Shown here one piece after another: positions 1-64,000 of a stretch of DNA of 64,000 bases; position 1 is the first letter of the stretch, and each line of letters starts with the position of its first letter. Source of the DNA: Hirudinaria manillensis (lineage: Eukaryota > Annelida > Clitellata > Hirudinida > Hirudinidae); contig CM067537.1 of the NCBI GenBank assembly GCA_034509925.1, positions 5,881,001 through 5,945,000 of the forward strand, read 5' to 3'. A model generated the notes under the pieces. The model had not been told where the DNA came from. It made no database searches and saw only the letters and a list, made by a program, of their open reading frames with translations. A program made the translations under genes and the position numbers.

Positions 1-2286
1 TAATCTTTCACATGTTGGGGACCAACTCGTGGTCATAGGGCTTATTCGAATGAGGCTCCCAATTCAGTTCAGTGGGAGTGCTAAACGCAGCATTCTTCCT
101 GAAGGGAGTGTCAAAATTCTTTTTTATCTGGCTTACCCCCTGTAATTACTTGAATAGTGTTACAAAGTTATTCAAATAATCAAGTAACAATTGCAACCCT
201 TGCCTGTACTTTTCGACAATTCTGAGACCAAAAAGTTATTGGTTGTTCGTAGATATAATCAGGTCTCTTGGAATAAAAAAAGTAATTCGTCGATGTTATT
301 AATCATCTTCAATAACTCGAGTTAAATATCCTGCTTACAAATGACTCGGCTATCGGACAAACGCATCTTTCTCTGGGTGGAGGAGCTGCTACAGGATCAG
401 ATGTTTTGAATCTTTCTTTATATTTTTTGTCTTTCAATTCTCTCCTAAATGACATAACTCTTTTAATAATTATTCTGATGTTGCAAAACGTCAATCTTAC
501 ACTGCCTGTTCATAAAATAGTTTTTCCATGACTTGGTGTCTCGTTTCTTTGAACAAGATAGGATCATATTTATCAAATCTTCAACGAATTTGAAATTGTT
601 GCTTCCTTACTGTTGCTTTTGCATGCATCGTGGAGGGGCCTGTAAGCATCCAGATGTGTTGTTAAATCTTCAGTTCTGTAATTATAGGGTGGAACCAACA
701 ATCCTTTGTGGGCCTTTGTTATTCTCAGTACCGTGTCGTATTTTCTCTCTTCATCCAGACGTGAGGTAGATCTCTGCGCGAGAAACATCAAGTTGGACCA
801 AATGAATTAATTAGTTCTTGATATCAATTCAAAGCTTTTAGGAAGTGGGTCGTCGGCATCGAATAATGTATTTTAAAATTAAACAAATATTTTAATAAAA
901 CTAATCTAGTGCGTGGAATTTTGAGAAAATATGCGATATATTTCAATAGAATTTGTTACAACCTCTTCGAACCAATTTTCAATCAAACACTTAGCATCAG
1001 AATTTGGGATTGGAATATTGTGGCGACATAATCCGGGCATTTTCGAGATTAACTTTCCCTGGGGACGCTAAAACTACTTTCCGATAAACATCAACGTTTG
1101 AGCCAGCTCAGTAACTATGACAACGAACTAAGATAAAATATTATACATTTATGTTTATACTGAGAAATATAACCGGCATAAAATATTTTCAAACTTATGC
1201 TTATTTATTTGTTAAATTGAAACTCATATTAAAATGCCTAAAATATCTGCATTGAAAAGTGATGATATAAGTAATTTCGACAACTTTTACAATGCCGAAC
1301 CAGTCATATGCTACAAAAGTCGATTTTTCTTATAGTCTTCTGTTTAGAGTTCTTTTTAAAATTAAGTATGATTGATTCATTGATTTCCGGGCTTCAGTCC
1401 TTAAGGATTTAATCATTTTTTAATATGCATATCTGAAATCATATGGGTACCTAGCAAACAACAAATGATTTTCTCAAGTTGGTAATGAGAATAGCTATAT
1501 ATCTTTTTTTTTAACAAAGGAGTCATTTAAAGTTACATAAGTTACAAAATTACACATCGAACAGCCTTTAATTATTGATGTCGATCAAATCCAAAGTGAT
1601 CCACAATGGATTTCCTGGTGCAGCTAATTGCAGTTAATGGGACAATGAACTTCCGCAAGCCACTTATGGTTTTATCTTTTCATGGTTAAAGCTTTACACC
1701 CCTTGATGCTACGGAAATGCTAACAAATTGTACCATTGTTACCCCCAAGGGAATTCTCTTATCTCATGTAATAACAAGGACGGCTCATTCTGAGCACACT
1801 TTGGACCTCGCCTTAATGCACCATGGTTTCGAGTAGAAATTATTGTGAAGCTAGCCTTTCTTATGAAAGATGCATTATTGATTCAATGGGTGCCTTCACA
1901 AAAAAGGTCTCACATTAATCTTGTAGACGCTTCCTGAAACCACTTGAAGGATGGAGCCTTCCTAAAAGCTAAGTGAATAAAGAAGCATTTTTTTACTCTT
2001 AACTATATCGTCAAATCGAACTTGTTTGCAATTAGTTATATTATATTTATTAACGAAATCTATGTAGTTCCGTCGCTTAATTAAATGAGAATATTCAATT
2101 TTTCAATAAATCAAGATTTTGAATACTTTGAGATAATTTTTGTAAACAAAATAATTGTAAAATTACGTTTCTGCAAGTAGGATCAGGATCCTTCAACCAG
2201 TAAACATGCTTTAACTGGTAGTTATACTCGTAAAAGTTTTAGTGAAACGTTGTCGATATACGAAAGCATGTTATAACCATTGAAAT
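1..2286. other. intergenic or upstream DNA, no supported gene
   Basis: No exon in this stretch could be tied to a known family. Two minus-strand open frames, at about 573-791 and 309-494, have mixed amino-acid composition, but neither shows flanking splice signals joining it to anything else or a recognisable motif. Some exon remnants or an old transposon could be present, particularly at 1560-1870, but I cannot name one. Confidence 0.5.
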
Positions 2287-3263
2287 ATGTCAAATGATAA
2301 AAGCGACCCCCAAAAAGGCATGGAGAGCCTGAAGCACTCAAACAATTTCAAGTGCCAAATCAAACACTCCTCATACATAAGCTCAATTCAACCCGGATTG
2401 CAGCAGCCACACTTTGGCGTATTTTCAGGTGATACGGTATGCTATAAAGTAACATCAGAGAGCCATTTATTTTATTAATTTTAATGACATTGAATTGCTG
2501 GCAAATCCACAAAACAGATGAATTAACGCACGCAACAGACGAACGTCTTTACAACAGCAGTAATAACAACGACAAGGATTGAAGATTTCACTCATAAGTC
2601 CATTCTTCCCGAGTATTCTCCAAAAACAATCCTTTCGACATTTACTACTTCTTAAGAGATCAACAAGTCAGGGACAACTCGGAAAAGTAAGGATTTGCTA
2701 AATTAAACAAATTCGTTCTGCTCATTATGCAACATTAATAAATCACTAATTTTGTACTATTGTGAGAACATCGTATCTCCGATGATTGATAATATTTACT
2801 ATTTCGCATATGATGACCAGACCAAAGGGGGGGGGGGGTCCTAATCAGTAGCGATGGTATAGGCTGGCTGTGCACGGGACAAAGTAGCACTCATTTAAGA
2901 ATAGGCCCAGTCGGCTCTCATGACCAATTAAGCTTGTTATAGTACTAGTCGACTCAACACGCTGGCCAGATAAAAGGTTGCCAGCAACGACCCGCTAGTA
3001 ATTGCTACGAAGCAGCACAAACGTCTGGTCGCTACTTTCGTTATCGATACAGTTTGCTGAATAATGGACATTCCGTATTGTTATTTATATGTATTCATCT
3101 AAAATAACTTACATCTGCAGATGAGAGGAACATAAGTTCTAGGAACATTTTCGGCGAAGAATGGAAAGATTCAGAAGACGATTTGAATTTGCTTTCCGTA
3201 AAGTCGTATGCCACAAACAAAGATACAACGTGGCCGGTTATCCTCGAAGCAACATCAAGATGA
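2287..3263 (+). CDS. possible two-exon small upstream ORF preceding the SMS-like gene
   Basis: An ATG at 2287 opens a 47-codon frame ending at a good donor (TTTTCAG then GTGATA, exon 2287-2428, phase 1). The next acceptor, CATCTGCAG at 3118-3120, starts an exon at 3121. Joined in phase, the frame runs a further 47 codons to TGA at 3261-3263. That TGA overlaps the ATG at 3260, a possible start of the lipid-synthase frame (ATGA overlap). No family is recognised. It could be a leader ORF in the 5' untranslated region, an alternative N-terminus separated from the main frame by a further intron or a frameshift, or chance. The joined frame and overlap are seen directly; any function is unknown. Confidence 0.25.
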
Positions 3264-6057
3264 CAAGCGTAAAGACATCGAACGAACAAATAAATTGGGA
3301 GGAGCAGGGGAAGCCCCTTATGGAACCCAACGGAATCGCCCAGCAGCCCCTACCCATCAACAACAGACCGTCTAATCTCGACGAACCTTCAGACGACATG
3401 ACGATAATCGACATCTCCCCTGTAAATAAGAAAAACCACTTTCCAGAGCTTCCCAGGTTCATAATCAGCTACATTTACATGTTCATCTTCGGCCTGGCGA
3501 ACTGCTTCATCGTGGTCATTGCTCACGATTGGACTCCAGATAGGACACGTTACTTACCTCTGCCCGATATCATTCTCGACAATATTCCGTATTTTCCCTG
3601 GGCATTCCGCGCCTGCGAGGGAATGGGCATGGCTCTGCTAATCATCTTCGCCGTCCTCATATCAATTCACAAGCACAGGTGAGCAACTTATAACGGATGC
3701 AATCATTCAAAACTAAGCACGTCTTTTGGCGTTTCGAAATCTGCCGGACGCAAATTTTTAGATCGTTCGTGGAATTCGTTCCAGGCGATCCAAGGATTAG
3801 AACTTCATTGTTGCAGCAACCAGATGCTAACCGGCGCGTTTATCCCGAGCTTATTATAATCGTGGCTCGCATCCTTTATAACCATGCTTTATTACGTTGT
3901 TGCAACGTTTCCATAGGCAAAACATTTGAGGTCCTCGTCTGAGATAATTTGTCACTGCATTTGTCAAAATTAATTTACGCTTATTACTTTTAAGTTGAGT
4001 TTTAACCACTTTATGGTAAGCTTTTCGTTGATTATTATTATTATTAGTGGTGGTGTTTTTATTGGTATTATTATTATTAGTATTATTCTCAATACGATTA
4101 TTATTTAGTTCTGATCTCAGTGCACCCTGATTGCGCAAATTTTTGTTGCGCGATTTGTTTCAGGGAAGGAAGTATTTAATATCGTGGAAAATATTCGGCT
4201 TAAAGACCAGGATCTTGTCCCGTGATAATTTCTTGCAATTTCGAATTCGGCGGATGTGAAAGGTTAAAAAATTGAAAGAAGGAAGAGTATAGATGATAAT
4301 TATTCATTTGACACGTGATGACGATCAGCAAATAATTGAGAAATAATAATTAGTAAAAAAATTTGCATTGCTCAATTAACTCACGAATTTGGTCCGTGGA
4401 ATTTATAATTAACCAATCAAAGCGAACGTGCTGCATATTTGAATATTCATGATGGATAATCGCAACTCGTGAGTTTGTAGAGCGTGATAGTACATTCCTG
4501 ACTGGTGACACGCATGTGACATGGCAAACAAATGAATGAATGAATGAGTGAGTGAATGAATTTGTTACCTCAAATTCCTAAATGATTAGGTCTCCCTCAT
4601 TAAAACATTTCAATTTGCTTTTAACACATTCGGTGCTTTCTGACTTATTTGCTTCAATTTATCCTTTGCAAGCCCTCACAAGTCAGGAAATGTATCGCAA
4701 AGTTCATCCCAACTTAAGGATTTAATCGGGTGTTGTCTTAATGATTATTTATTTAAATTATGAAATTCATCGAAATTTAACATAATTTGTATTATGAGTT
4801 TTTATTATGAAAGTTAGAATCGCAACTAGAAATAATAAACTAATTAGAAGGTATGGAGACAAATTTAATTATATAAAACAGTAAAATTTCCCGTATTGAT
4901 GTTTGCACTTGAACGTGACTCAATAGCAGCAATACTACAATTACAGTGAATAATGCACACTTGTCTTTAAGATACTTTAAATGCGTCACTAGGACTTATG
5001 GCGATGATTAGTGCACAGACGTTACAAGAAACATGATAGGAATGATAAGTTAGTACTCCAAATATTTCAATTTTAAACTTTGGAAAGCAGGAAAATCACT
5101 TGGCAGTAATCAATTACATTCACTTAATTGCATGCCTCCGGCTCCATATTTGCTTTAAGTAGGCCAACAACCACTAAGCTAGTCCCGCATTCAGGGTAAA
5201 CAAGCACTTTGCGCAGATGGAAAGATCCGGTAAAATTGGCAACTGGATTTTGAAAGTGTGCTTCGGTTTTGGTAACTCTGAAGCTTTCGATAGTCCTTTT
5301 GAAGACGATAGTTTTGCTTTTGGACTTTGGCAACAAAAATTATGTTACCTTCTTGGCATTTCTCAGAAAAACACTTTTTATTTTTTTTGCGCTTTAATTC
5401 ATTTGATTGTAAATTGAATGGAGTACTATAAAGTACTAAATGGAGAAATACAATTCAATTTATCAGCTTGTCTTTTTTAACGCTAGTTTTTATCTTCTTA
5501 GCTCTGGGAAAAGTGATTTTCTGCTCGCTGAGTCATCTTGTTGTAATAACAAATTCCTCTCGATGGGGAATCCCAATCAGGGATGGCAATTGCGCAACAT
5601 TGCGACAGCGAGTTGTTGTCAACAACGCCGGCCGAAATCGTACCGATAACTGCTACCATTATTACCTATCACTCAAATATGTGATAAATTCTAGAGTGAA
5701 AAATGTTCAAAAGTTTAGCTTTTGTTTCACATTTCGATCGAACGAATTGAAATTGCAGACGATATTTTTTTCTTTAAGTTGGTTCTGCTTGAGTCAGTTC
5801 TGGTTAGGTCTTCATGAAAATACATTTGTTGATTTCTTAATCGTTCAAACTTTGATCAAAGCATCTGGTTTACCTCCCGCGTTCCAACTTCTAAGTCTTC
5901 TAAGTAACAATAAGAATCTTTTAAGCAAGTGGTACATAAATCCAAAAGTGAAATAACTTCAACGAGTCAGATTGATAGAGACTCATATAAACCATTATAA
6001 ACCAAGCCATCTACTAATCAAAATTCTAAATGGCCTTGTCATTACAATGATAATTAT

Positions 6058-6140
<83 letters not shown>

Positions 6141-9100
6141 TCATTTATATAGCGCCGTGAGCGTGAGCTACAGGGGCGCTGAAATTATGAATATTGTTTT
6201 CTCAATTACTAAGCTTTCCTGAGAAGTCGCGTTTTACTTTATGTATAACTACTTCAGGTATAACTACGTATAAACATTTTAATAATGATGATTATAGTAC
6301 GTTTATCGAATCTTCGAGATCACTTCAAGTCTGAGAGTAGCTTTCCTTGAAGAGAAAAAAATATACGATTTAAGTGCCGAATTAGTTGACTGCTTTATGC
6401 ATAATTTTCTGTTTTTGTTTATTGAAACAATTCAGTTGAAATTGTTTTATTTGGATTTCCAAAATTAGGACTTATAGATAGCGTTGATGTTTGCTCAATC
6501 ACTGTCTACCTAGTAAACTTGCCACTAGATGATGGCTCATGCGATTATGATAGTGATTTACAAAATTTTATGCTAAGCTTTAAGAAAAGCATTGGCTGCC
6601 AATGAATGAGTTCTACGGAAGCCTCCCTTCAATTAACAATTCAATTGTCTTAATTGTTCCCAAGCAAGATTCTCAGATCCCGTGGCTGGGTTTCCTTCTT
6701 TCTTCTCATTTGAAATCATGTTAATAAGCCTCAAAATGTTTATAACGGTGGTTGGTAACAACTATCATATCCCTTGTTGACGAATGAGTTTTGAGCGTAA
6801 TTGCTTAAGACGTTTTATGAAATCGAATCATTTCCGAAGTATTTAAAAAAGCTGCAACGGTTTGTTTTAAATAATTCTTTTATTCCGCAAGCTATAAGCG
6901 CTATAAACATGAACCACCCTTACATCAAACCATGTAAATCAAAATAGATTTAAGTGACGATTAGTAACATCATTAACTTTAGTCAGTAATTAAGCATTTA
7001 CAGTTCGCTTTGTGAATGTTTTTTTTGTTAATCCTTTTCAAAAGCCGCGAATCAAGATAAGAAAGTACAATTGCAAAAATAAGTAAAGAGGTAATAGAAA
7101 AATATAATAGCAAGTTTAATTAAGTGTAATTATCTTTAATTTTATCTTGTGGATTTACCACCAATAAAGTTATTATCTTAGATAACGATTAAGCCATCGA
7201 CGAAACAAGCATTTATCCTGAAGTAGCAAATGTCTATTGTATGTTTGCATGGCTTATGAAGTGGTCGACAAATGTTTTTGTTGCTGCATTTTGCAAGATA
7301 AATAAAGCTTTAGACCATAATTATGGAATTACGAGCGGGTTAGGTCAGAGTTTACCAGTTGATCAAATAGCTTTCGCGCTCAGATTGGAATAGCGTTTAT
7401 CATGTAGGTACGAACGACCACGACTATTTTATTGACAACGACGGGTTTTGTAAGATGATAAGTTCGATTGAGTTCACATTCTTTGTAAATCGCATCAGGT
7501 ATTTATATTTATTGCTTCAGGTTATTACCTCCGTAATTCATTGATTTACAAATAAATAGTTTTTAGCGGATCCTTCCAACCACGAAGCGGTCTGGTAAAG
7601 TAACATTCACAGAAATACGACTGTGAAGTTGGCAAACTTTCACAGAATTAATGAAATCTTAATGAAAAGCCTGATCTCGCTGTTCAAAACTTTAATAAGT
7701 GAATGAGAGGAACCGGATTAAGGTTATTTCTCTGTGTGGGAAATCTGATTTAAGAATTGTAGAGTTTCAATCGCAGACGTCATTTACTTATTTTTAACTT
7801 CATGAGACATACAAAAACTTTGCGAATGCCTAAGTGTTGACCAAACTTTAATTTTAAAGCCAAACTTTTTGATGTAGATGGTGATGAAAGGTATGATCAT
7901 TTGATAAATTATTATAATTACTATTATTATTGGTTCTCATTATTATGAATTATTAATATTTGATTATCATTACTATGAACCAAAAATGCAGAATCAATAG
8001 TTTAATAATTGTTTTATACCATTGCAATATATTCTGATATTTACAAAAGATTTTTTGTCCTGATTGAACATTTATTTAATCAGTGGTTATTTGGGCTGAT
8101 TAGGAAATGGGTGTGTTGCATATTTACTTAAACTTGCTTTTTAAGTTTTTTTTATTAAAATCAAATAATATTTATCAGGTTCGTCATTCTCAGAAGGTTT
8201 TTCATAATATATGGTACAGTGTTGCTGATGAGGTGTCCAGCCATGATACTCACATCTCTATCCATTCCAAGTGAACATCTGCAGTGTGAGCCAATGGTGA
8301 GAAGATTTATAATAAGACAATAATACCTGTAATTGATATTAATACACATAATGACAACAGCTTAATTTAATACCTTAATTATTAATTTCAATCTTTCAAT
8401 TAGCCATGTTTTTGAAAGTTAATTCCAATGGTTGTGCTCATAGATGCTACAACAATGACACCGGATTTGGTGTTACGTTTGAAACCTGGCTTGAACTGCC
8501 ACAAGAATTCTTGGAAATAACTTTATAAGTGTCAAAAAAAAGCTTCACAATTAGAAGCTTAATAATAATAATAGTTAACTACAATCAATACCTTTAAAAA
8601 TATCATTAATGTCAGTTGATTATCAGCTGCTTATTTTAACTTATTTCCTAATATTTAATTAATCAATCAATCAAAGATTAGATAAGTTGAACAACAACAA
8701 CTTTCATTATCATTCTGTTATCATTTCAAAAGCTGAACGACACTCTCTGGTCAAAGTTCCAACGAGCAGGGAGTGTGTACATGAAGATGGGTCTCTCAAG
8801 TCAAGGTGTCATGACTTGTGGTGATTACATGTTCAGTGGTCACACGGTCTTCCTTGCTTTAATGAATTTCACCATTACAGAGTGTGAGTTTATTCCTGAT
8901 ATTCCAATGATATGCATAGCATAAATTTATATTGATTAAGAATCTAATGACAGGTTAATAGCAATAATTTATATTTAATTTAGAAGATGGTAAATCGATT
9001 ATTGTCACTTATTGTGACAAATACATAATAATAATAATAATAATGGACATCGTCATATCACATATATAATATATATTTAATATGACAGATTCCCCAATTG

Positions 9101-9477
9101 TGCTCCTACATATCTTCACCTGGCTAATAACCTTGGCTGCCATGTTTTTCATTTTAATGGGAGAAGCTCATTATTCAATCGACGTCCTAATTGCATTTTT
9201 CCTCTCCGGCCTTTACTTCAACTACTACCATACTTTGGCCAATCACCACAACCCGCTGAACGAGTCCTCACTTCACACCCCTCCGGCCTCCTGGATGAGA
9301 AGGCTCTGTTTCATCAGGCAGCGAGTGAGGATATGGGTGCCCTTTTACAGCTATTTGGAAAAGGGAACGGGCGGTGCGCCCTTACCCCACGAGTACGAGT
9401 CGCCCATCACGGCCTTCTTGAGATTCGTGCGAGGTGTGCGTCACAGAGTGATCATAGGCAAATCTAGGCAAATCTAG
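3161..9477 (+). CDS. sphingomyelin synthase family protein (SMS/SMSr type), 391 aa
   Basis: Probable multi-pass Golgi, ER or plasma-membrane enzyme moving a phosphocholine or phosphoethanolamine head group to ceramide. Coding exons: 3161-3678, 8179-8296, 8733-8883, 9089-9477; junction phases match and total 392 codons. Family motifs are in order: PLPD near residue 133, RRFF at the start of exon 2, [10 protein letters not shown] (motif D3) in exon 3 and HYSIDV (motif D4) in exon 4. The catalytic His-His-Asp triad is therefore intact. About six membrane segments are visible, the first [18 protein letters not shown]. An in-frame TAG at 3140 limits the start to ATG 3161 or ATG 3260. No SAM domain is encoded here, unlike vertebrate SAMD8/SMSr, but an upstream exon cannot be excluded. 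Intron 1 is 4.5 kb. Head-group specificity cannot be read from the sequence. Confidence 0.93.
6060..6180 (+). mobile_element. (TAA)n tract with conserved tail, copy 1
   Basis: About 26 TAA units (6060-6138) are followed by a tail from 6138 to 6180 that includes CATTTATATAGCGCCGTG and ends TACAGGGGCGCT. The same tail and TAA tract occur in the opposite orientation at 59143-59208, with only a few differences over 43 bp. A shared non-simple tail attached to a simple repeat indicates a dispersed element, for instance the 3' end of a SINE or LINE, and not an independent microsatellite. The tail contains AGCGCC and GGGGCGCT, which can form a short hairpin. No coding capacity is present. It sits in intron 1 of the SMS-like gene. 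Confidence 0.6.
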
Positions 9478-11180
9478 ACTAATACAACGTGTACATTATC
9501 TTCCTTGTAAAATTTTGTCAAATTGTACGTAAGCTTTTGTGTGTGAAACTTAAGAGTGATTGATTGTTCTTTGAGACCAGGATGTTTACATTTTTTTTCT
9601 GATATTCCTTTGTATCAATTTACAATGGTTCAGTGGAGCATTTAATAGAAGTGTCCACTAATGTTGTATGATCAACATCTAAAAAGTCCACGAGTCTTTC
9701 ATGCACGTGACTTATCGTCCCCTTGAAAGTTTGTGTACGATCGTTTGTGATTTCAATGTGATTTTAGTTGATTTACAAAATTCTGCGAGTTTTTGGAAGC
9801 CACAAAAAAGCCTTGGGAAAACCGGTGTTGAAAACTTAAAATAATTACATGGCTTTTTTGGATGTAGGACTTAACAAGACCGACTCCAAAAGTGCAAAGT
9901 TTACAATTGATGCTTTCCACACGTGTTCATCATGGAAATGAAGATGTTTCTGTTTTTGAATCACTTCAAATTTTTCATATCGCGTTTTGTGTCAAGTACC
10001 CAATTTTATCTCAAACTTGGTGCTATTTTTTCAGTTATTTTTGATCAATACAATTTGCAAAATGCCATCTGAACTTGTTTCTTTAACACGTTGAATGGGA
10101 TCTACGTACGTATTTCCAGTGAACAACATAATTATTAGGGCCATTAGAATCATGCACCGTGACCAACTATGAAGCAGCGTTTTCCCCCATACAAAGTTAT
10201 AGTGTACTAATTAAGAAAATAACGTTTCAATACATCAGTCCCCACAAGTATGCTGGTAGGACTATGGGCCTGGCATTGAAAACCTAAATACATCTAAGTT
10301 TACCACATAAACAAGACAATTAACTTTTAGTTTATATTCTAATTGTTTAGTTCAAACTAAACAAAATCACCAAGTCTAATTGCACCGATTCCCCTCTGGA
10401 ACATTAGATTCTTCGAATAGATTTTAACCCTGATGAGTTTTCAAAAGGACTCATTCCTTTCAGGTGGTCCTATTATTTGAGCTGGTTGTGTTAATTGGTC
10501 ATGTGATTAAGAGGTTAATTAAATAATTTACTCAATGACTTCCAAACTAAGCACGATGAGTCATCATCTTCTGACAAGGATGCAAGTTTTTCAAAGGTTC
10601 AAGTTGCACACAAGTTGCAAGTGGAATGGCTTTATGTACACAACCATGGGTGAACACATGCATATGAGTCACGTATATGTATATATATACATACATACAT
10701 ACATATATAATCCAATAACATCTTTTAATTAATTAAATTGTATTGATTGCTTAATTTAAAACCAAATATGTGCAGAAGTAATGACCAAAAAGGGAATCCC
10801 AAACCCTCAATAATAATATTCGTTATTAAATTTAATTAATTTTAGTGAAACAATGGAAATGTTAATTACAAGTGTGATTATAATTTACAACTACTTTCTG
10901 TGAGTCAGCTTGGAATGTGCTGGGATTTCAGCTTCAGAAGTTCATCCATCTAATAAATAATTGAACAAATAAATGAATGAATGAATGAATGAATGAATGA
11001 ATGAATGGATGGATGGATGGATGGATGGATGAATGAATGAATGAATGAATGAATGAATGAATAAATAAATAAATAATTAAATAAGCAGGATATGGATGAT
11101 GGATGGATGAATGAATGAATGGACAAATTGATAAAATAAGTATGTATATTGGTTTAAGATGAAAGTTAAGTTTGAATAAG
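9478..11180. other. convergent intergenic spacer between SMS-like (+) and TMF1 (-)
   Basis: The two flanking genes end toward each other, so this contains both 3' untranslated regions. There is no coding evidence. It holds a TATATACATACATACATATA tract near 10679-10706 and a (GAAT/GGAT)n microsatellite from 10970. The short open frame at 10535-10732 is dominated by the repeat and is not supported. Confidence 0.6.
10970..11122. repeat. (ATGA)n/(ATGG)n tetranucleotide microsatellite
   Basis: ATGA units switch to ATGG units, return to ATGA and then pass into AATA units up to about 11078. A small second block lies at 11092-11122. It lies just beyond the stop codon of the TMF1 homolog, probably in or after its 3' untranslated region. 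Confidence 0.9.
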
Positions 11181-14100
11181 TCATGAAAGCAGAACCTGGC
11201 ACTTATAAATCTCCTTGATGTCTTGAAGATCCATTCTCAGTTCTTCTGCCTCTTCGACTTTCTCTCCATACATCTGGAGAAGTGCATTGTGTCTGTCGGT
11301 CACCTCCTAGGAGGGAAAAGCAAGTCATTATGATGATGATGATGATGATGGTAAAGATGATAATTACCTAACTAATTAACGAAACCAATGATGATGGTAT
11401 AATTAGAAATGTTTGGGCCTGGACCAATCAACTAATGATAGGCAATTGTCATGGAAAATTTATGAGCAAAATTGAAACCTTCGTAAAGGAATGACCAGGG
11501 TTTGCAAAGTTAATGAAAAATGGCAAAAATTATATATATTCCAAGGGTCAAATAAATTTATGGATTTATATTATGGTACTAACGTCATGTTTACCAAACA
11601 TCAATCATTGAAATGATAACATATTACAAACGCCCCAGATTACAAGCAGTAACTTGTTTCATTGCCCAGTATTACAGGCAATAACTTATTACATAACTAC
11701 ATAATTACATAACATTCCAGCAAACCCACTTTAAACTGTTTTTCCAGTTCCAAATGAACCTCCACCTTGTTCTGCAACTCTTCATTCAACGTTGACATGT
11801 TTACGAGTTCCTGAGACAAAGATTCTCTCGTTCTCTCCAGTTCTGATATGTTGGACTGGAAGTAATTTATTAATTGACAATTTATTACATAATCAACTTA
11901 TTTAATTAATAAAAATATATAATAATAATATCATTTTATTTATCTTTCAGTATATGTTGCTCTCAGTGACTACATAACATGTAACTACTTACCTTAACTA
12001 CTGAATTATTAATAATTTAATAATTAGCAATACTAACATAATTATGTGTTTCATAATTTAATTCATAATATACAAAGTGACTCGTTCATGGTGGTCTTCA
12101 TCAGGCGCTTTCATTGGCTGCTTAGCATGCACTTACTTAACTGGATTAATGAATAATTAATAAATTTATTCACAATTCAAAGTAAGTCAAAATCAATTCT
12201 GATTGGCAAAATGGACTCGGATCTTACGAGAAGTTGAGTTATTTCTCCCTGTCTGAGTTTGAGTTGCGATTGAAGATTTTCAATGACCGTCGAACCCGAT
12301 GCTCCTCTGATGCTTTCATAAACTGATTGCCTTCCACTTCCTTCCAAGTAAAAACTTCTGCTCAAACTCCTCTCTTGACTCTCCTCCTGTTAATATTAAT
12401 TGGCCATTAACAACAACAACAACAATAATAATAATAATACTAAAAATAACATTATTATTATGGTTGTTATGATTATAATAACAATAATACTATTATTACT
12501 ATTGTTATTTTTATAATCATTATTCCCATTAATATTATTCCTCATTATTCCTTATTATAATTTGGAAACAACAATGAAAGTCATATAATAATTAAAACAT
12601 TATTACAATAATGAAAGTTATATAATAACAATAACATTACTATTATTATTATTATAATCATTATTCCAATTAATATTATTCCTTATTATAATTTGGAAGC
12701 AATAATGCAAGTCATGGCCAACACTAAAGAGTAAAACCAATTGAGCAAGAATTAATGATAGGAGAATCAAATGTTGATTAAAAACTGACATTCGTTGGAG
12801 TGGAGGTCACTGAGTACCTGAGGACATCTTCTGAAGGTTGAGGTGTTGGTGTTGACTTCATCGACCAATTCTGGAGCTGCATCTCCTGCGACGGAAGAGA
12901 TGTTGACGTGCGTGCGTGCGAGCATTGACGAGAAATGCTGATTTGTTTATTTAATGCCTTTTATATTTAATGCCAGGCAATCATGGCTCCTATGGAGTCT
13001 GAGACTCTTTTTATTAAGAAGCTTGCATCCTTAAAAGCGCCTGCATTGGACATATGATGACTCTGGCCAATATCTTCATAGCATGCAAGTATAAAACCCT
13101 CCTAAATATATTTCCTATTAATTAAATGGCTTTTAAATCAATTAAATTAAAATGCTTCTAAATGTTCACCTTTTCTTTCAATTGGTCAGCAATGACAACG
13201 TTCCTTTTCTTCTCTACATCTGCTTTCATTCTCTCCATCTCTATTTGGTTCTCCAGCAGAATCTGTTCAGAGACACAAAACAAAATAATTTAAATCTAAT
13301 TAAATTATTTAATTTCTATTGTAATATAAATTTAATATTTTAATTATTTAATATTATATATTATTTAATATTTATCAATATTTTCAGTATTAAAATTTGT
13401 AATTCAGATTTTAAAAAAAAATGCTTGGCTAGAAATAAAATAATAAATTGACATAAACATCCGCTCAAATCACATCATAAAGAATATTAATTAAGCTAAT
13501 AAAATTGTTTAATTAATTTATATTTATTTAAATTAGTTCACCTTCTCTTTTTTCAAATCTTTTATTTCTTCTTCCATCTTTCTGATCAAAGCATCCTTTT
13601 GTGCAGTGACTCTGGCAACAATGGAATGAATTAAGAAGACAATAATTTAATAATTACTTAGTCATGTGCTTTGTTTAATAATAATTAATTACATATGCTT
13701 TGTTTCTTCAAGGGCTCCAAGTTTTGATCTCTCTATTTCAAGTTCAGCTTGCAATCTTGCTTTATCCTGTCTCAGAGTGGAGACCTGTGGATGAGTGAAA
13801 CATTAATAAATAAAAAAATCAATAATGTAATAAATAAAATATATATATTAAATATAAAAAAATTAATTAATAATAATAACTATGGTGTTAAATTATGTCA
13901 AATTTTCTGGAACTAACATTAATAAATATGAAAATTAAAATCGTAATAAATAAATAAAAAAAAAATATACATATATAAAATAAATACGACATTGAAAGAT
14001 AATTATTATAACTAAACAAAGCATTCATACCTGGATTTCGAGGGAATTGATGCGAGTTGAGAGTTCCAAGATGTTGTCGATGTTGTTCCTTTCTTTCTCC

Positions 14101-16490
14101 ACTGCTGCCACCAGTTGGTTTTGAGTCTCGGCTGAGAACGATTTGGTTGGGTTGTTTTTATAATCTCGATTTAAAATGCATTTCCATCTTAAACTTATGC
14201 AATTATTTTACTTATAATTATATTATTCTTTAATTGTATCATTTTTTGCCTATAATATTCATTATTAAATTATTATTAATTTACATTTTTATTTCTAAAA
14301 AGCAGGCTGATCAGTAATCCTTTCTAACAAAGGATGGCTTATCTGGGAGAAATATCTGGAATTAACATTAAATTTTGGCCAAAAACTAATCTCATAGCCC
14401 CACACTTTCATTTACGTATTTTGATATTATCATGTTTAATTCATTTTATATCTGTATGTTAAGGTACTCTGGGATTAAATATTAAATTAAAATTAAATAG
14501 ATAAATAAATAAAAGAAAACAAAAAAAAAGTATTGCTTGTTCCAATAAAAACAAACTCATGAAAACGTGCGACCACCTAATCTGTCAGAAAGATTTCTTT
14601 CAATTCGTTCAAAATTTGAAGATTGGATGGAATACGTCGACTGGATGTTTTCAATTTGACGCAACAACGGACGAGTGGCTGAAAGAAATATTTTGAATTA
14701 CAACTGTCATCATCATCACCGTCACTGACTTAGTGACATTCATCACTTCCAAGGTTATTGCAAAAAAATAGATCATGAAACTCAAGAACTGTCCACACAT
14801 TCAAAGGTTCAACTGATCAACTATTTACTTATTAAAAATAATGATTAGTAGAACTACCAAAATTATAATTAGTTTTTGCAATTAATTTTAAAAATAATTT
14901 TAATCGGTATAAAAATAAAATCAGAATAAGATTTGGCAAGTGAGTAAATAATCAAATGAATACCAGTTGAAACACTTTGGGTGAGTTCCTGACTCCTTTC
15001 TTCAGCTTCTTGCAACCTCTGAGATAATTAAACGATTAAACTTCTAATTGAAATTAAAATAAAATATTATAAATAAATTTCAATAATATAAATAAATAAT
15101 ATAAATAATATTAATATAAAAGATTAAACTTCTGTTTAATTTGGTAAAATTACTCAAAAATCAAAAAGTGAAAACTCAAAATGACATCTCAAACACGCAT
15201 CGCAAGCGAGCACGCAAACCTGTTGAAGGTCCGAGATTTCTTCTTTCAAAGCATCTTCACGTCTTCCGTGTTCCTTTTCCATCCTGGTCATGCTCAGCTG
15301 GAGATCTTCAATCTATGAATATTCAAATGACTAATCAATTAATTAATTAATAATTTAACAACTAATTAACCGTTCCTTTTTAATAATATTTTACTAATTC
15401 TTTTTAATAAGATAAAAGCGTCGATGTTGCAGCTAAAATTAGAAAATCAGAAAACCAGCGTGTTAAGTCACTCTGGAATTAAATATGAAAATAAAATTAA
15501 ATAGATAAATAACAGAAAATAAAAAAAAAGTATTGTTTGTCAAACCAGAATAAAAAAAAAATCTTATAAAAAAAAAATTCTTTCCAAAGAATCAAAATCT
15601 TGATGACCTGCATGACCAGTTGATTCTCAACCTTCTTGGCATTGGACCTCAACTCCTCCAAGTCCTTCAGCAATTCCTCCTTTGCAGACATCTCAACGGA
15701 CGCTGCTGCCCTCTGCGCCTCAGTGAAGTCGCTCATCCGAGCCTTGTGCAGTTCCGATATCTCCCTGACGACGCGCATCGTTTGTTAATACATTGTTTAC
15801 ATAATAATATTAATAAATTAATTGATAATTAGATCAATTATAATAAATAATTAATTATAATTATTTTTTGAAGTTATAGATGTACATGATTTGGTGATTT
15901 AATAGTAAACTATTATTTGAGTTGTTACGGGTTTGTACCATCATTTATGAATTGCATCATTAATCTGTATTAATCACAATATTAATAATAATGGAATATA
16001 TGTTCAAAGCAGAGGCAGCAGAACCCACTTGTATGAATTGTCAAGTGCATGCTTGAAGCTTCGTGACTTCTCCTGAGCATCTTCCAAATCGTTCTGCAAG
16101 AATTAAAAATTATTTATAAACATAATTTAATTAGATGATTTATTGACTTAAATATGTGATTTATAAACTTAATTAGAAGATTTATGAACTTAATTAGGTA
16201 ATTTATAAACTTGATTAGGTGATTCGATTAGCAACAACATGTTTACTCTCAATGTTTAATCAAATATAAAAAGTCATGGCAGGACAAATTGACTGTTTTC
16301 AAGTTAACTTTGAACGACTGAAAATCTAAACCTTCAGCCTGAGTATTTCATCTTCGTTGGCTTTGAGGACTGAATTCATGCTGTTTATGCCCTCTGCAGA
16401 AAAAAAACTCGAGTAATTAAAAAAAAAGAAGAAATTACTTTAGTAAAATCTATAAAACTAAAAATCTGTTAAACTAAAACATATTAAACA

Positions 16491-16534
<44 letters not shown>

Positions 16535-19500
16535 TGATAATAACAATAATATTAATTACATAACATAACAGTTTAATCACCTTAAACCTTACTCACTCAC
16601 CCACGTATTTCTTTTCCGATTCAAGTTTCATTTCAAGGATGTTTTCCAATCTTTCGATCTCAGACTTTTGTTCTGCATTTTTGTCCCTGTTAAATTTACA
16701 AAACCACCCATCAAAAGATTTATTTAATAAATTTACAAAATAAATAAATTACAAGTTAATTTAATTAATTAGTTTTTTTCGAATGATTGCAACTAATATG
16801 CATTTACAAAACAAGTACGTAATAATTAATAATAATAATTAATGATTATATCCATATTATTTGTCACTTTAAAACAAAGCAAAAGTACCTGAGCGATTTC
16901 ATGAGGCTTTCATTTTCTTTGTCTTTTGCTCTTAATTTCTTGACGGCCGTGTTCAGTTGAAGTTGTTGTTTGGAAAGTTTTTCACCTAAAAATAATAATC
17001 AAAATAATAATAAAAAAATATTAACAAAAAAAAATAATCAAAATAATAATAATAATAACAAAAATAACAATACTAATAATAAATCAAAATAAATAATTGC
17101 TCAATATTATAGAGAGATTAAAAAAATTCAAATGACATTTTCAAGTGCATGATAGTCAGCTTTGCCATGCCATGCTATGTACTTGCTATATACTTGCTAT
17201 ATGTACTTGCTATGTACTTGCTATATGTACTTGCTATGTACTTGCTATATGTACTTGCTATGTACTTGCTATATGTACTTGCTATGTACTTGCTATGTAC
17301 TTGCTATGTACTTGCTATGCCTGTGCTGTGATGGCATTGCATTCTAGCAATTATTGTCTGTCTATTTAGCTCACATACGGCTTATGTATGGCCCTATGTT
17401 TCCGTGCAGGTGTGCGCGCATGTGCTTGTGCGAGAATTTTATTCATGCCCTAACTCGACAGTGGCAAACTTTACTTTAATAAAAATAATAGCAATTATAT
17501 AATTATTTAACATGATGGGCACAATCACTCTATAACAATGCCGTCATCAACATCATCATCATCATCATCATGCAAGCTGCCATAAGTCCATTGCGTGAAA
17601 CAAATAATGACATGACAAAATATTCAAATTATTCATTAATAATTGTTTAGCAAAACATTTTATAAAAGTTTGAAAAAGTTAAATTAATAAACCTTCAGCC
17701 ATTAACTCTGCAATTGTTTGTTCTTTTTCTTTAATGAACTTCTCATAAATGACATTGTTTGACCTAAATTTAAATTATAATTAATTTAAAAATTACAAAA
17801 ATTATTAAACTATATTCTAGCGAATATAATAATTATATTAAAGCCAATCTGCTGCACTCAACATTGAAACCAAAGAACGACAAAAGATGCCCGACAATTA
17901 ATTGAAATATTAAAAAACAAAACAATAAAAATTAAACATTTGCCCACGAAACATAGTAATAATAAAACGACAATAACATCTAATAAAACATAATATATTT
18001 TTTAATCCATAATATATTATAATATAATATAATTAGATAATAATTTCTAAGCGACAAAAGATTAACTTTTTCTCTGCTTCAACATCCAGCAAGGCCTTCC
18101 TAATCGCCTCCTTTTCCCTCAAAGCACTTTGAAACCTCTTCTCCGAGTCCCCGATTCTCCTCGTGAACTCGTCCGACAGCGACTTCAGGTCTTCTTTTTC
18201 TGCTTCGTTCACGCTTTCCTCTTGTAGGAGTTGACTGCAAACGTATTCTTTTTATTAAACATTTTGTTTTATTTTCTTTTATTTATTCAACAAAACAACT
18301 TTAATTTGTTATAATATTATAATAATAACACCTGCCACCTGTTATGTACTTTTAATAATTCATACAACTCATCCCTGAGTATTATCCACCACACAGTGGC
18401 CACTCACTCATCTACGAACTAGCTCCCCCAACCCAAAATTATTATTATTGAAGCTGCCTAATTATTAGAAAGGCCATGAACTTTTTGTGATCCATAATTA
18501 ATAATTTAATAATTTAACTCATAATTATAATAAATGATTTTAAACATTTAATAATAACAACAATAATGAATTGATCACTTTTTAAGGATTGCATTGCTTT
18601 CTCTGAGATCCACATTTTCCTGACTCAACTCGAGCACCTTCTTCTCCCTAACCTCTAAAATCTCCTCCAATTCCAATATTTTCTGAAAAAATGAAACAAA
18701 ACATGCAAACACAACAACAACAACAAGAAGTACAGGAAACATCACAATCAAGACATGCAAACACAACAACACGAAGTACATAAAACAATGTGATACAAAA
18801 CATTGCATCAAGACATGCAAACACAACAACAACAACAAGAAGTACATGAAACATTGTGATACAAAACATTGCATCAAGACATGCAAACACAACAACAACA
18901 ACAAGAAGTACATGAAACATTGTGATACAAAACATTGCATCAAGACATGCAAACACAACAACAACAACACGAAGTACATGAAACATTGTGATACAAAACA
19001 TTGCATCTGCATCGTATACTCAACTTCAACTTCAATCGTATAATTAAAATGAAATCAGCACAAAACATTTTAAAACATCAACAAAACCTTTGCCATTGAC
19101 TCGTTTTCGTTTGATAATGAGGTCAATTGGTGCACAACATCTGCAAGCAATGTATGTTTTAATTAAACATTCTGTTAAAAATGTCAAAAGTCAAAATAAA
19201 TGAACAAAATAACATGTAAAGAAAAAAAAATGAAAATCTCAATCAAACTCAAAATTCAATACACAAAACAAACAAACAACAATAACAATCATATAATTTA
19301 ATAACAATTACATTAATTTATTAGTATTTAATATAACTATAAACTATTAATATAAATTATTACAACCCAATAATAATAATAATAATAATAATAACCCGTC
19401 GTCATGCTCTTCCGATGTCTAACGTCGACAAATCCACTCCTGGAGCTGGCAAAGTCGATGCTCACGAAGTCCTCTCCGTTCCTGCTCTGCAAACTCTGCC

Positions 19501-22072
19501 CACTTGAACCACTGTCCGACCTTCTGTGACCCACGACCCCTGAAGGACTGCCCTGTCTGCGATTAAAAATACGTTAACGTTGCTGGATAAATACTTAAAA
19601 TTATTTGCTCTTGCAGCCTCCGATGCAAAGATTATCTGCAGATAAAAAGATTAAAATGCAAAGATTATTCAAAGATATATCAATAAAATACATTAAGATT
19701 TTCTACTAACTAAATAATTATTCATTACTCATTATTAACAATAAATGAAAAACTAAATTAAATTAAAAATTAAAGTAGACAAAACAATTCATCATCAAAT
19801 TAAAAAAAAAATTCAAACCCACCTGACGGACGTTCTTTTCGAACGAGGCGAGAGATCGCAGAAGACGGGTGCCCCCGAAGGCAACGCAATCGTCTGCTTG
19901 TCGCTGCCCGTCGCTTGCCTCCAAGAACTTCCGAGGAAACTCGGAGTGGACATGTGGGAGATGATCTCGATGTCCGAGCTGGTGGTGGTGTCCACCTCGT
20001 CCGCGGACGTGTGACCGCTGGTCTGACCCGACTCTGCCGGCATCGAGACCTCGGGGCTCGCCTTTTCTTCGGTCGCCGCGCCCCCGACTCTGCTTCCCGG
20101 CGAATCTCCTCCTCCGGACGACTCCGCCTCCTTCTTTTCGAGGCCGTCCTCGTTCATCGCCTCTTCTATCATTCCTTGTACGACGTCGGGACTTTGACTG
20201 ACTTCCAACAGGTTCTCGGGTTTTTCTTCTGCCAGTTCTTGAACTGATTTTGAAGTTCGAATGGCATCAGTTTGGCAACCTCAAATATTTTTTTTTCAAA
20301 ATTATAATAGAAAATGAACTTAAATAAAAGGATAATTACACTTTAATAATGTCACTTTTAACTTTATGTAATAATTTAAGTATTTTAATGATTGAAAGAG
20401 AATAAGAAATGTTAATAACCAATCGATAAAAATAAATAAAAACTGCAGAGAAACTCTCTCACTTTCAGCATAATTGAATGAATTGGCACTCAAAGGATCC
20501 ATCTGAGAATCACAAAAAGTGCTCAAATTGGTGAGTAGAAATGCACCCTCGTCTCCAGTCAGCGTTTTGTTGCTCTCAGATAAATCGTCGCTGGCACAGA
20601 TACTGTTTTCCAGCGACGATTCCGTGACCAAAGTGGCCCCGGATGTGGATTCAGTGATGCAGGGTTCACGTGCTTGTTCTTCCCTCTCGGAAGGAACTTC
20701 AGAACTTCCTTCGATCGATTTCTGAGGCAAAGTTAGCTTTTCAGATGAATTATATTTATATTAATCTAAGACTTTTGGATTATTTCGTTCAATATTCTAT
20801 TTATTTAATAGAGAATCACAATGATCATAAAAGAACAATGAATAAATTCAAATAAATACATTAATTAAATAAGATAATAAATAAATAATATTGACCTCCA
20901 TTTCAGGAAATTCTCCGGCCTCTTTTTGTTCAAGAAAAGAACCATCAGCTTCCATCGGATCAATCACATCGGGTCCTTCACTGACTTCCTCGAGTTCTGC
21001 ATCGCATGTCATTTGAGATTCGTTCGCTGCTTCTTCCTCCACTTCCCGATCTGCCGAAACTGCCGTCTGACTTAGAGTTGCATCGCTCCAGCACTTGGAA
21101 ACATCGATGTCTCCATAACTTGTGGCCACGCTCAGAGTATTAAGACAGGATTCCTGCTCTTCGTCCCCACCACATGGTTCTCGGTCCTTGTATAAAGTTG
21201 GCAAGAATTCTCGAGAAGAGTGACTTGTGATTTCACATTCGACGTATGCTGGGGAACATGATGGCAATGCTTCTTCGAGTTTTGTTTCAGGATTTCCAAT
21301 AATGCCATCGCTAACAGACGTCCGCAAAGTCACTTCTGCGTCTTTACTGTTACCCTCGTCGGGACTTGAATTATCACTTATATCGATTTTTGCTGGACTC
21401 GGGTTTAAAGAAGCTTCATCTTTACAATTAATATCAGATTTATCGTGCCAATTAGACGGAAGCATTAAGTTTTCTTCAAATGACTGATCTTTAACATTCC
21501 TAAATTTCTTAAAAGCTGATTTGGTCGATCCTATAGAGCTTGTCTTAGGCTTAGAAGTTCCAGAAAAAGTTTTCTTCTCAACAGATTTTAAACTCTGAGA
21601 ATCGTAAATCTTTTCTTTTGTTTCTGAAGTGGCCATCAATGTTTGTTCTTCATACTCACTACCTGAGAAGGTCTGTTCATTTTTTGGTGAGGACCAAAAA
21701 TCATCTTTGGATGAGAAGACATCTATTGCGGAAGTTGATGATGTCATCAGTTTGTCAGGAGATAGCCACTTGTTGAAAAAACTGTCGTCTTCCTTTCCAT
21801 GACTTCCATCTTATTTCAAACAATATAAGAGAGATACTTACAATTAGACTTGTATAATGATTTTAAGTTGAATGTTCCCTAAACAAATGCTATTAAGTTA
21901 TGCTTATGCGTTATAAACAATGTCGCATCCCCCCTTTAAATCCGCCAATGAAACTTAAAGAATTACCATCGGTATCTTCTTTTATATCAAGTACTTTATC
22001 TATTTTTTTCTGGGCTGTTTTTAGTGCTTGGGTCGCAAATGAAGTTAAATTCTTCGTATCCCACCAACTCAT
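11181..22072 (-). CDS. TMF1: TATA element modulatory factor homolog (TMF/ARA160 golgin), 1271 aa
   Basis: A Golgi-associated coiled-coil protein; TMF1 family members tether vesicles and bind Rab6. Twenty-five coding exons read from 22072 down: 22072-21967, 21809-20896, 20721-20463, 20243-19823, 19556-19396, 19140-19088, 18682-18579, 18234-18067, 17763-17693, 16985-16889, 16686-16601, 16393-16332, 16093-16029, 15764-15608, 15312-15220, 15018-14964, 14678-14577, 14131-14031, 13784-13693, 13611-13542, 13262-13170, 12885-12811, 12386-12228, 11855-11730, 11306-11181. Phases match, giving 1272 codons. Family landmarks are the N-terminal MSWWDTKNLTSFA segment, TTTSSDIEI, GEKLSKQQL with KKLRAKDKENE, TRPLLRQIEN, IENLQSQLKLRQGEIT and the C-terminal LQMYGEKVEEAEELR. 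The acidic, Ser-rich N-terminal third (exons 2-4) is longer than in human TMF1 (about 1093 aa). The donor of exon 22 is the least certain junction. Confidence 0.95.
16491..16531. repeat. (AAT)n microsatellite in a TMF1 intron
   Basis: Uninterrupted ATA/AAT units lie in the intron between the exons at 16686-16601 and 16393-16332. It is one of many such tracts in this window. Confidence 0.9.
17173..17321. repeat. minisatellite of alternating 11-mer and 13-mer units
   Basis: Units CTATGTACTTG (11 bp) and CTATATGTACTTG (13 bp) alternate as a 24-bp higher-order unit, then end as pure 11-mers. Open frames of Cys-Tyr-Leu repeats across this tract are a by-product of the repeat. It lies in a TMF1 intron. 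Confidence 0.9.
18686..19006. repeat. 66-bp tandem repeat (minisatellite) in a TMF1 intron
   Basis: The marker AGACATGCAAACACAAC recurs at 18751, 18811, 18877 and 18943. Spacings are 60, 66 and 66 bp, so the first complete unit lacks two CAA trinucleotides; a partial unit starts near 18690. Each unit has a CAA-rich part and a part containing GTACATGAAACATTGTGATA. The copies are nearly identical, indicating recent amplification. The array starts only a few bases upstream of the acceptor for the exon at 18682-18579. Confidence 0.92.
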
Positions 22073-22569
22073 ATTAAAAATTGTTAGGGCTAATCTTTTT
22101 AAATCATCTCCTTGCCTATATTACATTCGCTAAATCAAGACAGGTATTTGTTTACGTTTACAAGATAGTCATGTCTGTAGCTGACGTTTTAAAATGTCAT
22201 TAAGGCGTTAACTGACTTCAATTTTAAGAAAAAATATTTTAATCATTTCAAATAACGTTAAAATAATATTTTAATTAATAAGTTACATGTAAATGGGCTT
22301 GCTTGAATCAAATTTTTATTCTTAAAAGCCGATAAGACGATTATATGCCAATAACGCTTTTTTTATACATTCATATGATTTCTCAATGAAAAATATTTTA
22401 AAAAATAGGCGAAAAATTAATTGATATTTTGTTTTACTCTTCGTTTTAGTAATTGATTCATTATACCTATGAAGGTCTATTTCATTTTATGCGATCTATA
22501 GCAGCGAACAACACTATGAATATTTAAGAGTTTATAACATTCCGAAACTTTCTTTATTTTGATAATAAA
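22073..22569. other. spacer between TMF1 start and DEG/ENaC stop
   Basis: About 500 bp separates the TMF1 start codon (22072) from the DEG/ENaC stop (22570), both on the minus strand. It must hold the DEG/ENaC 3' untranslated region and the TMF1 promoter. It is A+T rich. I see no distinct element or coding segment. Confidence 0.6.
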
Positions 22570-25201
22570 TCAAACAGTAGATAATTTATTAAGACAAATC
22601 TTTTCACTGTTCAGGTCGCGATCTCCCGACTCCTCTTCTGAAACCATTTGAATGTTGTTTTTTGTCGGATGTTGATTTTTCTCCATTTCTACGGAGGAAG
22701 TGCTCCTAATGTAACTGTCCCATATTGCTTTCGCGCGACCCAGGAAAATGACGCACAAGTCGGCAACGAGTTGTATTACTTCTACCAATGTAATTACTGA
22801 TATGCCTGGAAATGAATGATTTGTATTAATTTTCAGAATTCATTAATGCATGAATTATATCTATCAATTTCAGAAAATGGTTATGGTTTGACAGGGTTGA
22901 ATGAATTTGAATGGCAAATATTATTAAATAAATTGCGATGCGGTGCATTTACGGCATCTGGATCCGCTTTTGAGAATAGGGATTGCCCAAATACTACTTT
23001 TACATAATACCAGATTAACAACCTACCAATCCAAAGTCCCATTTGTCCTCCTATGTCAGATATCAATCGTACGAGGTCGTAATCTGGTGATTCAGTGGTT
23101 TTAATTATGTTGTTGTCAGCGATGTGAACATTTACTCGAGAAATCCTACTTTTCACCTCATCAGAGTAGTTCTTGCCATACCTGTAAAGAACAAAATTAT
23201 TATCGGTTTTGATAATAATTATAAGGTAATAATTCTAAAGTAATAGTTATGATTCTATATACCTTTTCTTGAGAGCCTGCCTTCTTTCGCTCGACAAAGA
23301 CTCTAGGTATCTGTCTACAATCGAGTAAAAGGCACTGTTTTGCTTGCGGTTATCCGGGAGCCTTGAAATGCTGTAAGAGGTATCATAGACAACATCTTTG
23401 CAAGGGGGATAGCATCTGCAAGCCTCGATGGATTCAGGGTTTTTGACCGTCATTCTATCGTGTACTTCCCTTCGACATCTTGTTCTATTGTTAAATTCTT
23501 CTGCCAAAGACCGAACTTCTTTCTCACAAAATGTAGATTCTTCCATAGCTTCTGGTTTCCGACATTCTTCAGAAATCATCGGCAGTTCCAAGCAGAAAGG
23601 TAGGTTTTTATCGAGGCTGATGTTTGAAGATTTTTTATGAAATAATTGTTTGTGCCTTCGATGCATATTCTTGTCGAAACTTGAGAGTTCTTCTCCTTTG
23701 TAAGGCATGCGACTATCAATGCATTTACAGGCTCCGGCTATTTTGGATTGTATGCATTCATTTTGGCAGGATATGAGAGTATATTTAAAGCGAGACTTGG
23801 ATTTCGACGCTTCCTTGTATTCTTCCTCTTCTGTGCAATTTCCATGAGGCAGAGAGACGCGTACATTTTGTCGAGCCTTGATGCCAATGCTCACCGAAAA
23901 GCCGCTCGGGATGTCATAACCATCGGTTGTAAAGTGAGGAATAGAATTTTGAGCGTGTATTACCACCTTGGCACCTTGATTGCTGGCCAGAGCGGGATCA
24001 GATTGTATTAGACCAGGTATCATCGTCTCCATCTCACCAGATCCCTCGAAAAGGTTTAAATTTTAGTGTATAAATGACAAAAAATTAAAAACGGGCGTGG
24101 ATTCAATTTCTTTCAATAGCCACCTTGGACAATTGTCCTGCACTGCCCAGGAAGAGAAGAATTGTGAAGCCGTACTCGATGCCTGCCAGTCTTGTCGACT
24201 TGGAACGGAGAATCCGATGAGGTTCAAAGGTGAAGCAGTTGAAGAAATAGGGATCGAAAATTTTAACAAATGTCTTCGAGATGTTGCACTCGTCTTCCAT
24301 GAAGCGACAGAAAACAATAAAATCTTCAGCTCTGAAAAAAAGATTGAAGAGAGTTAACCCAAACTAAACACGATTATCCTCTTGATTTTATATACACAAA
24401 TATAATAAAAATAAAGCTACTTTATTCCAGCTTTTGAAGCCAATTGTGGCCCTAGATTCGCCACAAGCCCGAGTCTGGACATGATTTCGAATAAGTCTTT
24501 CATAGAAGGCACTGGACCACCGCTCCCAAGTACAGCTGATCGCATGAGGACAGAGAGAGTCGATTGGAACCTGAGATAGCTCTTGCGGAAGTCTTCCTCG
24601 TCTATGTTTCTTCTTGAACGCTTAGAAGTAGCGTTGCCTCTTTGTTTTCGAGTTTTGGTTTCTAAACGACAAAATGTTTGTAATATTGCATCCTAAACTT
24701 AATGTAGTCTCCAAAGTTTACACAAACTGTGAAAAGTTACGTTCTCCTCGTGGCTGTCCTCTTCTACCGTGTTGAAGACTTTCTCCAGTTTTTCCACGAC
24801 GATGAAATCAAGATGATCAGTGTTGCACAAAGTCACTGAAGGAAACGGAACTGGATTTTGAACAATTTCAACGTTTACCTTTGGAAGTAGAAGATGAATC
24901 AAGATTAAAAGGTTTTTAAGAGGCAATGGAAATTGTATACCTTTTTAGGATAAGAGAAATATTGCTCTAAGAGATTTCTTCCGGTGTAAATAAACATAAA
25001 GACAGCGAAAACAAAAACAGCAGACCAAAAGAGTCGATTGGCCATCGATCGTGAATTAATAATCCTTGGAACTCCGTGTAGAGACGTAATTCCTGCAAAT
25101 GTTTCCAGGGTCGAGTGGACATCGGAGCACAAAGTCGGTTGAGCATTTGCTTGGCCACAGGAACATCCAGAACTTTGGAAATCCAAACATTTGGTCATCA
25201 T
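22570..25201 (-). CDS. DEG/ENaC family amiloride-sensitive sodium channel, 677 aa
   Basis: Plasma-membrane trimeric cation channel subunit; relatives include epithelial Na+ channels, acid-sensing and peptide-gated channels. Seven coding exons: 25201-24941, 24878-24728, 24661-24421, 24331-24124, 24044-23263, 23181-23027, 22805-22570; phases match and total 678 codons. Visible features are the gating His-Gly motif (residues 42-43, LHGVPRI), TM1 around residues 56-76, FPSVTLCN just after it, NCFTF in the extracellular domain, a Cys-rich region in exon 5 and the pore motif G-I-S (about 600-602) heading TM2 (ISVITLVEVIQLVADLCVIF). The G-x-S selectivity filter is therefore intact, and both termini are short and cytosolic. 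The start is the first of two tandem ATGs. The gating stimulus cannot be deduced. Confidence 0.94.
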
Positions 25202-27272
25202 TAACTATTTCCCGTTGGAAGCAAAATACAGTCCAAACGTCCGAATGCACCTTGGCTGTTGAGGATATCCAGAATTTGACTTCTGGTACGAAATTTATTG
25301 ATGTTACACCTGCCCTCGCCAGGCAGGTTGCTCTAAGCCAAAAAAAAATCAGTTCGCACGACACCAGCCAAAATGTTGTTCGAACTGTTCTCTATTCGAC
25401 AAAAAGAAATAAAAGATGTCACAAAATATCGCGAAAGAAGGCTTCCATTTTTGATAAGCAGCTATTAATTACAGGTCAAGACAATGCAACCATTCTAGTC
25501 AAACTCGAAAATATTTCGCACATCTAAGCATTGAAACGCTCTAAAAATCCGATGCTAAGTTGTCTTAATATTGAGAAAATATTTTTAGTAGTTTTGAATT
25601 TATTCTTGCCAAGTTGTTAGTATAGGAGGATCGATATTCGGCCTTTGTTGCGCAGAGATCGTTATTAAGTTGCTACTCACCCACCGCACACCTTTCACGA
25701 GCATAGCGAGAGTACGCATGGGTTGAGCCGATGGCAAATTAATTTCGCCGAAGCTGCAAAGATGACACAACCTCGCATATGATGAATAGTGATCGACCGG
25801 AGTCCCGGCCATGGTTAACTTCGGTACACGATTCACCGTCTCTGGACCACCGGTGATGATAGGTAGTTTCGTAGTGACTAACTCGAGCCTCGCGTTATTT
25901 ACGAGTTACTTCCGATTAATGAATTGTCATTTAAAGTTAGAATTTTATTTGCAAAACTGAACCTGTCGCCGTTATATTGTCGAAAAAGATAGAAATATGA
26001 ACACTCTATGACTTTAGTTAAAAAGGGTCTCATATAACCACCTGCAAGATTATCTAAGATGATTAACCTAAGCCGATGGTCAGCTTCCATATTTTTCCAA
26101 ATTCTTAAGATGACATGTTTCAAATGAAACCGAATAAATTTAAATTAAAGAAACCAACCTATTCAATATTCAGGTTTAGTAAAATTTTACACCACGTCTC
26201 GTCGAAACTTCAAGGAGAGTCTCTGGTCTTCATTTGAACCCATTGACCCTCATCTTCTCACCAACAAATGTCCACGGGTTTTAGTACGAAACGATAAAAA
26301 TTTAATGCAACAATATAACTCCTTTTTTCAACAGCCAGACCACACATTGCCTGAACAAGATTACTGCAGTGTATGCAGTAAGATGTATAATTTCAACGCG
26401 TGCATTAACTCAGAGCATTACTTCCGTAGCCTTGACACGGCATTCTCAAAAACAACAAATAATAATAAAAAAAAAAACGAAAAGGAATCATCTTCTGATT
26501 CAAAAGTCCTACTTAGCTCATTAGCTTAGTAATTAGCAGGGAGATGATTGTACGGGCATCGGTCTTGATTCCTTTTGATCGTGCATTCACGATCACCTTG
26601 AGAGACGAACTCCTATTTTGCGAGCGCTACGCAGAGAATAGTGGATCTAACAACAATTTTTGATTCGCTCCAGACTCCTGCCATTCTTTGTCAGCTTTTA
26701 AAGCCTTATTCGTTCGAACACGTTCGCAACCTTGCACAGGCATCATTTCCTGATAAATATATGTTCATAATAAAGTCCCCGGGGAAAAATATAAACTATA
26801 AGAGTATAAATTATATGAATAAATGCAAGTATCACTCATGCGATATTACATATTATAATATTCATTAAGCATTATAATATTCATTATGCATTTCCATATT
26901 GATTAATTTATCGGACACAAGCCTGCGGTCTGTCCATGACAACCTCGAACTGACATCTCGATGGAAAAAGGGATGTGCCAGAAATGAAGAAAAATAATTA
27001 ATTAAAGATGGATGCAAAGTGCAAGCCCCAAACAATGATGGCTCCCAAGAAACTGTCAGCAATTATTCAGGGGAAGTGATAAATAAGCTCCAGTGCAACA
27101 CAGCTTACAAGCATCAGAAGATAATGATTTAATAAGAAAAGAAAAAAAATAAAAATAAATAAATCTCAATAAATTTACGAAACACTGTAGCAGGCAAAAC
27201 AAACATTCACTGATATTTTATAATTCAACTGTCGGTTTAAGCTACGATCACGTCGTTAGAAAGTCATCTCGG
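25202..27272. other. 2.1 kb spacer between DEG/ENaC and FNIP
   Basis: It contains the DEG/ENaC promoter side (near 25202) and the 3' flank of FNIP (near 27272). Short open frames at 25600-25836, 26305-26529 and 26865-27062 have mixed composition, but no splice partners or family motifs were found. The frames at 25099-25527 (+) and 25056-25364 (-) mostly overlap or flank the first DEG/ENaC exon. No gene is called. Confidence 0.5.
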
Positions 27273-28102
27273 CTAGGAATTCCTCTGAGGATTTATGAGA
27301 CTCGGAAGGATTTTCGGGCTGTGGATGCCGGCAACGGCCAAGAGGAGAGGAAGGTCGCTGACGTCGTAACTGGAAATGAATTTGAACTCAGTGAACCTGG
27401 TGCTCGGATAAATTGTAAACATTCTTAAAGGTGGTACAACTGATAAGTGGCTGCTTGGAGATTTTTAGTTCAATTATTAATCAGACTGATCATTAATTGA
27501 ATAAAAAACTTATACAAAATATGATACTTTATTATATTTATTATACCTTATTATATGAGTGATGTAAACATAAATTCAATGATATACAATGAAATAAATC
27601 ATTATTTATTGCTTAAAACCCTACCACCCCAACATTCTTTAATGAATTCAAGAGACTCAATTTAAAAAAAAATAAAATATGAAAAAAATAATTTACTCGT
27701 CCCTGAAGGGAATGAATATTATTAATATTAACACTTCACTAATGCACTTAACGAATATTTTTAATATTAACACTTCACTTAACTAACTTTAACTTATTTA
27801 AATGCAAGTCAAGCATAACAACAAGACCTGCTTACCCCAACAGCCTGGCGAGTTGTTGTGAGCAAAACTGTCCATGGATTTGAATGAATTTGGCCAAAAC
27901 CTTGCTCTTCATGAAAATGTTATTCAATTGATCCTCAACAAGAGGCAGCCACTGAAGGAAAGTTTATCAAAGTTTCAGTGATAAGGTAGATAAGAATATT
28001 TTAGGTATCGTAATTAATTAAAATTATTATTATTATTAAAACTAACTAGGATAAGAGACCATAATATTGAAAATAAATAACAGCCACACCAATAACAACA
28101 AC

Positions 28103-28174
<72 letters not shown>

Positions 28175-31100
28175 TACAATGTGAGGGGAAGAGTTGAATT
28201 TTGAGAGTTCAAAGGTGGACTCGATGAGTTTGAGTACAAGTTGTGAGGAGATGATGTTCTGAGGTGAAAGTGCTTCTTCTGGAGACAATGACTTTAAGCT
28301 GAACAACTGCACGGACCTGAAATGACAGCAATGAATTTGCATCTAACTTTTATTTTTTAATATTTATTTATTATTTTATTTATTTTTTATTTATTACAGT
28401 ATTAGGACCTTTGTCCCAAAAACTATGTATTAGAAAATTTGCATTGAAATTGTGTAGTAATACTTTCTATTGAAACTATGTATCAAAAAACTTTGTATTT
28501 AAGATTTTGTATTAAAGGTTTGTATTAAAACGTTATTTTTTCAAAAGTACATATTAAAAAAAACTTTGCAAAATTCACCAGGTGTCAGTGTCTGCCACGA
28601 TGTAGAGAGCTGCATCAGCAGGATCGTTTAAAATTTGACTCTGAAAGAAATATTTCGACATTGTTTTCATTACTTTGGTGCTCCAACGTTTTTGAGTTTT
28701 GCAATAAAAACAAAGACCTTCAAAGATGTTTTGAGATCCTGATGGAGTGCAGGATAAGGGGAGGAGAGGAACGATCTGTCTGAGGTTCCGTGGAGGACGA
28801 ACTCTGGGCTGAAACTTTTGCAGAATCCTCCGAGCATGGACCTGCCGAGGTTCGAATCTTCGAGCAGCAACCTCCTCTCGACGACTTTGACGTCCGCGTC
28901 CTCCGACAGGGGCACCGTCGTGAGTTTCTTCATCGTCGAGTTCCTGTAGTGAAATGATTTTTGCAAAATGAGTTTATTTTTTTTTAAATAACAATAATAA
29001 TAATAATAACAACAACAACAATAATAATAATATTAACAATAATAATAATAATAATATTAGCACTGTTTTATTTCAAGCAGGTTTTGCTTTATATTTCGAA
29101 TTTGTTTCCATATCTTTCCTTATCTGTGAATTTAATTTTGAGGAATTTTCAAATCAAATAAACTCATAAACAGTCAAAAAAAATGAAACTCCGATCGAAA
29201 GAAACATCCAATGACCTTATCTTCGTGTCAGAAGCAAACGTTTCGGGTTCAGAAGGAACGTCGGTCGTGGAAGCCGCTCCGATGAGGTGCAACTTGAACA
29301 GCAGCTGGTCCTTGATGGGACCCTCGGGCAGGCAGTCGGGCTCGTTCACGTCGAGGGTGCAGGCCGAGAAATCCCCCTGGCGACCTTCGGGGTCCTGCCG
29401 ACTCGGCTCGGACTCCTGAGAGGAATCGACGCTTTGTTTTCCTGCAGAAGAATCGTCCTCGCAGATTTCCTGCATGATTTCATAAAGTTCTTCCTCGACA
29501 TCAAATTGAAGGAGGGGAAGAAATCCGTTCTGGACTTTGCATTCGTTCGTCAACTTGCAAGGCAGAGAAGTCCTCTGAACCTGCGATTCTTCTTTTCGCA
29601 CGCTCAGAACTTCATCTTTGACTTCACAGATCCGACGACTTTTAGAATCACGACCGTCGAACTTCGAAGCGGCCTCCTTCGGCACAGGGAGAATCGACTG
29701 GAAATCTTCATCGTTCCTGACTAGTTTAACGTCGTCTCCGTCGAAGGGATTGCCGGGAGACTCGCCGCACGTCGAACTTTGCCGGTCTTGCCGAGAATCG
29801 CTGAGGACCGAGCCGTCGTCGTCATCACGTCGCGAGCAGAATTTGCTCGACTTTGTAAATCTATCGTTGGATGTCGGTCGAACGACGTTTTCAAATCTTT
29901 TGAGTTTATCCTTCGACGACCGACTGGCATCGACTTCGCTCTCGGAAAATCCCGAATCTTTCGAGAAGTTGCTCTCCGTTGCAAACGATGAGAGAGTGGA
30001 ATCCTCGGGCAGGGTGGCAGCTCCGCCGTTGTCCTCCTCCTCCTCAGGTTGCGAAGATTCCATCAAGTCGTTGCAACGAAGGAAGTAACTTAGAATGAAA
30101 AGAAACTTTTTGACTAGATCGACTCTCTTCCCTACCACGACGGTCTTCGAAATGCAACGTGGAAAGCCCACGGCTCCAAAGAGGTCGCTAAAAGAAAAAT
30201 GGCGGATCAATTGAAGCTCTAATAAAAAAGATTTGAGCACAAAAAAGAGGAAGTAATGAATACATTTCCAAATGATTATTAAACTAAATTAATAATAATT
30301 TTAGCTTTAATTATTCCTTAATTATTGTTATTATTATTATTAAATTATTCTTTCGATAATCATTTTCTTGATAAGTTTGAAACTTGCCGTAGTTGGGAGA
30401 ATAAGGGACTCCTAGAAGATTGATTTCCTGATGAATTCATCTGTTAAATAATAAATTAATACTTTTACTCTGTAATAAATATAATTAAAATCTTAAATAT
30501 ATAAATCTATATATCTTAAATATATTAAAGTAATAAACATAATTAATATCTTATTCAGTTTTAAAATTAATTAATATCTTATTCAGAATCACGTGCCATT
30601 GTGTTTCTTGTCACACCACAATTTCATTCATACAAATGAGAACAACCACAATAACAACAACAATAGTAATAATAACAACAGCAACAACAACAATAGCAAC
30701 ACTAAGATGGTGTTGCATTTGGCCAGGATTTCAAAGGCTTGGAAGTCACAATAAAACAGTAAAACATGTAAATGTGTAAATTTGCAATTGAATTAATAAT
30801 TATAACAAGTTTATAAGTAAGAATTGCCTATTATAAATAAATTGGAAAATAAATAATGGATTTAATTTAAATGTGGATTTTAAATTGTTAAATAATAATT
30901 AAAATTCATTATTAAAACACAATATCTTTGAAAATTTTCAAATGTTTTTATAAAAAGACGTACTTCAAGCTTATCGGTCTCTGATAATGAAGTGACCCAG
31001 GAAAGGTGATGTGTCAACACTGCAGTCAATAAACTGCCCAGAAAACTGTAAAACATTTCAACAATAAACTTGAAATATAATTAAAATATAATTAAATAAA

Positions 31101-34074
31101 TATAATTAAAACGATCATGACACGATAATCTCTACAAAGTAGCATTAAAACATTTAAACCATCCGCACTCCCTGTGCTTTGAACATCCATCCGTCCACCC
31201 ACCCGTCCATCCATCAATCCATCCACCCATCCATCCACCCACCCATCCATCCATTCACCCACCCATCCATCCATAATTTTTTAAATTCATAATTTGTTTT
31301 ACGTTCACCTAATGTTTACAGAACAAAAAGTACATTTTATGATCAATATTGTTTGAGGATTTAACGGTTGAAAAACATCCATTTCAGTTGTTATATTCAG
31401 TTTTATTCAATTTATTCAAATTAATATTTGTTGTAATTTTAATTTATTTAAATTTTAATTAAATGTTAATAATGTTGTTCTTGTTTTAAAAGTTGCTATC
31501 GTCAACTCACAATTTCGTATTTCTCGTGTAGCACTTCTCTGACAGGAAAACAAACTCCTTCATGAACTCATGAGCTATCAGTGATGATGATGATGACGAC
31601 GACGGTGATGGTAATGATGATAATGATGATGGACTCGGAGAAGGAGAGAGGATGGGAGGAAGAGAGAGAGATAACCAAACGGGGTTTTGAATTCTCGGGG
31701 AGGAGTAAAAATTCAGAAGACTTTGAATCACACCATCTGTTGACTGTTGATAAAAAAAAATTATAAATTTATGTTTATTAATGTTGTCATTGGATATTCA
31801 AATGTTTAAATTCTTTCAATTAACTTTTAATAATTTACGATCAACATTTAAAACTTGTTTACTTCTTGGAAGAAGCAATGAATGTGTTCAGGCCTGCACT
31901 TCTTGAATCTCTCCAAGAATTCTGGTTCTTGGAGGATGTCTTTGAGTTTCAGGATGAAGCTCTCGAGGATGTTGACGTGGGAGAAGAAAAATTTCCTCAT
32001 GAACCTTTCAAGTTAAAAACATTTGCTGGAAGGGAATTCGTAATCAGTACGTCACAACGACCTCATCCTAGTTAAGCACTTGACAATTAGTAATTAACAG
32101 ATCTTTGCACGTGATTCTCGTATTGTGCTTCTGCATTATAGAAACGTCGCTCGTGCCAAAATGTAATTAAACTCGGCAACTGATTAAGGTGACTGAAGTT
32201 CTTCTTAACGTACTCTGCTGAAAATTCGTTCTCGGGCGTTCGGAACAACAGCCCGATGCCCAGCTTTGCCGGTCTTTGATTCAGAGGTATTGACTTTTAA
32301 AAAACCAAAATAACAAATTAACAATTTAAACATAGAATTCTGCTTAACAAAGTCGATTCTACCTGCACGAGACAACTTTCTGTAACCTTGTGCCCCTGTA
32401 AACTCTGACGACCTTTTGCTACGTTGCTCGTAACGGCCAGTGAAGAGGTGAGGGCCGTCTCTGGAGTTTCAAACATTCGTTTGCATGAATCCAAGAGGTT
32501 ATAATTAATGATTCCAATGTTTTTGAATAATTTATTTTCACCTGAAGAATCATCATTTCTTGAGACCATCCATCTTGCAAAGGAAGCTTTGTATGAAGGC
32601 TCTGACCCAACATTTGATGCGTCTAATTTATAATTGTAGTATTAAGATAAGCATCGTAATAAGATCCAATTAAAACCATTTTCCACAAGAAATTGTTCTA
32701 ATCAGATTTGACTGACTGACAAACAATTAACTAAATCACATCATTATCAGGAAATTTCAATTTTTTTTTTAAACTCGTAATATAAATTCATGGCTCAGGG
32801 CAAATACCGAAAGCCAAGAGGTTACGTAGAGCAGGTAGGTGAAGATAATTTAAACATTTAGCAATGTTTTACCATCACAAAACAACAACAACAATTGCCA
32901 TCTTACCGTAGGACTTGTTAAGGTCATCTCTAAGTGGCACAGGAAGTGACATCGAGGATGCAAGAAGGTCATTTTGTGGAAGGTCATGGAAGCAGTACCA
33001 ATCAAACAAGCCACAGATCCTTTAATTTGCAATCAATCAGTCAATCAATCAATCAATCTGTCACTCAATCAACTGATTGATCAATAGAAGTTTAATTTTT
33101 TTAGCCAGATAATATAGAATTAATTAATAATTGTAATTTAAATCAACTGTTGTATGATACGATACAAGATCAGATGAAAAGCATAAGAACAAAAAATGTT
33201 TCAATCGGTTACCTTTGACAATCGCTTTCAGAATTTGATGAACTCGTAGGAACAAAAATTTTTGCGATAAGCAACTGAGGAGGATCCCTAAGTGATTGTG
33301 GAATTGATTAAGTTGTGATGTGCAAATTGATGTGCTAATAATTGCTATTAGTAATAATTTATAATTATTGGTCTCAGGATAACATAAGAGACCAAACTAG
33401 TAACAGTAAACAAGTGAAAAACAATACTTTAAAACATGGACTTTTATTGAAGAATTGACTTTCTTGACCATGACTTGGTTACCAAACATCAGTTCACCCA
33501 AAAGTTGCCTATCATTTTGGTCCTACATTATTAAGTAAGAAAATGTTAATAAACATTTGAAAATAAAGAACTTGTTAGCATTCAGTGCCACATTAACACA
33601 TTGAAATAAATCTCTGACTTATTTCAATCAAGTTGCATTCTCTTCTGAAACATTTAAAATGGATTTGCAGAAAAGGACGAGGCCTTCATGCATATAAATG
33701 CTTAAAAATAGTCCCCTGCAATTGCACTTAGATTTGTTTGGCCACATATTGCATGATGTAAATCTATTGCAAAACTTGACAAAAATGATAGAATAAGATT
33801 AGTTTACCTTTCCTTCACATCTATGGGAATCGTAAAGCAGCCTCCTTCCGAACCTATCATGATCCTTAAATATAACTAGTCTCAAGTCACTTTTCTCCAG
33901 CACAAAACGACCCTCGCTGTTTCTAATCAAAGTGAAGAAAAATTGTGGCAAACAAAAACTTTCTCGATTCAAGAAAAGAATTCACCTCGACGAAGATAAA
34001 TAAGATTTAAAGCTCGGACTGTTGCATTTGTTTGCAGAATGTTGACGTTTCAGTATCTTCTCAAAAAGTGTCAT
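27273..34074 (-). CDS. FNIP: folliculin-interacting protein (FNIP1/2 homolog), 982 aa
   Basis: Partner of folliculin in the lysosomal complex controlling Rag GTPase/mTORC1 and AMPK signalling; a DENN-family protein. Seventeen coding exons: 34074-33986, 33922-33808, 33522-33428, 33287-33213, 33019-32907, 32622-32363, 32293-32214, 32004-31863, 31743-31511, 31045-30964, 30440-30388, 30187-29216, 28943-28718, 28640-28579, 28316-28178, 27951-27836, 27369-27273. They total 983 codons in one frame. Diagnostic segments, in order, are [79 protein letters not shown] with [35 protein letters not shown] and the C-terminal [14 protein letters not shown]. The large exon at 30187-29216 encodes the Ser/Asp/Glu-rich variable region. 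Exon 30440-30388 ends at a GC donor. Human FNIP1 is about 1166 aa. Confidence 0.94.
28104..28174. repeat. (TAA)n microsatellite adjoining an FNIP donor site
   Basis: About 23 TAA units lie immediately next to the donor of exon 28316-28178 (the GT lies at 28176-28177 on the plus strand). Length variation here would change sequence very close to that splice site. Confidence 0.9.
31190..31272. repeat. (CCAT)n/(CCAC)n microsatellite in an FNIP intron
   Basis: Interspersed CCAT, CCAC and CCGT units occupy the intron between exons 31743-31511 and 31045-30964. The minus-strand open frame across it (Met-Asp-Gly-Trp-Val repeats) is an artefact. Confidence 0.88.
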
Positions 34075-34672
34075 GATTATAAAATATTAATTAAAAATAC
34101 ATTGTTTTATCTATGCGGAGTTAATGGTAATGACTTCGACATCTTTCGACGCTTTCCCATCCTCGGCCAACTAAATTTCACATGACAAACCTGAAGCCAG
34201 TGAGTGTTTTTATGACCAAGTCATGTGTTTACTTCTTGTGGCTAAAAATAATCCGGCCAATCACAGGTCTCTTTGCAAACTTCATTTGTAATTATTATTT
34301 TAACCTAACTATAATTCTGTTAAACAAGCACTTTGAATTCTGATATTTATAGCTTATTGAACTCGGGCATAAGACGTGCTGACGAAAAGACAACCTTCTA
34401 TTTCCTTTTAACATCACAACGCTTTATTATTCGTACATTGCAACTCATTTTCACAAGCTTCACAAAACCTTCAATCAATTAAATATGCAAAAAAAAAAAC
34501 AAGAACGGAATTATTAGCTATATTGAATGTTTTATTTCATTAAGAGGTATTCAACGTTTCACGAAGATTCAAGTTCGTTGCCTTAGCATGTTTCCTGGAA
34601 ATATTGAAAACGAAATCGTTTCAAAATGATTTATCATCAATTATAGCAACTAAACAATTTTTTAAAATCTCG
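34075..34672. other. spacer between FNIP start and RBPMS-like stop
   Basis: Contains the FNIP promoter side and the 3' untranslated region of the RBPMS-like gene. A minus-strand acceptor-like ATTTCCAG at 34596-34603 could begin a short non-coding or alternative terminal exon, since it would encode only Glu-Thr-Cys and a stop. No other gene is visible. Confidence 0.5.
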
Positions 34673-37600
34673 TTAAACCTTAGAACTGTCCCTGCTAGTC
34701 TCCAAACTGTATGGATGGTACCGCGCTCGTTCTTTGTTGACCTGGATCATTTGGGTTAACAGTTAAGAAAGACGATCGTTTAATTCAAACATTTCTACCT
34801 GATGTGACTCCAAAAATGAAGTTTGAACAGGATGTCCGTTCTTGATGTTGAGTTGAATTTGGCTGCATCCTGAAAAACTGAAGCGATAACTCTATCTACA
34901 CAATTTTTTTATTTCTTTAGTTAAGTTTATAATGTAGTCATTCAAATACGAACTACAACCGTTAGGTGAAACAGGTATTAATAATTAAATAGAATTAATA
35001 AATTAAATAATATATAATTAATAAATTAATAAAGAATAGCTTCTTTTAATATGTTTTTACAAATTTGATTGACCGACCTAGCAAACAGTTCCTTGATGTC
35101 ATGGTCTGAGCAGGTAGGATCCAGATTAGCTGCCAACAAAACAGTTGGACCCCCTATGGGTGGAGCAGTAGGGGTGCTGTTAATAAAGTGTGCATTCGAC
35201 ATGGAGTTACCGATCAGAGGACTGCCTGGTACTTGGGGGGTTCCTGGGGGAATAATGGCTGCAGTTTGGAAAACCTGTAAATTGATGTAATCTGTAAATT
35301 TAACACATAAACATTTAATATTCAGCCTAGATTTCTATCCATAACACTTTCTAATGTAATTATTTGCCAACGTGCCCCCAAAAACTATCCAATTATGGAT
35401 TTTATTGTGTAAATTTCGGCGATCAGAATAATTTGATAATATTTCGCTTTTGCGGTATTTATGACTGACGGGAATTTACATCGGTGCAATTCGAATTTTA
35501 ATTAACAGTCTTTGACGAATTTCCGACGTGCTTCGAATTATTTTTTAATTATCTTCTTTGCTTCTGTAAGGCAGAAACGATAGACGAATAACGTCCGTAC
35601 TTATGAATATTCATGAGCGTTGAATAATAAATCGCAAGACAACTTAATTAGTTATAACGATAAGTTAAACGGAAGGTTTTAAACCCACAGAAGCTGGCTG
35701 GAAGATAGTGGGGTGGAAAAATGGCGTCTGATGGCATGGGTCGAATAAGATGGCCTGATAGCCTGGAGCATGATTCCATCCTCCACCGACTGAATAAACA
35801 AACACAACAAATTATGATTAACATAAACTGAATAAACAAGCATAATAACTGAATAATATAAACTGAATAAAAAGTTAAAATTGCATTAGAGACGTTTTTA
35901 CGACAACTGGTTCATTAATACTTACAATATTATTATATTTGTAATAATAATACCTGATATTAATTAGTCGCTGAAGCGACGTAAAATCATGCCTAATGAC
36001 ATGACGTGACATGCGTCAAGAAGAGATTTAAACGTAAATATGTAAAACTTCAATCATAGGGCGCCTATGTTTTGGCACATGACTTTTAATCATTATAATG
36101 GCTCCAAATTGACCAATTGTCTTACAAGCACGTTAGGCGGGAATATTTAATAACTTTATTATTTAATTTAGACTTTAATAATTATAACATTTTAAATTAT
36201 TAACGATTTCTGCTGCATAATTTTGTTATAATTATTCTTTTTTTTTTATTATAAATAACAAGCACTTTGGGGAGATCGTAGCATACCCGAGAAGTTGCTT
36301 CCAAATGCCGAGAATGGGAGTTGAATTGCATTCTGCTGGGACGAGAACATGGAAGCGCCTCTAGGCCTCATAACCTTCGTGTTTGTTTTGGCAAATTCCA
36401 GTCTCAACGTCTGCGGGAGGTCAGGGTCGAATCTGGTCCCCTGAAAAAAAAGTTTTTGAAATGCGCTACATAAATTGAGACGGTGAGCTCTTAAGAGCAA
36501 AGGGTTAGCGCCAAATCTCGCGCATAAAAAAAATGAAAACAAAGTCCTTTGAAGAGCTTGAACGGCGCCATTTATAAATATTTATGAATCATTCGCATGA
36601 TTATCGTGATTTCAAGAAACACCCACTGAATTCAATTGTTTGTCAAGAAACGCAAAGGTGAAAGGTGACCTTCCAAGATGTCGATAAATCAGTCCTTGTG
36701 CTCTGATTAAAGGTTATTATTAAACTGTTTAACTTTAATTCGATTATTTATTCATTATTTATTTGTTAATTTGTAATTAATAAAATTTATCGTATTTGAT
36801 TTATAGTATTTGATAGATAAATCATTGGGGTTCATCTTCGGATGAAATGCAAATGTTGTGAGAATTTCCTGGTGAGTGTGTGAACACAATTCAATGTGTT
36901 TCAAGCAATAAATTTACCTCCATCACCTGATGTCATTTTGGTTTGTTCGAGTCTTGCAAAATAATTAAAAAAATAATTGTAAAATAATTAAAAAAATAAT
37001 TGTAAAAAATGGAGTAACAGTATTTACAAGTTAAAGAATGGCATGCAATGATTTGGCAATCAAACTCGTTATTTATAATTTAATAACATTTAAAATTATC
37101 AGATGAAGGACCTGAAAGTTCAAAATATGTTGAACGTTGCCATGGCAAAGAAACAATACTTGTTTCTTATTCTCACAATAAAAACCAAATATAAACAAAG
37201 GTTTAAAATAATAAATTATTAGATTTATTAAATGCTGGATTAATAGGTTCACAAAATGTAATTTTTTTGTTTTCCGTTATGGCTTCTAAACGTTTGCTGG
37301 AAACGAATTAATTAGTATTAATTAATAATTATCAATAACCAATTAATTAATAATAAATAAATAATATTAAAATTAATAATATAATATAATATTTAAATTA
37401 TTTCCACCTAATTTTCCAAGAATTCACGATACGAGTTTTTTTTTGAAGCGCCAAATTGCAATGAAGTAATTCAAGAAATATCAGAAGAAAGTGCAGAAGA
37501 TTTCAACAAACTTGCAATTCCCTCCTTGCATTCTCGGCATCCATTCTCGTTCGGAATGTCACGAAACCCACAGGCTGGTGAAAGTTAAAAATGACGAGCG

Positions 37601-37943
37601 TTTAATTAATATTAATTTGTGTTTAATTAATATTAATGAATAATTTTTCTAACGAATATTAATCAGATCAATTAAAACAATTTAAACATTTGTTAATCCA
37701 TTCATGACAGGCCAAATGACCCAATAACGAAGTGAACCAACGCAGTTGGGTGGCAGCATTTGCTTGTTAACCATTTTCAAAAGGGAAGCCTCGTAGCCCT
37801 GAAAACACATCAAGAAGAAATAAAAATTATTAAAATTAAGTTAAACATAATTGTATTTTGGATACTTGCTTTATTTTTAATGTTTTAATGTTGATAACAA
37901 ACTATTATGAGCCCTCGGCTACTATGAATGCTTAATTAAGCTC

Positions 37944-37991
<48 letters not shown>

Positions 37992-39082
37992 TTGATTGGA
38001 AAAGGAGATCAGCTGAGGAGTAAGGCTTTAATTTAAGCAGTTTTCATTTACTGATATGGCTTTTCCAAAGTCCATGTTTAAATATATTTTAAAATGTTGA
38101 ACGGCAGCAAAGTTTAAAAAAGATTACGGCTATTAAAATTGTTTTTAATATTTTCGTTATTTTACAAAGATATCCAACCAAAAATATGATCAATTTAGAA
38201 TAACAGTCGAATAATTATTGGCTAATCATCCAAATTTATCAGAGGCCTAAGAGGGAGAGTTTCATGGAATTTACAACAATTCGATGCTGGAGTGAATGAG
38301 ATGGAAAGGTTTTTCCAAGCAGTTTCAACTTCATTTTCTGGTCTTAGTTTAAATAGTCAGAAGTTTTACGTTGCGATACAAGCTACGTTTCAAGTCATGG
38401 ACCGGCGATGGCCAATGCTTTTCTTAAGATTTCTTCGTTTGGATTTCTGATTTTGTTTATTTATTTTGTTTGTTCAAAGCACTGATCGTTTTAAATTCAT
38501 TTTATTTAATTAATTTAATCAATTGTTTGGTGACATTACTTAACATGGAAAATCCTGGAAATTCTATAAAACCACCTCGAGCTTGATTATTGTAAATTGT
38601 AATAAATACAAATAATAAATTCTTATAGTTTGCGAACCTAATACTAGTCGTAATTTTATTGCAATAGAAACGAATATAATTTTAATTAATTTTAAAAAAA
38701 TTTAAGGAACATTTATGAACCTTAAAATGTCTGAAAAGAAGATTGAGTTCCCTGGGTTTACAATCCATTGGGAGTCCACTGATGAACAAAGTTCTCACCT
38801 TCAAGTACAATTATTGATTTTTACTATCAATTAACTAATTAATTTATAGTTTATTTTATTAAACACTCCTAAAATAATTAAGCAGAGATTTAATAAAATA
38901 GTAAAATAACCAATTATAATATATAATTATAAAAATAATATAATGTTAACGATAATAATAATAAGGTAAATTTATGATTTCACGGTCATAATTTACAATT
39001 ACAACGATGAATCGATTTAAATAAACTCCACCTCATCAGATTCCGAATTTTGGAAATCATTTGAAGTCTGTACATCGCTCAT
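34673..39082 (-). CDS. RBPMS/couch potato/MEC-8-like RNA-binding protein, 272 aa
   Basis: RNA-binding protein of the RBPMS family, which regulates splicing and mRNA stability. Nine coding exons: 39082-39032, 38798-38721, 37798-37772, 37574-37512, 36440-36287, 35789-35689, 35274-35078, 34877-34799, 34741-34673; phases match, 273 codons. RRM1 spans residues 18 to about 95: [18 protein letters not shown] (RNP2), [25 protein letters not shown] (RNP1 strand) and [21 protein letters not shown] Pro-rich linker follows. A second RRM-like segment begins at [20 protein letters not shown] and continues [11 protein letters not shown], like RRM2 of nematode MEC-8, but then diverges and stops. The 27-nt third exon is uncertain: four residues (VNKQ) that align with the family lie just past its only GT donor. 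Confidence 0.9.
37944..37991. repeat. (AAT)n microsatellite in an RBPMS-like intron
   Basis: Uninterrupted TAA/AAT units lie between the exons at 38798-38721 and 37798-37772. Confidence 0.9.
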
Positions 39083-40345
39083 TGTTTCAAGAATTTTAAA
39101 TTTTAAATTCTTGACGTTTATCTCAAACTTTTAATTACTATTTACCAAACAAATATAGAATATTTTATTTTATTTTTATTTTATTTTTTAATTACGATTT
39201 GGATGTTCGCTCGACTTAAAAATAAAGGTGGAAAGTTGTTTGGAACTCGTGGAGAAATGCTGTTCCATGGAACGAAGCTAATCGTCACCATGACGACCAA
39301 ACATCTTTGAAGTGATTGACCAATAGGAATGAACTTATTAATTAGTGCCGCCCACGTGACTTCATTAATAATTAACGAAGGCCTTATTGGCTTTCTGAAA
39401 ATCAGGCTTTTGAAGGTACCTAAGCGGCGCATTTTAGCGCAGACTTGATTTTCTGGGTTATTATTTTTGGAACGAATTTCATGAATTAATTTTTAATTAC
39501 AGAAATCTAAGACTATTAAACCCTCATCTATTGTGAGTATTATGATTTGCGAAAAAGAAATTCTTTGTACTCGTTTGGAAGTACTTAAAGTTCTAGTTGT
39601 AAAAGTCCCAGCACGAGAAACAGGTGGCCATGGAATTAATCAAGGTGGTGACACGCTCCGTCGGTCGGAAAACCTCTCCAGGTAGGACGAGTTGCGTGAG
39701 GATGAATTATAAACAGAGTATCGAACGTGTCTCGTTTAATTATTTATGCCACGGTCACGTGAACACCTACTTCCATATTTTCACGCATCGCTGAATTTCA
39801 CCGCGAATCACATGATTCAATATTTGCTTCTCAAACGCCTTGAGCTGTAATAAGTTAATTAAAGTTGATTGATGTTGATTGAAGTTGAATGAGGGCGTTC
39901 GGATGACATCAATTTGAGGCTAATCTGTTGAACGAGAGTCAATCAACCACTATTTAAACTTATAATTGTGTCAGTTCAAAGGTTGTTAATTGTTATACTG
40001 ATTTTGAGTTTTGCTAAACAATTACTGAAATTGGATTAAAATATGAAAGAAACAAGAAATAATTTCAAATAACAAATAACAACTTAAGATTCCTAAGATG
40101 TTGCAGAGAAATATTTTGTTTATTAATGTGTATTGCAATTGTGATATTATTTTCATTATTACTACCATCGTTAATTCATTATTATTATTGTTGTTATTAA
40201 TATTATTATTACAGATATTTAAATAATTTACTTTTGTTCACCAGATCTCAGCTTGCATGTTAGAGACATGCAAGACTACTTATCAAAATGGAAAGCAAGT
40301 CTCTTTGGTGGAAACGTAACCAAAATGTAACAGTGAAACTTAATA

Positions 40346-40394
<49 letters not shown>

Positions 40395-41459
40395 TAATAA
40401 TAACAATAATAATAATGATGATGATAATAACAATAATAATAATCATACTAATAACAATAATAATACTGATGATGATAATAACAGCTATAGCTTGTCAAAT
40501 AAATATATTTGCTATATTTTTACATTATAAGCCATCGTAATAATTATAATATTAATATTAATAATTAATATTATAATATTAATTATAATTATTATAAATA
40601 GTAATTGTTTTATTGTGGATTATTCGGGCAATTATTAAAAATCATGATCATAAAATGTAAGACCAGTTTTTTTAAATGGTAAAAATAATTTAAAGAGGTC
40701 AAAGGTCACCTCATGTGAACGATTTGTGTGCAAATAAGCATCTTGTGGCTGAGTAAATAAAATAATTATTTAAAATAAATTATATTTTAAAGATTTTATT
40801 TTCAATTAATAAATATTTTTTTTATCTTTTCTCGTTAAATTCCCACGAAAATTGAGGAATCAAATTCCGCGGTGTGAAATTTAAACCACGAATAATAAAA
40901 TAATAAAATAGTAAAAAATAAAAGAATATATGAGATTCTTAAAAAAATAATTAGAAATTATTTAAACCAAAAAATGAATAATTTAAAATATTTATTAATA
41001 AATATTTTAATTTAATTTAAATTTAAAAAAATAAAATAATAAACTTAGATTGTAAAGAACATTGGAAAGACTCAACTGGAAACAACTCAACAAAAGCAAC
41101 CCTGTTCCATCGCGGAGCACGAAGATTGAATAAAAAGGGGGACAATTGATACCTTCATCGGAGACTGCACGAGTCGATGATGACGACGACGACGATGATG
41201 ACGAAGACGACGACGACGACGAGGAGAATTTGGAATCGACGTTCTTGAACAGACTATAAATAAACAATTTAAGCCGATAATTCCACAAAAAAAAAACATA
41301 TTTAGAAACATTTGATGATAATTCGTTTTGGATTTTAAACAAACATTTTATTATTACTACTACTTTCGACAGTCCAACTTTGGAATTTAAGCGCATCTTT
41401 AAGAGCATCGGTTTGAGTACGTATTGAGGTCGATTGAAATATCCAGAAATAATCTAGAA
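39083..41459. other. 2.4 kb divergent spacer between RBPMS-like (-) and NFI (+)
   Basis: The two genes start back to back, so this region should carry both promoters. It contains a long (AAT/GAT)n tract (40343-40480) and a (GAC)n tract (41177-41221). No exon is recognised. The minus-strand frames at 39181-39432 and 41007-41408 have no family signal; the latter contains poly-Ser from the GAC repeat. Confidence 0.55.
40343..40480. repeat. compound (AAT)n/(GAT)n microsatellite
   Basis: AAT units are interrupted by AAC, GAT and ATC trinucleotides. They create a spurious poly-Asn/Asp frame at 40288-40530. The tract lies upstream of the NFI start. Confidence 0.9.
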
Positions 41460-44072
41460 ATGTATCGCCAGTGTGACATGGAATGGTCCAATCTTCCACC
41501 ACTTCAAATGGCAGGAGGAATGGTTGTGAGTTGATTTCTTTTGTTTTTGTTGTTTAATTTAAAATTAATTCTAATTTCAAAGATTTGAAATGTTTTTCAA
41601 GTGGATGTCTCTCAATTTCAATGTTAACAAACATCGTTATTAGTGTTAATTATTATAATTGTTAGCTAATATTAGTTTATCTAACATCATACTGAACATC
41701 ATAAAAATTATCGATATTATTTAGCTGTTTAGTTCGATTAAGATATTAAATTAAATTGATTTTTAAAATCCATTCTCAATTCACTGAAGACAAGTAAATC
41801 CAGTCATCAATTGAGGAGCATTTCATTCATTTACTTTAATTTATTTAACTTATAATTTTGCACTCCAAAAGTTAAAGTGAGACGAGAGTTGATTCCATTT
41901 TTTGACATTCTTGGAATTTCCTTCGTCATCGCATACTCATCATTATCATTATCATAATCAATAGAATCATCTTCGTTATCATCATCATGTTTTATCATCA
42001 TGTTACCTATTGTTTATCCTAATCATAATGAATAGAAGCATCATCGTCATCACCATCGTCATCATGATCCCAATCATAATCAATAAAGTCATCGTTATCA
42101 TCATCAAAAACCTCATTAACACTGGCCGTGAAAATCTAGCAGCGATTATCAAAAGGATTTATTTACAAGGTTTGATGAAAACAATCATGAGAATCATTTT
42201 ATTTCTGATTATAGAAAATAATAAACATAGGTGGAATAAATATTAATTATAAAAGTATTGAACGGCACCAATAACCCAAAAAATTGATTAAAATATAAAT
42301 AGTAATATCCAATAAAATATTATAATTATTTCAAATAATAATAATAATAATAATAATGTTGACAATGTGAAGATCTTTAGCTTAGGACAACTTAGACCAA
42401 CAAATGACTTTGAACAAATGTTGTCCACTGTTCTCATCAAATCTTTCAACTAATGCATCCACCACTTCTGCATCATGACGACGACGACGACGACGATGAT
42501 GATAATGATCTTATATGATTGCTTATTGAATTCTCATAAATTACAAAAAAAAATTTAGTAATTAAAGTAAATTTAGTGTATGGAAATGATTTTTAAAAAA
42601 TTACAAAAAAAAACCAATAAACAAAACTTTAAATTTATTTTCCTCTTAACAATTCAATGATTAATTATTTGCCCAATTAAGCGAACGAATTAATAATTAA
42701 ATCAAATTTATGTTAATTAATTAATTAATTAATTGTTGACCGATGACCCAAGGACGAATTCCACCCTTTCATTGAAGCCCTGTTGCCCCACGTAAGGAGC
42801 TTTTCGTACACGTGGTTCAACCTTCAGGCGGCCAAAAGGAAACATTACAAGAAGCACGAGAAGAAGATGACGATGGAAGAGGAGAGGCGGGTCAAGGAAG
42901 ATTTGCAGGTTGTTCATGGAAATTATAATGGATCAGTAGATAATTATGAATTTGAATATGCAAATAATATTACATATAACTAACTCTCATTGTAGTCATT
43001 ATCGCCACCTTGACTCATACTGTCATTGCAATTTGTCCTTGCTCGAATTGGAAATCGAAAACTGTGTTAGTGGTCCTAATGGGCCCTTCAGTTTGAATAA
43101 ATAAATAAAATAAATAAAAATATGTTAATATGTATTTCCTATCATTGCTGTTGCTGTTGTTGCTTTGAACTTAGCTGTTAGATTCGTTTTGATGTTAGTA
43201 AACAATAATAATATTATAATATTGTTATAATATTGTTATTATTATATTAATTGTTATTATTATCATTTATGATAGGTTTTAATGTCGAGAAAACTGAATA
43301 AGTTTAAAAATAAACGTAAATAACGTTTGGTTAATAAATAATAGTAATAATAAATTATATTATTGATAAATTTATCATCATCAGCAATTACAAATACCTG
43401 TTAATCTTTTAAACCATTAAATTCAACTATTTAAATTCAGTTATTCAAATCAATATTCATATAATATTCATTACCTCTTCAGATGGAGAAGGCAGACATA
43501 AAGCAGAAGTGGGCAAGTCGTCTGCTGGCCAAACTAAGGAAGGACATTGCCCAGGAGTTCAGGGACGAATTCGTGACCTGCATGACGGGCAGAAGGAACC
43601 AAGTCTGCATCCTCAGCAACCCTGATCAGAAGGGCAAAATGAGGAGGATTGATTGCCTCAGACAGGCTGACAAGGTGGGCCCATAGTTCGTAAATTGATT
43701 GTCTCAAATAGGCCTACTAGTTAGGCCTATTGTTTATACATTGATTGTTTCAGATGGGTTGACAACTTAGGCCCGAAGTTTCATAAGAAGTCGTATTAAG
43801 TAATTGTTTAGCAATTATTTGAGAAATGCGCTAATAGTTTGTCCCGTAAGGAATTATTTAATTTTAAAATATTTAAAATATAAATTATAAAATAATTAAT
43901 ATTATTATTATTATTGCTTTTGTTGATTTTATTATTATTATTATTATTATTATTATATTATTGTTATGATGAATATTTGTTGATGGCTCAAATTAGTGAG
44001 AGACTATTGCTTTTGAAATTTGAGATCCGTTGAAAAATCAAACTCAAGTAAGGATAACAACAACTTTGAACC

Positions 44073-44109
<37 letters not shown>

Positions 44110-46395
44110 AACTATCGTGATCATTATCTGGATCGTTGTCGTCTTCATCATTCATCATCGTCAAGAATGTTAGCGTCATCACCGTCTTGAGAAAAACTAA
44201 TATCTAGAGAACATGAACAGTTTGATTTCTATGATAATCAATTATTATTATATCAATATTACATCCGAACATGTTTATGTTCTTTAACCTTTACATTAAA
44301 ATTAAATTAATTCAAATGTTGATTTTTGTTGTTATTATTATTATTATTACTATTATTAATTTAATCTAGTTAATTTAATGATTTTATAGTGCTAGTCAAT
44401 AACGATTAATTGATGAAATAATTTATTTATATATTTATTTATTTATTTATCCTTTTTTCATGAGTGATGATGAGTTTTATTCTCTCACGCAATTTGTTTG
44501 CGACAGTTGTCGACGAAGACGACGACGACGACGACGACGACGATGATGATGATGACGATGATGATGATGATGATGATGATGTTGATGATGACGTTGAGGA
44601 CGATGACGACGATGATTATAATGACCATTGCATTCACTAAAAAAAAGATTTTATTATTAAAATATTACATGATAGCAGGATGAGAGTAATGATGCTTCTA
44701 ACGATTTCAATGGCATTTAGCATTCCATTATTTTAATATTTGAAACGTATTTTGAGATGAAATACTTATTTTGCTTATTTCCTATTTATCGATTCTTATT
44801 TTCAATGAAAATTGAAAAATTAATTTTCATAGGTAAGTTTACTAAACATTAAAAAGTTCTTGACGGAACAATTATTTAATTAATAATTTCAAATTACGGG
44901 CCATAAAGAAATTTTATTCAGAAAAATTCAAAACATGAAAAAGAACTTGGAAATTAATACCTGAATTGCTCATATAATTATTCCATATCTTTAGGGACTC
45001 GTTCCCCGAGCAATTGAAATATGCTAAGGTATATCTTATATACAAGTACGACATCTGACATATGATCAAAAACGACAGACCGATCTCAGTCTTAAATTAC
45101 TTATCAACATTTTTTGAAAATCCTTAACCCCGAAGAAGACTAATTATACGTTATTCCAGCATAGAACTAAACCTTTCACGATCAGTTGTACTTAAATTAT
45201 TATTAAACTCATCACAAAATGTCGATTTCTTGGGCTGACCTTTTTTTGGATTTATGTACAATGTTTTTGAGAATAATAACTGACATCAACGAAATCTAAT
45301 TAACATCGTGGTGACCTTGGTAATTTAAAACCGCATGATCTTGAACCAAAATTTGAAACAACTCACTCACATAATACAAAAAGAAAAAAACATATATTCA
45401 ATAAAAATATTATGTAAAAAAAAGCAAAATTTCTTCGTTTGGTGTTATAGGTGTGGCGTTTGGATCTGGTGATGGTGATCCTATTCAAAGCCATTCCACT
45501 AGAAAGTACAGACGGTGAGAGACTGGAAAAGTCGACGGATTGCAGGCATCCCGGTCTTTGTGTCAATCCTCACCACATCAGCGTCTCAGTTAGGGAGTTG
45601 GACCTCTATCTGGCTAACTTCATACACAGTTACGGTGGGCTGTAATAATTTAATAATTATAAATAAATTATTATAATAACAATAATAACAATTATTAATG
45701 TGTTAAGACGATAAGGATTTTCTACCAAGGATAAGTTAATAATAGCACTGTATCATTTATATTTTAAACAATTTTGTGTAATTAATATATTAATTTACTG
45801 ATTATTACAATTATTAATAATATATTAATTATTAAAGTTATGGTTGCTTGTCCAATGCAATCATTCTAACCAATGGCCTACCGTACAATAGGCAAAGCGG
45901 ACAAGTGCATCACGTGTCCTTAAACATCACGTGGACAGGAAGTTAAGATATAATGTCCCAATTGAGTCTCGGTCCCCTGCCAAATGTTAAGCAGATAATG
46001 AGCTGTTGACACATGGCCAACTCCCATTGGTGGTCCTCAGTTTTTATTTAGCTGCTTGACCCGGTTTATTTGGATTTATTTCCTTTCGTCACAAGTCATC
46101 TTCTATACTTCCTCTTCTTCTTCATCTTCCTCATCCTCATTCCCATCATCATCACATCCATTGGCTACAGCTTCAACCAAGGATTTTAGTTATAGACCTC
46201 TCAATTAACATATAATTAATAGCTTAATTAATATATATTGCCAGCTTAAGCTGACAATTTTTAAGTTAATTTTTCAGCAATAACAATAATAACAATTATT
46301 TTCTAACGAACTTTGAATAAATAAATAAAATATTACAACTAGTATCATTAACATTAACAAATAAATTAATAATAATAATATTATTATTATTAAAG

Positions 46396-46428
<33 letters not shown>

Positions 46429-47441
46429 GAAATTATTATCCAATAACTTAAGGAAATGAAACGATGGCATAAATTTAAGGCTGGAAATTAATCAAGTGCC
46501 GAGGCGTCTGATGATAAAAAAGCGATAATTAAAAGGAATGACCTCATCGAATATTCATGAGCTCAGTTAACCTGCTCACGGAAGGATTTTTAATTAATTA
46601 ATTAATTAATTTATTAATTAACCTTAAAGGAATGAAAAGTGAAGAAAATGTCGAGTTTAAACGTGGATTTAATTTCATTTTCGTCATTAAAATTTTAATC
46701 AATTTTTATTTAAATTTGATTTTATTCAATAGTGCCTGGAGTTGGGCGGACAGATGGAGGTTCTCACCTGGAACCCGATACTGATAATGATCACAAAGGT
46801 TGGCAGTAACAAATCAATTTATTTATTTTTTATAAAAACGTGACCAAGTGATTTTCCGAAATTTGAAAATTTATTAAAAAAAATGGCGACACAAGCGTAA
46901 CTGAAAGTTATAAAAACAAAAACTCTAAAATGCTAAAATTAAATTCTGAATTTTACAAAAACAAAAAAATAAATATTGGCGTAAAAAGCGAATAAAACGC
47001 AAGATAAAAGGAGCTAATTCTGGAGACTTTGAGTGGAAAATTGAGGAGACATTTATGTGGAAGTTAATTGCTGGAGACGTTGGAGATGCATTTGTCAGAT
47101 TTATTCCACGGTCGGGATGCAATTGTTCTGAATTTGTGTCGACGGGGATGGACATTCTTTTCATTAACATTCTGCTCTCCAACTTCGCTTCTCTGGTCGT
47201 TACCATCATCATCATCATCATCACCATCGTCGTCGTCGTCATCGTCAGCATCGTTAATAACAGTACTAATCTTGTCCTTATCACTGTTAAGCAAATACAT
47301 CGGATTGTTTCTATCAACATGTTCCGATGCCAACTTTTAGCTGCTCAAAAACATTCATTAACTGCGAAGAAGTGGCTTAAAAATGATATCACTACGATGA
47401 TGATGATGGCGGTTATTATTATTATTATTATTTTATTATTA

Positions 47442-47502
<61 letters not shown>

Positions 47503-48184
47503 GAATACGATGATGAAAGTCGTGATAATAATGATTGCGATGGTGATGATAATGATCAGTCATTATGACAATAACCTATGAGCAATGATAATAAAAAGGA
47601 CGATGACGACGACGATGATGATGACGACGATGTCGGTGCTTGGCAGATGACATGACGATGATAGAAAGTGTTTGAAACTTATTTATTAAATTCATCATCA
47701 TCATCATCAACATCATCATTATCTGCGTCACCAAACAATTTCAAAGTTGGTTCGTTTCCAAGGGTTATTTGTATTTCCGTTTATTATGCATAATATTATT
47801 CAGAAAGTAATTTAAATACCATTTATAAAATTATTATTTATAAAATTATTATTTATTAAGTCACAATCAACCATTAAATGATTCAATTCAGTCCCAAGAG
47901 GAGAGGAACCTAAGAGTTGTAATAGTAATTATGAGATGTAATCGTAATTATAAGTTCTAATTGTTACTGTAAGTTGTAAGGCGCAATTTTAAGTTTTTGA
48001 TCATTTTGGTTTTTGTGATTATAAGTTATAATATTTAGTTTAATTATGAGCTGTAACAGTAAGTTGTAATAATAATAATAATAATAATAATAACAACAAC
48101 AATAATAACAACAATAATAACAATAATAACAATAATAACAATAATAACAATAATAAAAATAATAACAATAATAACAATAATAAC

Positions 48185-48216
<32 letters not shown>

Positions 48217-51200
48217 TAACAAAGTTAAGACTTACTTTCAGTACCTGGCAACATCCACTCAGGTGTATCGGGCAATGACAGTATCATGGCCACAGGTGTC
48301 TTCTCGGCTCAAGAACTCCTCAGAGTCACAAGACGTCTGTTGAACAACTCGAAATGATTTTTTACTTTGTATTTCAGTCTCATCTTTTTCATTTTGATTT
48401 TTATTGATTTTAATTAAATATAACTTTTATTGTCCAATTTATTATTTAATTTATTATTTATTATTAATGAATCGTCTTTGGTTTAAGACAGGAGTTGTGA
48501 ATGTTTACATCTCATTTGTAAAAGCCAAATTTGTTTAATTTATGAAGGCATGGATACTTTATGAATTGGAATTGGAATCTTTATGGCGACGACGACGACG
48601 CTGATGAAGCTGATGATGACAATGCTAATGATGACGTTAATGATGTCGATGATGACGACGTTGATGATGACGATGATGATGACGACGATGATGTCTAAGA
48701 CCACGACATCTAAGATAAAGAGCTTTCCAACATATTTTCCAGAATCCATCACCCAGTTAAGCGACGAGTCGGACTTTTATCCGGGCAGGAGCGATGACGT
48801 CATTTGCAACTCGTTCAACTCGTTCGACTCACCTGGAGTGACCTCCTTCTACAACAAATCCATTCACCTGCATCACCATCAGATTCAAATCGTTGCTCCA
48901 ACGACGGCATCTTGGACGCAGAACGGCCTAGGTTTGCTTTGCAATTCAATCAGAGGTTTTCAATCAATCGCTTTCAATCGATTACGATTTGCTTTTAAAA
49001 TTTAATTATTTTTTTTATATTTTAATTAATAGAGTTATTATTTTGTTTTTTTTTAACCGACTGCTATGTGGCATTTCAGTGGCAAGGGAAATCTTACTTC
49101 ATTCTTTGGTAATGGTAATCAAGACTATTATTAAATTATTATTAATTACATTATTATTACATAAAAAGTAATTACCCTAAAACATGCATGAATTGGTGAC
49201 ATTAGTAGATAAATCAGATGATGTTATAGAAACGAAAAATAAAAATTTTAATATTTATATTATTTATTTTTTATTATTTCTTCCATTTATTTATTTATTT
49301 AGTTAATTTACTTGAATGAATGAGAGAACAAATGAATGAATGAGAGAACAAATGAATGAATAAGTGAATGAATGAGTGAATGAATGAGTGAATGAATAAA
49401 TGAATGAATGAGTGAATGAGCGCAGGAATGAAAGAATGAACGAGGGACTCTCCTCTCTCTTCCTGCGAAGAAATAATTAAAGTCATCTGAGTTTGAAATA
49501 ATAAACTGAAAGCTCTTTGAGATTCAACAGATGATGATCGAAATTTTTTGTTTTCTTTCAATAAAAATTAATTATTATTCATAATATCTATCGAAGAATT
49601 GATATTTTTATTTATTTAACGACTTGTCAAGCGATATAAACTAATAATGGTTTTAATAATTAATAATAATAATTAATATTATTAGTTATCCATCCAATAA
49701 TTGTTATTAATTATCCATCTGTTCAATGAAATACCAATGACATATTCACTTTTCTACATATATATCCAGACTTCTGTCACGCGCCGGCATCCGATGCCCT
49801 TGACCTTCAACCTTCACGATTGGGGTTCAAAGGTGACGACCTCTTCAACGTCGGCAAGTACGCTTCCTTCCTCAACATCGACTCGAACAACATCCAATAC
49901 CCGCACAGCACGTCGGAGTATCCCCCCGTGACGTCATGCTACCCTCTGGCCACCTCACTACCCTCGTCTATTCTACACTCTTGCATGATGTACCAACCAC
50001 CCATGTTCAACAGTGGGTCTTAACTTCTGAAATTACTTCCAATTTGTAATAGCGACTACATTATTATGTCCTAATTTGTGTCAGCACAAAATGAACCGAG
50101 GGAAGTACAAACGCTGGACAAATGTTTTTCGTAATTCTAATAAATTTACCAAAGTAAATGGAATATATCAAGGAAAAAAACAAGTTAATTACTTTAAAAA
50201 ATATTTTTTAAATAATTAAAACATAAAGTAAAATAATTTTTCAGCTGCAAACGAAGAAATCGTCCTGAGTTCCAGCGAATGCGATAGCATTTTATGCCAA
50301 CCAATCCAGCACCCCTCGAGTCCCTACGACATCCACCCCACCAGGGATCAGCCCCAACCCTGCGGGACTCCACTGCCGTTCGCCTCTTCCCCAACGCGAA
50401 CGTTCAAGAATTGTTTTCATTCGGACGGATGCAGAATTTCGGACGATGTTTTGTCGGGTCTCGTTGCCAACAGCAACAAGGAGAACAAGTCGAATGCTGT
50501 GAGTTGCTATCGTTATCATCATCGTTATCTCTGGCCATTACTCATAATGCTGAAAACTTCGGTAACGTCGTTGTCATCATCATCATCATCATTGCATTCA
50601 TCATCATCTTCATCATCATCGTCAGATTAACAACGAAACATCTTGATAAAATTTGTGAATATAAATTTCAACAATACCCAATATACTGACAGTGAATATA
50701 TTCGGTTTAAGACTTAGATTCCCTGCTGGGCTATGGTTCCACCTTGAATGTTGTGTAAGTAGCAGGTTAAAACCAACTCCCAGGCTGGTATCTTTAGTAC
50801 TCAAACTAGCCACACTCTATCCTATCTGATCTCTTGCTTTTGGAAACCTTTCACGCATCACAGTACATCAAGAGAGAATATCGTATTAACCCAACCCAGT
50901 TGATAGCAAACGAAATAAATATTATCGCCTCTACTTTTAATGTCACAAATAATAACAACAATGATAATAATAATAGTAATAATTATAATAATTAATATTC
51001 TTGCCGCATTTTTATTTTTTCCTTCCTTCCTCCTTGGATGCAGAAAACGACAAATTCATCGCTTTCTTAAATCTCAGTTCAACTTTCACCAACATGGAAT
51101 GCCTGTATTTAGCATCAGCAATAATAATTCTTATATTAATATTATTAAAAACAGAATTAAAAATAATAATAATAATAATAATAACAAGAACTAATGAACA

Positions 51201-52543
51201 TGAAAAGACTCCTAAATATGTTATGAAGCAAATGGAAATTACCGTGGCGACGGAGAGAGTAATTGACCCGAAATCAGTGGTTAAAGAGGTCAGTGTCTTG
51301 ATTGGATGACATATAAGATTGCAGGTGCCCGCGGTGGCGCCATCAGTTGATGAAGATGGAAAGACATCGATCAAGTGCTTGCCTGCCCTGCCGTCATAAG
51401 TCATGCAAATTATATGCGACCGGTCTCGACGCGTTCGTTCGGATGTCCGCTTTCGTGACTTCGGAAAGCCGTCTATTTCGATGGTTAGATTGCGTCTTAT
51501 GCGCTGCTTTGAAGGACTAACTTTTTAAGTCTGAGATTTATTTTATGAGTTGAAAAAAGAAGAAAAAAATTTAAAAAAATTCTTCTGAAAACTTCAATGC
51601 CAGGCGCAATTTCTTCGATCAATCACGAATCAGTTCGTCTACGATTGATTCAGTCTTAATTCAATCAGCAGAGATTTCAATCAATTAATTCAATTCAATA
51701 ACAAAGCAATGTTCGGGGTTGAATGATCTCATGAATTTCAGGCCACTTCCATGTCGCAATTCCTTCCTCAAGATGCCGCCATCGACAGCAGGCTGCAGTG
51801 CTCTGCTAATCAAAATCCTATTGGTCAAAATGCAACTACGTCACAGGACAGCTACATCCTCATTGGCCAGGACGAGACACGCCCTCCAGCGAACCTGCTG
51901 AATTCTATTGGTTTGAAATCACGTGATGTTGTTATTATGTCGTAAATAATTTATTACGCCGTCTAGAATTCGAGACGATAATTATTGTCCGAATTTTTTC
52001 CGGGCGCTGAATTAACGCAGATTGTTTTATTCTTAAGGAATTTCTTCCAATGGATACTTTATGGAAGCTGATGCCATGAGGGAGATGATCGAGGGAAAGA
52101 GTGCATTCATGGGTGGCACACCCCAATCCACCCTCCAATCGGAGTTGAACCAGCATTCGTCGTATCAACAACGACATCAATCCCTCCAACAACAAGGTCG
52201 TAACAACTGGTACAACAACCATCAGACATTATTCATGCTCGAAATTTCACCAAACGAGTACCACCATCACCACCATCATCATCACGACCACGTCGATTTA
52301 TCAGCCTCTTCATCGTCTCCGTCGTCGTTGTCGTCGTCATCGTCTCCCAACTTAACATCCAACAACAGAAGTAGCAACAATAGCAACAAACCCTGCACTT
52401 CTCCAAACCACGACATTCACAACAACAACAACAACGCCATGGTCGATGACGTAACGGACCAAAGATTTGCAACTGATGTCATAAACGGTTGTCAGGAATC
52501 CGTTAAGAAAAGATTGATGGAGGAGGTCTGGCAGGAACTATAA
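41460..52543 (+). CDS. NFI: nuclear factor I (CTF/NFI) transcription factor, 705 aa
   Basis: Sequence-specific nuclear transcription factor binding TTGGC palindromes as a dimer. Eleven coding exons: 41460-41525, 42753-42908, 43483-43674, 45451-45634, 46733-46798, 48242-48334, 48743-48931, 49770-50012, 50245-50498, 51742-51910, 52038-52543; 706 codons in one frame. The DNA-binding domain covers about residues 23-195: [76 protein letters not shown] and [10 protein letters not shown]. The four conserved Cys of the domain are present (QVC, IDC, TDC, GLC). Exon 6 encodes [13 protein letters not shown], the family's post-domain motif. The C-terminal half is family-divergent, with Gln-, Ser- and Asn-rich stretches and an eight-His run. 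Exon 1 is the least certain; its 22 codons resemble known NFI starts only loosely. Confidence 0.94.
44513..44618. repeat. (GAC)n/(GAT)n microsatellite in an NFI intron
   Basis: GAC units pass into GAT units in the intron between exons 43483-43674 and 45451-45634. A complementary (ATC)n tract lies at 44075-44110 in the same intron. Together they could pair in the pre-mRNA. Confidence 0.88.
47411..47503. repeat. (TTA)n microsatellite in an NFI intron
   Basis: Long TTA run with a few TTG units. It gives false poly-Leu, poly-Ile and poly-Asn frames on both strands. Confidence 0.9.
48067..48222. repeat. (AAT)n/(AAC)n microsatellite upstream of NFI exon 6
   Basis: About 50 AAT/AAC units end some 20 bp before the acceptor of exon 48242-48334, where the branch point and polypyrimidine tract should lie. 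The minus-strand poly-Leu frame across it is spurious. Confidence 0.9.
49314..49440. repeat. (GAAT)n/(GAGT)n microsatellite in an NFI intron
   Basis: Imperfect GAAT units interspersed with GAGA, GAGT and AAAT lie between exons 48743-48931 and 49770-50012. Confidence 0.88.
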
Positions 52544-52547
52544 TAAA
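52542..52547 (+). terminator. AATAAA overlapping the NFI stop codon
   Basis: The TAA stop (52541-52543) is followed without a gap by AATAAA. If used as the polyadenylation signal, the 3' untranslated region would be extremely short. The next gene begins only about 300 bp downstream, which makes an early signal plausible, but later A-rich candidates exist. Confidence 0.3.
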
Positions 52548-52687
52548 TTATGTTAATATATTCATAAATTATTATAATCACAACGCATTGAAACGTTTTA
52601 AGTTAATTGGTACATTTGATTCGTTTTATTTATAAATACGTGCATGAAACGAAAGAATATCGCGCATTAATTAAACATTTAAGTTTT

Positions 52688-52736
52688 TTTGCTTTGTCGT
52701 CATAATAACATGATATTTGTTTACAGTCGTCGAAAA
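52688..52736 (+). promoter_or_regulatory. conserved upstream block of FHA copy A
   Basis: This roughly 49-bp block matches 58305-58352 upstream of copy B: TTTGCTTTG, then CGTCATA, then TTTGTTTAC, then GTCGTCGAAAA, with few differences. It lies about 105-155 bp before the ATG. TGTTTAC is a forkhead-type core, and CGTCA is a half CRE. Conservation while adjacent A+T-rich sequence drifts suggests promoter function, though recent duplication alone could also explain it. Confidence 0.45.
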
Positions 52737-52841
52737 GAGATTTCTTTAAGTTTTTTTTTTAAACAAATAATTAATAAATAATAATAATAATAATTAAATT
52801 AAATTATATTTCAAACATCTGGTCGATAAATTCGAGTCAAA

Positions 52842-53451
52842 ATGTCATTCAGAGTGAGAGGAATGCTGACAAATGAAATCGAAACTTTTCACTTAAATCC
52901 CGTTCTGACGACCATCGGTAAAAATGCTAACATCGTACTAGAGGTAAACAATATTAAGAAATAGTAATTATATTTCAGGTAATTGTATTTCCGTATTAAC
53001 AATCTTTTAAACATATAACATTAAATATATCATTAAACATTATATTAAAAATTTAAACATTAGACATGTAATTAAACATGTTTCCAATCTCTTAAATCAA
53101 AAATTAAAATTCTAAAACTGATTCAAATGGTTGTCGCATATTGTGAGTTTCGAAACGAGAATAGCAGTAAAAATCTTATATAAAACATAATTCGAAATCC
53201 TAAATAAATTCTGTCCAAGACTGAAATAAATAAGTTCCATATAAAAGCTTATGCAGTGCAATAACCACTCAAGGCCAATGAGTTCAGCCCCCATGATGCC
53301 CCCTAACCCTAACCCCAAACAAATAACTTTTATTATTATTATTATTATCATCATTACTATTATTATTACTACTACTATTATTATTATCATTAATAATATT
53401 ATATTATTATTATTATTATTATCAATATTATTGTTAATATTATTATTATTA

Positions 53452-53507
<56 letters not shown>

Positions 53508-56500
53508 CCTTGAATGGCAAGAGACACAAAAAGCACACGTGGTTCACAGGGTGAAGGCTTGGAAGACTTGCATTCCATCATAAAATTCAGCGAAGCTGAA
53601 CAGGTTTTCCACATCCTGGACATCAAAACCTGCCACGGAACGTTCGTCAATCAGGATAGACTTGACAGGTGCTTCAGAAAACTGAACAACGGAGACACCA
53701 TTCAATTCGGAAAGAGGGAAAACCCTTTGACCTTTCTGGTGACCTCATCGCCACCTATTAAGCGCGAAGTCATCATAAATGAGGTTCATTTTCTTCGTAC
53801 TTTGTTATGGCGCTGATTGAAAGGCATAATTATCTCAAAGCAAATGAAGAACTACTAGAAGGCGGCGTGTTGATCTTTCTTCGAATAATTTACCTTATTA
53901 ATAAATTAAATTAATAAAGAATATTTTTTTATAATTATTGAATTCTTCTCAGGAAAACAAAGGCCCAATATCCGTTGAGGAATTGGACGAGTTATTAGAA
54001 TGTGCATCGCTATTGTGCACAAGTTCTCTGGAAATGCCCTCGGAGGGCGTCGGCGATCAACGTCAAATGCCATCAGCTCAACAAAAACCTCTCTTCCAAT
54101 GGGATACGACGCTACAGAAGCAGCAACAACTGCCGTTGCAACAACAGCCACAACAATTACCGTCGCAACAACAAAAACCAGAACAGCAAGTAGGTCAGGG
54201 GACAAGGAACGAAACGACCCCAGGGGATGCTGGGCCACCGACATCGGGAAACATCCAAAGTGAAACTCCTATTGGACTTGGAGATGGAAAGTCTAGGGTG
54301 AAATACTTTGTTAAAGCCATATTTATTGTTGTTGTTACAGTACCAATTGTCGCCTGATGCTCATCTCCTTTCAATTGTTACCTTAACACTTGTGTGTCTG
54401 AGTTAACAAAACTTTCAGTTTCTACTGTAAGGATACATTTGTAAAACCAAAACATTTATTATTACTGAGCACCAATCAAAGGTTTGTTAATTAGTTGACC
54501 CGTCACTCTAATATTCTCTGATCTTAGAGTATAAAAGTAAACTTTTCACGTAATATTTATTTAAACGGCGCCATCTGGCAATGCTTATAAATATGGAACT
54601 GTTGTAATGAATAGTGCCGAGGGATGGCAACAATGCCTACTAATATTATTTGTTTTAATGTAAACGATAACCAATATTTTCTGCATATTTTATCTTGATA
54701 TTTTCCATAAATTGTTTGTAAATTCATGTTCATTAGTTTATGTCTTATGTACTAACATGTACAGATATGAATGTATGCCATCATTGGCACAAATGTACCC
54801 CATGGCTTTTGAACTTTCGTGCAAAAAAGGATTTTAATTCCTGCCAAAAGATATTTAAATTTAAATCATCATAGAGACATTGAAGGTAAATTCTCACAAA
54901 AATTTATGACAAAATTTCGACAAGACTTAGAAAAAGAAAGCTTGGGATACACTTGTATCCTCTCATCATGCATCCAAGGGTTAACTTAACTCATAATTTC
55001 AAGGAGTTATTAAGGCATATAACATTGTTATCAAAGTTTGTTTCCAAAAGCTCTGAAAATTCATGAATGCAAGTTAAACTCGTGTATTCATTGAAACTGG
55101 GTTGATTAAGTAAAGCACTCACCGTGTTTTATAGTTAATACAATTATACAATTATAATTATTAGTTATTACAAATAAATTATAACGTTAAGACATTTGAT
55201 GTTATTCTTGGGACCAATCTCACTTGTTATTGTGCCACCGTGACAGGGTCGTCCAAAGAAGAACGTCAAGGAAGTCATCGAAAACATCGAAACGCAGACC
55301 ACAGTCAAGGAATTGTTGCTAAAAGTTGATGAATTCGTACGAAGGAATGCCCAAATGAGCGAAACTCTCCAAAAAATGGAAGAAATTATCCACTGTAAGG
55401 TTAATAATATATTTGTATTGCTTCATTATTGATATTTAAATCGATATACTTTTCTGTTTGAGTAACATCAGGTTTATTTTATTTTATAACAAACTTAGTT
55501 TCATCCCTTACATCCTATTGGCTATAGATCTGTTTATTATGGCTCGATTGAGTAGTGAATATAAATTAATAAATTGATTTATTAATGCCGTACGTTATGC
55601 CTCAAGAACATGATGGAAATTTCGATAGACTTTGTCAGTAATTAGTAGCATATTCTTGTAAAATGAACAGACCTAATTAGTAGTAGATCTATTCTTGTGA
55701 TATGAATAATCAATTATTATATGAAATATGAATTTTTAACCATTCAAGGATGAATCACTTCGAATCATGGCCAAAGCAGCTGATAAGACGAGGAAGGAAA
55801 ATGCGTGCCTGGAAGTACAAAAGGAGGCCCTACTAAACAGCGTTTGTGCACACGAGAGTTCAAAATTTAAATTAGCACGTCTTCAATAAACAAACAATTT
55901 ATTAATAAATAAATAAATCGTTGTAACACTTTGTGCTCGCCAGGTTAATAGAAAATATGCCAATAGTGACGGTTGTAGGAGAGAGGATTTAATGATACAG
56001 AAGGACATGGAAAATATCAAACTCCGAGTGGTATTCATACGTGTTTATATCCGCTTGTTCCATCTGCAAGGAATATGTGTAACATGAAAATTCATATTTC
56101 ATATTCCAGCAAGTGAAACTGAATAATGATAAGCTGGAAGAATTGAAAAAGTGTGTGGCAAGTTTAAACAAAGAATTGGAAAAACTGAAGCATGAAAATG
56201 CTCAGCTCAAGAAGGCATTTATTTATTATAAAAAAAATTATAATAAATTATTTATAAGTATTTATAAATTATTTATTTTGAAATTTGCATTTGAAGTTTT
56301 TAATGATTTTATTTTATTAGCTTTTATTTAAAATGGCTAAACACATAAGTTGAGCACTAATCGAAATAAGTTGTATTTCTTTCAGTAATTGGGCGATATT
56401 CGATTAATATTTTAGATCTTATTATTCGACGACATTTCTTTGCAAAAATAAACTGCACGTAGACTTAGCTATTACACGAGGAATAACTTTCTGATATTTA

Positions 56501-57500
56501 AATATTAAAGTGCCTGAAAACAGCGCGTGAAGAAATAAATGACGTAAAAAGATCGGCTGATCAGTTTCAAAGAGCAGAAATGCTGGGACGAGTGAACGTG
56601 GAAAGGATGGTGAAACAAGTGATTTTGTCGACATTCTTCTTCTTTCATTTATTTATTTATTTATTTATTGGGGAAATCATTATTCATGGTCACATCTGGT
56701 TAACTATTCTTTAACCAATAATTTGCATTTGTTTATAAGCATCAAACCTTTAATTTTTTTTCTCAATCAGTTGGAACTGGTAAAGAAACCCGTCTTAGAA
56801 ATAATTAACGTCTTCTGCCCCGAAAAGAGTTCAGGAAAAGCGGGATTTCCAACCGCTAAAAACGTCTGCCAATTCAAAGGCCTGACTTCAAGTAACGCGG
56901 TCTCTCAGGGTGTTTCCAATCCTATTGAATCTGCAAGAAAGGAAACTTCCGAAGGAAACAAAACTGACGATGGATGGTCATCCAATCAATGCTTGGAATA
57001 CGGATTGGCACAGGTTCCAATCATTGACAACACGGACGAATTCATTAAAGCTGCCGACGAGTGCATCACCAAAATGAAGGAGGTTCGGTCGTTTTTAACT
57101 CAGTTTGTTAGTAATTAATTAATTAATTTTTAATGGATCGAAGACTAACACTTTGTGATAAAACACTCTTTAATAAATCGTTTTCAATCAAGCAAATAAA
57201 TATCAACTTATGAGATAAGCGATGATACATGTATTTCGACCTTTAAGAAATCATCCATGTATATTGCTATGGACAAATCAGTAAAGTAATACATACTTAG
57301 AGAACCTCGTAGTGGCAACCATTTCGAATGTCGTGATATATGTGAATCGTAAAAAATATTTATTTCAGTTGAAATGTCAGACGCAACTTTTCCAGCAAAT
57401 TGAAGCAGCAAATGTCGATGAAAAGCCACAACCTACAACAGTAACTGCACCTGCTCCTGTGAGTGCTGAGAAGAAGGAAGTAAAACGAAAGAAAAAATGA
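52842..57500 (+). CDS. FHA-domain coiled-coil protein, tandem copy A (FHAD1-like), 556 aa
   Basis: Ten coding exons: 52842-52943, 53550-53783, 53953-54297, 55247-55399, 55749-55841, 55944-56030, 56110-56214, 56511-56618, 56771-57082, 57369-57500; 557 codons in one frame. Residues 1 to about 105 form a forkhead-associated domain (TTIGKNANIVLE, then LHSIIKF, HGTFVN, NNGDTIQFGKR), closest by eye to FHAD1. The pThr-contact positions are altered (Lys for Arg, Glu for Ser, His for Asn). Exon 3 is Gln-rich; exons 4-8 are charged, coiled-coil-like helices starting with GRPKK; exon 9 has a conserved QCLEYGLAQVP segment; the C-terminus is basic (EVKRKKK). Exon 7 has no GT donor, so I used AAG|GCATTT as a GC donor. 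If it is not used, translation continues to a stop near 56331 and the protein is truncated. The function is unknown; FHAD1 itself is poorly characterised. Confidence 0.82.
53330..53505. repeat. (TTA)n microsatellite in FHA copy A intron 1
   Basis: A long ATT/TTA run with ATC, ACT and TTG interruptions ends about 45 bp before the exon 2 acceptor. It is absent from the corresponding intron of copy B, so it expanded after the duplication or was lost in B. Confidence 0.9.
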
Positions 57501-57628
57501 ATGAACTTTGAGGATTACAATTTACTTTGTAATATTTTGAAATGATTTATAATGACAAATGGGATTAGTTTCAGTTGTGCAATGTCAGGTAGCGCTAGTA
57601 ATATAACATGCAAGAATATATTTCTACC

Positions 57629-57634
57629 AATAAA
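57629..57634 (+). terminator. candidate polyadenylation signal of FHA copy A
   Basis: AATAAA 129 bp beyond the stop codon, the first canonical hexamer after copy A. Confidence 0.5.
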
Positions 57635-58304
57635 CACTGCACGTTGTCACCATCACCATCGCAGACATTCCCATCATTATAATCGTTGTACATGCACATC
57701 ATTAGTATCCTTATCATCGTTCCAATAACAACCCCTACAAAAGAAATGTCAAACATAATTCAGAATAATAAGATCACTTAGTTTAACGCTGGCGAATCTG
57801 GAGGGTCAGCCAGGTTATTTGGCCTATAATTTAATGTTCATAAGTGACATTCATAATAAAATCCATGCCTTATCAATGATTGTATTAACCTTTGCTACCT
57901 GAAGCTATGAAATATTAGAATTAATTAAAAATTCAGGGAGTACAGTAATGCCATTAGTTAAAGGTTTATTAAACAATTTAATCAAAATATCCTTAATCAT
58001 TGAAGTATTAAGAACAATTGATAGAACAGCAGTTCATAAAGTGATTAGCACACAATCCCCGGAACACTGTCGAATTGGGATCACATGTTGTAGTTTTATG
58101 TGTTGTTTTATGCTTATAAGACACTTCTTTAAAGTAATAAAATAAAATAAAATAAAATGTTATTAATTTAAATAAATTAATTTATATTTATATAAATGTT
58201 ACTAATTTGTAAATACGTTCGTATAAAGAAACATTATCTCTCACTAATTAAATCTTTTCTTTGTGCAACTTTTGTTGAGATGTAATTTTAAGCTTTTTAA
58301 GTTC

Positions 58305-58352
58305 TTTGCTTTGGCGTCATATTAACCTGATTTGTTTACTGTCGTCGAAAAC
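58305..58352 (+). promoter_or_regulatory. conserved upstream block of FHA copy B
   Basis: Counterpart of 52688-52736. It contains TTTGCTTTGG, CGTCATA, TTTGTTTAC and GTCGTCGAAAA in the same order and nearly the same spacing, ending about 125 bp before the copy B ATG. Confidence 0.45.
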
Positions 58353-58475
58353 ATATTTTCTAAGAGAACGGTAATTTTGTAAGTTTTTGAAAATAAATAA
58401 TTAATTAAATAATAATCAATAATAATAATGAAATCATAATTATTTCAAATGTCTTGTTGATAAATTCTAAACAAA

Positions 58476-61400
58476 ATGTCACTCAGAACGAAAGGAATGT
58501 TGACAAATGAAGTCGAAACTTATCACTTATGTCTTGGTTTTACAACCATTGGCAAGATTGCTAACATCGTACTGGAGGTGAAAACCATTAATAAATAATA
58601 ATAATAATAATATTTCAGGTTATTTCTTTTTAAATATTAACATTTGATAAAATTACGCTTATAATTATATTTTTCTGCCAATACGACAGTTGCAAAGAGA
58701 ATAATTTTAAATAAATTTATGATCCAATCACTGGGTGAATTATTTAAATGTCTGACTGATTTTCTAAAACACGAACCAGGGCGAAGGCTTGGAAAACGTG
58801 CATTCCTTGATAAAGTTCTGCGAAGATGACCAAACATTCCACATTTTGGACGTCAAAACCCACCACGGAACGTTCGTCAACCGGGAGAGACTCGACATGT
58901 GCTTTAGAAAACTGAACAACGGTGACGTCATTCAATTCGGAAAGAGGGAAAAAACTTTGACCTTTCTGGTGACCCCGGCGCCACCTGCTAAGCAGGAAGT
59001 CACCGTGAATGAGGTTCGTGTTTTTTTTTTCAGCTTAAATTGCTTCACAATAATTTGAAAGTAAATTAAGAACAATTTGTGACAAACTACAAGACAGCAT
59101 TTTTTTTTATCGTTTTGAATATTTGACCTTATTTCATGTTTTAGCGCCCCTGTAACTCACGCGCACGGCGCTATATAAATGACATATTATTATTATTATT
59201 ATTATTTAAAATAATAACAATTCGATTCGCAGTAATCCCAGGCCTTCCTCTGATGATAAGAGTTTGGGATTAGACTCTATTTGTTACGATTCTTGACACC
59301 ACTTGACTTTGCCTTCCCGCTGGTTCTCTTTCTTTTTCTCGTCGTTCTCTCGTTAGACTCTTTCTTGCCATACATTCTTTTACAAAACATTGAATTCTTC
59401 TCAGGAAAGCAAAGGTACGATGGCTGTTTGTGAGTTGGACGAGTTGTTTGAACGTGCATCGCAAATGTGCTCAAGTTCTTTGGAGATGCGATCGAAGGCC
59501 GTCGGCGATCAACGGCAAACAAGCTTTCCACCAGTTCAACGGAAAACTTCCTTCCAGCGGGCTGCATCGCTACAAAATCAACGACTTTCACTCCAACGAC
59601 AACAGCAACGTCTGTCGTCGCAACGAGAGCAGCAACAAGAACAACAATTGATTAAGAACCAAAAAAATGAAACAACAATTGCCGACGCCGGATCGCTGGC
59701 ATTGGTGGACCTTTACAGTGAAACTCCGACAGATGTTGCAGATCTTCCGGATGAATCGTATATTCCGGTGAAATCCTTTCTTTAATTTCATTTTATTTCA
59801 AGTGATAAATGTTGCACTTGTATCGTTACAAAAGTTCAATAAGCTTTCAAAACTAAGTATGAACATCTATTGCAATTGTAATAATTATTATCGAAAACGA
59901 AATGAATAACTAACTCAATTAGAGTGTTGAATGAGCTAATAATTAATACAAAACGGTAGTTAACATGATGTTTAGTAGTAAAAATGGTAGTTAACATAAG
60001 CATCGATGAGGAAATAATTTCAGCAATTGTTTATGCCCCCGTCGCGAGGTCGTCCAAATATGAAAATTAAAGAAACTATTGAAACTATCGAAACGAACAC
60101 TGTCGTTAAGGACTTGTTGTCCAAAGTGGATGGTTACGAGGAAAGGAATGCCAAGTTGAACGAGATTATCAAAAAGATGGAAGCCGTTATCTACAGTAAG
60201 GTTAATAAAATTTTAGTATTGATTCGGTAGTAATGTTTCCAATTTGCCAGTATTAATGAGGATAGTTTTATGTCTTCAATCTAAAGGCAATGAGTTTAAG
60301 TTTTTCCCATAATGGATTGATTAGTGAATATAATTAATAGATAGATCCATATTTTGTCGTAATCGAATCTTTGAAATCTAAATACTTCTCTGATAACAGT
60401 TATTTGTGCAGATTATTTATTCATATAATACGAACAAACCTTTTAACCAATCAAAACGCGTGTGTTGTAAATTGAACGTAATAATAAATCTATTAATAAA
60501 TATCTATATTATTAATCAATCAAGGATGAATCGCTACGAATCATGGCCCAAGCAGCTGATAAGACGAGGAAGGAAAATGCGTGCCTCGAAATACAAAACG
60601 AGGCTCTTCTAAACAGCGTTTGTATCCATGTCAATCAACAATTTAAATTAACAGATCTTTAAAAAAAACGTGTAAAAAGTAATTCATTAATAAAAATAAA
60701 TCGTCACTTAAGTTTGCACTCGCCAGGTGTCGAGAAAATATGCCGATTGTGACGGTTGTAGGAGAGAGGACTTAATGATACAGAAGGACATGGAAAATGT
60801 CAAACTCCGAGTGGTATTCATCCTTGTTTCTTTCCATCCGTTCTAACTTAAATAAATTAAATTAAATTAAAATAAATGTTAAATCTTCCAGCAAGTACAA
60901 CTGAATGTGGATAAGGTGGAAGAGCTGAAAAAGTGCACGGCATGTATGAACAAAGAATTAGAAAAACTGAGACAAGAAAATGCTCAATTGAAGAAGGCAT
61001 TCGTTTCCAATTTATTAATTAATTTTAAATTTGTAAACACGTAATTTGAATATTCATTAAATATATTCTTTACATATAAATAAATATATACTCTTTCAGT
61101 AATTAGGCTACATTCGATTAATGTTTTGTTTTTATTATCTGAAGACATCTCATTGCAAGAAATAAATTGCACTTAGAATTACTTGGATATATTTTTATAT
61201 TTTATAATTAATATATCTTTTATAAAACTATTTAAAGGTGCTGAAAACAGCGGGTGATGAAATAACCGATACAAGAAGATCATCTGATCAGTTTCAAAAA
61301 GCAGAAATGCTGGGACGGATGAACATGGAAAGGATGTTGAAACAAGTGATTTTGATAAAATTCTTCATTTATTTATTTATTAGGATTAATTACTGCATAA

Positions 61401-62070
61401 TTACGTTTGTTTGCTAGTTATTAGAGGAAGATTTTTCTCAAGTGTTGCCTTCAATTGTTTTACTTTTAAACAGTTGGACCTGCTAAAGAAACCAGTCCTG
61501 GAAATGGTAAACATTTTCTGCTCTGATGACAAATCAGGAGAAGCGGGATTCCAATCCATTGAAAACATCTGCCAATTCAAAGGCATGCCTTTAACAAGCA
61601 CTCCTTTGACACATCAAGGTCTGTCCATTCCGAACGATGCTGCACGAAATGAAAGTAAATCTTCCAAGGGAGCGGTCGAAGGAAACAAAACTAACAACGA
61701 ATGGTCATCCAATCAATGCTTGGAATACGGACTGGCACAGGTTCCTGTCATTGACAACACGGACGAATTCATCAAAGCCGCCGATGAGTGCCTCATCAAG
61801 ATGAAGAAGGTTCGGTCTTAACTCGGTTTAATATTAATTTAAAATAAATTTGTCTAAAATCTCAGAATACTATTTCCAATAGTATGATATGCGTATATGG
61901 ATCGTAAAAAATATTTAAGGTGATTTTGTTTATTTCAGTTGAAATGTCAGAAGCAACTTTTCCAACAAAGTGAAGCAGCAAATGTCGATCAAAAGCAACA
62001 ATCTTTAACAGTATCTGCACCTGCTGCTTTAAATGCTGAAAAGAAAGAAGCAAAACGAAAGAAGAAATGA
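58476..62070 (+). CDS. FHA-domain coiled-coil protein, tandem copy B (FHAD1-like), about 580 aa
   Basis: Paralog of copy A with the same ten exons: 58476-58577, 58780-59013, 59405-59767, 60024-60200, 60525-60617, 60727-60813, 60892-61002, 61238-61345, 61474-61809, 61939-62070. All phases match. The FHA domain reads TTIGKIANIVLE, VHSLIKF, HGTFVN, NNGDVIQFGKR, sharing the altered Lys/Glu/His contacts of copy A. Exon 3 has its own Gln/Arg-rich expansion. Exon 4 starts eight codons earlier than in copy A (QLFMPPSR before GRP). Exon 7 may use a GT donor (GCATTC|GTTTCC, 580 aa) or the GC donor in common with copy A (578 aa). Exon 9 carries an eight-codon net insertion relative to A. The basic tail ends EAKRKKK. 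No frame damage is seen, so this copy looks fully functional. Confidence 0.86.
59143..59208 (-). mobile_element. (TAA)n tract with conserved tail, copy 2 (inverted)
   Basis: On the minus strand this reads as a short TAA/ATA tract followed by TGTCATTTATATAGCGCCGTG and an end TACAGGGGCGCT, matching the element at 6060-6180. It lies in intron 2 of FHA copy B and has no counterpart in copy A, so it was probably inserted after the gene duplication. Confidence 0.6.
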
Positions 62071-62102
62071 ACACTTTGAGGATTGTTTCTTTTTTTGAAT
62101 AG

Positions 62103-62216
62103 TTTATGAAGATAAATAAAATTATTATTAATAATATATGTGTCCTGTAAGTACAGGTATCTGTATTTATGAAGATAAATAAAATTATTATTAATAATAT
62201 ATGTGTCCTGTAAGTA
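62103..62216 (+). repeat. 63-bp tandem duplication with duplicated AATAAA
   Basis: The segment GAAGATAAATAAAATTATTA through GTGTCCTGTAAGTA occurs at 62108 and again at 62171. Each copy contains AATAAA (62114 and 62177), so FHA copy B has two candidate polyadenylation signals within 110 bp of its stop. A (TA)n run follows to about 62236. Confidence 0.85.
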
Positions 62217-62236
62217 TATATATATATATATATATT

Positions 62237-63653
62237 TTAGAACATGCGTTGCCATCGTTGACTTACACTTGATATGAACCATCACTACAATCATTACCAT
62301 ATTCAACATTAACCATCGTTTCAATATCAAATCACTCTCTCCAATATCTTTCATACCATATTGATATTGTTTAACAGTAATTCCTTTGGAGACTTAACTG
62401 TACCGTTGGACCGATAATTTTCTATTGGTGATGTATTAAATTTTACAAGTTCATAATAAAAGCGATGTTAAACTTTCATTGTTCTTGGTTAGTTCAAGTA
62501 AATTTGACCTAGGGCTGTACGACAACCCTAACTTGGTTGTTGGGAGAGATGAAATATACATATCTTACGCGTCGGAAACACTCGAAGCTATTTGCTTCCG
62601 TTCTGATGACCGGCCTTTTACATATCTGTGCTTTCCAGATAGTAAACTATCTCTTTGCCTCGCTGAGTAATTATTATAATTAAACTATATCACATCCGAA
62701 GTGTGGGAACTATTTCTTTTTATGTAAACTTGGAAATACATCTTATATTTTCCATCTTTGATATCTTTGGTCCGCGATGTAAACAATAGGTAAGCAGTTA
62801 TTGGATAAGAAGTTTTGATTTTGAGCTTTTCCAACCGGTAACTGAATATCGGGAGTTAATTTTTAGGAAGGGTTTTTCAATGTAGATTCTTTTTCAAAAT
62901 ATTTATCGGCAAAACGGGTCCGTGCTTCGCCATCAATAATGAATTTCCCTTTAAAGAATTTTTTTTATTATGATCGCAATTCTATACTTCTACTATTTTT
63001 AGGTAATTTTGAGTCTAACCTTTTCTGTTAAGAACTTATTAGAGCTGAAATGCCTTCAGTGTTGTTGATCCAGTTATTTTTGCTCATAAAATCATCATTA
63101 TTAGAATTAGAGATAGGTATTTCATAATTTATGCAATCAATTGATGTTGTATTTCCTCTCACCCTTGTCATTTAAATGTCAAACTTTCTCATCCTTCTGT
63201 ATTTGTGCTGTAATTGGCAACATATTTCTTGCACTTAACATTTCTTCAATACATTCACATTTTAGGATGAATTTCCCAAGTTACATTTGGAATGAGTTCA
63301 TTGCAGTTCAGAGAAAGCCTACATCAGGTATGTTCTGCTCATAATAATTGGTTTTTAGGCAAATAGCATCAACATTTATCATGCCAACTGTTAATTCTAT
63401 ACTGCTAATGTAGTGGGTCGTTCATGGTCAGCCATTGAAAAAAATTTGGTTATTGATTGTTGTTAATTAGTAATCATGCATTTGTGTAGTGCATGCATTT
63501 GCTGTTCTACCTTATTCTATTGCTTTTCAGTAAATACAATGCTTTCAAACTAATAAATAAGTTTAATAGAAGAATCAATCATTTTTATAACAGACTCAAG
63601 ATGGCCTTCACTACCATTAAATGATGAATTGAAGAGGTTGCCTTTATGATAAC
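62237..63653. other. mostly non-coding DNA with weak exon candidates
   Basis: An open frame at 62479-62670 (+) has ordinary amino-acid composition (LVVGRDEIYISYASETLEA within it), and a segment at 63266-63327 (+) is bounded by TTTTAG and GTATGT. They could be exons of a gene extending to the right, but no family was recognised and they could not be joined with confidence. Confidence 0.35.
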
Positions 63654-63880
63654 CTGTTTGCCAGTCAAGAGACCTACCAACAGAACATGGGTTTGCATCA
63701 CGACCAGGTAATTCACCCTCAAGAAAGGACCAAAAGTCCGAGCAGGATCCCTCAGAATTCTCGGGAGATGGAAGCATCCTTAAATTGTATCAGCCTAGAG
63801 ATCAAAAACAGACCTCTTTGCTAAGTTAGCAGCACCAATCCAGCTTGTTTTGATCCTGTCTTTAATAGTATTTCTAATCA
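63654..63880 (-). CDS. candidate partial gene, two exons, unknown product
   Basis: On the minus strand a segment at 63880-63814 (CTTTCAG acceptor, GTCTGT donor) encodes IRNTIKDRIKTSWIGAANLA, and a second at 63778-63654 (TTTAAG acceptor, GTTATC donor) encodes a frame including SCSDFWSFLEGELPGRDAN. The two join in phase 2 without a stop. The remainder would lie upstream, beyond the window edge, and downstream. No family is recognised; a transposon-derived or lineage-specific gene is equally possible. Confidence 0.3.
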
Positions 63881-64000
63881 CTGAAAGTGAGGTTGTGATC
63901 TTTTGCCAATACAATCCAACTCAATGCAGTTATCAATTGTTTCTAAGTAATGTGTTCTTACATTCAATTGGTAATTTGATACTTTTACAATTTCTTTTAT

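Follow-up and report, generated by a model that had tools for sequence, protein, structure and literature searches.

Two adjacent genes within the window, a 64,000-nucleotide stretch of Hirudinaria manillensis DNA, represent an old local duplication under constraint, with purifying selection acting on the pair as a whole. Gene A (positions 52842-57500, 555 amino acids) and gene B (58476-62070, 577 amino acids) are arranged head to tail on the plus strand, and each is predicted to comprise ten exons by gene models assembled by hand from matching splice sites. In both proteins, an FHA domain is followed by a heptad-patterned coil. The two genes thus present the features of tandem duplicates, namely a common strand, adjacency, and matching exons and splice phases. 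An earlier note on this DNA proposed that an entire gene had been duplicated together with its upstream region, and this proposal is upheld by the matching exons, the shared splice pattern and the homology of the 5′ flanks. Apart from a few unusual features, it is an old duplication of the ordinary kind. The pair was not encountered in open-licence literature on leech or annelid FHA or FHAD1 genes, or on lineage-specific FHA coiled-coil sperm proteins, which agrees with its earlier description as undescribed.

The architecture of gene A begins with exon 1 (52842-52943), which encodes the start of the FHA domain (Pfam residues 23-88), and the remainder of this domain is encoded by exon 2 (53550-53783). 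A linker rich in Q and P residues (exon 3, 53953-54297) precedes exon 4 (55247-55399), which opens with the residues GRPKKN. The coil region extends through exon 5 (55749-55841), exon 6 (55944-56027), exon 7 (56110-56214) and exon 8 (56511-56618). Exon 9 (56771-57082) carries the segment QCLEYGLAQVP, and exon 10 (57369-57500) encodes a basic C-terminus, KRKKK, followed by the stop codon. The corresponding exons 1 through 10 of gene B are located at 58476-58577, 58780-59013 (FHA domain), 59405-59767, 60024-60200, 60525-60617, 60727-60810, 60892-60996, 61238-61345, 61474-61809 (again with QCLEYGLAQVP) and 61939-62070 (KRKKK and stop).

The claim that the copies match exon by exon with identical phases holds in full, in that seven of the ten exons are equal in length and all nine introns of each gene are in phase 0. 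Exons 1, 2, 5, 6, 7, 8 and 10 measure 102, 234, 93, 84, 105, 108 and 132 nucleotides in both copies; the original list of equal exons was correct apart from its omission of exon 7. Length differences are confined to exon 3 (345 nucleotides in A and 363 in B), exon 4 (153 and 177) and exon 9 (312 and 336), and the resulting gaps of 18, 24 and 24 nucleotides are each a multiple of three. Every intron ends in AG, and the donor is GT at eight of nine introns and GC at intron 7, in A and B alike. Both ten-exon translations are free of internal stops. An in-frame TAA located 15 nucleotides upstream of the ATG in each gene indicates that the reading frame stops short of the upstream DNA. Coding sequence has a G+C content of 0.44 in A and in B, compared with 0.29 in the intergenic stretch, and the entire window has one of 33%.

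Identical residues occupy 370 of 554 aligned codons. The earlier note had recommended that Ks between the copies be computed, and the Nei-Gojobori method yields a dS of 0.49 (bootstrap 0.39-0.59) and a dN of 0.205 (bootstrap 0.176-0.236). The dN/dS of 0.42 (bootstrap 0.33-0.55) is one pairwise figure that describes the pair as a whole. Identity is highest in exons 5 and 6 (28 of 31 and 24 of 28 amino acids) and lowest in exons 3 and 4 (57 of 114 and 27 of 51). Synonymous divergence is unequal across the ten exons (p 0.0015; p 0.068 when exon 3 is removed). Most of this inequality stems from exon 3, a Q-rich segment over which the two copies align badly. The similarity between A and B is far above chance, and the repeat families D4-D14 are 71-88% alike.

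Taken together, the dS of 0.49 and the dN/dS of 0.42 point to an old, constrained duplication rather than an assembly artefact or a fresh pseudogene. That the assembly has duplicated one locus, or has placed two haplotypes in tandem, is so improbable as to be negligible, because the synonymous divergence and the strongly diverged introns exceed what is seen between alleles. Furthermore, both genes lie on one contig of 9,582,500 bases, and the H. manillensis genome report gives an average HiFi read length of 18.73 kb, about twice the length of the pair (PMC10671345). The divergence of A from B in effect disposes of assembly duplication, the outcome that had been named as fatal to the tandem pair. 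It is also very unlikely that one copy is a decaying pseudogene whose reading frame survives intact through chance or gene conversion. The uneven synonymous divergence between exons could reflect patchy conversion, but conversion should have homogenized the introns as well, and divergence there is far greater than in the exons. Likewise, neither A nor B carries a stop or frameshift at a dS of 0.49, their lengths differ only in threes, and their splice sites are intact. Judged from these features of the sequence, both A and B are probably working genes.

No third copy was found when the genome of the same animal (148,429,096 bases in 23 contigs) was searched in six frames with both proteins. 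The A query returned at least 21 matches at E values up to 10, of which 20 lie within the pair and one on contig 5. The B query returned at least 23, comprising 20 within the pair, the same place on contig 5 and two weak matches (E 0.139 and 0.744). These counts are lower bounds in that only the best candidates were scored.

Homology between the copies continues upstream of the coding region, where positions 52678-52841 of A (164 bp) align with 58296-58475 of B (180 bp). The local score of 139 greatly exceeds those of 100 shuffled controls (mean 29.8, maximum 42, z 26.1), and the two flanks agree at 141 of 158 alignment columns, a proportion that is flattered by the gap-tolerant alignment. The homology thus spans about 165 bp before the ATG by local alignment, within the 155-170 bp originally estimated. 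The similarity fades directly after the stop codon, as is also apparent by eye, and a comparison of the 800 bp past the A stop with the 1,330 bp past the B stop gives a score of 28 versus a shuffle mean of 28.4. Because its local score is greater than that of every intron, the 5′ flank looks constrained, as would be expected of a promoter or 5′ UTR. When 89 bases of the A flank were used to search the genome, they matched only themselves and missed even copy B; the search is therefore uninformative regarding further copies and also counsels caution about the strength of flank conservation. Both flanks contain TTGTTTAC (at 52717 in A and 58332 in B), which we take to be a forkhead-like site. 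Counting both strands, the 64 kb contain 11 occurrences of the motif, and the putative site serves only as a lead.

The earlier note stated that the introns and exons 3 and 9 had drifted. Both exons do differ, and exon 4, which was not named, should be added to them; the introns have indeed drifted, although not entirely. Local scores that include the shared splice sites place seven of nine introns (2, 4, 5, 6, 7, 8 and 9) above all 100 shuffles, with intron 2 doing so narrowly (35 to 34); introns 1 and 3 fall within the range of their 100 shuffles. Intron 7 has a score of 99 (z 13.0, shuffle maximum 45), and the other eight introns have scores from 23 to 48 (z -0.4 to 8.1). The conserved block within intron 7 spans 56364-56470 in A and about 61078-61184 in B, and the copies agree at 73 of 87 alignment columns. 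In a genome search, the block matched only the two copies, with the B match (E 2.1e-16) spanning 61092-61181.

Within this block, an acceptor-like ctttcag, a TAA and an AATAAA (at 56447 in A and 61161 in B) occur in the same order. Together with the weak GC donor of intron 7, these elements suggest a candidate alternative last exon. An open frame is present in both copies, but the block was rejected as a coding exon because the encoded peptides differ and compensating single-nucleotide indels are needed, as judged by eye. No known RNA was matched in Rfam at an E value of 1 over positions 52500-62300, and the predicted folding of the block on both strands is no better than that of shuffled sequences (z 1.22, -0.75, 1.09 and 0.38). 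AATAAA is common in the AT-rich DNA of this region, with ten AATAAA or ATTAAA sites in the 792 bp between A and B.

FHA is the only domain recognized in the two proteins, with Pfam scores of 36.1 bits in A and 38.0 bits in B against a gathering cut-off of 20.7, and no other Pfam family exceeds its cut-off in either protein, exactly as had been noted from the sequence. Matches to Yop-YscD_cpl, DUF3450, SlyX, DUF7653, DUF3222 and other families were rejected, each being below its own cut-off. FHA domains canonically hold phosphothreonine through an Arg after a Gly, a Ser, and an Asn before a Gly. In the pocket alignment of both A and B, all three of these residues are replaced: K for R (TTIGK), E for S (LEDLH or LENVH) and H for N (CHG or HHG). 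The Gly and His of the pocket are retained. Given these replacements at positions that normally contact phosphothreonine, docking by the FHA domains of A and B is expected to be altered or phosphate-independent. An Asp occupies the Ser position in the rows for CEP170, a related gene on contig 5 and human FHAD1 (the last a provisional sequence), and the contig-5 gene carries F for the pocket Asn; of these changes, K for R alone is peculiar to A and B among the rows compared. The simplest reading of these alignments is that the pocket was altered before the duplication.

Heptad patterning was evaluated with a simple contrast score of our own devising rather than a published coiled-coil predictor. 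The contrast observed for residues 228-406 of A was reached by none of 200 shuffles, and that for residues 234-420 of B by three of 200, whereas those of the FHA, linker and C-terminal regions were reached by 118-192 of 200. Exon 9, in which 69 of 104 residues are identical, includes 15 residues that are identical in both copies, WSSNQCLEYGLAQVP. Searches of Pfam and of solved structures (PDB) recognized nothing in exon 9, and its predicted structure, based on a two-row alignment, has a mean pLDDT of 40.9, too low for a comparison of folds. A match between the C-terminus of B and three chains of MIA40 (E 0.023, 0.12 and 0.5) was rejected as weak, and the cysteine spacing is C-x8-C, unlike the CX9C motif.

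Genome-wide, 16 places score above the Pfam cut-off for FHA, of which two are A and B, and one is the contig-5 gene (about 6051828-6052243, minus strand). Eight of the 13 other places are presumably kanadaptin, NIPP1, SNIP1, nibrin, two FOXK genes, SLMAP and AGGF1. The contig-5 gene carries the closest FHA domain in the genome (E 9.1e-4 to A and 4.4e-4 to B), and its FHA intron, as judged by eye, lies at the same alignment column and in the same phase as that of A and B. Also by eye, six of eight other places compared are open at that column and two have an intron elsewhere; this comparison covers eight of the 13. The contig-5 protein starts MRGFLKNGS, with RGFLKN where A has RGMLTN, and is 28-30% identical to A and B in the FHA domain only. 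Its domain is nearer to the Pfam consensus, with 56.1 bits versus 36.1 and 38.0 for A and B. No match to other parts of A or B was found at E below 5 within 19 kb of this gene.

The FHA domains were compared in a set of 15 rows, of which the human FHAD1 row is provisional and not a retrieved database sequence. After its sister B, the best scores for A are with the contig-5 gene (55.8 bits), the provisional FHAD1 row (54.3), GarA (37.4), DUN1 (33.5) and CEP170 (32.3). For B, they are with the provisional FHAD1 row (52.8), the contig-5 gene (51.2), GarA (36.2), NIPP1 (34.7), SLMAP (33.9) and CEP170 (26.9). In a tree of the FHA domains, the pair A/B, the contig-5 gene, CEP170 and the provisional FHAD1 row all branch from one polytomy of 12 rows, with no grouping among them. 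A and B are placed in the FHA sub-group of the contig-5 gene and are probably FHAD1-like, a resemblance that falls short of establishing orthology with FHAD1. Among solved structures in the PDB, the best matches are the FHA domains of GarA/Rv1827 from mycobacteria (E 0.0066 for A and 1.4e-4 for B), which identify the domain as FHA and nothing more. The FHA domain of SLMAP is next among or near the animal structures (E 0.025 and 0.0012). SLMAP resembles A and B in having an N-terminal FHA domain and a coiled coil. However, it scores 29.6 bits with A, compared with the 33.9 bits given above for B, and the leech gene read as SLMAP has its FHA intron elsewhere.

Membership of A and B in the CEP170 family of centrosomal FHA proteins is most unlikely. 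Like A and B, CEP170 combines an FHA domain with a coil, and it provides the best solved structure for the related contig-5 gene (E 2.5e-12). However, its scores with A and B are low when set against those of the contig-5 gene and also fall below those of the FHAD1 row, and among solved structures CEP170 matches A and B at E values of only 0.027 and 0.5. The CEP170_C domain is absent from the Pfam matches of both proteins; it was likewise not found in the genome, a weak argument given that no control matched either. The FHAD1 likeness put forward in the earlier note is sustained in part, by the best FHA scores of both copies with the contig-5 gene and the provisional FHAD1 row, and by the architecture of FHAD1, in which the FHA domain stands at the N-terminus ahead of a body rich in coils. 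Against it, the polytomy in the tree favours no particular relative of A and B, and the contig-5 gene scores better with the provisional FHAD1 row (72.0 bits, and 58.5 with CEP170). Relative to FHAD1, A and B also have replaced pocket residues and a C-terminal part unlike recognized families. Moreover, mouse FHAD1 is given as 1,420 amino acids in PMC10984166, versus 555 and 577 for A and B.

Our best explanation for the entire set of observations, held tentatively and with a little less than even confidence, is that A and B are two constrained paralogues encoding coiled-coil FHA-docking proteins, each a divergent, shorter FHAD1-like scaffold of cilia or flagella with altered docking. One complete gene, with its putative promoter, was duplicated locally and gave rise to two protein-coding paralogues that remain under selective constraint. 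Each protein, which carries a basic tail at its C-terminus, may assemble through its coil into a dimer or oligomer in which the N-terminal FHA domains serve as docking modules. By nearest resemblance, the setting could be motile cilia or the sperm flagellum. An unlikely reading, and the main rival, is that these proteins use the GRP (AT-hook-like) motif and the basic tail to act on chromatin or at the kinetochore, for example during spermatogenesis. Conservation of the C-terminal KRKKK in A and B is in keeping with this, as are weak matches to the AT-hook at the start of exon 4 in A (11.6 bits) and to CENP-F_leu_zip in B (16.0 bits), and the basic tail and GRP motif would fit a nuclear protein equally well. 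However, both matches are below their curated cut-offs (17.4 and 34.5 bits, respectively), the AT-hook is not in the Pfam list of B nor CENP-F_leu_zip in that of A, and short basic tails are common in proteins.

We favour the ciliary or flagellar scaffold by analogy with what is reported for FHAD1. In the epithelium of the fallopian tube, FHAD1 staining is restricted to motile cilia (PMC13096173), and a screen for central-pair proteins lists it as one of 14 candidates without localization data (PMC12979858). Mice that lack FHAD1 have less motile sperm and yet are fertile (PMC10984166), and thus the flagellar role is mild even for FHAD1.

A bolder proposal, which on present evidence we consider improbable, is that A and B define a leech (perhaps annelid) FHA family in which the phosphothreonine pocket was altered before duplication and a regulated alternative 3′ end in intron 7 has been retained by both paralogues. 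If true, use of this 3′ end would determine whether the full protein is made or a form with only the FHA domain and coil, which lacks the QCLEYGLAQVP segment and the basic tail. If the favoured scaffold reading is right, A and B would provide a compact natural test pair for the retention of duplicated scaffold genes, in which a 5′ flank and an intronic element are constrained in both copies while introns and linkers drift. A further gain would be an FHAD1-like family whose FHA pocket is non-canonical, which would be useful because the Discussion of PMC10984166 leaves open both phosphate reading by FHAD1 and its binding partners.

A conserved non-coding block lies within intron 7 of each of the two tandem FHA coiled-coil genes, at 56364-56470 in the upstream copy A and at 61078-61184 in its paralogue, copy B. 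Each block carries an acceptor-like site, a TAA triplet and an AATAAA motif, and matches to it in a search of the genome were confined to these two copies. Intron 1 differs in length, at 606 nt in copy A versus 202 nt in copy B, partly because the former includes a TTA repeat (53330-53505; 59 units as counted by TRF), whereas copy B has no TTA repeat of such length.

Directly 3ʹ of the copy B stop codon, a 63-bp unit occurs twice (62103-62228), and the two units are 92% alike. Because an AATAAA motif is present in both (62115 and 62178), the polyadenylation signals of copy B, as judged from these motifs, may be duplicated.

Elsewhere in the window, a minisatellite at 18763-19007 (66-bp unit, 3.7 copies, 97% match) stays open in more than one reading frame, several in all. 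On the minus strand, Pfam matches link two open stretches to the amiloride-sensitive sodium channel family (ASC; 22881-24062) and one to the folliculin-interacting protein middle domain (FNIP_M; 29164-30288). On the plus strand, the open stretch at 9070-9477 matches PAP2_C; together with that at 3143-3682, which has no Pfam match, it resembles a sphingomyelin synthase gene.

Another contig of this genome carries a second NIPP1-like FHA stretch (C6:9874472-9874600), which may be a paralogue of the NIPP1-like gene on contig C11 or a fragment of that gene.
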